Under the pieces are notes generated by a model, which had not been told where the DNA came from, made no database searches, and saw only the letters and a list, made by a program, of their open reading frames with translations. The position numbers and the translations under genes are program-made. This document shows, piece after piece, positions 1-64,000 of a DNA stretch of 64,000 nucleotides. How positions within the stretch are numbered: the first letter of the stretch is position 1; every line of letters starts with the position of its first letter. The DNA comes from Bryopsis sp. KO-2023 (Eukaryota > Chlorophyta > Ulvophyceae > Bryopsidales > Bryopsidaceae): the NCBI GenBank assembly GCA_030272585.1, contig BSYQ01000007.1:996001-1060000 (forward strand), written 5' to 3'.

Positions 1-114
1 TCCCGCAGTGCTTCTAGCTGACAGCTGGTCCCGCAGCGAAGAAACCTCTTTCACCAGCCGTTGGTTCAATTCCTTCAGGGAAGCCACCCTGGAAACGTTT
101 TTCTCCTCCGACAT
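1..114 (-). CDS. N-terminal fragment of a coiled-coil protein (partial, runs off the left edge)
   Basis: An ATG on the minus strand at 114 opens 38 codons that continue past the window edge. The peptide begins MSEEKNVSRVASLKELNQRL and goes on with a heptad-like pattern of Leu and Val between charged residues, so it looks like the start of a coiled coil. An open frame continues upstream of this ATG, but that upstream part is not protein-like, so I chose this start. Too little is visible to assign a family. The gene is transcribed away from the three-exon gene at 2175, with about 2 kb between the two starts. Confidence 0.4.
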   Translation of the reverse strand, partial: MSEEKNVSRVASLKELNQRLVKEVSSLRDQLSARSTAG

Positions 115-2174
115 GTTTTCCCCCTGTGAAACCAAGAACAGTGGGCGTTGGTGTGCGGTTTGCCCTCGCCGCCTGCGACAGCGTTCGTTGTATAGGGGTT
201 TCTTGATCAAGAAAACGAAAAGGAAGACGGAAGTCGTGTACCCACCTAAATAAGCTTGTTCTTTCTTTGAGCCCCAATTCACGTTGAGCGTCCAGACAGC
301 TGGACCGAAAAACCACAGCAGCAAGAGCAATGAACGTGAACCCACGAGCAGGCAGTTCCCAAAGCGCTCGTTTCTCCACCTCAAAAGATATTCAGGAATC
401 TGAGTTCCCTTTGCAGGCAATCACAGGGCAGCCGCCAAGACCTGAGCGCATCAAACGAGAGCCCTCTTAAGAAGGTCTCAAGACACAGGAATACGGCAGC
501 ACCCCCGTCCAGAAACGCTGGCGAGGGAAGGGGGTTACGCAACAGCAATCAAATGAAAAGACACCAAACGGAGCGACAGGCGGCGCCTCGGAAATTCATA
601 TGTTCCTCTTTTACCTCGGTAAGGGATAGTTTGGATACACGGCAGACAGAATTTGGATATGTTGCACGTGAAAATATCGTGAGCAGAATAGTTTGTGGGT
701 AAGGTTGGTTGAAAGGGACAGAATAGAAAAAACGCTCTGTGTCGTCCAGCCAGCGAGATCGCCATCGAAGCAACTCGCGAGTCGTCCAGAGTACATGTGT
801 TGATGGTGTTCCTTGGTTGAGACTCAGTCGGGGACAGTTCGACCCGACTTCTTACGAAAGTCTAGGAAACCATGTTGTGAACCAATCGTTTTTACACGAA
901 GAGTTATCCAAAGTATCACGGTCTTTCCTTATATGTTCCCCTAGTTTCTGTCAGGTATGCGAAACGCCATATGCGATCCACTAATTCGATCGCGTACAAT
1001 CAACAACATGCGACAACCATCCACACGAACTGCGCATTGCTTGGTTTTGAGATGCATCTCATATGATGCCTTACTTGAGCTTATCAACATCGTGGCTTTT
1101 CAGGTTCTGCGAACAGCTCAACATTCTAACAAGTCCCAAAGAGGATACGTTCTGAAATCAATGGAAAGTATGTGTTGTATAGCTAGAAACATGCGGAAAG
1201 GTTTTAGCAGGAACTGTGTTTCAAACATTACGAAGCCAGGTATGGAGAGGAGGAAACCAGGGGAGCTGGTCACAACAGAAAATGGAGTCTGAATCCTTGA
1301 TAGAGTTAGTAGAGCTATTGTTTCGAAAAAGGAAGAATGGGTATGTGCCTTGGCAGTTAGCAAGTTTGGCTGAACTACAACTAAGGCACATACCCATTCT
1401 TCCTTTTTCGAAACAAAAGCTCTACTAACTCTATCAAGGATGAAATCGTCCAACCCTTTCCTCAGACCTAACTTCCTAAGAATGGGACCGTGGGCGTTCC
1501 CAGGCAAGATTAGCTCTGTCAACTGACACTGGCTTTGCAAGTCAGGAATATGTCAGCGGAGACGTGCCAGCTCATGATCAGCCATGAGCTGTCGAACTTC
1601 CCTGGAGGGTTGCGAATCATACTTTCCTCCGGACCGCCGCGCATGCATGGTGAACAAACACAATGCGTCGCTGAATAAGCTCGCCCAGAAAACCAGTACA
1701 AAGAATGGGGAGGGCTTGCGGCGCTGACTGAAATTCTGAGGGGAGCGTGTTGGAGGGCGGCAATGATGGCATCATTACTGAGAAACCCACAGAATGAGAA
1801 GACATTGTGCTTAAAGCTGGACAGGCAACCAACGATCACAATTGAAACCTGCTCTTGTTCCTTTTATTCGAGTTCCTGTCGCTCTCAGAACAATCGGTTG
1901 AGAGATAGAGGGGTGTTCTTGCAAACAAACAATCCAGAAGGGGTTCTCAGTACTAGGACGAGTGCACTCGCGACTGTGCCGTGTTTGAAGCTCGAGGGGG
2001 CTTGGAGGGGAAAACCAGAACGAAAAAAAAAGGCAAAGAGTACAACACAAAAAAGGGATTCAGACGCTTTGCAGTCGGAACTGAAAGACGGACACCGACT
2101 GGGGCGCCGCAACTACTGGGGAAGGGGATTCTTATCTACGACGCACCGAACCGAAGCGAGAAAGAGATTGTAAC
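115..2174. other. Intergenic region between divergent genes
   Basis: About 2 kb between the minus-strand start at 114 and the plus-strand start at 2175. It holds the long hairpin at 1293-1441. Otherwise I see only short, unconvincing open frames. It may contain both promoters or unrecognised 5' exons. Confidence 0.4.
1293..1441. repeat. Long inverted repeat (hairpin) with 59-bp arms
   Basis: Positions 1293-1351 and 1383-1441 are reverse complements over about 59 bp with essentially one mismatch (ctattg versus cttttg), separated by a 31-bp spacer. The arms are not low-complexity. The structure could be a small foldback transposon or MITE, or a hairpin-RNA precursor. I see no clear target-site duplication. 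Confidence 0.85.
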
Positions 2175-3772
2175 ATGGTGGGCGCAATCCTCAAAGCCAA
2201 CAGCGCTGACGTCTTTTCATTGTGGACAGTAGGCACCCCGCGTCTGAGCATGACGAGACGTCGGTACTCAGTTTCTCTGGTCTGTTTTTTTTTTTTGTGA
2301 TTCGCGTTGCGCAGAAGAAGTTCGACACGTGGCTGCTTGTCGTGCGGTTTATCAACCGCTTGAAGAGATCAAGCAAAAAGGATTATATGTATCGCAAGTT
2401 GAGCGAGCTGAATATCGACGACTCGGACCACTCGGAAAGACAGGTTGGTTTGGGCTCCCACAAAACAGCGGTGGCTTTGCCACGGCAACGCACGGCTTTT
2501 TTTTCCCTGGAAAGCACACTTTTCATACAAAGATTTTCCCGTGGAATCATGTGACTGAAGAGAACAGCACAAAGAGAGCCGCGGATCCGTTACGTCATAA
2601 ATCAACAGCGTTTTCTGTGGGATTTTTTTTTTCTCACTGGAATCAATCATATTAGAAGATTGATTTTGACTTTGCCATGCTGAGGTGGTTCATCGGATGT
2701 CACAGGTACTTTTTTTTTGTGTTTATATGTTTGTTTGTTGGGGGTTGAATCTAGGATAAACAGCTTCTGAGGCAATGCCACAGTTCCACAGACCCCACCC
2801 ATCAGCATTGCGATGGGGCGGGAGTTGAAGTTGATATCAAGCACAACGAAACCAATCAGAAATCAATGGAGGAGGTGGAGGCGGTGGATCCACCTCACGC
2901 ACCAGATCAAAATGAGGGTCCATCGAAGAAAAAGCATTCCGTGGTGTGTGGATTGGGAAAAGTTGTTGTTGTGATGTCCGGGGGGGGGGGGGGGTATTCT
3001 GTCCAGCGATGCTGCATATTTCACAGATTCAACACAGTGGGGAAAACTTTTGGCTCAAAAGAAAAACAGTGTCTGAATCAAACAGCTCTCCACATAAACC
3101 TCAAGAATGAATGGGGAGAATTACAAGGAAGGAGAAAAATACAAACTTTTTCTTTGTCTGGGGGGATGTTTTTTCGCTGTCCCTCTCTTTCAGGCGTTTG
3201 AAAGCGACATTCTGGGTGAGCTCCCGAACAAGAGCTACGGCTCTGGGACATTCTTGAAAGTCCCGACTCCTTCGGATGCTGCCACTCAGTACTCCAGCGA
3301 CTCGATCCACTCATCCCTCGAGGATGAGCTGCACAAATTGGAGCACATGCTCCAACCCGATGGACCCTTCCGCACCGCCGCGGTGCTTCGAGATGCTGTG
3401 GTAGGTTTGGGATCCCTCAGCAGGAAGCTGGATCAGCTCCTGGAGGAAGATCCCACTGTGGAGGAGTGTCCGGCGGACGTGGAAATGCTGGTGCGAAGAG
3501 CTGGGGAGCTCTTCACGGCGCTGCAAGATTTTGCCTCGAAAAAGGGCATCCCCGTTGCGAGTGGATCTTTCAAGAAGCGGTCGAGGAGCAATCCGGAGCT
3601 GTTTTTCGAGGATAATGCTCCATGGCTGTCAGAAGATGTGGAGGAGGAGGAGAAATCAAACGGAACACCGAAAGCTTGGGCTCAGAGCGAAGCCGGGGCG
3701 TTTAGTTTTGCCAGGAAGAGAACCAGTCAATCTTTCTCGGACGCGTCTCAAGGAAGTCGGTTTTCTGGATAA
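2175..3772 (+). CDS. Hypothetical protein, three exons
   Basis: Proposed exons are 2175-2228, 2315-2443 and 3194-3772. All junctions are GT-AG in phase 0, and the acceptors follow T-rich tracts (gcgcag and tttcag). The product is 253 residues. Residues about 19-45 are basic and aromatic (KKFDTWLLVVRFINRLKR). The middle (about 80-160) has amphipathic helices, and the C-terminal third is rich in Ser, Glu and Arg and probably disordered. There is no signal peptide or membrane segment. I do not recognise the family. Exon 3 is the best supported part. The first exon and start codon are the weakest, and further upstream exons are possible. Homopolymer-rich sequence begins just after the stop. Confidence 0.5.
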
Positions 3773-6399
3773 ATGTTGGGTACTTTTTTTTTTTTTGTCC
3801 TTTTTCTAGATCTCTTTTTTCGTTTGTTTGTTTTGTTTCCTTTTTGGGGGGGGAGGGGGGAAGGAAGGGAAGATTTCTTTCCTTGCTCCTCTTGCTTCCG
3901 CCACCGACCAAAATGGGGAAAAAAAAATCAATAAGAAATCGATGGGGTTGGGAAGGAAACCATTCAAAAATAAAGAGAGGGATTGAGGGAGATTGAGGTC
4001 GAAAAAAAAAAAGAAAAAAGAAAAAAAAACTCACTATTTATTCAGGAGCAACGAACAAATGAAAAATTGTATGATCAATCCGATGGTAGGAAGTTTGGGT
4101 ATTCCTTTCTTCCGAATATTGCTTCTAGGGAAGAAAAAAAAAAAAAAGAAGAAGAAGAAGAAGAAGAAGGATTGAAAAGCGGAGAAAAAAATTGTATCAG
4201 AAAAAAAAAGAGGGAAATTTTACAATTCGATATATTCTTACGATGGCGCTTGAGACTAGTGCTTTCCTTTTCTTTCCTTTTTTTTCTTTTATGATTGATG
4301 GCCTGGAAAGAGAATATAAAAAATATCTCTGTAGATATATACGTCCATTTTGTCGCTCGGATTTTGATATTCGAGTGCATCTATGCCTTTTTTTTTTTTT
4401 TTTCGCAGACACTTTCCTACCGAGTGAGTGTTCGGGAGAGTGTTTTCTTTTGTGCTTTTTTTTTTCTTCAGCTTTTTTTTTTTGTGCGTGTTTTGGCTTG
4501 ATTCTTTCTTTCTATATTTTTTTTTAGTTTTTTTGTTCCTTCGTGGTGAAGGGAAGATTTAAAAAGAAAAAAAAGAAAGAAAGAAAAGAAAGAAAGAAAG
4601 AAAAAAAAAACTATTTGTGTGAAAAGTTGAGGCCCGTTTGGTTTTGGTTGGTGGAAATAGATGCTAGCTGGAAGGAGGGGGAAAATGTATTGAAACGTTT
4701 TATTTGGTGTGGTAGAGCTGAAGGGGGGGTGGGGTTGATGGAAATTGTATGGGTAAAAAAAAAGAAGAAAAAAATGGAGTGGGTGTTTCGTTTTTTGCAC
4801 CTGAAGAGAGAAAAAAAAAGGTTTCGTTTTGGAGATATTAAAAAAAAAGAAAAAAGAAAAGGGGGGGGGAGGGAACGAGAAGCCATATTCATTATGGTAT
4901 ATATTAAAATTTACGTGCAGAATTCGTGCTTTTTTCCGTGCCGTTGAATTTCTGTGAAGAAGAGGGAGGTTTTTAAATATATATATATATAATTCGATGG
5001 GGTGGAAGGGAAAAGAGGGGGGTTGTACAAGAAATTTCGTGAGAGAAGCTGGGGAAACAATTCCAGAGGAAAGAGGAGCAAGAGAAAAAGAGACAGTGAA
5101 AAAATTCAGGCGGAAAAGAAAAATGGTGGGTGGTTGAAAAACATTGGAATTGATATTGGGGGGGGGGGGGGGAAAGAAACAAAAAAAGAGGAGAAAAAGG
5201 ACGCAGATCAAAAACAATTGAAAAAAGTGTAGGTGGTTTGTTGGTTCCTGTTTATCTCTTTCCTTTTTTTTTTTGGCAAGGATTTGAAAAAAAAAAAAAA
5301 GAAGAAGAGAGAGATTGATTGAAAATAAAAAAAATTCTGCGAAAAGGGAAGGAAAGGAAAAAATGGAAATGGCTTTGAGCGAGGGATTAATTTGGAGGGA
5401 AATTTGGGGGAAAATTTTGGGACAGCTGGCTTGATTTTGTTGGGGGGAAAGGAAAAAAAACAAAACAGAGGGAGGGGGGGTCAGAAAATCAAAAGGGGTG
5501 TAATCTACAATTTCTGTTTGTGGGTAATTGTTCAAGATTGTGGGGAAGTCTGAGGGGGGCACCTTTTTTTTCTTTGTCCATGTCCATGTGTTTTTTTTCC
5601 CCTCTTCTCCATCCCCCCCCCCCCTTTTTTTTACTGAGCATTATTAAAAAATTGGATTTTGAATTTTTGTCTTTGATAATGAGAGCGGAACAAGCTGCAA
5701 TTTTCGGATATTACTTAGATTTTGAGAAGAAAAAACTTGCCGGATGCTTTTTTTTTTCTTTTTTTTTTTTTTTTTTTTTTGGGGGGGGGGTCTGTGTTGG
5801 GTTGACTCGAAGGGGGGGGGGTGGAGAACTGTGTTTTTTTTTTATTTTACTTCTTTTGTTCCCCGTCAGTTTGCACGTGGGAAAGTAGATCCCATAAAAG
5901 TTGAAGGGGGGGGAGGGTGGGGAAGTGTGAAAAAGGAGAGATGATCTCCTTGGTAGATTCACATTACATGCATAGCTTTTTGCCCACTTGAGGAATCGGC
6001 AGTCGATTTACAAGTGTAAGTTTTGGATTTTGGATCGTCTTCGTGGTCTCTCCGACAGATGAGCATCGAGTGGGGTCAAATCGATTTCATATTCCGTCAG
6101 ATTATGAAACTCAGAGCCAAAACTCAGAAAGTTGGCGTTTGCAAGTATCAGAAACGAATTTGTGCCTCCTTTCATCTCATTCAAACCGGTGGAGTGGTAC
6201 ACCTCAGAAGAGTGCAAAATTCCCCACCCACCAATCGGGAACATAAGAAAAGAGAGCAGAGAAGAAACAATTAATTATGATTTGAAGGCGAATAACAGAA
6301 AAATAAAACTACAAAACAGAAAAAGGAGGCCTTCCTCACCCCCGCCCCCACAACCACCGTCCTTCCGCAGATAATTCGCTCCGGGCGATTCATATATAC
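3773..6399. other. Homopolymer-rich, strand-asymmetric spacer
   Basis: Long A, T and G runs and purine-rich blocks fill this stretch, including GAA repeats near 4147-4170, G12-13 near 5159-5172 and a T run followed directly by a G run near 5759-5790. Long open frames on both strands are artefacts of this composition (mostly Lys/Glu/Arg or Phe/Ser/Pro). I see no credible exon. The first part may be the 3' untranslated region of the upstream gene. Confidence 0.6.
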
Positions 6400-6755
6400 C
6401 GTAAAAGTCTGAAAATAAGCCCCCCCCTCAAATAACGCCCCCCCCCCGTGTATACGCCCCGGTACGAAAAACAACACTTGTGGTCCGTGTATACGCCCCC
6501 TTGGTCGTACAACTCGCGTCTCGCGCAATGAAATCCCCAGCAACAAGAAAGAACAGAATAGACACACTAGACGGTTTCGAGTGACGCCCCCGTGGCCACC
6601 AGTCGTCGAAAGACATGAACGGAGCACTTCGGCGCGCTTTCATCCGCTGGATCGACGAAGTCACGCGTTCCGAATATAAGCCCCTGTCCATGTATACGCC
6701 CCCTTTTTAGGGCTTACTATTCTATACGCCCGGGGCTTATTTTCAGACTTTTACG
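6400..6755. mobile_element. MITE-like element with 24-bp terminal inverted repeats
   Basis: The ends are perfect inverted repeats of 24 bp, starting CGTAAAAGTCTGAAAATAAG and running into CCCC, at 6400-6423 and 6732-6755. The 356-bp interior has several copies of a GTATACGCCCC-type motif and C-rich runs. No transposase is encoded, so it is non-autonomous. It sits in TATA-rich DNA, so the target duplication cannot be decided by eye. Confidence 0.7.
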
Positions 6756-7275
6756 TTATATCATATATATTCTCACGCACGTGGGTGTATTTTCTTAGCT
6801 TTTCTACTTTTTTGTTTTTTGTTCTTTTTAGCTCAAAAACTAGATTTTTCGAGCTCATGAGATCCTGTTAAAGAAACCACGTTTGATTGGTAGAACTTCA
6901 TCGCAAACATTTATAACATTTGTTGATTAGTATTGGATGATCAAAATTGATCACCGTGATAGCGTTTTCGGATGTTTCTGGCATGTGGTGGTCATTTGAG
7001 GTCGGAACGTTTGTTCTCGGCCCACACAGATTTGATTTGCGAACATGGGCAGCCATGTCGGGTCGACCTGTGAAGCAGCAAGCCACCTTCCAGGCTCCCA
7101 AAGTGTGCTCTTTCGAGTTGGGCGAAAGAAAGAATCTTCTTGTTTTTTTGGTGTTTGGTAAAACCAGGCTTGGGGCAGGCTTTGGATGCATGGCCAGGGC
7201 ATGACAATGGAGGAGGGGGGGGAACAAAAAAGGAAGCAGTCTCGAAAAGAAGGGGTAGGTGGCACCTTGGTGGTG
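6756..7275. other. Left flank of the tandem array, with a degenerate piece of the unit end
   Basis: No gene is evident. Positions about 7023-7091 match the last about 69 bp of the 2690-bp unit (for example 9896-9964) with several mismatches. They are followed by about 184 bp (7092-7275) that is absent at the unit-to-unit junctions. This looks like the ancestral left edge from which the array grew. Confidence 0.6.
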
Positions 7276-7763
7276 TGCTGATTTCGCAAATCCGATTGTT
7301 GGTTTGGTGAAATTCGAATTGGTTTGGGGTTGGGGTAGTCAGTTGTGGGATGCATGGGTCGTTTGAATGGGATGTGTTCCATCCCCCCCAAAAAAAAACA
7401 TGCCGATTCTGTGGATCTGGCTGGCTGGCCGGAATTATGGGAGGCCTTGGTTCATTGTCTCCTGTTTCAACGACCCCTGAAAGCGATCGAACAGGACGAA
7501 CGAACGTGTCTTCCAAAAAAGCACCAAACGAACAGGAAAAAAACACCAAAAACACGCAACCCTTACAAACAGGGAAAAAACACCAAAAACACGCAACCCT
7601 ATATATATAGTGCAGTGCTCACAACCACCCTAAAACAAATGAAAGGGGCTTCGTTGGTTGGGCCGCCCTTCTGGCCGGCCCAACAGGGAAACAGGGAATA
7701 AACTCCAGGCGCTCGCACACTATTGTGTGAGGAGCAGCAATTGGGCTGATCATCACCAACCAA

Positions 7764-8433
7764 TCAACAACAGTGTTCTCCGCCGCCACCGCCGCCACCT
7801 CCGTGTTTTCCACCTCCACCTCCACCTCCTCCGCCGCCGCCGCCTCCACCCCCACCTCCGAACTTTCCTCCTCCACCTCCACCGCCACTTCCACCGCCGC
7901 CGCCACCGCCGCCTCTTGCCAGCAGCATGCGGCTCACTGCACAGCGAAAACAAAATCAGTCACCTAAAAAACAGGCCCATCTGGTGGGGAAGGCGTGGTG
8001 GACGTCACTTTTCGGGCACCCACTTTTTCTGTCGCCACTTTTTCGTCGTCCTCCTCCTCCTCCACCCCCGCCGCCTCCGCCGCCTCCGCCGCCACCTCCG
8101 AATTTTCCTCCTCCACCCCCACCTCCGCCGCCGCCGCCGCCTCCACCTCCACCTCCGAATTTTCCTCCTCCTCCGCCCCCACCTGCGCCTCCGCCGCCGC
8201 CACCACCTCCGTATTTGCCTCCATCTTCACCTGCAACGAGGAGACGACGCTCGTCTGGAACACACGCACAAGGCACGCTTCGTTCAGCCACCAAACAAAG
8301 AAACGCCGAAGGCAAGGGTGAAGCCACGGCCACAGCGAGTGCGAAGTGCCACGCCTGGCTCACCTGCGAAGGAAGCTTGCGCGGCAGCGACCACGAGGCC
8401 GAGCAGGAGCAGAGCAGCCACGGTTTTGACCAT
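7764..8433 (-). CDS. Secreted glycine-rich protein, array copy 1
   Basis: Exon 1 is 8364-8433 and encodes MVKTVAALLLLGLVVAAAQ-ASFA, a textbook signal peptide with an AQA cleavage motif. A 109-bp GT-AG intron (8255-8363, ending tgtgttccag) joins it in phase to exon 2 from 8254, which begins DERRLLVAGEDGGKYG. Then come K-Y, K-F and K-F pairs separated by G8-A-G7 and G17. A further segment on the same strand, 7764 to about 7936, continues the pattern (G8-S-G7, KF, G17, KH, G8) and ends EHCC-stop. Glycine codons use all four third bases, which suggests the protein pattern is selected. The exon 2/3 junction is unresolved: phase-1 donors exist after 8039, 8024 and 7964 for the acceptor at 7937. Without exon 3, exon 2 would stop at 7956 after a non-glycine tail (122 residues). 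The role is unknown; wall, matrix or adhesive protein is inference. Confidence 0.65.
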
Positions 8434-10453
8434 GATTGACGAATGCAGCAGCAGTTGTTGTTGTTGCTTTCGAAGAGGGAAGACGATCGCAAACGTTTCT
8501 GAACACGACGCTTCCAGGGCGCAATATGTAGGGAGATGGTCGACGCGACTCCGTGGGATCCCCAAAGCCCTCTCGCGAGCCAAGCAAGCGCGCGCCAGGT
8601 GTGCCAGCCCGAGTCTTGGATGACGATGATGATGATGAGGCTACTACCCCACGTGCAACACCCCCCCCAAAAAACACAGCAAAAATTGTGTGCACAAAAA
8701 AGACAAGGGGGCTGGTAGAGTGCGTTTGGGAAGACCAAGGACAGGAGGAGTGATTGCATTGCGTGGGTCGCTGTTTTAAAAAAAAACAAGCAAACGTGTT
8801 TTGGGGCAGGAACCAACCGTCCCGACACAACCCCGTGACCCCCTCTTTCTTTGGTTGCCCTTTTTCTTTTCGCTGTGTTGGCCTTTCTCTGTCATATTTA
8901 TGGCGTTTGTTTCGTTGGGCTTCAGGTGACAGGGGTTCACTTCACACTTCCTTCAAGTGTTTTAATTTCCAGGCTTCCTGTCCATTGTTTGTGGCTTGAA
9001 TGATGAATGGTATGTTCTGGCAGTTAACAGGACTTGTCCACACAAAGGACAGCTGAGCTGAGGGACAGCAGTTTACAGTACTTGGGATCGATTCCTGTGT
9101 TTCAATTCAGTTCAGTTACGCCCGTTATTGCCCCAATCAAAGCTGGCTGTCCCGTGAAACACAGCCCAGGCAAAACAATGGCAGTTCTATGGCCCCTGCA
9201 AAATCCGAACTCGAAAATGTGTAACTGAGCCTGCAACGCCTCCCGCCTGTGTCCAAGCAATTCAGGATTACCATTCCAAACTCCCCGAGCTAGAAAACCC
9301 AAGACAAAACATCGGGTTTTGACTCATTTCTATTTTGCTATTTCTATTTTTTTTTTAATTATGGTTTTGACAAGTCGAAGAAACTCTTCGACTTCGTTTG
9401 AAAGAAAGACTGCAGAAGCCGAGGCAGGTTGAGGGCTGCTGCTCTTTGTTGTGTGAAAATGAAAAAAATGTGGAGAGTAGGATTCGTACCCCCGCCGAAT
9501 CGTAATCCTAGTCGCGACGATCCACTCTACGGACCCGGTCAGAATTGTTCTCCACGATCCATGTGAACACCAATTCCATATGTAACTTGCTTCAAAAACC
9601 CCAAGACCTCTCAAACGCCACTTCCGCGGCGTTTCTTCTTTTGCTGCATTCTGCCTGGTACCTTGAGTTCCTACTTTACTTTTCTATTATTTTTGATGGA
9701 TGCTGGCAGCTCTTTCTATCCAGACATTTTCTTGGCTTTCCTTCCTTCCCGTTTGCTCACACTTCAGGTTCGGCTGATAACAACACATCACACCGCCCGA
9801 CACTCACCCCTGACCGGCCAGCGGTGCGAGTCAGTCTGGCATGAAGCGCTGACGTCAACAACCGCCAGTCAACCAGGGGAGGCGAGGCGGAGAGGCCACA
9901 CAGATTGGATTTGCGAACATGGGCAGCCATGTCCGACCGACCTGTGAGGCAGCAAGCCACCTTCCTGCTGATTTCGCAAATCCGATTGTTGGTTTGGTGA
10001 AATTCGAATTGGTTTGGGGTTGGGGTAGTCAGTTGTGGGATGCATGGGTCGTTTGAATGGGATGTGTTCCATCCCCCCCAAAAAAAAACATGCCGATTCT
10101 GTGGATCTGGCTGGCTGGCCGGAATTATGGGAGGCCTTGGTTCATTGTCTCCTGTTTCAACGACCCCTGAAAGCGATCGAACAGGACGAACGAACGTGTC
10201 TTCCAAAAAAGCACCAAACGAACAGGAAAAAAACACCAAAAACACGCAACCCTTACAAACAGGGAAAAAACACCAAAAACACGCAACCCTATATATATAG
10301 TGCAGTGCTCACAACCACCCTAAAACAAATGAAAGGGGCTTCGTTGGTTGGGCCGCCCTTCTGGCCGGCCCAACAGGGAAACAGGGAATAAACTCCAGGC
10401 GCTCGCACACTATTGTGTGAGGAGCAGCAATTGGGCTGATCATCACCAACCAA
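8434..10453. other. Spacer between gene copies within the unit (repeated in every full copy)
   Basis: The first few hundred bases upstream of the ATG, to about 8711, are shared by all 14 copies, including the truncated last one, so they must contain any promoter common to all. The likely 5' untranslated leader reads CAACAACAACTGCTGCTGC just before the ATG on the minus strand. The rest holds the tRNA-like cassette and short open frames without protein character. Confidence 0.5.
9462..9535 (-). other. tRNA-like Pol III cassette in the repeat unit (first copy)
   Basis: Read on the minus strand, a box-A-like TAGAGTGGATCG (9529-9518) is followed by a box-B-like GGTACGAATCC (9490-9480), one base from the GGTTCGAATCC consensus, and then a T7 run (9468-9462) that could act as a Pol III terminator. 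The two parts GTAGAGT and ACTCTCC could pair as an acceptor stem, but the body is about 10 nt too short and no clean anticodon arm forms. It is probably a degenerate tRNA or a tRNA-derived RNA gene. The same cassette recurs every 2690 bp up to about 41742-41815. Confidence 0.35.
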
Positions 10454-11123
10454 TCAACAACAGTGTTCTCCGCCGCCACCGCCGCCACCTCCGTGTTTTC
10501 CACCTCCACCTCCACCTCCTCCGCCGCCGCCGCCTCCACCCCCACCTCCGAACTTTCCTCCTCCACCTCCACCGCCACTTCCACCGCCGCCGCCACCGCC
10601 GCCTCTTGCCAGCAGCATGCGGCTCACTGCACAGCGAAAACAAAATCAGTCACCTAAAAAACAGGCCCATCTGGTGGGGAAGGCGTGGTGGACGTCACTT
10701 TTCGGGCACCCACTTTTTCTGTCGCCACTTTTTCGTCGTCCTCCTCCTCCTCCACCCCCGCCGCCTCCGCCGCCTCCGCCGCCACCTCCGAATTTTCCTC
10801 CTCCACCCCCACCTCCGCCGCCGCCGCCGCCTCCACCTCCACCTCCGAATTTTCCTCCTCCTCCGCCCCCACCTGCGCCTCCGCCGCCGCCACCACCTCC
10901 GTATTTGCCTCCATCTTCACCTGCAACGAGGAGACGACGCTCGTCTGGAACACACGCACAAGGCACGCTTCGTTCAGCCACCAAACAAAGAAACGCCGAA
11001 GGCAAGGGTGAAGCCACGGCCACAGCGAGTGCGAAGTGCCACGCCTGGCTCACCTGCGAAGGAAGCTTGCGCGGCAGCGACCACGAGGCCGAGCAGGAGC
11101 AGAGCAGCCACGGTTTTGACCAT
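10454..11123 (-). CDS. Secreted glycine-rich protein, array copy 2
   Basis: Same sequence and exon structure as copy 1, shifted by 2690 bp: exon 1 is 11054-11123, exon 2 starts at 10944, and the EHCC stop is at 10454. Confidence 0.62.
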
Positions 11124-13143
11124 GATTGACGAATGCAGCAGCAGTTGTTGTTGTTGCTTTCGAAGAGGGAAGACGATCGCAAACGTTTCTGAACACGACG
11201 CTTCCAGGGCGCAATATGTAGGGAGATGGTCGACGCGACTCCGTGGGATCCCCAAAGCCCTCTCGCGAGCCAAGCAAGCGCGCGCCAGGTGTGCCAGCCC
11301 GAGTCTTGGATGACGATGATGATGATGAGGCTACTACCCCACGTGCAACACCCCCCCCAAAAAACACAGCAAAAATTGTGTGCACAAAAAAGACAAGGGG
11401 GCTGGTAGAGTGCGTTTGGGAAGACCAAGGACAGGAGGAGTGATTGCATTGCGTGGGTCGCTGTTTTAAAAAAAAACAAGCAAACGTGTTTTGGGGCAGG
11501 AACCAACCGTCCCGACACAACCCCGTGACCCCCTCTTTCTTTGGTTGCCCTTTTTCTTTTCGCTGTGTTGGCCTTTCTCTGTCATATTTATGGCGTTTGT
11601 TTCGTTGGGCTTCAGGTGACAGGGGTTCACTTCACACTTCCTTCAAGTGTTTTAATTTCCAGGCTTCCTGTCCATTGTTTGTGGCTTGAATGATGAATGG
11701 TATGTTCTGGCAGTTAACAGGACTTGTCCACACAAAGGACAGCTGAGCTGAGGGACAGCAGTTTACAGTACTTGGGATCGATTCCTGTGTTTCAATTCAG
11801 TTCAGTTACGCCCGTTATTGCCCCAATCAAAGCTGGCTGTCCCGTGAAACACAGCCCAGGCAAAACAATGGCAGTTCTATGGCCCCTGCAAAATCCGAAC
11901 TCGAAAATGTGTAACTGAGCCTGCAACGCCTCCCGCCTGTGTCCAAGCAATTCAGGATTACCATTCCAAACTCCCCGAGCTAGAAAACCCAAGACAAAAC
12001 ATCGGGTTTTGACTCATTTCTATTTTGCTATTTCTATTTTTTTTTTAATTATGGTTTTGACAAGTCGAAGAAACTCTTCGACTTCGTTTGAAAGAAAGAC
12101 TGCAGAAGCCGAGGCAGGTTGAGGGCTGCTGCTCTTTGTTGTGTGAAAATGAAAAAAATGTGGAGAGTAGGATTCGTACCCCCGCCGAATCGTAATCCTA
12201 GTCGCGACGATCCACTCTACGGACCCGGTCAGAATTGTTCTCCACGATCCATGTGAACACCAATTCCATATGTAACTTGCTTCAAAAACCCCAAGACCTC
12301 TCAAACGCCACTTCCGCGGCGTTTCTTCTTTTGCTGCATTCTGCCTGGTACCTTGAGTTCCTACTTTACTTTTCTATTATTTTTGATGGATGCTGGCAGC
12401 TCTTTCTATCCAGACATTTTCTTGGCTTTCCTTCCTTCCCGTTTGCTCACACTTCAGGTTCGGCTGATAACAACACATCACACCGCCCGACACTCACCCC
12501 TGACCGGCCAGCGGTGCGAGTCAGTCTGGCATGAAGCGCTGACGTCAACAACCGCCAGTCAACCAGGGGAGGCGAGGCGGAGAGGCCACACAGATTGGAT
12601 TTGCGAACATGGGCAGCCATGTCCGACCGACCTGTGAGGCAGCAAGCCACCTTCCTGCTGATTTCGCAAATCCGATTGTTGGTTTGGTGAAATTCGAATT
12701 GGTTTGGGGTTGGGGTAGTCAGTTGTGGGATGCATGGGTCGTTTGAATGGGATGTGTTCCATCCCCCCCAAAAAAAAACATGCCGATTCTGTGGATCTGG
12801 CTGGCTGGCCGGAATTATGGGAGGCCTTGGTTCATTGTCTCCTGTTTCAACGACCCCTGAAAGCGATCGAACAGGACGAACGAACGTGTCTTCCAAAAAA
12901 GCACCAAACGAACAGGAAAAAAACACCAAAAACACGCAACCCTTACAAACAGGGAAAAAACACCAAAAACACGCAACCCTATATATATAGTGCAGTGCTC
13001 ACAACCACCCTAAAACAAATGAAAGGGGCTTCGTTGGTTGGGCCGCCCTTCTGGCCGGCCCAACAGGGAAACAGGGAATAAACTCCAGGCGCTCGCACAC
13101 TATTGTGTGAGGAGCAGCAATTGGGCTGATCATCACCAACCAA

Positions 13144-13813
13144 TCAACAACAGTGTTCTCCGCCGCCACCGCCGCCACCTCCGTGTTTTCCACCTCCACC
13201 TCCACCTCCTCCGCCGCCGCCGCCTCCACCCCCACCTCCGAACTTTCCTCCTCCACCTCCACCGCCACTTCCACCGCCGCCGCCACCGCCGCCTCTTGCC
13301 AGCAGCATGCGGCTCACTGCACAGCGAAAACAAAATCAGTCACCTAAAAAACAGGCCCATCTGGTGGGGAAGGCGTGGTGGACGTCACTTTTCGGGCACC
13401 CACTTTTTCTGTCGCCACTTTTTCGTCGTCCTCCTCCTCCTCCACCCCCGCCGCCTCCGCCGCCTCCGCCGCCACCTCCGAATTTTCCTCCTCCACCCCC
13501 ACCTCCGCCGCCGCCGCCGCCTCCACCTCCACCTCCGAATTTTCCTCCTCCTCCGCCCCCACCTGCGCCTCCGCCGCCGCCACCACCTCCGTATTTGCCT
13601 CCATCTTCACCTGCAACGAGGAGACGACGCTCGTCTGGAACACACGCACAAGGCACGCTTCGTTCAGCCACCAAACAAAGAAACGCCGAAGGCAAGGGTG
13701 AAGCCACGGCCACAGCGAGTGCGAAGTGCCACGCCTGGCTCACCTGCGAAGGAAGCTTGCGCGGCAGCGACCACGAGGCCGAGCAGGAGCAGAGCAGCCA
13801 CGGTTTTGACCAT
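13144..13813 (-). CDS. Secreted glycine-rich protein, array copy 3
   Basis: Identical to copy 1: exon 1 is 13744-13813, exon 2 starts at 13634, and the terminal stop is at 13144. Confidence 0.62.
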
Positions 13814-15833
13814 GATTGACGAATGCAGCAGCAGTTGTTGTTGTTGCTTTCGAAGAGGGAAGACGATCGCAAACGTTTCTGAACACGACGCTTCCAGGGC
13901 GCAATATGTAGGGAGATGGTCGACGCGACTCCGTGGGATCCCCAAAGCCCTCTCGCGAGCCAAGCAAGCGCGCGCCAGGTGTGCCAGCCCGAGTCTTGGA
14001 TGACGATGATGATGATGAGGCTACTACCCCACGTGCAACACCCCCCCCAAAAAACACAGCAAAAATTGTGTGCACAAAAAAGACAAGGGGGCTGGTAGAG
14101 TGCGTTTGGGAAGACCAAGGACAGGAGGAGTGATTGCATTGCGTGGGTCGCTGTTTTAAAAAAAAACAAGCAAACGTGTTTTGGGGCAGGAACCAACCGT
14201 CCCGACACAACCCCGTGACCCCCTCTTTCTTTGGTTGCCCTTTTTCTTTTCGCTGTGTTGGCCTTTCTCTGTCATATTTATGGCGTTTGTTTCGTTGGGC
14301 TTCAGGTGACAGGGGTTCACTTCACACTTCCTTCAAGTGTTTTAATTTCCAGGCTTCCTGTCCATTGTTTGTGGCTTGAATGATGAATGGTATGTTCTGG
14401 CAGTTAACAGGACTTGTCCACACAAAGGACAGCTGAGCTGAGGGACAGCAGTTTACAGTACTTGGGATCGATTCCTGTGTTTCAATTCAGTTCAGTTACG
14501 CCCGTTATTGCCCCAATCAAAGCTGGCTGTCCCGTGAAACACAGCCCAGGCAAAACAATGGCAGTTCTATGGCCCCTGCAAAATCCGAACTCGAAAATGT
14601 GTAACTGAGCCTGCAACGCCTCCCGCCTGTGTCCAAGCAATTCAGGATTACCATTCCAAACTCCCCGAGCTAGAAAACCCAAGACAAAACATCGGGTTTT
14701 GACTCATTTCTATTTTGCTATTTCTATTTTTTTTTTAATTATGGTTTTGACAAGTCGAAGAAACTCTTCGACTTCGTTTGAAAGAAAGACTGCAGAAGCC
14801 GAGGCAGGTTGAGGGCTGCTGCTCTTTGTTGTGTGAAAATGAAAAAAATGTGGAGAGTAGGATTCGTACCCCCGCCGAATCGTAATCCTAGTCGCGACGA
14901 TCCACTCTACGGACCCGGTCAGAATTGTTCTCCACGATCCATGTGAACACCAATTCCATATGTAACTTGCTTCAAAAACCCCAAGACCTCTCAAACGCCA
15001 CTTCCGCGGCGTTTCTTCTTTTGCTGCATTCTGCCTGGTACCTTGAGTTCCTACTTTACTTTTCTATTATTTTTGATGGATGCTGGCAGCTCTTTCTATC
15101 CAGACATTTTCTTGGCTTTCCTTCCTTCCCGTTTGCTCACACTTCAGGTTCGGCTGATAACAACACATCACACCGCCCGACACTCACCCCTGACCGGCCA
15201 GCGGTGCGAGTCAGTCTGGCATGAAGCGCTGACGTCAACAACCGCCAGTCAACCAGGGGAGGCGAGGCGGAGAGGCCACACAGATTGGATTTGCGAACAT
15301 GGGCAGCCATGTCCGACCGACCTGTGAGGCAGCAAGCCACCTTCCTGCTGATTTCGCAAATCCGATTGTTGGTTTGGTGAAATTCGAATTGGTTTGGGGT
15401 TGGGGTAGTCAGTTGTGGGATGCATGGGTCGTTTGAATGGGATGTGTTCCATCCCCCCCAAAAAAAAACATGCCGATTCTGTGGATCTGGCTGGCTGGCC
15501 GGAATTATGGGAGGCCTTGGTTCATTGTCTCCTGTTTCAACGACCCCTGAAAGCGATCGAACAGGACGAACGAACGTGTCTTCCAAAAAAGCACCAAACG
15601 AACAGGAAAAAAACACCAAAAACACGCAACCCTTACAAACAGGGAAAAAACACCAAAAACACGCAACCCTATATATATAGTGCAGTGCTCACAACCACCC
15701 TAAAACAAATGAAAGGGGCTTCGTTGGTTGGGCCGCCCTTCTGGCCGGCCCAACAGGGAAACAGGGAATAAACTCCAGGCGCTCGCACACTATTGTGTGA
15801 GGAGCAGCAATTGGGCTGATCATCACCAACCAA

Positions 15834-16503
15834 TCAACAACAGTGTTCTCCGCCGCCACCGCCGCCACCTCCGTGTTTTCCACCTCCACCTCCACCTCCT
15901 CCGCCGCCGCCGCCTCCACCCCCACCTCCGAACTTTCCTCCTCCACCTCCACCGCCACTTCCACCGCCGCCGCCACCGCCGCCTCTTGCCAGCAGCATGC
16001 GGCTCACTGCACAGCGAAAACAAAATCAGTCACCTAAAAAACAGGCCCATCTGGTGGGGAAGGCGTGGTGGACGTCACTTTTCGGGCACCCACTTTTTCT
16101 GTCGCCACTTTTTCGTCGTCCTCCTCCTCCTCCACCCCCGCCGCCTCCGCCGCCTCCGCCGCCACCTCCGAATTTTCCTCCTCCACCCCCACCTCCGCCG
16201 CCGCCGCCGCCTCCACCTCCACCTCCGAATTTTCCTCCTCCTCCGCCCCCACCTGCGCCTCCGCCGCCGCCACCACCTCCGTATTTGCCTCCATCTTCAC
16301 CTGCAACGAGGAGACGACGCTCGTCTGGAACACACGCACAAGGCACGCTTCGTTCAGCCACCAAACAAAGAAACGCCGAAGGCAAGGGTGAAGCCACGGC
16401 CACAGCGAGTGCGAAGTGCCACGCCTGGCTCACCTGCGAAGGAAGCTTGCGCGGCAGCGACCACGAGGCCGAGCAGGAGCAGAGCAGCCACGGTTTTGAC
16501 CAT
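15834..16503 (-). CDS. Secreted glycine-rich protein, array copy 4
   Basis: Identical to copy 1: exon 1 is 16434-16503, exon 2 starts at 16324, and the terminal stop is at 15834. Confidence 0.62.
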
Positions 16504-18523
16504 GATTGACGAATGCAGCAGCAGTTGTTGTTGTTGCTTTCGAAGAGGGAAGACGATCGCAAACGTTTCTGAACACGACGCTTCCAGGGCGCAATATGTA
16601 GGGAGATGGTCGACGCGACTCCGTGGGATCCCCAAAGCCCTCTCGCGAGCCAAGCAAGCGCGCGCCAGGTGTGCCAGCCCGAGTCTTGGATGACGATGAT
16701 GATGATGAGGCTACTACCCCACGTGCAACACCCCCCCCAAAAAACACAGCAAAAATTGTGTGCACAAAAAAGACAAGGGGGCTGGTAGAGTGCGTTTGGG
16801 AAGACCAAGGACAGGAGGAGTGATTGCATTGCGTGGGTCGCTGTTTTAAAAAAAAACAAGCAAACGTGTTTTGGGGCAGGAACCAACCGTCCCGACACAA
16901 CCCCGTGACCCCCTCTTTCTTTGGTTGCCCTTTTTCTTTTCGCTGTGTTGGCCTTTCTCTGTCATATTTATGGCGTTTGTTTCGTTGGGCTTCAGGTGAC
17001 AGGGGTTCACTTCACACTTCCTTCAAGTGTTTTAATTTCCAGGCTTCCTGTCCATTGTTTGTGGCTTGAATGATGAATGGTATGTTCTGGCAGTTAACAG
17101 GACTTGTCCACACAAAGGACAGCTGAGCTGAGGGACAGCAGTTTACAGTACTTGGGATCGATTCCTGTGTTTCAATTCAGTTCAGTTACGCCCGTTATTG
17201 CCCCAATCAAAGCTGGCTGTCCCGTGAAACACAGCCCAGGCAAAACAATGGCAGTTCTATGGCCCCTGCAAAATCCGAACTCGAAAATGTGTAACTGAGC
17301 CTGCAACGCCTCCCGCCTGTGTCCAAGCAATTCAGGATTACCATTCCAAACTCCCCGAGCTAGAAAACCCAAGACAAAACATCGGGTTTTGACTCATTTC
17401 TATTTTGCTATTTCTATTTTTTTTTTAATTATGGTTTTGACAAGTCGAAGAAACTCTTCGACTTCGTTTGAAAGAAAGACTGCAGAAGCCGAGGCAGGTT
17501 GAGGGCTGCTGCTCTTTGTTGTGTGAAAATGAAAAAAATGTGGAGAGTAGGATTCGTACCCCCGCCGAATCGTAATCCTAGTCGCGACGATCCACTCTAC
17601 GGACCCGGTCAGAATTGTTCTCCACGATCCATGTGAACACCAATTCCATATGTAACTTGCTTCAAAAACCCCAAGACCTCTCAAACGCCACTTCCGCGGC
17701 GTTTCTTCTTTTGCTGCATTCTGCCTGGTACCTTGAGTTCCTACTTTACTTTTCTATTATTTTTGATGGATGCTGGCAGCTCTTTCTATCCAGACATTTT
17801 CTTGGCTTTCCTTCCTTCCCGTTTGCTCACACTTCAGGTTCGGCTGATAACAACACATCACACCGCCCGACACTCACCCCTGACCGGCCAGCGGTGCGAG
17901 TCAGTCTGGCATGAAGCGCTGACGTCAACAACCGCCAGTCAACCAGGGGAGGCGAGGCGGAGAGGCCACACAGATTGGATTTGCGAACATGGGCAGCCAT
18001 GTCCGACCGACCTGTGAGGCAGCAAGCCACCTTCCTGCTGATTTCGCAAATCCGATTGTTGGTTTGGTGAAATTCGAATTGGTTTGGGGTTGGGGTAGTC
18101 AGTTGTGGGATGCATGGGTCGTTTGAATGGGATGTGTTCCATCCCCCCCAAAAAAAAACATGCCGATTCTGTGGATCTGGCTGGCTGGCCGGAATTATGG
18201 GAGGCCTTGGTTCATTGTCTCCTGTTTCAACGACCCCTGAAAGCGATCGAACAGGACGAACGAACGTGTCTTCCAAAAAAGCACCAAACGAACAGGAAAA
18301 AAACACCAAAAACACGCAACCCTTACAAACAGGGAAAAAACACCAAAAACACGCAACCCTATATATATAGTGCAGTGCTCACAACCACCCTAAAACAAAT
18401 GAAAGGGGCTTCGTTGGTTGGGCCGCCCTTCTGGCCGGCCCAACAGGGAAACAGGGAATAAACTCCAGGCGCTCGCACACTATTGTGTGAGGAGCAGCAA
18501 TTGGGCTGATCATCACCAACCAA

Positions 18524-19193
18524 TCAACAACAGTGTTCTCCGCCGCCACCGCCGCCACCTCCGTGTTTTCCACCTCCACCTCCACCTCCTCCGCCGCCGC
18601 CGCCTCCACCCCCACCTCCGAACTTTCCTCCTCCACCTCCACCGCCACTTCCACCGCCGCCGCCACCGCCGCCTCTTGCCAGCAGCATGCGGCTCACTGC
18701 ACAGCGAAAACAAAATCAGTCACCTAAAAAACAGGCCCATCTGGTGGGGAAGGCGTGGTGGACGTCACTTTTCGGGCACCCACTTTTTCTGTCGCCACTT
18801 TTTCGTCGTCCTCCTCCTCCTCCACCCCCGCCGCCTCCGCCGCCTCCGCCGCCACCTCCGAATTTTCCTCCTCCACCCCCACCTCCGCCGCCGCCGCCGC
18901 CTCCACCTCCACCTCCGAATTTTCCTCCTCCTCCGCCCCCACCTGCGCCTCCGCCGCCGCCACCACCTCCGTATTTGCCTCCATCTTCACCTGCAACGAG
19001 GAGACGACGCTCGTCTGGAACACACGCACAAGGCACGCTTCGTTCAGCCACCAAACAAAGAAACGCCGAAGGCAAGGGTGAAGCCACGGCCACAGCGAGT
19101 GCGAAGTGCCACGCCTGGCTCACCTGCGAAGGAAGCTTGCGCGGCAGCGACCACGAGGCCGAGCAGGAGCAGAGCAGCCACGGTTTTGACCAT
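18524..19193 (-). CDS. Secreted glycine-rich protein, array copy 5
   Basis: The gene is identical to copy 1 (exon 1 19124-19193, exon 2 from 19014). Its upstream spacer carries the A to G variant at 20169, 976 bp before the start codon. Confidence 0.62.
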
Positions 19194-21213
19194 GATTGAC
19201 GAATGCAGCAGCAGTTGTTGTTGTTGCTTTCGAAGAGGGAAGACGATCGCAAACGTTTCTGAACACGACGCTTCCAGGGCGCAATATGTAGGGAGATGGT
19301 CGACGCGACTCCGTGGGATCCCCAAAGCCCTCTCGCGAGCCAAGCAAGCGCGCGCCAGGTGTGCCAGCCCGAGTCTTGGATGACGATGATGATGATGAGG
19401 CTACTACCCCACGTGCAACACCCCCCCCAAAAAACACAGCAAAAATTGTGTGCACAAAAAAGACAAGGGGGCTGGTAGAGTGCGTTTGGGAAGACCAAGG
19501 ACAGGAGGAGTGATTGCATTGCGTGGGTCGCTGTTTTAAAAAAAAACAAGCAAACGTGTTTTGGGGCAGGAACCAACCGTCCCGACACAACCCCGTGACC
19601 CCCTCTTTCTTTGGTTGCCCTTTTTCTTTTCGCTGTGTTGGCCTTTCTCTGTCATATTTATGGCGTTTGTTTCGTTGGGCTTCAGGTGACAGGGGTTCAC
19701 TTCACACTTCCTTCAAGTGTTTTAATTTCCAGGCTTCCTGTCCATTGTTTGTGGCTTGAATGATGAATGGTATGTTCTGGCAGTTAACAGGACTTGTCCA
19801 CACAAAGGACAGCTGAGCTGAGGGACAGCAGTTTACAGTACTTGGGATCGATTCCTGTGTTTCAATTCAGTTCAGTTACGCCCGTTATTGCCCCAATCAA
19901 AGCTGGCTGTCCCGTGAAACACAGCCCAGGCAAAACAATGGCAGTTCTATGGCCCCTGCAAAATCCGAACTCGAAAATGTGTAACTGAGCCTGCAACGCC
20001 TCCCGCCTGTGTCCAAGCAATTCAGGATTACCATTCCAAACTCCCCGAGCTAGAAAACCCAAGACAAAACATCGGGTTTTGACTCATTTCTATTTTGCTA
20101 TTTCTATTTTTTTTTTAATTATGGTTTTGACAAGTCGAAGAAACTCTTCGACTTCGTTTGAAAGAAAGGCTGCAGAAGCCGAGGCAGGTTGAGGGCTGCT
20201 GCTCTTTGTTGTGTGAAAATGAAAAAAATGTGGAGAGTAGGATTCGTACCCCCGCCGAATCGTAATCCTAGTCGCGACGATCCACTCTACGGACCCGGTC
20301 AGAATTGTTCTCCACGATCCATGTGAACACCAATTCCATATGTAACTTGCTTCAAAAACCCCAAGACCTCTCAAACGCCACTTCCGCGGCGTTTCTTCTT
20401 TTGCTGCATTCTGCCTGGTACCTTGAGTTCCTACTTTACTTTTCTATTATTTTTGATGGATGCTGGCAGCTCTTTCTATCCAGACATTTTCTTGGCTTTC
20501 CTTCCTTCCCGTTTGCTCACACTTCAGGTTCGGCTGATAACAACACATCACACCGCCCGACACTCACCCCTGACCGGCCAGCGGTGCGAGTCAGTCTGGC
20601 ATGAAGCGCTGACGTCAACAACCGCCAGTCAACCAGGGGAGGCGAGGCGGAGAGGCCACACAGATTGGATTTGCGAACATGGGCAGCCATGTCCGACCGA
20701 CCTGTGAGGCAGCAAGCCACCTTCCTGCTGATTTCGCAAATCCGATTGTTGGTTTGGTGAAATTCGAATTGGTTTGGGGTTGGGGTAGTCAGTTGTGGGA
20801 TGCATGGGTCGTTTGAATGGGATGTGTTCCATCCCCCCCAAAAAAAAACATGCCGATTCTGTGGATCTGGCTGGCTGGCCGGAATTATGGGAGGCCTTGG
20901 TTCATTGTCTCCTGTTTCAACGACCCCTGAAAGCGATCGAACAGGACGAACGAACGTGTCTTCCAAAAAAGCACCAAACGAACAGGAAAAAAACACCAAA
21001 AACACGCAACCCTTACAAACAGGGAAAAAACACCAAAAACACGCAACCCTATATATATAGTGCAGTGCTCACAACCACCCTAAAACAAATGAAAGGGGCT
21101 TCGTTGGTTGGGCCGCCCTTCTGGCCGGCCCAACAGGGAAACAGGGAATAAACTCCAGGCGCTCGCACACTATTGTGTGAGGAGCAGCAATTGGGCTGAT
21201 CATCACCAACCAA

Positions 21214-21883
21214 TCAACAACAGTGTTCTCCGCCGCCACCGCCGCCACCTCCGTGTTTTCCACCTCCACCTCCACCTCCTCCGCCGCCGCCGCCTCCACC
21301 CCCACCTCCGAACTTTCCTCCTCCACCTCCACCGCCACTTCCACCGCCGCCGCCACCGCCGCCTCTTGCCAGCAGCATGCGGCTCACTGCACAGCGAAAA
21401 CAAAATCAGTCACCTAAAAAACAGGCCCATCTGGTGGGGAAGGCGTGGTGGACGTCACTTTTCGGGCACCCACTTTTTCTGTCGCCACTTTTTCGTCGTC
21501 CTCCTCCTCCTCCACCCCCGCCGCCTCCGCCGCCTCCGCCGCCACCTCCGAATTTTCCTCCTCCACCCCCACCTCCGCCGCCGCCGCCGCCTCCACCTCC
21601 ACCTCCGAATTTTCCTCCTCCTCCGCCCCCACCTGCGCCTCCGCCGCCGCCACCACCTCCGTATTTGCCTCCATCTTCACCTGCAACGAGGAGACGACGC
21701 TCGTCTGGAACACACGCACAAGGCACGCTTCGTTCAGCCACCAAACAAAGAAACGCCGAAGGCAAGGGTGAAGCCACGGCCACAGCGAGTGCGAAGTGCC
21801 ACGCCTGGCTCACCTGCGAAGGAAGCTTGCGCGGCAGCGACCACGAGGCCGAGCAGGAGCAGAGCAGCCACGGTTTTGACCAT
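21214..21883 (-). CDS. Secreted glycine-rich protein, array copy 6
   Basis: The gene is identical to copy 1 (exon 1 21814-21883, exon 2 from 21704). Its upstream spacer shares with copy 5 the A to G variant, here at 22859. Confidence 0.62.
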
Positions 21884-23903
21884 GATTGACGAATGCAGCA
21901 GCAGTTGTTGTTGTTGCTTTCGAAGAGGGAAGACGATCGCAAACGTTTCTGAACACGACGCTTCCAGGGCGCAATATGTAGGGAGATGGTCGACGCGACT
22001 CCGTGGGATCCCCAAAGCCCTCTCGCGAGCCAAGCAAGCGCGCGCCAGGTGTGCCAGCCCGAGTCTTGGATGACGATGATGATGATGAGGCTACTACCCC
22101 ACGTGCAACACCCCCCCCAAAAAACACAGCAAAAATTGTGTGCACAAAAAAGACAAGGGGGCTGGTAGAGTGCGTTTGGGAAGACCAAGGACAGGAGGAG
22201 TGATTGCATTGCGTGGGTCGCTGTTTTAAAAAAAAACAAGCAAACGTGTTTTGGGGCAGGAACCAACCGTCCCGACACAACCCCGTGACCCCCTCTTTCT
22301 TTGGTTGCCCTTTTTCTTTTCGCTGTGTTGGCCTTTCTCTGTCATATTTATGGCGTTTGTTTCGTTGGGCTTCAGGTGACAGGGGTTCACTTCACACTTC
22401 CTTCAAGTGTTTTAATTTCCAGGCTTCCTGTCCATTGTTTGTGGCTTGAATGATGAATGGTATGTTCTGGCAGTTAACAGGACTTGTCCACACAAAGGAC
22501 AGCTGAGCTGAGGGACAGCAGTTTACAGTACTTGGGATCGATTCCTGTGTTTCAATTCAGTTCAGTTACGCCCGTTATTGCCCCAATCAAAGCTGGCTGT
22601 CCCGTGAAACACAGCCCAGGCAAAACAATGGCAGTTCTATGGCCCCTGCAAAATCCGAACTCGAAAATGTGTAACTGAGCCTGCAACGCCTCCCGCCTGT
22701 GTCCAAGCAATTCAGGATTACCATTCCAAACTCCCCGAGCTAGAAAACCCAAGACAAAACATCGGGTTTTGACTCATTTCTATTTTGCTATTTCTATTTT
22801 TTTTTTAATTATGGTTTTGACAAGTCGAAGAAACTCTTCGACTTCGTTTGAAAGAAAGGCTGCAGAAGCCGAGGCAGGTTGAGGGCTGCTGCTCTTTGTT
22901 GTGTGAAAATGAAAAAAATGTGGAGAGTAGGATTCGTACCCCCGCCGAATCGTAATCCTAGTCGCGACGATCCACTCTACGGACCCGGTCAGAATTGTTC
23001 TCCACGATCCATGTGAACACCAATTCCATATGTAACTTGCTTCAAAAACCCCAAGACCTCTCAAACGCCACTTCCGCGGCGTTTCTTCTTTTGCTGCATT
23101 CTGCCTGGTACCTTGAGTTCCTACTTTACTTTTCTATTATTTTTGATGGATGCTGGCAGCTCTTTCTATCCAGACATTTTCTTGGCTTTCCTTCCTTCCC
23201 GTTTGCTCACACTTCAGGTTCGGCTGATAACAACACATCACACCGCCCGACACTCACCCCTGACCGGCCAGCGGTGCGAGTCAGTCTGGCATGAAGCGCT
23301 GACGTCAACAACCGCCAGTCAACCAGGGGAGGCGAGGCGGAGAGGCCACACAGATTGGATTTGCGAACATGGGCAGCCATGTCCGACCGACCTGTGAGGC
23401 AGCAAGCCACCTTCCTGCTGATTTCGCAAATCCGATTGTTGGTTTGGTGAAATTCGAATTGGTTTGGGGTTGGGGTAGTCAGTTGTGGGATGCATGGGTC
23501 GTTTGAATGGGATGTGTTCCATCCCCCCCAAAAAAAAACATGCCGATTCTGTGGATCTGGCTGGCTGGCCGGAATTATGGGAGGCCTTGGTTCATTGTCT
23601 CCTGTTTCAACGACCCCTGAAAGCGATCGAACAGGACGAACGAACGTGTCTTCCAAAAAAGCACCAAACGAACAGGAAAAAAACACCAAAAACACGCAAC
23701 CCTTACAAACAGGGAAAAAACACCAAAAACACGCAACCCTATATATATAGTGCAGTGCTCACAACCACCCTAAAACAAATGAAAGGGGCTTCGTTGGTTG
23801 GGCCGCCCTTCTGGCCGGCCCAACAGGGAAACAGGGAATAAACTCCAGGCGCTCGCACACTATTGTGTGAGGAGCAGCAATTGGGCTGATCATCACCAAC
23901 CAA

Positions 23904-24573
23904 TCAACAACAGTGTTCTCCGCCGCCACCGCCGCCACCTCCGTGTTTTCCACCTCCACCTCCACCTCCTCCGCCGCCGCCGCCTCCACCCCCACCTCCG
24001 AACTTTCCTCCTCCACCTCCACCGCCACTTCCACCGCCGCCGCCACCGCCGCCTCTTGCCAGCAGCATGCGGCTCACTGCACAGCGAAAACAAAATCAGT
24101 CACCTAAAAAACAGGCCCATCTGGTGGGGAAGGCGTGGTGGACGTCACTTTTCGGGCACCCACTTTTTCTGTCGCCACTTTTTCGTCGTCCTCCTCCTCC
24201 TCCACCCCCGCCGCCTCCGCCGCCTCCGCCGCCACCTCCGAATTTTCCTCCTCCACCCCCACCTCCGCCGCCGCCGCCGCCTCCACCTCCACCTCCGAAT
24301 TTTCCTCCTCCTCCGCCCCCACCTGCGCCTCCGCCGCCGCCACCACCTCCGTATTTGCCTCCATCTTCACCTGCAACGAGGAGACGACGCTCGTCTGGAA
24401 CACACGCACAAGGCACGCTTCGTTCAGCCACCAAACAAAGAAACGCCGAAGGCAAGGGTGAAGCCACGGCCACAGCGAGTGCGAAGTGCCACGCCTGGCT
24501 CACCTGCGAAGGAAGCTTGCGCGGCAGCGACCACGAGGCCGAGCAGGAGCAGAGCAGCCACGGTTTTGACCAT
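23904..24573 (-). CDS. Secreted glycine-rich protein, array copy 7
   Basis: Identical to copy 1: exon 1 is 24504-24573, exon 2 starts at 24394, and the terminal stop is at 23904. Confidence 0.62.
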
Positions 24574-26593
24574 GATTGACGAATGCAGCAGCAGTTGTTG
24601 TTGTTGCTTTCGAAGAGGGAAGACGATCGCAAACGTTTCTGAACACGACGCTTCCAGGGCGCAATATGTAGGGAGATGGTCGACGCGACTCCGTGGGATC
24701 CCCAAAGCCCTCTCGCGAGCCAAGCAAGCGCGCGCCAGGTGTGCCAGCCCGAGTCTTGGATGACGATGATGATGATGAGGCTACTACCCCACGTGCAACA
24801 CCCCCCCCAAAAAACACAGCAAAAATTGTGTGCACAAAAAAGACAAGGGGGCTGGTAGAGTGCGTTTGGGAAGACCAAGGACAGGAGGAGTGATTGCATT
24901 GCGTGGGTCGCTGTTTTAAAAAAAAACAAGCAAACGTGTTTTGGGGCAGGAACCAACCGTCCCGACACAACCCCGTGACCCCCTCTTTCTTTGGTTGCCC
25001 TTTTTCTTTTCGCTGTGTTGGCCTTTCTCTGTCATATTTATGGCGTTTGTTTCGTTGGGCTTCAGGTGACAGGGGTTCACTTCACACTTCCTTCAAGTGT
25101 TTTAATTTCCAGGCTTCCTGTCCATTGTTTGTGGCTTGAATGATGAATGGTATGTTCTGGCAGTTAACAGGACTTGTCCACACAAAGGACAGCTGAGCTG
25201 AGGGACAGCAGTTTACAGTACTTGGGATCGATTCCTGTGTTTCAATTCAGTTCAGTTACGCCCGTTATTGCCCCAATCAAAGCTGGCTGTCCCGTGAAAC
25301 ACAGCCCAGGCAAAACAATGGCAGTTCTATGGCCCCTGCAAAATCCGAACTCGAAAATGTGTAACTGAGCCTGCAACGCCTCCCGCCTGTGTCCAAGCAA
25401 TTCAGGATTACCATTCCAAACTCCCCGAGCTAGAAAACCCAAGACAAAACATCGGGTTTTGACTCATTTCTATTTTGCTATTTCTATTTTTTTTTTAATT
25501 ATGGTTTTGACAAGTCGAAGAAACTCTTCGACTTCGTTTGAAAGAAAGACTGCAGAAGCCGAGGCAGGTTGAGGGCTGCTGCTCTTTGTTGTGTGAAAAT
25601 GAAAAAAATGTGGAGAGTAGGATTCGTACCCCCGCCGAATCGTAATCCTAGTCGCGACGATCCACTCTACGGACCCGGTCAGAATTGTTCTCCACGATCC
25701 ATGTGAACACCAATTCCATATGTAACTTGCTTCAAAAACCCCAAGACCTCTCAAACGCCACTTCCGCGGCGTTTCTTCTTTTGCTGCATTCTGCCTGGTA
25801 CCTTGAGTTCCTACTTTACTTTTCTATTATTTTTGATGGATGCTGGCAGCTCTTTCTATCCAGACATTTTCTTGGCTTTCCTTCCTTCCCGTTTGCTCAC
25901 ACTTCAGGTTCGGCTGATAACAACACATCACACCGCCCGACACTCACCCCTGACCGGCCAGCGGTGCGAGTCAGTCTGGCATGAAGCGCTGACGTCAACA
26001 ACCGCCAGTCAACCAGGGGAGGCGAGGCGGAGAGGCCACACAGATTGGATTTGCGAACATGGGCAGCCATGTCCGACCGACCTGTGAGGCAGCAAGCCAC
26101 CTTCCTGCTGATTTCGCAAATCCGATTGTTGGTTTGGTGAAATTCGAATTGGTTTGGGGTTGGGGTAGTCAGTTGTGGGATGCATGGGTCGTTTGAATGG
26201 GATGTGTTCCATCCCCCCCAAAAAAAAACATGCCGATTCTGTGGATCTGGCTGGCTGGCCGGAATTATGGGAGGCCTTGGTTCATTGTCTCCTGTTTCAA
26301 CGACCCCTGAAAGCGATCGAACAGGACGAACGAACGTGTCTTCCAAAAAAGCACCAAACGAACAGGAAAAAAACACCAAAAACACGCAACCCTTACAAAC
26401 AGGGAAAAAACACCAAAAACACGCAACCCTATATATATAGTGCAGTGCTCACAACCACCCTAAAACAAATGAAAGGGGCTTCGTTGGTTGGGCCGCCCTT
26501 CTGGCCGGCCCAACAGGGAAACAGGGAATAAACTCCAGGCGCTCGCACACTATTGTGTGAGGAGCAGCAATTGGGCTGATCATCACCAACCAA

Positions 26594-27263
26594 TCAACAA
26601 CAGTGTTCTCCGCCGCCACCGCCGCCACCTCCGTGTTTTCCACCTCCACCTCCACCTCCTCCGCCGCCGCCGCCTCCACCCCCACCTCCGAACTTTCCTC
26701 CTCCACCTCCACCGCCACTTCCACCGCCGCCGCCACCGCCGCCTCTTGCCAGCAGCATGCGGCTCACTGCACAGCGAAAACAAAATCAGTCACCTAAAAA
26801 ACAGGCCCATCTGGTGGGGAAGGCGTGGTGGACGTCACTTTTCGGGCACCCACTTTTTCTGTCGCCACTTTTTCGTCGTCCTCCTCCTCCTCCACCCCCG
26901 CCGCCTCCGCCGCCTCCGCCGCCACCTCCGAATTTTCCTCCTCCACCCCCACCTCCGCCGCCGCCGCCGCCTCCACCTCCACCTCCGAATTTTCCTCCTC
27001 CTCCGCCCCCACCTGCGCCTCCGCCGCCGCCACCACCTCCGTATTTGCCTCCATCTTCACCTGCAACGAGGAGACGACGCTCGTCTGGAACACACGCACA
27101 AGGCACGCTTCGTTCAGCCACCAAACAAAGAAACGCCGAAGGCAAGGGTGAAGCCACGGCCACAGCGAGTGCGAAGTGCCACGCCTGGCTCACCTGCGAA
27201 GGAAGCTTGCGCGGCAGCGACCACGAGGCCGAGCAGGAGCAGAGCAGCCACGGTTTTGACCAT
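26594..27263 (-). CDS. Secreted glycine-rich protein, array copy 8
   Basis: Identical to copy 1: exon 1 is 27194-27263, exon 2 starts at 27084, and the terminal stop is at 26594. Confidence 0.62.
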
Positions 27264-29283
27264 GATTGACGAATGCAGCAGCAGTTGTTGTTGTTGCTTT
27301 CGAAGAGGGAAGACGATCGCAAACGTTTCTGAACACGACGCTTCCAGGGCGCAATATGTAGGGAGATGGTCGACGCGACTCCGTGGGATCCCCAAAGCCC
27401 TCTCGCGAGCCAAGCAAGCGCGCGCCAGGTGTGCCAGCCCGAGTCTTGGATGACGATGATGATGATGAGGCTACTACCCCACGTGCAACACCCCCCCCAA
27501 AAAACACAGCAAAAATTGTGTGCACAAAAAAGACAAGGGGGCTGGTAGAGTGCGTTTGGGAAGACCAAGGACAGGAGGAGTGATTGCATTGCGTGGGTCG
27601 CTGTTTTAAAAAAAAACAAGCAAACGTGTTTTGGGGCAGGAACCAACCGTCCCGACACAACCCCGTGACCCCCTCTTTCTTTGGTTGCCCTTTTTCTTTT
27701 CGCTGTGTTGGCCTTTCTCTGTCATATTTATGGCGTTTGTTTCGTTGGGCTTCAGGTGACAGGGGTTCACTTCACACTTCCTTCAAGTGTTTTAATTTCC
27801 AGGCTTCCTGTCCATTGTTTGTGGCTTGAATGATGAATGGTATGTTCTGGCAGTTAACAGGACTTGTCCACACAAAGGACAGCTGAGCTGAGGGACAGCA
27901 GTTTACAGTACTTGGGATCGATTCCTGTGTTTCAATTCAGTTCAGTTACGCCCGTTATTGCCCCAATCAAAGCTGGCTGTCCCGTGAAACACAGCCCAGG
28001 CAAAACAATGGCAGTTCTATGGCCCCTGCAAAATCCGAACTCGAAAATGTGTAACTGAGCCTGCAACGCCTCCCGCCTGTGTCCAAGCAATTCAGGATTA
28101 CCATTCCAAACTCCCCGAGCTAGAAAACCCAAGACAAAACATCGGGTTTTGACTCATTTCTATTTTGCTATTTCTATTTTTTTTTTAATTATGGTTTTGA
28201 CAAGTCGAAGAAACTCTTCGACTTCGTTTGAAAGAAAGACTGCAGAAGCCGAGGCAGGTTGAGGGCTGCTGCTCTTTGTTGTGTGAAAATGAAAAAAATG
28301 TGGAGAGTAGGATTCGTACCCCCGCCGAATCGTAATCCTAGTCGCGACGATCCACTCTACGGACCCGGTCAGAATTGTTCTCCACGATCCATGTGAACAC
28401 CAATTCCATATGTAACTTGCTTCAAAAACCCCAAGACCTCTCAAACGCCACTTCCGCGGCGTTTCTTCTTTTGCTGCATTCTGCCTGGTACCTTGAGTTC
28501 CTACTTTACTTTTCTATTATTTTTGATGGATGCTGGCAGCTCTTTCTATCCAGACATTTTCTTGGCTTTCCTTCCTTCCCGTTTGCTCACACTTCAGGTT
28601 CGGCTGATAACAACACATCACACCGCCCGACACTCACCCCTGACCGGCCAGCGGTGCGAGTCAGTCTGGCATGAAGCGCTGACGTCAACAACCGCCAGTC
28701 AACCAGGGGAGGCGAGGCGGAGAGGCCACACAGATTGGATTTGCGAACATGGGCAGCCATGTCCGACCGACCTGTGAGGCAGCAAGCCACCTTCCTGCTG
28801 ATTTCGCAAATCCGATTGTTGGTTTGGTGAAATTCGAATTGGTTTGGGGTTGGGGTAGTCAGTTGTGGGATGCATGGGTCGTTTGAATGGGATGTGTTCC
28901 ATCCCCCCCAAAAAAAAACATGCCGATTCTGTGGATCTGGCTGGCTGGCCGGAATTATGGGAGGCCTTGGTTCATTGTCTCCTGTTTCAACGACCCCTGA
29001 AAGCGATCGAACAGGACGAACGAACGTGTCTTCCAAAAAAGCACCAAACGAACAGGAAAAAAACACCAAAAACACGCAACCCTTACAAACAGGGAAAAAA
29101 CACCAAAAACACGCAACCCTATATATATAGTGCAGTGCTCACAACCACCCTAAAACAAATGAAAGGGGCTTCGTTGGTTGGGCCGCCCTTCTGGCCGGCC
29201 CAACAGGGAAACAGGGAATAAACTCCAGGCGCTCGCACACTATTGTGTGAGGAGCAGCAATTGGGCTGATCATCACCAACCAA

Positions 29284-29953
29284 TCAACAACAGTGTTCTC
29301 CGCCGCCACCGCCGCCACCTCCGTGTTTTCCACCTCCACCTCCACCTCCTCCGCCGCCGCCGCCTCCACCCCCACCTCCGAACTTTCCTCCTCCACCTCC
29401 ACCGCCACTTCCACCGCCGCCGCCACCGCCGCCTCTTGCCAGCAGCATGCGGCTCACTGCACAGCGAAAACAAAATCAGTCACCTAAAAAACAGGCCCAT
29501 CTGGTGGGGAAGGCGTGGTGGACGTCACTTTTCGGGCACCCACTTTTTCTGTCGCCACTTTTTCGTCGTCCTCCTCCTCCTCCACCCCCGCCGCCTCCGC
29601 CGCCTCCGCCGCCACCTCCGAATTTTCCTCCTCCACCCCCACCTCCGCCGCCGCCGCCGCCTCCACCTCCACCTCCGAATTTTCCTCCTCCTCCGCCCCC
29701 ACCTGCGCCTCCGCCGCCGCCACCACCTCCGTATTTGCCTCCATCTTCACCTGCAACGAGGAGACGACGCTCGTCTGGAACACACGCACAAGGCACGCTT
29801 CGTTCAGCCACCAAACAAAGAAACGCCGAAGGCAAGGGTGAAGCCACGGCCACAGCGAGTGCGAAGTGCCACGCCTGGCTCACCTGCGAAGGAAGCTTGC
29901 GCGGCAGCGACCACGAGGCCGAGCAGGAGCAGAGCAGCCACGGTTTTGACCAT
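29284..29953 (-). CDS. Secreted glycine-rich protein, array copy 9
   Basis: The gene is identical to copy 1 (exon 1 29884-29953, exon 2 from 29774). The unit differs at 30297 (T to A), 344 bp upstream of the start codon, a private marker for this copy. Confidence 0.62.
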
Positions 29954-31973
29954 GATTGACGAATGCAGCAGCAGTTGTTGTTGTTGCTTTCGAAGAGGGA
30001 AGACGATCGCAAACGTTTCTGAACACGACGCTTCCAGGGCGCAATATGTAGGGAGATGGTCGACGCGACTCCGTGGGATCCCCAAAGCCCTCTCGCGAGC
30101 CAAGCAAGCGCGCGCCAGGTGTGCCAGCCCGAGTCTTGGATGACGATGATGATGATGAGGCTACTACCCCACGTGCAACACCCCCCCCAAAAAACACAGC
30201 AAAAATTGTGTGCACAAAAAAGACAAGGGGGCTGGTAGAGTGCGTTTGGGAAGACCAAGGACAGGAGGAGTGATTGCATTGCGTGGGTCGCTGTTTAAAA
30301 AAAAAACAAGCAAACGTGTTTTGGGGCAGGAACCAACCGTCCCGACACAACCCCGTGACCCCCTCTTTCTTTGGTTGCCCTTTTTCTTTTCGCTGTGTTG
30401 GCCTTTCTCTGTCATATTTATGGCGTTTGTTTCGTTGGGCTTCAGGTGACAGGGGTTCACTTCACACTTCCTTCAAGTGTTTTAATTTCCAGGCTTCCTG
30501 TCCATTGTTTGTGGCTTGAATGATGAATGGTATGTTCTGGCAGTTAACAGGACTTGTCCACACAAAGGACAGCTGAGCTGAGGGACAGCAGTTTACAGTA
30601 CTTGGGATCGATTCCTGTGTTTCAATTCAGTTCAGTTACGCCCGTTATTGCCCCAATCAAAGCTGGCTGTCCCGTGAAACACAGCCCAGGCAAAACAATG
30701 GCAGTTCTATGGCCCCTGCAAAATCCGAACTCGAAAATGTGTAACTGAGCCTGCAACGCCTCCCGCCTGTGTCCAAGCAATTCAGGATTACCATTCCAAA
30801 CTCCCCGAGCTAGAAAACCCAAGACAAAACATCGGGTTTTGACTCATTTCTATTTTGCTATTTCTATTTTTTTTTTAATTATGGTTTTGACAAGTCGAAG
30901 AAACTCTTCGACTTCGTTTGAAAGAAAGACTGCAGAAGCCGAGGCAGGTTGAGGGCTGCTGCTCTTTGTTGTGTGAAAATGAAAAAAATGTGGAGAGTAG
31001 GATTCGTACCCCCGCCGAATCGTAATCCTAGTCGCGACGATCCACTCTACGGACCCGGTCAGAATTGTTCTCCACGATCCATGTGAACACCAATTCCATA
31101 TGTAACTTGCTTCAAAAACCCCAAGACCTCTCAAACGCCACTTCCGCGGCGTTTCTTCTTTTGCTGCATTCTGCCTGGTACCTTGAGTTCCTACTTTACT
31201 TTTCTATTATTTTTGATGGATGCTGGCAGCTCTTTCTATCCAGACATTTTCTTGGCTTTCCTTCCTTCCCGTTTGCTCACACTTCAGGTTCGGCTGATAA
31301 CAACACATCACACCGCCCGACACTCACCCCTGACCGGCCAGCGGTGCGAGTCAGTCTGGCATGAAGCGCTGACGTCAACAACCGCCAGTCAACCAGGGGA
31401 GGCGAGGCGGAGAGGCCACACAGATTGGATTTGCGAACATGGGCAGCCATGTCCGACCGACCTGTGAGGCAGCAAGCCACCTTCCTGCTGATTTCGCAAA
31501 TCCGATTGTTGGTTTGGTGAAATTCGAATTGGTTTGGGGTTGGGGTAGTCAGTTGTGGGATGCATGGGTCGTTTGAATGGGATGTGTTCCATCCCCCCCA
31601 AAAAAAAACATGCCGATTCTGTGGATCTGGCTGGCTGGCCGGAATTATGGGAGGCCTTGGTTCATTGTCTCCTGTTTCAACGACCCCTGAAAGCGATCGA
31701 ACAGGACGAACGAACGTGTCTTCCAAAAAAGCACCAAACGAACAGGAAAAAAACACCAAAAACACGCAACCCTTACAAACAGGGAAAAAACACCAAAAAC
31801 ACGCAACCCTATATATATAGTGCAGTGCTCACAACCACCCTAAAACAAATGAAAGGGGCTTCGTTGGTTGGGCCGCCCTTCTGGCCGGCCCAACAGGGAA
31901 ACAGGGAATAAACTCCAGGCGCTCGCACACTATTGTGTGAGGAGCAGCAATTGGGCTGATCATCACCAACCAA

Positions 31974-32643
31974 TCAACAACAGTGTTCTCCGCCGCCACC
32001 GCCGCCACCTCCGTGTTTTCCACCTCCACCTCCACCTCCTCCGCCGCCGCCGCCTCCACCCCCACCTCCGAACTTTCCTCCTCCACCTCCACCGCCACTT
32101 CCACCGCCGCCGCCACCGCCGCCTCTTGCCAGCAGCATGCGGCTCACTGCACAGCGAAAACAAAATCAGTCACCTAAAAAACAGGCCCATCTGGTGGGGA
32201 AGGCGTGGTGGACGTCACTTTTCGGGCACCCACTTTTTCTGTCGCCACTTTTTCGTCGTCCTCCTCCTCCTCCACCCCCGCCGCCTCCGCCGCCTCCGCC
32301 GCCACCTCCGAATTTTCCTCCTCCACCCCCACCTCCGCCGCCGCCGCCGCCTCCACCTCCACCTCCGAATTTTCCTCCTCCTCCGCCCCCACCTGCGCCT
32401 CCGCCGCCGCCACCACCTCCGTATTTGCCTCCATCTTCACCTGCAACGAGGAGACGACGCTCGTCTGGAACACACGCACAAGGCACGCTTCGTTCAGCCA
32501 CCAAACAAAGAAACGCCGAAGGCAAGGGTGAAGCCACGGCCACAGCGAGTGCGAAGTGCCACGCCTGGCTCACCTGCGAAGGAAGCTTGCGCGGCAGCGA
32601 CCACGAGGCCGAGCAGGAGCAGAGCAGCCACGGTTTTGACCAT
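31974..32643 (-). CDS. Secreted glycine-rich protein, array copy 10
   Basis: Identical to copy 1: exon 1 is 32574-32643, exon 2 starts at 32464, and the terminal stop is at 31974. Confidence 0.62.
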
Positions 32644-34663
32644 GATTGACGAATGCAGCAGCAGTTGTTGTTGTTGCTTTCGAAGAGGGAAGACGATCGC
32701 AAACGTTTCTGAACACGACGCTTCCAGGGCGCAATATGTAGGGAGATGGTCGACGCGACTCCGTGGGATCCCCAAAGCCCTCTCGCGAGCCAAGCAAGCG
32801 CGCGCCAGGTGTGCCAGCCCGAGTCTTGGATGACGATGATGATGATGAGGCTACTACCCCACGTGCAACACCCCCCCCAAAAAACACAGCAAAAATTGTG
32901 TGCACAAAAAAGACAAGGGGGCTGGTAGAGTGCGTTTGGGAAGACCAAGGACAGGAGGAGTGATTGCATTGCGTGGGTCGCTGTTTTAAAAAAAAACAAG
33001 CAAACGTGTTTTGGGGCAGGAACCAACCGTCCCGACACAACCCCGTGACCCCCTCTTTCTTTGGTTGCCCTTTTTCTTTTCGCTGTGTTGGCCTTTCTCT
33101 GTCATATTTATGGCGTTTGTTTCGTTGGGCTTCAGGTGACAGGGGTTCACTTCACACTTCCTTCAAGTGTTTTAATTTCCAGGCTTCCTGTCCATTGTTT
33201 GTGGCTTGAATGATGAATGGTATGTTCTGGCAGTTAACAGGACTTGTCCACACAAAGGACAGCTGAGCTGAGGGACAGCAGTTTACAGTACTTGGGATCG
33301 ATTCCTGTGTTTCAATTCAGTTCAGTTACGCCCGTTATTGCCCCAATCAAAGCTGGCTGTCCCGTGAAACACAGCCCAGGCAAAACAATGGCAGTTCTAT
33401 GGCCCCTGCAAAATCCGAACTCGAAAATGTGTAACTGAGCCTGCAACGCCTCCCGCCTGTGTCCAAGCAATTCAGGATTACCATTCCAAACTCCCCGAGC
33501 TAGAAAACCCAAGACAAAACATCGGGTTTTGACTCATTTCTATTTTGCTATTTCTATTTTTTTTTTAATTATGGTTTTGACAAGTCGAAGAAACTCTTCG
33601 ACTTCGTTTGAAAGAAAGACTGCAGAAGCCGAGGCAGGTTGAGGGCTGCTGCTCTTTGTTGTGTGAAAATGAAAAAAATGTGGAGAGTAGGATTCGTACC
33701 CCCGCCGAATCGTAATCCTAGTCGCGACGATCCACTCTACGGACCCGGTCAGAATTGTTCTCCACGATCCATGTGAACACCAATTCCATATGTAACTTGC
33801 TTCAAAAACCCCAAGACCTCTCAAACGCCACTTCCGCGGCGTTTCTTCTTTTGCTGCATTCTGCCTGGTACCTTGAGTTCCTACTTTACTTTTCTATTAT
33901 TTTTGATGGATGCTGGCAGCTCTTTCTATCCAGACATTTTCTTGGCTTTCCTTCCTTCCCGTTTGCTCACACTTCAGGTTCGGCTGATAACAACACATCA
34001 CACCGCCCGACACTCACCCCTGACCGGCCAGCGGTGCGAGTCAGTCTGGCATGAAGCGCTGACGTCAACAACCGCCAGTCAACCAGGGGAGGCGAGGCGG
34101 AGAGGCCACACAGATTGGATTTGCGAACATGGGCAGCCATGTCCGACCGACCTGTGAGGCAGCAAGCCACCTTCCTGCTGATTTCGCAAATCCGATTGTT
34201 GGTTTGGTGAAATTCGAATTGGTTTGGGGTTGGGGTAGTCAGTTGTGGGATGCATGGGTCGTTTGAATGGGATGTGTTCCATCCCCCCCAAAAAAAAACA
34301 TGCCGATTCTGTGGATCTGGCTGGCTGGCCGGAATTATGGGAGGCCTTGGTTCATTGTCTCCTGTTTCAACGACCCCTGAAAGCGATCGAACAGGACGAA
34401 CGAACGTGTCTTCCAAAAAAGCACCAAACGAACAGGAAAAAAACACCAAAAACACGCAACCCTTACAAACAGGGAAAAAACACCAAAAACACGCAACCCT
34501 ATATATATAGTGCAGTGCTCACAACCACCCTAAAACAAATGAAAGGGGCTTCGTTGGTTGGGCCGCCCTTCTGGCCGGCCCAACAGGGAAACAGGGAATA
34601 AACTCCAGGCGCTCGCACACTATTGTGTGAGGAGCAGCAATTGGGCTGATCATCACCAACCAA

Positions 34664-35333
34664 TCAACAACAGTGTTCTCCGCCGCCACCGCCGCCACCT
34701 CCGTGTTTTCCACCTCCACCTCCACCTCCTCCGCCGCCGCCGCCTCCACCCCCACCTCCGAACTTTCCTCCTCCACCTCCACCGCCACTTCCACCGCCGC
34801 CGCCACCGCCGCCTCTTGCCAGCAGCATGCGGCTCACTGCACAGCGAAAACAAAATCAGTCACCTAAAAAACAGGCCCATCTGGTGGGGAAGGCGTGGTG
34901 GACGTCACTTTTCGGGCACCCACTTTTTCTGTCGCCACTTTTTCGTCGTCCTCCTCCTCCTCCACCCCCGCCGCCTCCGCCGCCTCCGCCGCCACCTCCG
35001 AATTTTCCTCCTCCACCCCCACCTCCGCCGCCGCCGCCGCCTCCACCTCCACCTCCGAATTTTCCTCCTCCTCCGCCCCCACCTGCGCCTCCGCCGCCGC
35101 CACCACCTCCGTATTTGCCTCCATCTTCACCTGCAACGAGGAGACGACGCTCGTCTGGAACACACGCACAAGGCACGCTTCGTTCAGCCACCAAACAAAG
35201 AAACGCCGAAGGCAAGGGTGAAGCCACGGCCACAGCGAGTGCGAAGTGCCACGCCTGGCTCACCTGCGAAGGAAGCTTGCGCGGCAGCGACCACGAGGCC
35301 GAGCAGGAGCAGAGCAGCCACGGTTTTGACCAT
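34664..35333 (-). CDS. Secreted glycine-rich protein, array copy 11
   Basis: Identical to copy 1: exon 1 is 35264-35333, exon 2 starts at 35154, and the terminal stop is at 34664. Confidence 0.62.
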
Positions 35334-37353
35334 GATTGACGAATGCAGCAGCAGTTGTTGTTGTTGCTTTCGAAGAGGGAAGACGATCGCAAACGTTTCT
35401 GAACACGACGCTTCCAGGGCGCAATATGTAGGGAGATGGTCGACGCGACTCCGTGGGATCCCCAAAGCCCTCTCGCGAGCCAAGCAAGCGCGCGCCAGGT
35501 GTGCCAGCCCGAGTCTTGGATGACGATGATGATGATGAGGCTACTACCCCACGTGCAACACCCCCCCCAAAAAACACAGCAAAAATTGTGTGCACAAAAA
35601 AGACAAGGGGGCTGGTAGAGTGCGTTTGGGAAGACCAAGGACAGGAGGAGTGATTGCATTGCGTGGGTCGCTGTTTTAAAAAAAAACAAGCAAACGTGTT
35701 TTGGGGCAGGAACCAACCGTCCCGACACAACCCCGTGACCCCCTCTTTCTTTGGTTGCCCTTTTTCTTTTCGCTGTGTTGGCCTTTCTCTGTCATATTTA
35801 TGGCGTTTGTTTCGTTGGGCTTCAGGTGACAGGGGTTCACTTCACACTTCCTTCAAGTGTTTTAATTTCCAGGCTTCCTGTCCATTGTTTGTGGCTTGAA
35901 TGATGAATGGTATGTTCTGGCAGTTAACAGGACTTGTCCACACAAAGGACAGCTGAGCTGAGGGACAGCAGTTTACAGTACTTGGGATCGATTCCTGTGT
36001 TTCAATTCAGTTCAGTTACGCCCGTTATTGCCCCAATCAAAGCTGGCTGTCCCGTGAAACACAGCCCAGGCAAAACAATGGCAGTTCTATGGCCCCTGCA
36101 AAATCCGAACTCGAAAATGTGTAACTGAGCCTGCAACGCCTCCCGCCTGTGTCCAAGCAATTCAGGATTACCATTCCAAACTCCCCGAGCTAGAAAACCC
36201 AAGACAAAACATCGGGTTTTGACTCATTTCTATTTTGCTATTTCTATTTTTTTTTTAATTATGGTTTTGACAAGTCGAAGAAACTCTTCGACTTCGTTTG
36301 AAAGAAAGACTGCAGAAGCCGAGGCAGGTTGAGGGCTGCTGCTCTTTGTTGTGTGAAAATGAAAAAAATGTGGAGAGTAGGATTCGTACCCCCGCCGAAT
36401 CGTAATCCTAGTCGCGACGATCCACTCTACGGACCCGGTCAGAATTGTTCTCCACGATCCATGTGAACACCAATTCCATATGTAACTTGCTTCAAAAACC
36501 CCAAGACCTCTCAAACGCCACTTCCGCGGCGTTTCTTCTTTTGCTGCATTCTGCCTGGTACCTTGAGTTCCTACTTTACTTTTCTATTATTTTTGATGGA
36601 TGCTGGCAGCTCTTTCTATCCAGACATTTTCTTGGCTTTCCTTCCTTCCCGTTTGCTCACACTTCAGGTTCGGCTGATAACAACACATCACACCGCCCGA
36701 CACTCACCCCTGACCGGCCAGCGGTGCGAGTCAGTCTGGCATGAAGCGCTGACGTCAACAACCGCCAGTCAACCAGGGGAGGCGAGGCGGAGAGGCCACA
36801 CAGATTGGATTTGCGAACATGGGCAGCCATGTCCGACCGACCTGTGAGGCAGCAAGCCACCTTCCTGCTGATTTCGCAAATCCGATTGTTGGTTTGGTGA
36901 AATTCGAATTGGTTTGGGGTTGGGGTAGTCAGTTGTGGGATGCATGGGTCGTTTGAATGGGATGTGTTCCATCCCCCCCAAAAAAAAACATGCCGATTCT
37001 GTGGATCTGGCTGGCTGGCCGGAATTATGGGAGGCCTTGGTTCATTGTCTCCTGTTTCAACGACCCCTGAAAGCGATCGAACAGGACGAACGAACGTGTC
37101 TTCCAAAAAAGCACCAAACGAACAGGAAAAAAACACCAAAAACACGCAACCCTTACAAACAGGGAAAAAACACCAAAAACACGCAACCCTATATATATAG
37201 TGCAGTGCTCACAACCACCCTAAAACAAATGAAAGGGGCTTCGTTGGTTGGGCCGCCCTTCTGGCCGGCCCAACAGGGAAACAGGGAATAAACTCCAGGC
37301 GCTCGCACACTATTGTGTGAGGAGCAGCAATTGGGCTGATCATCACCAACCAA

Positions 37354-38023
37354 TCAACAACAGTGTTCTCCGCCGCCACCGCCGCCACCTCCGTGTTTTC
37401 CACCTCCACCTCCACCTCCTCCGCCGCCGCCGCCTCCACCCCCACCTCCGAACTTTCCTCCTCCACCTCCACCGCCACTTCCACCGCCGCCGCCACCGCC
37501 GCCTCTTGCCAGCAGCATGCGGCTCACTGCACAGCGAAAACAAAATCAGTCACCTAAAAAACAGGCCCATCTGGTGGGGAAGGCGTGGTGGACGTCACTT
37601 TTCGGGCACCCACTTTTTCTGTCGCCACTTTTTCGTCGTCCTCCTCCTCCTCCACCCCCGCCGCCTCCGCCGCCTCCGCCGCCACCTCCGAATTTTCCTC
37701 CTCCACCCCCACCTCCGCCGCCGCCGCCGCCTCCACCTCCACCTCCGAATTTTCCTCCTCCTCCGCCCCCACCTGCGCCTCCGCCGCCGCCACCACCTCC
37801 GTATTTGCCTCCATCTTCACCTGCAACGAGGAGACGACGCTCGTCTGGAACACACGCACAAGGCACGCTTCGTTCAGCCACCAAACAAAGAAACGCCGAA
37901 GGCAAGGGTGAAGCCACGGCCACAGCGAGTGCGAAGTGCCACGCCTGGCTCACCTGCGAAGGAAGCTTGCGCGGCAGCGACCACGAGGCCGAGCAGGAGC
38001 AGAGCAGCCACGGTTTTGACCAT
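37354..38023 (-). CDS. Secreted glycine-rich protein, array copy 12
   Basis: Identical to copy 1: exon 1 is 37954-38023, exon 2 starts at 37844, and the terminal stop is at 37354. Confidence 0.62.
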
Positions 38024-40043
38024 GATTGACGAATGCAGCAGCAGTTGTTGTTGTTGCTTTCGAAGAGGGAAGACGATCGCAAACGTTTCTGAACACGACG
38101 CTTCCAGGGCGCAATATGTAGGGAGATGGTCGACGCGACTCCGTGGGATCCCCAAAGCCCTCTCGCGAGCCAAGCAAGCGCGCGCCAGGTGTGCCAGCCC
38201 GAGTCTTGGATGACGATGATGATGATGAGGCTACTACCCCACGTGCAACACCCCCCCCAAAAAACACAGCAAAAATTGTGTGCACAAAAAAGACAAGGGG
38301 GCTGGTAGAGTGCGTTTGGGAAGACCAAGGACAGGAGGAGTGATTGCATTGCGTGGGTCGCTGTTTTAAAAAAAAACAAGCAAACGTGTTTTGGGGCAGG
38401 AACCAACCGTCCCGACACAACCCCGTGACCCCCTCTTTCTTTGGTTGCCCTTTTTCTTTTCGCTGTGTTGGCCTTTCTCTGTCATATTTATGGCGTTTGT
38501 TTCGTTGGGCTTCAGGTGACAGGGGTTCACTTCACACTTCCTTCAAGTGTTTTAATTTCCAGGCTTCCTGTCCATTGTTTGTGGCTTGAATGATGAATGG
38601 TATGTTCTGGCAGTTAACAGGACTTGTCCACACAAAGGACAGCTGAGCTGAGGGACAGCAGTTTACAGTACTTGGGATCGATTCCTGTGTTTCAATTCAG
38701 TTCAGTTACGCCCGTTATTGCCCCAATCAAAGCTGGCTGTCCCGTGAAACACAGCCCAGGCAAAACAATGGCAGTTCTATGGCCCCTGCAAAATCCGAAC
38801 TCGAAAATGTGTAACTGAGCCTGCAACGCCTCCCGCCTGTGTCCAAGCAATTCAGGATTACCATTCCAAACTCCCCGAGCTAGAAAACCCAAGACAAAAC
38901 ATCGGGTTTTGACTCATTTCTATTTTGCTATTTCTATTTTTTTTTTAATTATGGTTTTGACAAGTCGAAGAAACTCTTCGACTTCGTTTGAAAGAAAGAC
39001 TGCAGAAGCCGAGGCAGGTTGAGGGCTGCTGCTCTTTGTTGTGTGAAAATGAAAAAAATGTGGAGAGTAGGATTCGTACCCCCGCCGAATCGTAATCCTA
39101 GTCGCGACGATCCACTCTACGGACCCGGTCAGAATTGTTCTCCACGATCCATGTGAACACCAATTCCATATGTAACTTGCTTCAAAAACCCCAAGACCTC
39201 TCAAACGCCACTTCCGCGGCGTTTCTTCTTTTGCTGCATTCTGCCTGGTACCTTGAGTTCCTACTTTACTTTTCTATTATTTTTGATGGATGCTGGCAGC
39301 TCTTTCTATCCAGACATTTTCTTGGCTTTCCTTCCTTCCCGTTTGCTCACACTTCAGGTTCGGCTGATAACAACACATCACACCGCCCGACACTCACCCC
39401 TGACCGGCCAGCGGTGCGAGTCAGTCTGGCATGAAGCGCTGACGTCAACAACCGCCAGTCAACCAGGGGAGGCGAGGCGGAGAGGCCACACAGATTGGAT
39501 TTGCGAACATGGGCAGCCATGTCCGACCGACCTGTGAGGCAGCAAGCCACCTTCCTGCTGATTTCGCAAATCCGATTGTTGGTTTGGTGAAATTCGAATT
39601 GGTTTGGGGTTGGGGTAGTCAGTTGTGGGATGCATGGGTCGTTTGAATGGGATGTGTTCCATCCCCCCCAAAAAAAAACATGCCGATTCTGTGGATCTGG
39701 CTGGCTGGCCGGAATTATGGGAGGCCTTGGTTCATTGTCTCCTGTTTCAACGACCCCTGAAAGCGATCGAACAGGACGAACGAACGTGTCTTCCAAAAAA
39801 GCACCAAACGAACAGGAAAAAAACACCAAAAACACGCAACCCTTACAAACAGGGAAAAAACACCAAAAACACGCAACCCTATATATATAGTGCAGTGCTC
39901 ACAACCACCCTAAAACAAATGAAAGGGGCTTCGTTGGTTGGGCCGCCCTTCTGGCCGGCCCAACAGGGAAACAGGGAATAAACTCCAGGCGCTCGCACAC
40001 TATTGTGTGAGGAGCAGCAATTGGGCTGATCATCACCAACCAA

Positions 40044-40713
40044 TCAACAACAGTGTTCTCCGCCGCCACCGCCGCCACCTCCGTGTTTTCCACCTCCACC
40101 TCCACCTCCTCCGCCGCCGCCGCCTCCACCCCCACCTCCGAACTTTCCTCCTCCACCTCCACCGCCACTTCCACCGCCGCCGCCACCGCCGCCTCTTGCC
40201 AGCAGCATGCGGCTCACTGCACAGCGAAAACAAAATCAGTCACCTAAAAAACAGGCCCATCTGGTGGGGAAGGCGTGGTGGACGTCACTTTTCGGGCACC
40301 CACTTTTTCTGTCGCCACTTTTTCGTCGTCCTCCTCCTCCTCCACCCCCGCCGCCTCCGCCGCCTCCGCCGCCACCTCCGAATTTTCCTCCTCCACCCCC
40401 ACCTCCGCCGCCGCCGCCGCCTCCACCTCCACCTCCGAATTTTCCTCCTCCTCCGCCCCCACCTGCGCCTCCGCCGCCGCCACCACCTCCGTATTTGCCT
40501 CCATCTTCACCTGCAACGAGGAGACGACGCTCGTCTGGAACACACGCACAAGGCACGCTTCGTTCAGCCACCAAACAAAGAAACGCCGAAGGCAAGGGTG
40601 AAGCCACGGCCACAGCGAGTGCGAAGTGCCACGCCTGGCTCACCTGCGAAGGAAGCTTGCGCGGCAGCGACCACGAGGCCGAGCAGGAGCAGAGCAGCCA
40701 CGGTTTTGACCAT
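40044..40713 (-). CDS. Secreted glycine-rich protein, array copy 13
   Basis: Identical to copy 1: exon 1 is 40644-40713, exon 2 starts at 40534, and the terminal stop is at 40044. Confidence 0.62.
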
Positions 40714-42733
40714 GATTGACGAATGCAGCAGCAGTTGTTGTTGTTGCTTTCGAAGAGGGAAGACGATCGCAAACGTTTCTGAACACGACGCTTCCAGGGC
40801 GCAATATGTAGGGAGATGGTCGACGCGACTCCGTGGGATCCCCAAAGCCCTCTCGCGAGCCAAGCAAGCGCGCGCCAGGTGTGCCAGCCCGAGTCTTGGA
40901 TGACGATGATGATGATGAGGCTACTACCCCACGTGCAACACCCCCCCCAAAAAACACAGCAAAAATTGTGTGCACAAAAAAGACAAGGGGGCTGGTAGAG
41001 TGCGTTTGGGAAGACCAAGGACAGGAGGAGTGATTGCATTGCGTGGGTCGCTGTTTTAAAAAAAAACAAGCAAACGTGTTTTGGGGCAGGAACCAACCGT
41101 CCCGACACAACCCCGTGACCCCCTCTTTCTTTGGTTGCCCTTTTTCTTTTCGCTGTGTTGGCCTTTCTCTGTCATATTTATGGCGTTTGTTTCGTTGGGC
41201 TTCAGGTGACAGGGGTTCACTTCACACTTCCTTCAAGTGTTTTAATTTCCAGGCTTCCTGTCCATTGTTTGTGGCTTGAATGATGAATGGTATGTTCTGG
41301 CAGTTAACAGGACTTGTCCACACAAAGGACAGCTGAGCTGAGGGACAGCAGTTTACAGTACTTGGGATCGATTCCTGTGTTTCAATTCAGTTCAGTTACG
41401 CCCGTTATTGCCCCAATCAAAGCTGGCTGTCCCGTGAAACACAGCCCAGGCAAAACAATGGCAGTTCTATGGCCCCTGCAAAATCCGAACTCGAAAATGT
41501 GTAACTGAGCCTGCAACGCCTCCCGCCTGTGTCCAAGCAATTCAGGATTACCATTCCAAACTCCCCGAGCTAGAAAACCCAAGACAAAACATCGGGTTTT
41601 GACTCATTTCTATTTTGCTATTTCTATTTTTTTTTTAATTATGGTTTTGACAAGTCGAAGAAACTCTTCGACTTCGTTTGAAAGAAAGACTGCAGAAGCC
41701 GAGGCAGGTTGAGGGCTGCTGCTCTTTGTTGTGTGAAAATGAAAAAAATGTGGAGAGTAGGATTCGTACCCCCGCCGAATCGTAATCCTAGTCGCGACGA
41801 TCCACTCTACGGACCCGGTCAGAATTGTTCTCCACGATCCATGTGAACACCAATTCCATATGTAACTTGCTTCAAAAACCCCAAGACCTCTCAAACGCCA
41901 CTTCCGCGGCGTTTCTTCTTTTGCTGCATTCTGCCTGGTACCTTGAGTTCCTACTTTACTTTTCTATTATTTTTGATGGATGCTGGCAGCTCTTTCTATC
42001 CAGACATTTTCTTGGCTTTCCTTCCTTCCCGTTTGCTCACACTTCAGGTTCGGCTGATAACAACACATCACACCGCCCGACACTCACCCCTGACCGGCCA
42101 GCGGTGCGAGTCAGTCTGGCATGAAGCGCTGACGTCAACAACCGCCAGTCAACCAGGGGAGGCGAGGCGGAGAGGCCACACAGATTGGATTTGCGAACAT
42201 GGGCAGCCATGTCCGACCGACCTGTGAGGCAGCAAGCCACCTTCCTGCTGATTTCGCAAATCCGATTGTTGGTTTGGTGAAATTCGAATTGGTTTGGGGT
42301 TGGGGTAGTCAGTTGTGGGATGCATGGGTCGTTTGAATGGGATGTGTTCCATCCCCCCCAAAAAAAAACATGCCGATTCTGTGGATCTGGCTGGCTGGCC
42401 GGAATTATGGGAGGCCTTGGTTCATTGTCTCCTGTTTCAACGACCCCTGAAAGCGATCGAACAGGACGAACGAACGTGTCTTCCAAAAAAGCACCAAACG
42501 AACAGGAAAAAAACACCAAAAACACGCAACCCTTACAAACAGGGAAAAAACACCAAAAACACGCAACCCTATATATATAGTGCAGTGCTCACAACCACCC
42601 TAAAACAAATGAAAGGGGCTTCGTTGGTTGGGCCGCCCTTCTGGCCGGCCCAACAGGGAAACAGGGAATAAACTCCAGGCGCTCGCACACTATTGTGTGA
42701 GGAGCAGCAATTGGGCTGATCATCACCAACCAA

Positions 42734-43403
42734 TCAACAACAGTGTTCTCCGCCGCCACCGCCGCCACCTCCGTGTTTTCCACCTCCACCTCCACCTCCT
42801 CCGCCGCCGCCGCCTCCACCCCCACCTCCGAACTTTCCTCCTCCACCTCCACCGCCACTTCCACCGCCGCCGCCACCGCCGCCTCTTGCCAGCAGCATGC
42901 GGCTCACTGCACAGCGAAAACAAAATCAGTCACCTAAAAAACAGGCCCATCTGGTGGGGAAGGCGTGGTGGACGTCACTTTTCGGGCACCCACTTTTTCT
43001 GTCGCCACTTTTTCGTCGTCCTCCTCCTCCTCCACCCCCGCCGCCTCCGCCGCCTCCGCCGCCACCTCCGAATTTTCCTCCTCCACCCCCACCTCCGCCG
43101 CCGCCGCCGCCTCCACCTCCACCTCCGAATTTTCCTCCTCCTCCGCCCCCACCTGCGCCTCCGCCGCCGCCACCACCTCCGTATTTGCCTCCATCTTCAC
43201 CTGCAACGAGGAGACGACGCTCGTCTGGAACACACGCACAAGGCACGCTTCGTTCAGCCACCAAACAAAGAAACGCCGAAGGCAAGGGTGAAGCCACGGC
43301 CACAGCGAGTGCGAAGTGCCACGCCTGGCTCACCTGCGAAGGAAGCTTGCGCGGCAGCGACCACGAGGCCGAGCAGGAGCAGAGCAGCCACGGTTTTGAC
43401 CAT
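42734..43403 (-). CDS. Secreted glycine-rich protein, array copy 14 (in the truncated unit)
   Basis: The coding part is identical to copy 1 (exon 1 43334-43403, exon 2 from 43224). Only about 278 bp of the unit's upstream sequence remains before the array breaks off at about 43681, so this copy lacks the tRNA-like cassette and most of the upstream spacer. Whether it is expressed would delimit the promoter. Confidence 0.6.
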
Positions 43404-43960
43404 GATTGACGAATGCAGCAGCAGTTGTTGTTGTTGCTTTCGAAGAGGGAAGACGATCGCAAACGTTTCTGAACACGACGCTTCCAGGGCGCAATATGTA
43501 GGGAGATGGTCGACGCGACTCCGTGGGATCCCCAAAGCCCTCTCGCGAGCCAAGCAAGCGCGCGCCAGGTGTGCCAGCCCGAGTCTTGGATGACGATGAT
43601 GATGATGAGGCTACTACCCCACGTGCAACACCCCCCCAAAAAAACACAGCAAAAATTGTGTGCACAAAAAAGACAAGGGGGTTGTCCGCTTCCAATTCGA
43701 AAGAATGCACAAACGAGCAATGAGAGGAGTTTGTGTCCTCTGAAAAACGTCCAAATGTTGACGACAAAAACAAAAGCCCATGTGTTCGACGCCACATGGC
43801 ACTATGGGAAAACCCGCTCTGTGCGGGGTTGGTCGAATCTCCGCCAAATATCGAAGAACGTCGAACTGACGAATTAAGACCCGAAACAGAACAGAAACGT
43901 ATCAGGAACGGTCGGATGTACCTGGGTTCGACTCCCAGGCGTTTCAATCCCCTTACAACT

Positions 43961-44023
43961 GGGGTCGCGAAAAAGTCGTCAGCGACTGGAATTCGCGACC
44001 CCGCACAGATGTCTGTGCGGGGT
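43961..44023. repeat. Two adjacent strong hairpins
   Basis: The first (43961-44002) has GGGGTCGCGAA pairing with TTCGCGACCCC, and an inner stem AGTCG/CGACT. The second, overlapping at about 44000-44023, is CCCCGCACAGA-TG-TCTGTGCGGGG with 11-bp arms. The second is built from the motif that recurs through the next 4.6 kb. Confidence 0.75.
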
Positions 44024-44086
44024 TATAAACACCGCACAGGAGATCAACGCCGCACAGAGACCTGTGCGGGGTGACCGTAAAACGAG

Positions 44087-44431
44087 GGAATTTTCTTAAA
44101 ACAAAAACACACACAAGTGCCCACAGTCCGAATCCCAAGCAACCCATCTGTTCATCCAAACCCACAAGGTTTAATAGCCCAAACACCATCCACACAATGT
44201 ACCCCGCACAGAAGTCCACAACCCCCGCCCACACAGCCACATGCCCCGCACAAACACCGCGAAGAAAAAGAAGGAAGATCTTTTGACTCTTTCACTTGCT
44301 CTTTCGAGCAGTTTTCGGGGTTTGGGGGGAAATTCATTCAAAAAAACACACACACAGTTGTGCCCCAGTCTCCGAATCCCAAGCAACTCATCCGTTCATC
44401 GAAACCCGCAAGGTTTAATAACCCACAATAT
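44087..44431 (+). repeat. Direct repeat of about 104 bp, two diverged copies
   Basis: 44087-44190 and 44328-44431 are similar along their length, both containing a CA-rich start, TCCGAATCCCAAGCAAC, TTCATC and AAGGTTTAATA, at a spacing of 241 bp. It is not coding. Confidence 0.7.
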
Positions 44432-46534
44432 CATCAGAAAAAACTATAAGAGCACGCACGTTAGTCGGAATAAAAACAGGCCGCAGAGGGCTGTGTGCGG
44501 CGTTCCGACTCCGCACGATACGCATTCATAACAATACCAAACAGGAAAACCCAGTCCCCGAAGCTGAAAAAAACCTTGACGTTCATCCAAATCGATCAAC
44601 TTCGGCTAATCTTGACATGTCGAACCAAAAATGCCACACAAAAAAGAACAGGAAAACAACCACCACCGCACAGAAACGTCAACAGCCACGCACAAAAACC
44701 CATACACCCCGCACAGACCTATTTTTTCGGAACGAGCGACGTTTTGGGGACGGCGAACGTTCCTCCTCGGCCACAAAACAACAGCCCCGCACACAGGCGC
44801 GTAAACCCCGCACCGCCGTTTACTTCTTGCGCGACGACCTGCGTTTTTTTGGTGAATCCTCCTTCGCCTTCTTGGACCTGGGCGTCCCTTCATTGTCGTC
44901 AACTCCATGCAGACGTCAAATCCGGCCGTCACATCATTCGACGTCGTCAGACATGCGCATTTTGACACGTGACTAAGGTTTTCATACTTTTTCTGTTCGC
45001 CACAATCGGGTAAGCGAAGGCTTCTGGAAGAGCGCCACGCTGGGGTCGGCGGAAAGGTATTGTTTCACTGTTTCAGGTATGGATCCCAGCCACCAGATTC
45101 TCTCCCGAACACGAGAACTCGACGACAGGGCCCATCACTTCTTGACACCTCACAGCGTCGGTTTCTTATGATGGCCGTTGCAAGGTACACAATTCAAAGT
45201 GGACTTCGTGTGACAAGTGGTTTTATGGTGCTTCCAGGGGAGGTCACAGTCGGAAGGGAATCGGAAGCTGAATGCAGTTGGGTGCACCGAGCAGCACATT
45301 TGAACAGGAGAAGAAAAAGATAAAGTAGATGGAGGAGGAGTTTAAACAGGGAAGGAGGAGGAGGGATGCGGAGATGGCCGGAATGGAAACGCAAGTGCGA
45401 CTGGCCAAGTACAAATCCAACCTCAGGTGCGAGCCGCCGTCGAACTGGTTCCCCCAGATTGATCACCTTCAAACCTCCACAGGCTGTAAGCCACTCCAAA
45501 TAAAAGATATATATAAGTAGACCTGGTCAGCTTTGCCTCCATGTGTCTATGTTGCAACAGTTGAACTTGAAGGTTCAGTCTGTTCTACTTTTTGCATTAC
45601 AGACACCAAAAAACAAAGAGAGGAGAGAGAAGTCCACCCCTGGAGGTTCCACCCCCCCCTGCTGAAACTGATGCCGATGATTCGATGATCTCCGGAATGT
45701 ATGAAGACTCTGTTTTGAATTGGCATTTCGTTTTCACATTTCGTTTTCACATTTCGTTTTGCATCACATTTCAGGAAATCGAGACCATCCGACATTTTCA
45801 AGGTGGGAAATTCGGTATGTGTCAAATCCCCCCCCCCAAAAAAAAATGGTTTTTTTCTGGAAAAGTTGCTGATTGGCTTGGTGGCTGTGGTGCGACTTTT
45901 CTTTTTTTTCCTCAATGTTTTTTTTCTTTTTCTCGATTTGGCAGTTGCGATATTGAAGCAAGGAAATCCAGGGTCCACAGAGTTGGCAGAGGTTGATATT
46001 AAAAGATATTTAAACCCGACAGGGCTGGTCGCCACCGCATATTTCAGGTGGAGGAAATGAAAAAGAACTCATCTATAGTTCATATGTAGTTCTTAAAGAG
46101 AGCTTGTTGATACGTTTCATTCTGTTGTTCATTCACTTAAAACTTTTCCATTTTCTTTTTGGGTGGGGGGGGGGGTTGGCAAAGGAAACGCAAGCCCTCG
46201 AAAAATAAGTGAAACAATTGCAGCAATTATTCTCTACACAGAATAGCTGCAGCACTCTGCCCCAAGAATAGTTGCAGCACTCTGCCCCAATTATCAAAAT
46301 TTTGGACGATTTTTTTCATGGTGCGTTTTTGGAATGCTGATGTGTAATGCTTTTTTTTTCAAGACAAAACATTAACAGACTTTCACAGATGCTGATAAAT
46401 CAGTCTGACATGCAAGCGCTGATTCTTGGAGCAAAAGATGGCCAGAGCATTGTTGTAAAAAATGTTCAATGAAAAACAACAAAATAAAACACCACAGAAA
46501 CATTTGAGAATTTTTGTACGGTGTTGTTCTTCAG

Positions 46535-46669
46535 ATCCTTGTGAATTTTTTTCAGGTGACTGGATCTGCTGCAGCCATCAATGTGAACTGGACTCGAAGC
46601 ATGCTGATGTTGTTCACCTTCTGGGATGGGTTTTCAGTCAGCAGTGGATATTGTTATTGCTTTGATAAT
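46535..46669 (+). pseudogene. Isolated exon-like fragment of a large membrane protein
   Basis: After an acceptor-like site (ttcttcag at 46534) an open frame reads ILVNFFQVTGSAAAINVNWT, followed by a hydrophobic stretch and FSVSSG. This resembles the conserved pre-membrane segment found in large cysteine-rich protist membrane proteins (pattern ILxNxxQV...INVxWxxxMLxLF...VSSG). That assignment is from memory of the pattern and is tentative. I see no neighbouring cysteine-rich or membrane exons, so it is either a gene relic or part of a gene I cannot connect. The 3' border is uncertain. Confidence 0.3.
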
Positions 46670-47100
46670 GTTTCCCAGACAAAAACGGAAAAACCTTCTT
46701 TTGCAGTAATGGAAATAGGCAGAAGAGAAAAAATGTTGAGGTGGCTTTTACTTTTCTTGAAACAATTGATTTATTCCAACCCTTGGACAGCTGGTTTTGT
46801 CTGTCAGGCAGTGAGGGATTCGATGGTTAATTAAAAAATTGTTAGAAGTGGGTCAGATGGGTATTTATAATATGTTCAACGAGCTCTGTATTATTGAAAT
46901 ACAAGCGCAGGGTTGAATGGCAGGATCAGAGTTCAAGGTTTTGGGCTATTTTTTTTGTTTCTATTTCTGTTTTGGAATAAGTGGGAATGGACAAGTGTTC
47001 AATGATAAAATGGGGTGTACATTTCAAAAGGGGTTTTGTCATTGTTGTTTTATTGTAACCAATTTGTCACCATGAATCTGCACATTTGTGTTTCTACAAT
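46670..47100. other. AT-rich spacer
   Basis: I see nothing beyond short open frames and T runs before the minisatellite begins. Confidence 0.5.
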
Positions 47101-47573
47101 CACCCCGCACACACACAGAAGGAGCCCGCACAGGGCTGTAATAATCACCCCGCACACACACAGAAGGAGCCAGCACAGTCACCCCGCACACACACAGAAG
47201 GAGCCCGCACACTCACCCCGCACACACAAAGAAGGAACCCGCACAGATACCCCGCACACACACAGAAGGAACCCGCACAGATACCCCGCACACACACAGA
47301 AGGAGCCCGCACAGGGCTGTAATAAACACCCCGCACACACACAGAAGGAGCCCGCACAGGGCTGTAATGATCACCCCGCACACACACAGAAAGAGCCCGC
47401 ACAGTCACCCCGCACACACACAGAAGGAGCCCGCACACTCACCCCGCACACACAAAGAAGGAACCCGCACAAGTACCCCGCACACACACAGAAGGAACCC
47501 GCACAGATACCCCGCACACACACAGAAGGAGCCCGCACAGGGCTGTTATAATCACCCCGCACACACACAGAAG
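47101..47573. repeat. 34-bp minisatellite with higher-order structure
   Basis: A unit of about 34 bp, of the form CACCCCGCACACACACAGAA followed by GGAGCCCGCACAG, repeats in tandem. Some units carry an extra 11 bp (GGCTGTAATAA type). The pattern of long and short units itself repeats at about 225 bp (compare 47133 with 47357, and 47312 with 47539). All forward frames are open because the repeat lacks stops; it is not a gene. The array is interrupted at 47574 by a mobile element and resumes at 48039. Confidence 0.88.
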
Positions 47574-48038
47574 CAGAGATAGGACTTGGGCCAAATTTTT
47601 GGTCCGACTCCGGTCCGGTCCGGTTACGGTCGGGTTACGGTCACCGTACTACGGCCGTAACTCCGTACCGTAACCGGAGTAATATGTTGTTTTTACGGTA
47701 CGGAACAGGTACGGTATAACTACGGTAGGCCCTAAATCACCGTGAAGTAGCGTGGTTCAGTGGTAAAGCGTTAGGCTGCAGTCAGTAGGGTCGCGGGTTC
47801 GAATCCCCCTGGGTTCCTTTGGAATCGCGGGACCCTGCGGGGGTCACTTTCTACGGTTTACGGTTGTTACGGCCGTTACGGTCGTTACGGTCCGGTACGG
47901 AGCGGTACGGAGTGGTACGGTGCTACGGTTACGGCCGTAAAAGTACGATTTTCTGACGAAAATTGTACTCCGGTTACGGTCCGGTTACGGTGGTTACGGT
48001 CCGGTTACGGTGACCGTAACCGTAAAGTCCTATCTCTG
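47574..48038. mobile_element. hAT-like non-autonomous element with 8-bp target-site duplication
   Basis: Ends are inverted repeats CAGAGATAGGACTT (47574-47587) and its complement (48025-48038). The flanks are the identical 8-mer CACAGAAG at 47566-47573 and 48039-48046. CAGRG termini with an 8-bp duplication are the hallmark of the hAT superfamily. The 465-bp interior is mainly CCGTAA/TTACGG-type repeats facing each other, with a tRNA-like sequence in the middle, and encodes no transposase. A caution: CACAGAAG also recurs in the target minisatellite. Confidence 0.82.
47744..47818 (+). other. tRNA-Cys-like sequence inside the hAT-like element
   Basis: It has a good A box (TGGTTCAGTGG, 47753-47763), a perfect B box (GGTTCGAATCC, 47796-47806), a T loop, and a CTGCAGT segment where a GCA (Cys) anticodon would sit. 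The anticodon stem (TTAGG against CAGTA) and acceptor stem do not pair, so it is a tRNA-derived relic rather than a working tRNA. The internal Pol III promoter may still be active. Confidence 0.5.
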
Positions 48039-48046
48039 CACAGAAG

Positions 48047-49032
48047 GAGCCCGCACAGTCACCCCGCACACACACAAGGAGCCCGCATACGCTTCCCACA
48101 TTGACCCCGCACAGCGACCCCGCACAGTTGTGCGGGGGCCTGGTCCTCGTGTGCGGGGTGGTCCATGATTCGCACAGACGACTGGAACCCGTGCACAGAG
48201 AAAACAAAACCCCGCACAGCTCTGTTCCCCGGTTTGGCCGGTTTATGTCCGGGGTCCCAATTTGACCCCGCACAGACCAGAACCCCGCACACAGAACCTG
48301 ACGTCTTCCATATCCACCCCGCACGGCACCCCCGCACGGAGGATAGGGTACCCCGCACACTGTACGGGGCTATGTTTCATCTGTGCGGGGTCCCACAATG
48401 GGAAAGACGTCAGGTCCTGTGTGCGGGGTTCTGGTCTGTGCGGGGTCAAAATGGGGACCCGGGCATAAACCGGCCAAACCGGGGAACAGAGCTGTGCGGG
48501 GTTGTTTTGTTTTTGTGCACGGGTTTCAGAGTGCTGTACGGGGTTTCAAAAACACCCCGCACAGAACGCGACTTCCCATAGTGTGGGTCGAACCGGGAAC
48601 GTCTGGTGGTGGAGCTGCATGATGTGGCAGCTGTCCAGCTCGACCCGGTGACCGCTCAGGTGTGCGCGCCTGCCATGAAGTACCAGAACCTGGCAGCTGC
48701 TGCAACAAGAAATCAAAATAAAACTAAAGAATAGTATAAAGAATAGCCTTCAAGCGACCACAGATTGCACGATAGTGCAATGCAGTTTGGCCCTGATTAT
48801 CTTGTGCCCAGTATTTGTCCCCAAAACAATTCATGGGGGAAGGGTTGGAACACGTAACATCTCTGCAACTGTAGATATTTTTTGTTCAATGAGTAATGCA
48901 TCGATTTCCTGGTCCTCAAATGCAAATGTACACAGATATTGAAAATACACGCCAATCTAGTTCATTGTAATGGACCACAATATTGTGGTCCACTAATGCT
49001 TCAGGAAGTGGTAATAGAATCCCCAGATGCAC
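48047..49032. repeat. CCCCGCACAG-rich region with a 123-bp-arm palindrome, then spacer
   Basis: Arms 48185-48307 and 48404-48526 are reverse complements with few mismatches, around a 96-bp spacer (48308-48403). Weaker similarity extends outward to about 48159 and 48560. CCCCGCACAG and its complement occur many times in the arms and spacer. From about 48600 to 49032 I see only unremarkable spacer. Confidence 0.85.
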
Positions 49033-50872
49033 CTGATTGGTCGAGGAGATACTCAATCGTGTCCACTCTGCCGGATGTTGGTGCTGCCATCATCAAATAA
49101 GTGCGTCCCTTGTGGTTTTTCAGACCCACACTTGCCCCTGCAAGAAAAAACCAAAAAAAATCTCACGGGGTTGTTTGTCTTCACCAATTCAATAGCCATT
49201 CATTCACTATGAATGACTCGCTACATAAGAGGGCCCCTAAAAATTTAAGTCTAAATAGCGTGTCTCGTTGAGGGATCTCACAGTGTAAGATACTATGCTG
49301 CTCCTTCTTTCCATGCCCCTTTTTTCGCTCTTCATGTAAGACACCAGGCACATAGTATGATTTGATCTATCAATCACAAGTATTGTGAACTTTTTTTCAG
49401 AACATCTCTTCCAATAAGGAAACTTAATCCCTTTTTTTCCTTTGTTGTGTCTTTTTCATGCAACCTGAAACTGCTTTGAACAGTTGGATTTCCCTGAATC
49501 AAGCCCACAGGAAATCATCCTGTTACACAGGCCTGTGCCAAACATTCTTAGCACTGTCTACCCAAAAATTATCATCTCGTCTGAGACTTCTCACGAATTT
49601 TCCACAGTGCCCATGTCATGCTCACATAGACCCACCCTTTTTTTCACCAGCGAGGTATTTTGAAATTAAAAAAACAACACATCCCATCTCACAATCCTAC
49701 CAAAACTTTTCAATGAAGGCATGCTCTTCTAAGAGTAATGTGGGGCCTGTTTATCTCTACCCACAGTTTTAATACCACTGGGCTGTTACAGAATATATTT
49801 TTATTGTATTGATGCAGCAGCCTGCTTGTCTAGGTGCCCCAGTTGTAGTTCACATATGTGTGTCAGAGTCTCATGGCATTAACTGGGTGGAACACATAGG
49901 TGGTCCCTTTCAATCGTCACCTGCTTCTATCAGCGCCTTGACAATATGAAAGTGACCTGAGTAACTTCCAGATGCAATAATACTCAATGGAGTCTCGTGC
50001 TTATGCGGGGCAATAACATTGGCCTAATAAGCCCAGATTTCGAATTATAAACCAAGAAAATCTGGTCCCAAGCTCTTTTTTTCTTTAAAAAACAGAAAGA
50101 AAACGAGTGATCATGGACCTTCTCTGACATTTCCATCATCCAAGCTTAACCAAAAAAGAGTTTAAAAAAAGGCATACTCTCCAATGATTCTATTTATTTT
50201 GGGGGAAGGGGAATTCAATTTCCAGTGACTGACCTGAAATTGTCTTGAGAGTTCAGCTGCAACATCCTTCGATCCTTCCGAAACCGCAAATTCCAACTCT
50301 GTAGCGTCAGGCCACTCTTGGCAAGTGTTTCCTATCCAAATAGTCTCTATTTTCGTTTTGTATGTCGGGCTTCGTTTTGCAAATTGCAAGCCAATTCGTT
50401 TTGCAAGATATTCAACCAACTCCTCTCTTCCCAACTCTGATGCTGACCACAGTGGGGAAAGTCCCTTACCGTCTTCCAAATCCACAGTTGCTCCTAAATG
50501 AACAATGCTCAGTTGACATGGAAAGATTCAACAAAAAGTGATTCAAAAAATCAGAGCAGAGTGGATATTTGCATGACGAAAATACCAGGTTGCAGAAATG
50601 GATGCTCTCTTCAATGCTAGAGCTCACCACAAATCTAGAAACGGTATTCCATCGGTCTTAATTGTAAGGGTACATATAATATTTTTGATTTTACAATTTC
50701 CGTGTCTGTAGTCACCACAGGAAATTCTATATTCTCGTATGGGAAAACTCACAGGTTCCAAAAAGATAAGTTCTGTTGATCAGAGAAATACCTCGACTGT
50801 CTCAGCATCACCCTCCACAGTTGCACTGAAAAGTTTTTCATTCAGTCCGCTGCAAATTTTCCGGCATTTGGC
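49033..50872 (-). CDS. Ankyrin-repeat protein (partial model, at least four exons)
   Basis: Exons recognised: 50792-50872 (NEKLFSATVEGDAETVE), 50234-50493 (GATVDLEDGKGLSPLWSASE and on), 49921-50023 (ETPLSIIASGSYSGHFHIVK region) and 49033-49137 (ASVGLKNHKGRTYLMMAAPT region). Exons two to four join in phase across GT-AG borders and give canonical ankyrin register: ...ALIEAG|ASVGLKNHKGRTYLMMAA...VDTIEYLLDQSG. Between the first two listed exons the phases disagree, so a very short exon is probably missing. The last exon ends in a donor, so more exons lie downstream; I could not find them. The start is not identified. Ankyrin repeats bind other proteins; the partner is unknown. Confidence 0.6.
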
Positions 50873-51800
50873 CTGCTGTTTTCAAAACAAAAGACAAGGA
50901 TGAAAAAGACAGAAAATAAAGCAAATCACTTTGGCTATCGAAAACAGGGTTGTGGAGCTGATTTGTGAAGTCACCTATTCCATACAGAAAATAGCATTCA
51001 ACTGAACAAGTATCACTCTTGATAATTAATTTCTGTTCGATTGCTTAAGATCACGAGAAGGGTGCCAGAGGACAGGTCGATTCAGTGAAAGCTCTAAGTC
51101 TCTTTCAGCTTCGGCTAGCTTGACTTCAAATATAATCGATAGGGAAGAAAGCTTGATGTTTTTTTGGCCTTGTTGGCTGCTGGAAAGATTGCATGTAGTT
51201 TTCGGAATTTTGGGGCTCAGATGGGTTGTGTTCTCGATCCAATGGAACAGATTATACCCATAACGATGATGAAATGTGAGAATTCGTCCAGAGCTGAAAC
51301 GGGTCTGACTCAATCGATTTCAAAGTTTAGAGTGTGTGCATGGGGAAGTGTGTCAGGGGGGAGTAAAGCGAAATTTTGAAGATCGCCAGAACATGTCTGC
51401 TTTCTTCTTTCATTTTTTTCTTTTCACTAAGGCAGTACAATGTGAATGTTTATTCTGTGAAACATCATGGATCAAATTTAAATTGGTTCGCCTCAACAGC
51501 GAAGTTCCTATCCGCTCGCTGAGATTAATCATGACTAACTGATCACTTGGGGTGTGCCGAGTTGTACAGTCACAGCAGTGCCCCAACAAACGAAAATCAT
51601 CAGTGCTTCCTTACGAGGTGGATAGCACCTGGCCTCAGCAAGTCCACATCTGTGTTTTGTTCGATCAAACCCATCCAAAAGTAAAGAGGTCATGTTTTTT
51701 GGCGACCCATTAAATGTACATCCAACTCCTGCCATTCAGCTCCTCCCAAGTCTGACCGTTACACCGTTACACGACTCATTCACCCATCACAAAAACTGTC
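50873..51800. other. Spacer upstream of the ankyrin gene
   Basis: A helix-like minus-strand segment (KLAEAERDLELSLNRP, about 51080-51130) might be an upstream exon of the ankyrin gene, but I could not place its borders. Otherwise nothing is evident. Confidence 0.35.
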
Positions 51801-53258
51801 CTATCTGTGACTCCCAGGCTTCATCATTTTGTACCCCTTTCCTTTCCCTGGTGGACCCTGGTGTTGCTGATGTCTGTATATCCAGTTCGACTGGTGGGCG
51901 GTGCTCTTCACTTTCTGAGGCCTGCTGGAATCTTTTACCACCTTGTCGAGCTTCATTTTCTCGACCTTTTTGCGGGCCTGCATCCCCCTGGTGGCGGCTT
52001 GTATTGTCGTCGCTGCTCTTTCCTCGGCCCCTTGGGTCAACCCTTTGGAGGTCTGGGTCGAGGGTCCCTGGGATGATGCAGGCCGTCTCTCTTTCCCCCC
52101 ATCCTCGCTTGACCGGGTTGGAATTACCATGACAGAGGGGCCTTCATCTATTTCTTCTGCACACCGGCTTTGGATATCCCTGCGTGTCTTATGTCCACGG
52201 TAGTTGGCTTGAATACGAGTGGCAGCTTTTTCTTCCGAGATAGTTTCCCCCGCTCCACTTGTGCTTGAGGCGACCCTAGCTTCTTCGGCTGGTAGTACGC
52301 GCTCAGTTGGCGAGCCCACTGCGGCTGCTGGAGTGTCGCTCACGATGCACAACATAACTTGGACAGGGCAAGCTTCTTGCTGTGGTGCATTGGATGGTGT
52401 TGTTTCAAGCTCCACAGCCGGTCCAGGAGATGACTCTTGTTCAGGCAATCTATGATGCTCGGCCAAACTGGACTGCCTTGACTTCTTTTTTTGCAAGGTC
52501 TCCAATGTCTTTCGAGTCGTCTCAGAAACACGCAGCGCCTTTTTGGTTTCTATGACTTGGTAGCGGAGTTCGTTCTCTTTTTCCACAAGGTTGCTCCTCA
52601 ATCCATCAATTTGCCTCTGGAGCGACTCTTTTTCCTTGCGAACTCCTGACAAGAGATACTTGAACGCTTTGGCGTCCGTTTCGTTTTTCTTCACCAGCAC
52701 TTCCACATTGTGCTCGAGAGTGCAGATTTCGCGTTTCTGTTTGGTGATCACTGCGCGTTGAGCCTCTGAGGTCGTGGAAAAGTTCGTTTTCTTCTGGGTC
52801 ATCTTGAGCTGGAGTCGCAGTTTCCGAATCTCATCGTTGTAGCGAGTGAAGTGCTTCCGCTGATCGGTAATCATTCTTTCCGCGATGGAGGATTTCGTCT
52901 TGTACTTTCTGACTTTGTCCACAAGCATCTTGTTGTCCTCCAAAATGGCGCGCATTCTGGGCGGCATGTCTGCCCGTTGAAGCGAAGTGAAGAGCTCCCC
53001 TTGTCTGGTTGCGCCCTCCTTTTGCTGAAAGTGATACAGCATTTTCTCCACACCATGTTTTTCATCCCTCAGACGATCGAGCTCGACTTTCCGTGAAGCA
53101 GCCACGTTTTCAAGCGCGCTAATGTAGTCCTGGAGCTCGCCCATTATTCCCAGAGTCCGAACCCCCGTCCCCGTTTGTGTGACCGACAGCAAGTTCGCGG
53201 GCGAAGCGCCCCGGGGCCCGGCTTTCTGTTTGGGCATGTTGCGGCCTCCAGAGTGCAA
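51801..53258 (-). CDS. Coiled-coil protein with two IQ motifs, lebercilin-like
   Basis: Single-exon frame of 485 codons. Residues about 40-260 are a long, charged coiled coil. The part around 135-157 (RKHFTRYNDEIRKLRLQLKM) resembles the core of the lebercilin domain, a ciliary and basal-body family; that family call is tentative. IQ motifs lie at about 346-362 (ATRIQANYRGHKTRR) and 415-432 (AATTIQAATRGMQARKK) and would bind calmodulin or a related light chain. The linker 265-340 and the basic C-terminus are probably disordered. The start could be Met1, Met8 (MPKQKAGPRG) or Met39; the first is used here. There is no signal peptide or membrane segment, so it is probably cytoskeletal or axonemal. 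Confidence 0.75.
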   Translation of the reverse strand: MHSGGRNMPKQKAGPRGASPANLLSVTQTGTGVRTLGIMGELQDYISALENVAASRKVELDRLRDEKHGVEKMLYHFQQKEGATRQGELFTSLQRADMPPRMRAILEDNKMLVDKVRKYKTKSSIAERMITDQRKHFTRYNDEIRKLRLQLKMTQKKTNFSTTSEAQRAVITKQKREICTLEHNVEVLVKKNETDAKAFKYLLSGVRKEKESLQRQIDGLRSNLVEKENELRYQVIETKKALRVSETTRKTLETLQKKKSRQSSLAEHHRLPEQESSPGPAVELETTPSNAPQQEACPVQVMLCIVSDTPAAAVGSPTERVLPAEEARVASSTSGAGETISEEKAATRIQANYRGHKTRRDIQSRCAEEIDEGPSVMVIPTRSSEDGGKERRPASSQGPSTQTSKGLTQGAEERAATTIQAATRGMQARKKVEKMKLDKVVKDSSRPQKVKSTAHQSNWIYRHQQHQGPPGKGKGYKMMKPGSHR

Positions 53259-54304
53259 TTTTGAGTTTCTGGTCCGATGTCGAGTACTGCTGAGCAGACT
53301 CTCGATTCACCCTCTGCACAAGAAGTTTAAATGGACGGTTGTTGGTGGGTCTAGAACAAAAACAGCAACTCAATTCTCATTTCACTAACCCGATGCGCCG
53401 CCAGACACAAAAATCAATGCAAACAATGATGAACACAAACGATGAGGCTTGAACTACAAATCACGTTGCTCCTTGACCCACACTCGCAGGCCCATTCTCT
53501 CTTCGCAACAGTACAGAATAGTCAACTTCTGGTCAACCCGACCCAACAACTGGCCCAACCGAAGGACAGGTTGGCACGGAACTGCAGTTGTATGGAGACT
53601 GCTCCGCGTCGAAAACTGTCAGCGACCCTGGCCGCCAGTTGATGCTTTGCATCATTGGGTGGACAAACCGCCAGTTGCAAAGTACTATTGGACCGTGTTT
53701 AGGCATAAAATGTGGGTTAAGAGAACACATGTTTGTAGCCTTGTCTGAGTTTTCTGACATCAACACGAGTTCACTGCAGTTTCGCATGGCAGAAAGGTTG
53801 CTCGTCTTCCCCAACCCCCAGCTGTGGGTTTGTAAACAGATTCCTAAGATTCTATGAGGCCGGTTTTAAAGATACGATGAGCATCCCTTCTTCTGGTTCG
53901 AAAAAGGGATGCTCTTGCTATGATCTTGGAGTCGGTTTTTTTTTTTTTTGAAAATGAAGCTCCCCCCCAAGTGTGACCTCTTCCGGTTGAAATTTTGTCT
54001 GTATCAAGTTGATGATCCTTTTTGGTGGTTGTAAGACCATTCTGTGTTAGGACCCCATGGGTAAGCGACGAAACGAAACAGCAAGAAACAATCACTAAAA
54101 TTATCTGGTATACGAAAATTCAATGTTTACACAAGCAATTCTTGACAGAGCAAAAAGTAATTCCCTGACGCCACCCCAGAAACAAAAAAAAGCACTAAAT
54201 TTTAGGAAGACGTTTCTTCAACATATTCCATCAAGCGACGTTCGCAACAAAACCTTCATTTTTACCCCTTAATGATATAAAACACAACCCCCGCAATTCA
54301 ATTC
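53259..54304. other. Spacer between the transporter and the IQ gene
   Basis: No gene seen. A small hairpin with 11-bp arms (GAGCATCCCTT at 53879-53889, complement at 53904-53914) is the only structure noted. It presumably holds the 3' untranslated region of the transporter and the promoter of the IQ gene. Confidence 0.5.
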
Positions 54305-57300
54305 TCAAAAGACAAATATCAAGCCTACTAACGTCCCAATAACATAGAAAACGGCTGCAACTGGGGCAGTTTTTTTAATGAATTCTCCTTCGCTCTCTTC
54401 CAATCCCAATACAGTTCTAGCACTGATAATGTTGTTGATGCAAATCATGTTCCCCAGAGTACCCCCCATGCTCTGTAAAGCAAGCAAACTGGTGATGGGC
54501 CTATCCATTTTTATCGCAGCCACCTTCTGTACGGTTCCAAAAGTCAAGTTGCTCACAGTCGTCGAACCCTGAACGGAATTCAATAAAGGTTGATAAAAAT
54601 ATACATTGAAACGAAATCACAAATTCCTTGTTTTAAATTTTTCTTGATTTGATGCGCTCGACACTGCAATCATGAACACTCACCGAAAAGAAACTCCCAA
54701 GAGCTCCGACCAGCGGAGAAAAGACAATGAATCCATCTTTGAGAGCATCCGCCAGGACTGATCCGATGATGAAAGCAGGTGAGCCATTTCCTCCCTTACG
54801 AATCAAGCTGACCAACACCAATGCTCCAACGAGCGCCACCACGATGCTCTTCACCCGAAGGATGGTTTCCAAAAATGGAGCCCTCCATGACAGACCCGCT
54901 TGAATATCACTGCCCCCCACAAAAAAAAAGGAAACAGAAGACCTCACCACTGGATCCACGCTTTCCTTACAGAGTAACATGCTAATGACACCTGCCTATA
55001 GCTCAGGACTCAGCAGGTTTGAAATCAAATGAGATGCTACGGCCAAAAACAAGAAAGTTATGGCTGTTCATGTGCAGTGAGGCAATCGATTCCGGGAGGT
55101 ATCGTCAGACACACCTTCGAAACATTGCCAGGGTAATGCAAGAAACCGCCACGAAGGGGAGGATGAACGGAACGTAGAGCAGCTGAAACCGCCAGGAGGC
55201 AGAATCTTCATCCAGGACGTCGTTCAACTCGACCACCAAAGCACTAGACAGTCGTAATTCCCCCATGCTACCGAATTGAATTCCGAAACTGTGGCTGTCG
55301 CTCTGCAGCTGGCCCTTGATCCCGATCTGTGGCACTCTGGTCAGAATCAGCATCAATACGGTTCCCCACAACGGAAACGTTCGACAGATTCCGTTCACAA
55401 GAGGGGACCTTTCGTTGCCCCAATCGTCCATGATTTCCAAGCCAGCCTGGAGACTGAGCATTTCCTCCTGTGGCAGTGCATGACTGCCGATGGAGCCGCC
55501 AGCATTGCTGTCGGCCAAAGTCAGCTCATCGTACTGCACAGATTCGGGCGGGGCTTCTTCATCGATCCCGGTTTGCATTCCCCTACTGACCAGCCTCTTT
55601 CTGAAGTTCATGGGGCTGTATGTGATGGGAAACAACATGGGGTTCCTCAGCTGCTTGGGTTTCACCGACGGCAATGCAAAGAAGTCCCCTGGGGCAGATT
55701 CGAACGAATCCGTCCTGTCCACGCGGGGGTCCATATACAGAGTGGCGACTTGGATGCTGTTTCTTCTGGGCCCAACGCCGACCGAGGTAGGAGTGCTCGA
55801 TCGCTGGCCTCCAATTGATATAGGAATGCTGTTCCTTCTGGGGCTGGGTTGGGGTGTGGTTGAAGGGAAAACCGGTGGTAAGCTTGGCGTGGTTTCGTGG
55901 TCGTCATCTTCACCGTGGGTTTGCATGACTTGATCTTTCAGGGGGTGATCTTTCACTAACGGAGAGAGGCCCGCTGGGGCTTCTTCCAGACCGATGCCTT
56001 TTCGAGCCAATGCTGCAGTGATTCCGGTGCCAATCAAGCCCCCTGTGGATTCCCGAAAGGAACAAACGTAAACAAGCCATATCTGTAGCAAGGCCAGAAA
56101 AGCTCTACTTGTTTCTGGAAGGAAAGTCATGCAAACTTGACATGCATGCGGTAAGGAATGCTTTTGAGCATCGCAGAGAAGGAGAAAAGGTGAATGTTTC
56201 ATTATAAGTATGAGGTGGAGACCCCCCACCTCGATCCACAATGTGGAAAAATTAAAGATTTCTTATCTAGTTGATTATGCAAGTACGGAAACAATGAATC
56301 TTACGAAAATATCACACAAATCACACTTTGCACCCCCCTCCCCTTTCTATTAATGGTATCAAAAATATGAGCAGATGGCATGCCTCAACGTTGCATGCGA
56401 TGTCTCACCAAGAATCGAGCTGAATTCGTACGAAACGTAGGAAAGGGCCACCGCTGGAATCACGCATGAAAGAATGCTCAAAAACACGAAGACCTTGCTC
56501 CTCCAAAGGTATTTGTAGGGCACCAAGAAGCCAGCAGCAATAATGGGTATCACCAAAGCAGCCACCCCATCGATGACCGAAACACGAAAACTGACTTCCA
56601 GAAGGTCTTTCGTTTTCAAATCCAGGCCATCGAATCCGAACCATATCGGGGTACCCACAGCACCTACAATCAGCGCAGTAAAAAAAACAAACAAGAATAA
56701 GCCCTGGAGATTCATGTTCATTAGGAAAACCACTTGCACCTCTTTCCATTGTTTTCCACAGATGTTGCGAGCAATGCTACAGCGTGGATTCGAAATTTGA
56801 CCAAATTATCCAAGCAGACCTGCCTTCTTACCGTATGGGGTCGCCAGGGTATTCATTATGAGAACACAAACCACTGCATTGAATGCTGGATGTCCCAACT
56901 CAACAAGCATGGGGGCAGCCAAAGCAACAGGGGTTCCGAATCCGGAAGCTCCTGTGAACACATCGCCCAAAATCAAACATCCATCAGCATTGTTGCAAAT
57001 GCTGTCCTTTTGGGCATCATGAGTATTCATTTTTGCACAAATTAGTCGTTCAGATGTGTTGTGGGTATGAGGGTTTCCACTTCCTTTTCTCTTTCAAAGA
57101 AAAAAAATGGGGAAAACCCCAGAACAAACCACGACAGTGCGTGCCCCAAACAGGTTTCTGATTAGACATATATATCAAGGATGATAGTTTGGAAAAGATA
57201 TGCACACACACAGTACGATACCTTCAATCAAGTAAGCAAATGCCCATCCAATCAAGAAAATTTCAGCCACGGGATGTCCTCCAGAAAGACTTTTGATCTT

Positions 57301-57844
57301 TTGAATTATCCAGGGCAGACACTGCACACCAAAACACACACTTTTGGGTTTCTACGAAAACATGAGGGGTTGCTGCTCAAACCCAAACACCAATCCTTGG
57401 CTTGATGGGCATCTAGTGATGATACCAATTTTTTTAAGCTTGCCCCCGGCTTTTTTCAGCTCATTTTCACCTCAAAAAATCCACCACAACATTTTCTTTC
57501 AAGGAAAAAGCGATTTTTCGAGTGAGGGGGAGAGTTTTTCCCACCATGGTATGTTGCATGGTCGAAAAAAGCAGAATGGCTCCGGCGATAATGGACAGTG
57601 GGGTCAGAGCATCCAGCACTCCAATCACAACAGCAGCATGGACTTCATTCGCCGGTGACCCCAGATAAGCCAATCTTACAAACCACATCATCACTGCAGC
57701 CACCGGTAGAGAAGTGACCGTGGGGACCCTCAATTTTTGACTCAAGGTCACCACCATCAAGAAAACCAACGGAAGAACACACAGAATGACATCGGCTGCA
57801 TCCCCCCAAGGCCCCCCAATCGGCTCGTCACTCAGGGTGGACAT
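54305..57844 (-). CDS. L-lactate permease family transporter (LctP/LldP-like), seven exons
   Basis: Exons: 57545-57844, 57222-57321, 56832-56951, 56409-56663, 55115-56042, 54684-54909 and 54305-54568. All six introns (115-366 bp) are GT-AG and phase-consistent, giving 730 residues. Family hallmarks are IEG-ASGFGTPVALAAP (about 132-146, the EGAxGFGxP signature), NTLATPYGAVGTP, LADALKDGF and, at 644 onward, GSTTVSNLTFGTVQ. Bacterial members are about 550 residues. The excess is a hydrophilic segment of about 195 residues (280-475) with two RRNS sites (327-330, 351-354) that look like basophilic-kinase targets. The protein should be a multipass proton-coupled importer or exporter of lactate or related 2-hydroxy acids; membrane location is not shown by sequence. 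An acceptor-like site 12 bp before the ATG suggests a 5'UTR intron. Confidence 0.88.
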
Positions 57845-58959
57845 TGTGAAGTTTTTCTGAACAAAAAAAAAATCAGCTTTGACATCAGCTTTGATTTGCA
57901 ACTGCAGCATCAACAGCAGAAACAAGGGGTGGATTTTCTTTGAGCATTTTCTTTGGGAGGGGGTTACTAAGTCTGAGGGGGGGGCAAGCAAGTATGGATT
58001 CTTCGTGTTGCTGCCAGTTGTGCTCCCTAATGTCGAAAGTGTGTGGACTCATCGATGTTATCCGCACTCAAGAAACTCATTTGCGCTTGGCGTTCTTACC
58101 CAAGGAATTTATGCACGCGTTACCCTCCCCCACACCAAAAAAATATGCTGCGAAGGTCACTTTGAACTGATCAACACTACTCGCTTCGGTTCGCCACCGA
58201 CAAAGCCACAAAGCCACTTATGGCGCTCTGTGTTGGAGACTCTCAGTCCGTTGAGAACAAGAGGCCAGCATGACGTAATTGTTGTTCGACTTCCGGGTTC
58301 TGATCGGTTTCTGTGGATGACTGAGGCGGCGGCGCAGCAGACGTCACGGGCCGTCTCGGAAATGACGTCCATGGCGGTGCTGGGCATGATTTTGATTCCG
58401 ATGCCCAAGAAATCGAACGTGTTTATCGATTTTCTCAAGACACTTTGTTTCAATTGATGTTGCTGGCTGATGGGGCCCTTTCCCCGTGATTCGTCTTTTG
58501 AAAACATCCAGGATGCTTCCGGCTAATGTCGAAGCCAAAGGGGTTTCGACAGCGAATAGAGGGAGTGAGGAGGAGAGCAGCCGGACGAACTCGACGCATT
58601 TCCGTCTTTAGAAATTGCGAATCAAATTCAATGCATTTTCATGCCTGGAAGCTATCGCGTTTGTGGAAAAGCCTAAACAATTTGTTTTTTGCCAGAAAAA
58701 CAAAATCCAAAGGGCATTCCACAAATGAATTCGAGAACCCAGACACAACACAACCAAATTGTGAAAAAAAGAGTAGCATTACATGTCATCTCATTTCTTA
58801 AAACTCAAAATAGTTACCCATTCATACTCAGATACAATTACACCATACCCCCCCCCCCCAGTTTCTCTCGTGATCCCACCTAGTCCCTTGGTCTTGTCAG
58901 AATAGCCCTTCTCAAAAACAGGCCATCTCATTAATGCACAATATCTAAACCAAAAAAAA
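57845..58959. other. Spacer upstream of the transporter
   Basis: Probable promoter and leader of the transporter plus the 3' region of the carboxypeptidase. Minus-strand frames at 58157-58538 do not look like a known protein; a 5' untranslated exon here is possible. Confidence 0.4.
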
Positions 58960-60691
58960 TTAGGAAGCGGCAAACATCATCTCCTTGTCCCCGGCCACCC
59001 AACTATTCAAAGATACCCTCTCCACCGATGGGGCCACAGGTTTGAAAGATTTCTTTTCCAAAAATCGAGTGATCATATCGAGGCTCCTCTCGGGCTGGTC
59101 CATCGGCACCATGTGCCCAGCATCATTCACTTTGACGAAAACCAAGTCCTTATCTTTGGTCTCTTTGACAACTCCAGCAGTTTTTCCATCCACTTCCCAG
59201 TCGAAATCCTCACCTGCCAGCCATTCGCTCGAACCCTTCCACTTCAAGCTATCAACCCACCGCCTGTTCCCCAACCAGTTGCAAATCAAATCCTTCTCTC
59301 CAGCATAGATCAGCACTCTGATGCCATCCTCCAGCAGCTGGTGGACATCATCCTGGTAGTTATACATCCAGTCGCCCATCATCTGGCTGTAAACCGTCTT
59401 GCTGCACTCCACCCAGTCTTTTCGTACCCCAAGCTCTTTCTTCACCTTCCCTTGGTTCAAATATTCGTCCATCAGCGAGAAATCGTAGCACAAGCTCCCT
59501 TTGCAATGCTTTCGGATGTCGTAATAGTTCATCCCTTGATTCGCCGACAAGATGGGTGAAAACTGCGTGGTCTGGCAGTATATCAACGCTCCAGTGCAGA
59601 AGAAAGATAATCTGGCACACATTTCGATGCCCATCTTGCAGTAACCGTAGTGGTACTTCATGGTGTCGTGCGTCTCTTTGGAGATGAGGTCATTCTGGAC
59701 AGCGAAGTCGGAGTAAGCATCATATTGGATCTTGGGATTGGTCAGGCCATTTCCGATGCCAATACCAGCCAGCTTGATGGCTGCTTCTCCCTTCTTCAAG
59801 TTCTTGTTGGCTTCGTTGATTCGAAAAGCGATGGCTGGGACGTAGTGACCTATAGCATGGCAGCAAACCACACACTTTTATTGAAACAAGTTTCGGGTTA
59901 TGATGAGAAACTCATATATCATATATATATAATATACAATAGACATAAGTCTATTTGGGTTCAGCACAAGGAGTTGCTAGGGTTTCTAGGGCTTGCCCTA
60001 TGATCGAAAAGGGGATCGCAGCCTGACCACCCATCAGCGATACTAGGCATAGAAACGGTGCGACCAAGAGGTTTCCAAGCGTACCAGCATAAGATTCCCC
60101 AGTCACGTAGAAATCCCTGTCAGCCATATCGGGATGCGCCAAGTAGAACTCCCTCATGAACTCCAGGACGTCCAGCGCAACACCATCCTGACTGCTGGAG
60201 CGAGCATCAGCACCTGAACTGCTGTACGAAAAACCAGTTCCTGTGGGTTGATCGATAAAGACCATGTTGCTGACCGAGTCCCACCCGTCCTCTCGTAAGG
60301 ATAGGGTCAAGTCGTCATCGATCTTGTAAGGCCCCTGCTCAAAGAAGACGCCCATCTCCGAAGAGCATCCAGGACCGCCGTTGGTCCACAGCACCAAAGG
60401 GCTCTTGTCCTTGTTGGTTCGAGATTGGAAAAAGAAGTAGAACATGTGGGCATCCTCGGTACCGCTCAGTTTGAAGTAACCCGCGCTGTGTTTCGGGGGG
60501 TCGACGACGGGGAGGTCGCCATTAGCCTCAGGCAGGAAGTCGAAAAACTCCCCAACGGAAGAGGTCGCTTTAGACTCTTCGACGGCACCGGCATTGTGGC
60601 CCAATAGATTTATTCGCTTCTCGACGAGGCGATCGGATGCGGTGGCGCACCCGAGGAGGCCAACAAGCGTGCACAGTGCGATAAACTTCAT
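58960..60691 (-). CDS. Serine carboxypeptidase, peptidase family S10
   Basis: Two exons, 60085-60691 and 58960-59849, with a 235-bp GT-AG intron that splits the last Gly codon of GESYAG; joined in phase they give 498 residues. Residues 1 to about 18 (MKFIALCTLVGLLGCATA) are a signal peptide. WTNGGPGCSS at 102-111 forms the oxyanion-hole region. The catalytic triad is visible: Ser200 in GESYAG, Asp389 in YAGEKDLICNWLGN and His448 in DAGHMVPMDQP. Several cysteines in 273-353 are as expected for disulfides. Family members remove C-terminal residues from peptides at acidic pH in vacuoles or lysosomes, or outside the cell. Length and motifs are normal, so it should be active. Confidence 0.95.
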
Positions 60692-60961
60692 GGTTGTGTG
60701 GTAAAGACAGCAAGAAAAAGCTCACCTTCAGCTCCAACCGGAACATATCTCATTAAAGTACTGAATCCGTATGACAAGACGGTCGACACATGACTGACAA
60801 ATGGATTGCTGTCTGGCGGGCTGGACTCCAGCGGCGGCTGTTGATGGGTGACTCAAGATCACAGGAAACGTCGAAAAATCGCTGGCAAAACGCTGATCGA
60901 AACCTGTGACGCGCTGTATCGAGGTCAGATACGCATGCAGTGTGGTCCGTCACTTTTGGAA
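60692..60961. promoter_or_regulatory. Upstream region of the carboxypeptidase gene
   Basis: About 270 bp lie between the start codon and the inverted-repeat element at 60962, so the promoter probably lies here. I recognise no defined motif. Confidence 0.25.
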
Positions 60962-61633
60962 AATACTGTAATACGCAAATCTTTTCGCGCTACCTTATTT
61001 TCGCGCGCGGACCAAAGCACGAAAATAAGGCAGGCGAAAATGAAAATAAAGCAGGCGCGAAAATAAAGCAGGCGCGAAAATAAAGCAGGCGGAAAAGAAA
61101 GCAGGCGGAAAAGAAAGGGCTATTCAGATACGCAAGTATGTAGCTACAGGTTTTCCCAATCACGCGCGTGTGGACTCGACGCAAAAGTACCCCTCGAGCA
61201 CAAGAAAACCCAAAGTATCGATTCAACGCACAAGCACTGTTGATGTCGCGTCCATCGACTCGACGGTGGGGTCACATGCGTCGAGTTGACGCACACAGAC
61301 CACAAGAACATGCTCGGTCTCTTTCCTTCTGTTCAGACAGTTCATCGTTTCGGTGACTGTAGAACCGTTTTAGGCACAACTACGGAGGCACAGCCCAGTC
61401 TAGGGGCGAATTCAAAACACAGCCACAGAATGTGTGGAAACACATTCCACACTCTGACTTTGAGAGTGTTCTTTTTGACGCCACGCAAATCTTTCACATT
61501 GCTTTTTTTTCGCGCCTGCTTTATTTTCGCGCTACCTTGTTTTCGCGCGCGGACCAAAGCGCGAAAATAAGGCAGGCGAAAATAAAGACTAGCCATCCTA
61601 AAGCAATCTGAAAGATTTGCGTATTACAGTATT
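60962..61633. mobile_element. Non-autonomous inverted-repeat element, TA-flanked (mariner-like ends)
   Basis: AATACTGTAATACGCAAATC at 60962-60981 is repeated in reverse complement at 61614-61633. If TA is the target duplication, the termini are CTGTAATACGC, as in Tc1/mariner-type MITEs. Inside, GCGCGAAAATAAGCAGGC-type sequences occur as direct copies near 61035-61110 and again, with the same TTTTCGCGCGCGGACCAAAG block, near 61500-61590. A second ACGCAAATCTTTCACATTGC near 61485 suggests a nested or rearranged copy. No transposase is seen. Confidence 0.75.
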
Positions 61634-62305
61634 CAAGGTGACCAAGTCCTCTTCCAACCAATCAATCTCTGCTTCAATTGCTGCCAGGCGTTCTTGTTGA
61701 TAGTTTCGTAGTCAGACAGACACAGTTTCGAGTTGAGGCTGCGGCTGCTTGACTGGAGAGCCTTTTTGAGAGACACTTTCAACTGAACTGACAATGGGAA
61801 GGATCCTTTTTTTTTTTTTGGTGCAACACCCAAACCTCCTTGGAAATCTTGGAAATTACAAACCTCAGTCATTAGTTTGATTCTTCCCTTAGCAATATTC
61901 CGTAGACAAAGAGCTACTTTAATACTCCAACCCATGCTAACCCATGGACACGTCAGTATTCGATCGTTTCCCCACCACATGCCAGATTTTCACAAAAAAA
62001 ACCTAGAGCCCCTCCCAGAAAGACACAAAAACACAAAACAAAATATAGAAAAAAAAAACCAAAACCTGTTTCTTCTCACACATTTTTTTAATCTGGCAAA
62101 ACCAACACATCAAAGAGAAACCTCCCTCCCTGACAATCCGCTCATGAAAACGTAAGACTGTCGACTTGCCTTCCTTTACTCCTCTCTCTCTCTCTCTTTT
62201 CGTTTTTTTTAAACGATTGTTAATCATGATACTTTTCATATTTCCTTTCCCGTTATATAATTTATTCGCTCTTCTTTCTCTCTCTGTATGTGTGTGAATT
62301 TCCTT
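61634..62305. other. Spacer 3' of the TspO-like gene
   Basis: On the minus strand about 61634-61720 a short frame reads YQQERLAAIEAEIDWLEEDL, coiled-coil-like, but a stop lies just upstream and the frame runs into the end of the mobile element. It may be a broken gene end. T-rich and TC-rich runs (62150-62210) follow. Confidence 0.35.
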
Positions 62306-64000
62306 TTACACAACTGCTGCTTCGGCCTGCTGTTCCTCATCGCTGCTGGAGCTGCTGCTGCTGTCATGGAGAGGCTCCTCCTTATCGTCAGCCTTTCTGA
62401 AAAATCGGAAGACGCTCACCACGATGGAGAAAGCGCTGATCAAAACCAGAAGAATCAAGCACACCAAAAGTGCCTGCTCCATCATCGCTGCAGGAGAAAA
62501 CACACAAAAACCAAAAAATTCAATTCAATTCTGCACGAAAGCAAAAGTCATCCATCAACATAGTTGAGCAGCTTCTGTGGTGATCAACCCTCCAGTACAA
62601 ACATCCAGCAACTGCAGTTCTGACTTCAAACCCCAATGAAATCACTTTTTATAACAGCATCTTCATAAGAAATCATCAAGGCCACCGAATCCAAGGCCAA
62701 ATGATGGACAAATGATCCACCCCCCCCCCCAAAAAAAAAACAAAAAAAACCCAAAAAACATCTCCACATTTCCACGCTTACCATCTCCATTCTTGTTTTT
62801 CTCCGCCTTGATGTATAATCCAGTGAAGGTCCAGATCAGAGTCAAACCATAGAAGATGCTCACATGGAAGCCCTCGATCAAAAGTCCAACAAAAGTCACC
62901 AGCGCAGCCAGGATTACAGCAAAGACCTGCATCCAAGTGGAGTGTTCCCCGTCACTCTGGTCCACATCCTTGTTGTAGTGACTGATGATCGCCAACAGCC
63001 CGATGCACGACGCCATGGTCAACCAGGCCAAGTTCATCACGGTGGGGATGTAGAAGAAAATATAGGAAGGCGCCGACACCGATTTCTTCTTGGACTGCTG
63101 CGAGGTCATCTTCATGAGCAGGCCGTAAGCGATAGCAAAGGAAATGAGCCCAGCAACTTGGAGGCCGAGGGAAATGATGAAAGTAGCTCCGACGTTTTGC
63201 ACCCAGAGGATCAACCAGAGAATCTGGCAAGCAAATCCAATCACCCACCATGGTCCTGTGGACAATCAACCAAACCCCATGAAATTTCTAGCTCCTCTGT
63301 GAGTTCCTGTGGCTGGTCAAATTCCAGACTGTGACTGACCATCCGGAAAAGTGCTGTGTAGGAAAAAACGGAAAAGTGCTGTGTAGGAAAAAACGGGGTG
63401 GCTGAAATTGGCATTCCCCAAATTTCATGTTTTGGCAGTACATGTGATGTGGTAGGTTCCTGAACCTATTTTGATCTAGCAGCTGAGGGGTTTTGAGGGG
63501 TTCCTGGAGGGCTTTTAATAAGAGCGTGTAAGAACATAACAGCAGCCGACGGTCGGACTGGACGGCAAGAGGTGCGAACAAAAAAAGTACAGTACGAAAG
63601 GGCCCTTACCAATGGCGTTGACAGTTTTAGTCTTCCATCGGTCCTTCTTTGGGCCTTCGTAACCGGCTGGGAAAAGAGCGTACAAGCAACCGATACCTTC
63701 CAACACACCGATGATCGCAAACGAGTAGAAAGTGTACCTGCAAACATCACAAGCGCGCTCAAACGCAGAATTTCGCAGGGCGCGACAAGCATCGATTGAC
63801 GCTTACACACGCGGAACAGATCTTGACAGTCAATCCACCGCGAAAGATGGTATGTTTGCCCTCAACCACCACAGTGTTTACTGCGTTCCGTTGACGTGAC
63901 AACGACGTCGAGGGGGGTTTTCAGCAGCATCCGTTGTCGAGGTCGATGTCGGAGAGATTGGCGGTGCAGCAGCAGCTTACCCTTGAGGAGTGAGGGGCGA
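62306..64000 (-). CDS. TspO/MBR-like multipass membrane protein with an extra C-terminal helix (5'-partial)
   Basis: Exons: beyond the edge to 63981 (SPLTPQ), 63610-63737, 62782-63255 and 62306-62487. All introns are GT-AG and phase-consistent, giving 267 complete codons in the window. The order TPQGYTFYSFAIIGVLEGIG, then IGPWWVIGFACQILWLILWV, then further helices, resembles the TPxGxTFxxWxxIY / GPWWxxxxxxxxxW pattern of tryptophan-rich TspO-like proteins, which have five helices and bind tetrapyrroles or similar ligands. This match is distant and from memory. After five hydrophobic segments the last exon adds a sixth helix (ALLVCLILLVLISAFSIVVS) and an acidic poly-Ser tail. The remaining N-terminus lies outside the window. 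Confidence 0.5.

Follow-up and report, generated by a model that had tools for sequence, protein, structure and literature searches.

The window analysed here, a stretch of 64,000 nucleotides (C7:996001-1060000) of the 91.1-Mb, 28-contig genome of Bryopsis sp. KO-2023, contains a tandem array with one minus-strand gene in each 2,690-bp unit. Bryopsis is a siphonous green alga of the order Bryopsidales, in which the organism is a single giant cell. The window also carries a serine carboxypeptidase, which corresponds in the protein database to BSKO_07929 of the same strain (100% identity over 97% of the query); all its 498 residues can be read from the window, the coding sequence being interrupted by a single 235-nt intron of GT..AG type. 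The features of the array are the following, in window positions.

7276..43680, no strand assigned: tandem array of about 13.5 units with a period of 2690 bp, self-match at lag 2690; the right end (about 43,680) is approximate
8364..8433, minus strand: gene copy 1, exon 1 (70 nt), signal-peptide-like start with an AQA/S or SFA/D cleavage context
8255..8363, minus strand: copy 1, intron 1 (109 nt, phase 1, GTGAGC..TTCCAG), splice sites kept in paralogs
8024..8254, minus strand: copy 1, exon 2, (D)ERRLLVAGEDGGKY-G8-A-G7-KF-G17-KF-G17-RRKSGDRK
7937..8023, minus strand: copy 1, intron 2 (87 nt, phase 1, GTGGGT..GTGCAG), containing an in-frame stop at 7956-7958
7764..7936, minus strand: copy 1, exon 3 with stop, (M)SRMLLAR-G8-S-G7-KF-G17-KH-G8-EHCC
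10454..11123, minus strand: gene copy 2, identical DNA
13144..13813, minus strand: gene copy 3, identical DNA
15834..16503, minus strand: gene copy 4, identical DNA
18524..19193, minus strand: gene copy 5, identical DNA
21214..21883, minus strand: gene copy 6, identical DNA
23904..24573, minus strand: gene copy 7, identical DNA
26594..27263, minus strand: gene copy 8, identical DNA
29284..29953, minus strand: gene copy 9, identical DNA
31974..32643, minus strand: gene copy 10, identical DNA
34664..35333, minus strand: gene copy 11, identical DNA
37354..38023, minus strand: gene copy 12, identical DNA
40044..40713, minus strand: gene copy 13, identical DNA
42734..43403, minus strand: gene copy 14, identical DNA
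7750..8439, plus strand: open poly-Pro frame of 229 codons, antisense to the gene and regarded as a shadow of its GGN codons

In copy 1, the minus-strand ATG at 8433 opens a 23-residue hydrophobic signal-like start, MVKTVAALLLLGLVVAAAQASFA, which makes up exon 1 together with one further base. Judged by sequence features and conservation rather than by a dedicated predictor, the signal peptide given in a preliminary description of this DNA is supported, as is its 109-bp GT..AG intron at 8363-8255, in phase 1. The frame after this intron reads DERRLLVAGEDGGKY-G8-A-G7-KF-G17-KF-G17-RRKSGDRK and then meets the stop at 7956-7958. With intron 1 alone, the open reading frame (7956-8891) ends ..WACFLGD. 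A second intron, for which 8023-7937 is the best placement, is needed, because the one-intron frame stops before the second glycine segment and the EHCC terminus; the same description had indeed recognised the EHCC end, but reached it with a single intron. The borders of intron 2 are AAAA/GTGGGT and TTTTCGCTGTGCAG/TG, and its 3' end consists of CTGAT, a pyrimidine-rich stretch and CAG. The donor GTGGGT was picked by consensus, on inspection, among three in-phase GT candidates, and a few residues around SGDRK hinge on this choice.

Downstream of the stop of copy 1 on the minus strand, a hairpin, GTTGGGCCGGCCAGAAGGGCGGCCCAAC, lies at 7657-7684 (-23.2 kcal/mol over a 30-nt stretch). It is kept in seven of nine aligned loci of the same subfamily (A, defined below), once with a loop change, and is a possible 3'UTR element. 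TGTAA, the green-algal polyadenylation signal, occurs 160-196 nt past the stop in eight of ten A loci (the eight in which the stop motif was matched), 170-180 nt past it in five of seven loci of subfamily C and 384-425 nt past it in all five of subfamily B; given shared descent, these positions are weak evidence.

Thirteen full units of the array, compared in register, vary at two sites only, unit-1 positions 8777 and 9409, the first variant being found in one unit and the second in two neighbouring units. The DNA of the gene region is identical in all 14 copies (901 bp checked in each), which all read as one 157-residue protein. The copy-specific variants at the two sites of the unit, and the unique sequence on either side, speak against an array made purely by looping in the assembly; the copy number is that of the assembly. 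Near-identity of the 14 copies says nothing about selection. By eye, a diverged version of the right-hand 70 bp of the unit can be recognised immediately to the left of the array (7023-7097 compared with 9896-9966), and recombination between such 70-bp short repeats may have started the amplification or set its boundary. Elsewhere in the window, a 34/226-bp repeat rich in CCCCGCACACACAGAAGGAG occupies 47101-47573, and related CCCCGCACAG pieces are found at 44.0-44.9 kb. ARAGORN detected no tRNA in the window; the segment 9465-9545 looks tRNA-like by eye and was reported neither by ARAGORN nor by Rfam. Rfam gave no match at the gathering score over the whole window, and two matches at E<=1 for the array unit, both far under their gathering scores.

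The array is only part of a larger family. A DNA search of the same genome returned at least 75 stretches with a match, many of which belong to diverged copies. Exon-1 sites number at least 59 and fall into three subfamilies, at least 35 in A, at least 5 in B and at least 19 in C, so that the 14 genes described previously account for the array but undercount the family. The A sites comprise the 14 genes of the window, 12 in a second array (C7:745-800 kb) and 9 dispersed ones; 34 have the exact A exon-1 signature and one has a mismatch. A search for the exon-1 pattern with up to 3 mismatches gave 49 places, namely the 35 A sites, five on C9 (subfamily B) and 9 others with 2-3 mismatches, compared with 8 for the reversed control. 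Three identical exon-1-like places with 3 mismatches (C4:1887458, 1926693 and 2105642) and one further GKFG box in a glycine context (C8:313485-313507) could be further relatives or chance matches. The five B genes all lie on C9. As for C, its count of 19 excludes one C6 place reading a stop, and 12 of these sites alternate with A genes in the second tandem array (C7:743856-803319; L003-L008, L014, L053), which is built of units of about 4.5 kb with one A and one C gene each. Five stretches of this array are 99.67-100% identical to L006 (L007 over 2,901 bp only); 12 nt are absent from some stretches, and one unit, at 772.7-781.9 kb, is missing the A exon-1 signature.

Gene models could be examined at ten A-type loci, each array being counted once, so that the second array contributes a single model for its 12 A genes. 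Six of the ten keep the whole model with a terminal E[HDE]CC. The whole model is also kept at L012, without CC and with a rearranged exon 3; exon 3 is degenerate in L010a, L013 is broken, and L010c has lost its body after intron 1. An eleventh A locus, L049, has a truncated signal, and an A copy in L011 is without exon 1. From L010:7924 on (C7:1454423) lies a truncated A copy, whose intact exon 1 and intron 1 are followed by unrelated sequence. All five B genes give open two-exon models. Eight of the 19 C sites were read, and five of them yield full three-exon models (L010, L014, L011, L067, L068); for L069 the motifs applied gave none, and L070 and L071 appear to be truncated. Dispersed copies have up to about 2 kb in common, including the 3' flank, an observation that bears on a possible transposable-element nature of the gene.

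In the modelled loci of all three subfamilies, exon 1 measures 70 nt, intron 1 is in phase 1, the signal is hydrophobic with the invariant columns M-x-K...L..xLV..A, and the glycine runs are interrupted by basic or aromatic residues. Both A and C have a phase-1 intron 2 with a CAG/TG acceptor. As far as sequence comparison can tell, this common exon/intron architecture in three diverged subfamilies marks a family and is more than chance. The intron 2 of C, which begins with the standard donor GTAAGG, is also the best support for intron 2 in A. It bears on another reading of the array gene, namely a one-intron isoform that would stop inside intron 2 with the ending RRKSGDRKSGCPKSDVHHAFPTRWACFLGD, exon 3 being unused or belonging to another isoform. 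The intron-2 reading is indeed open up to 7956-7958, the A donor GTGGGT is imperfect with respect to the consensus, and the B proteins end at the equivalent point (GRRKGSGRRxDK). Such an isoform nevertheless looks very unlikely, given that the exon 3 frame and the C-terminal E[HDE]CC are kept in five other A loci, hence six with the window copy, that C shows the same phase and acceptor with a strong donor, and that the CTGAT..pyrimidine-rich..CAG 3' end is present.

A more general question is whether these frames code at all, since the repeats could be GGN/CCN minisatellites in a recently expanded segmental duplication, left by a decaying ancestral gene. Taken together, five A paralogs that are intact (arr4.5, L009, L010b, L016, L017) show 115 differences from the window copy in exons 2 and 3, with 102, 10 and 3 of them at codon positions 3, 1 and 2, in comparisons that share one reference and are not independent. 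The copies L013 and L010a, excluded as degenerate and serving as a rough control, have 44 of 67 and 33 of 73 differences at position 3, a lower share than in the intact copies; L012 was left out because of its rearranged exon 3 (19 of 34 at position 3). This third-position bias is supportive, not clean, because GGN slippage alone favours third positions. In the five paralogs, exon 2 and exon 3 have indels in multiples of three, except for 4 nt directly after the L017 stop, and the triplet rule is otherwise broken only in intron 1 of L017 and L012, which has gained 4+3 nt; the degenerate copies have non-triplet exon indels (-53, -4, -7). The triplet test is weak, because indels in the noncoding 150-bp flanks of the same five paralogs are mostly multiples of three as well (6, 9, 3+6; one of 2).

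Exon 1, compared in nine sequences, gives pS values of 0.33-0.45 against pN values of 0.22-0.25 between A and B (pN/pS about 0.5-0.8), which suggests weak constraint, and of 0.70-0.86 against 0.23-0.37 for A-C and B-C; within A no constraint is visible (window copy versus L010a: pS 0.10, pN 0.08). Upstream of the gene, A and B can be aligned with each other over the -150 to -51 region (31/49 and 31/45; nearer the ATG, 22/48), and the same region scores lower for A-C and B-C (17-21 of 45-46). The GKFG box is written AAG TTT on C9 and AAA/AAG TTC in A, so that K-F is kept in sense while the antisense changes from N-F to N-L. A search for this box returned 96 matches, against 2 for the control, with a pattern that demands K and F and is thus silent on their rate of change.

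Decay without function would account for the drifting spacer lengths and for the clearly broken copies (L013, L049, L010c, L070, L071 and exon 3 of L010a). Slippage alone would also produce part of the third-position bias and of the triplet indels, and no annotated protein was found. We nevertheless consider this explanation unlikely: six of the ten modelled A loci and five of the eight C loci read retain the frame, the signal, the two introns and the termini, all five B genes, in their two-exon form, retain the frame, signal and termini, and third positions take a larger share of the differences in intact copies than in degenerate ones. What is kept is only the frame and the type of residue, because the spacers drift by whole codons, through expansion and contraction at the DNA level. 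The earlier proposal that the protein sequence is preserved, as opposed to DNA slippage, is thus weakened and its spacing argument overstated, spacer lengths differing by whole codons between paralogs.

The strand had to be questioned as well, since poly-Pro and poly-Gly codons share their wobble base and conservation of GGN alone cannot separate the two strands. A plus-strand gene for a proline-rich (hydroxyproline-rich, extensin-like) wall protein, of which the glycine frame would be the shadow, could be imagined from the 229 codons open over the whole region, and frames of 198-263 codons are open in all seven non-degenerate A loci. None of these seven loci has a Met ahead of the Pro runs, the single M of the window copy being residue 60, and no signal-like start is seen on the plus strand. 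In subfamily C the Pro blocks lie in different frames; in B, four of the five genes show a single open Pro block devoid of Met, and a stop interrupts that of the fifth. The signal, the introns and the A-B upstream similarity are all on the minus strand, and a plus-strand gene is extremely improbable. A plus-strand hydroxyproline-rich glycoprotein was accordingly rejected as an identity, in A for want of a start codon ahead of the Pro blocks and of a signal, in B and C for want of a conserved frame. It has been proposed that in plant hybrid proline-rich proteins a Pro-rich region became Gly-rich by inversion (PMC2216038), and by analogy such an inversion could be the origin of the Bryopsis family too. 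The paralog comparison supports, through sequence features, the minus-strand, secreted and glycine-rich character assigned in the preliminary description.

The array protein consists of glycine runs with KY, KF, KF, KF and KH, and ends in EHCC. In one A, one B and one C protein, glycine makes up 68, 59 and 74% of the residues after the signal, the hydrophobic core reaches KD12 values of 3.05, 3.51 and 3.13 at residue 5, with an A-x-A context, and the mature chains have pI values of 10.2-10.6. The regular lysine-aromatic spacing noted previously holds in so far as basic/aromatic dipeptides recur in the family (KF, KY, KH, HWKW, RN), but the 17-Gly spacing belongs to this copy only: spacer length varies, single runs extend from G5 to G31 across the A set, and among the seven non-degenerate A loci the number of KF/KY in exon 2 lies between one and three. 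R-x-L-L motifs stand at exon starts (ERRLL, SRMLL, SRDLL, RKLL; in B, RRRLK), and the exons close with basic stretches (RRKSGDRK, RRKGSGRRxDK, KK, RK). R-x-L-L (RRLL, RMLL, RDLL, RKLL) follows the signal and recurs where exon 3 begins, and looks like a repeated leader or processing motif. The modelled proteins have at most two Cys; the terminal CC is found in six A loci only and is absent from L012 and from the B and C proteins shown.

Some of these features would also fit a secreted glycine-rich cationic defence peptide, or its precursor, cut at dibasic or R-x-L-L sites and binding microbial surfaces. The signal-like start, the pI near 10 and the R-x-L-L motifs at exon starts are compatible with it, as is a multi-copy family with no relative found elsewhere, the high copy number then meaning bulk supply. 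We regard this role as fairly unlikely: the array copies are identical instead of diversified, a disulphide scaffold is absent (at most two Cys in the modelled proteins), and very long pure glycine runs are unusual for defence peptides. The biology of the genus offers it a setting, with a membrane-free protoplast stage in seawater and with bryohealin, which is said to carry an antibiotic domain (PMC3252328).

Within the reach of the searches made, no relative was detected outside this genome. Signal/leader regions of A (139 candidates) and B (20 candidates) found no match at E<=1 among about 5.8 billion proteins, in a search that reaches relatives of 0.55-1.75 query length sharing a 5-residue word; the neighbouring carboxypeptidase is present in the same protein database, in which no member of the family was found. 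Pfam at E<=10 gave no family for one A and one B protein, nor did NCBIfam at E<=10 for the A protein. A sequence search of the PDB with the A protein returned 9 sequences at E<=1 (best 6.2e-05), molecules without evident relation, which were judged low-complexity glycine matches. No description of the family was found in the titles and abstract openings of the papers listed on Bryopsis and its genome, siphonous wound plugs, lectins and protoplasts, and glycine-rich proteins; those that combine Bryopsis with glycine-rich sequences were reviews on bioactive, marine or therapeutic peptides. Within these limits, the protein is undescribed, as first supposed, and the family is apparently unannotated and lineage-specific. 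Its kind, secreted glycine-rich material proteins, is known; its form, with long pure glycine runs, is unusual, and the family itself is apparently new.

Plant structural glycine-rich proteins (GRPs) are sorted into classes I and II. Like them, the Bryopsis proteins have a signal peptide followed by a very glycine-rich body with few other residues, and form multigene families; plant GRPs are wall material, which for Bryopsis would be a hypothesis. With class I they share the signal-like N-terminus and the Gly-dominated chain, but not the (GGX)n repeat, their runs being pure glycine up to G31 with sparse dipeptides. They also differ from plant GRPs by being algal, with no outside relative found, and by having neither a Cys-rich domain nor a Pfam match. 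Hybrid proline-rich proteins with a Gly-rich N-terminal domain (PMC2216038) resemble them in their repetitive glycine, the antisense of which reads poly-Pro, but have an eight-cysteine C-terminal domain where the Bryopsis protein has 2 Cys. Class II GRPs and hybrid proline-rich proteins were both rejected as identities, given the absence of a Cys-rich or eight-cysteine C-terminal domain and of a Pfam match.

Among animal products, polyglycine silks are secreted Gly-rich material proteins. Tick cement and other animal adhesive GRPs are likewise secreted, Gly-rich and multicopy, and are thought to harden outside the body (PMC2901319). No sequence relation was found to animal cement GRPs or polyglycine silks, which offer an analogy only. 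Closer to the organism, the bryohealin lectins (PMC3252328) are wound-response proteins of the same genus, and for the poly-Gly protein an extracellular sealing role is the hypothesis; bryohealin is a lectin, whereas the poly-Gly protein matches no Pfam family. A Bryopsis lectin or bryohealin was discarded as an identity, no carbohydrate-binding domain being found by Pfam at E<=10 in one A and one B protein.

From the sequence evidence as a whole, the reading to which we give slightly better than even confidence is that the array specifies a secreted poly-glycine protein of 157 residues, strongly basic, an extracellular structural protein amplified for dosage. The family is built of a signal peptide, short R-x-L-L-type leaders, long glycine runs, basic/aromatic dipeptides and basic ends. 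Once transcribed, the product would leave the cell by the secretory pathway, its glycine runs acting as flexible or polyglycine-type spacers, while the Lys/Arg-aromatic points and basic ends might bind acidic wall polysaccharide or each other. Cross-linking could proceed through Lys, Tyr and the terminal Cys-Cys, with CC disulphides in six A loci. A cross-linkable or self-assembling material is plausible as the leading function, and the place and time of action that we infer are those of a material for the wall, the holdfast or the wound plug. Dosage would be raised by the two independent arrays (14 genes at 2.69 kb; 12 at about 4.5 kb, together with C); they fit such a need, but could alternatively reflect neutral unequal crossing-over.

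Siphonous algae seal and rebuild their giant single cell within minutes to hours, which gives this structural reading a possible physiological frame. In Bryopsis, membrane-free protoplasts form and the wall is then re-made (PMC3252328), and the reference list of the same paper includes an older title on a B. hypnoides protein for wound healing. The wound plugs of siphonous algae first gel and later harden, and a protein cross-linker has been described in Dasycladus (PMC6278426). The link from these observations to the poly-Gly genes is a hypothesis. Its most specific form, distinctly unlikely as it stands, is that these genes specify the chief hardening protein in the wound plug of Bryopsis, or in the sheath around its extruded protoplasm: a secreted, polycationic polyglycine with Lys-aromatic and Cys-Cys points that would gel on meeting acidic polysaccharide and then be cross-linked, the two tandem amplifications having been driven by selection for instant bulk supply.

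The family may be an example of genes missed by annotation because of their resemblance to simple repeats, and for materials research it provides polyglycine spacers in a naturally graded set of lengths. In the wound literature consulted, no protein part of the Bryopsis wound material is defined beyond lectins. The signal peptide, exons and copy map of the gene family make the question of a wall, holdfast or plug role directly testable. If the wound-plug reading were true, Bryopsis would possess a lineage-specific material protein based on a polyglycine-spacer principle unlike that of extensins or GGX-type GRPs.
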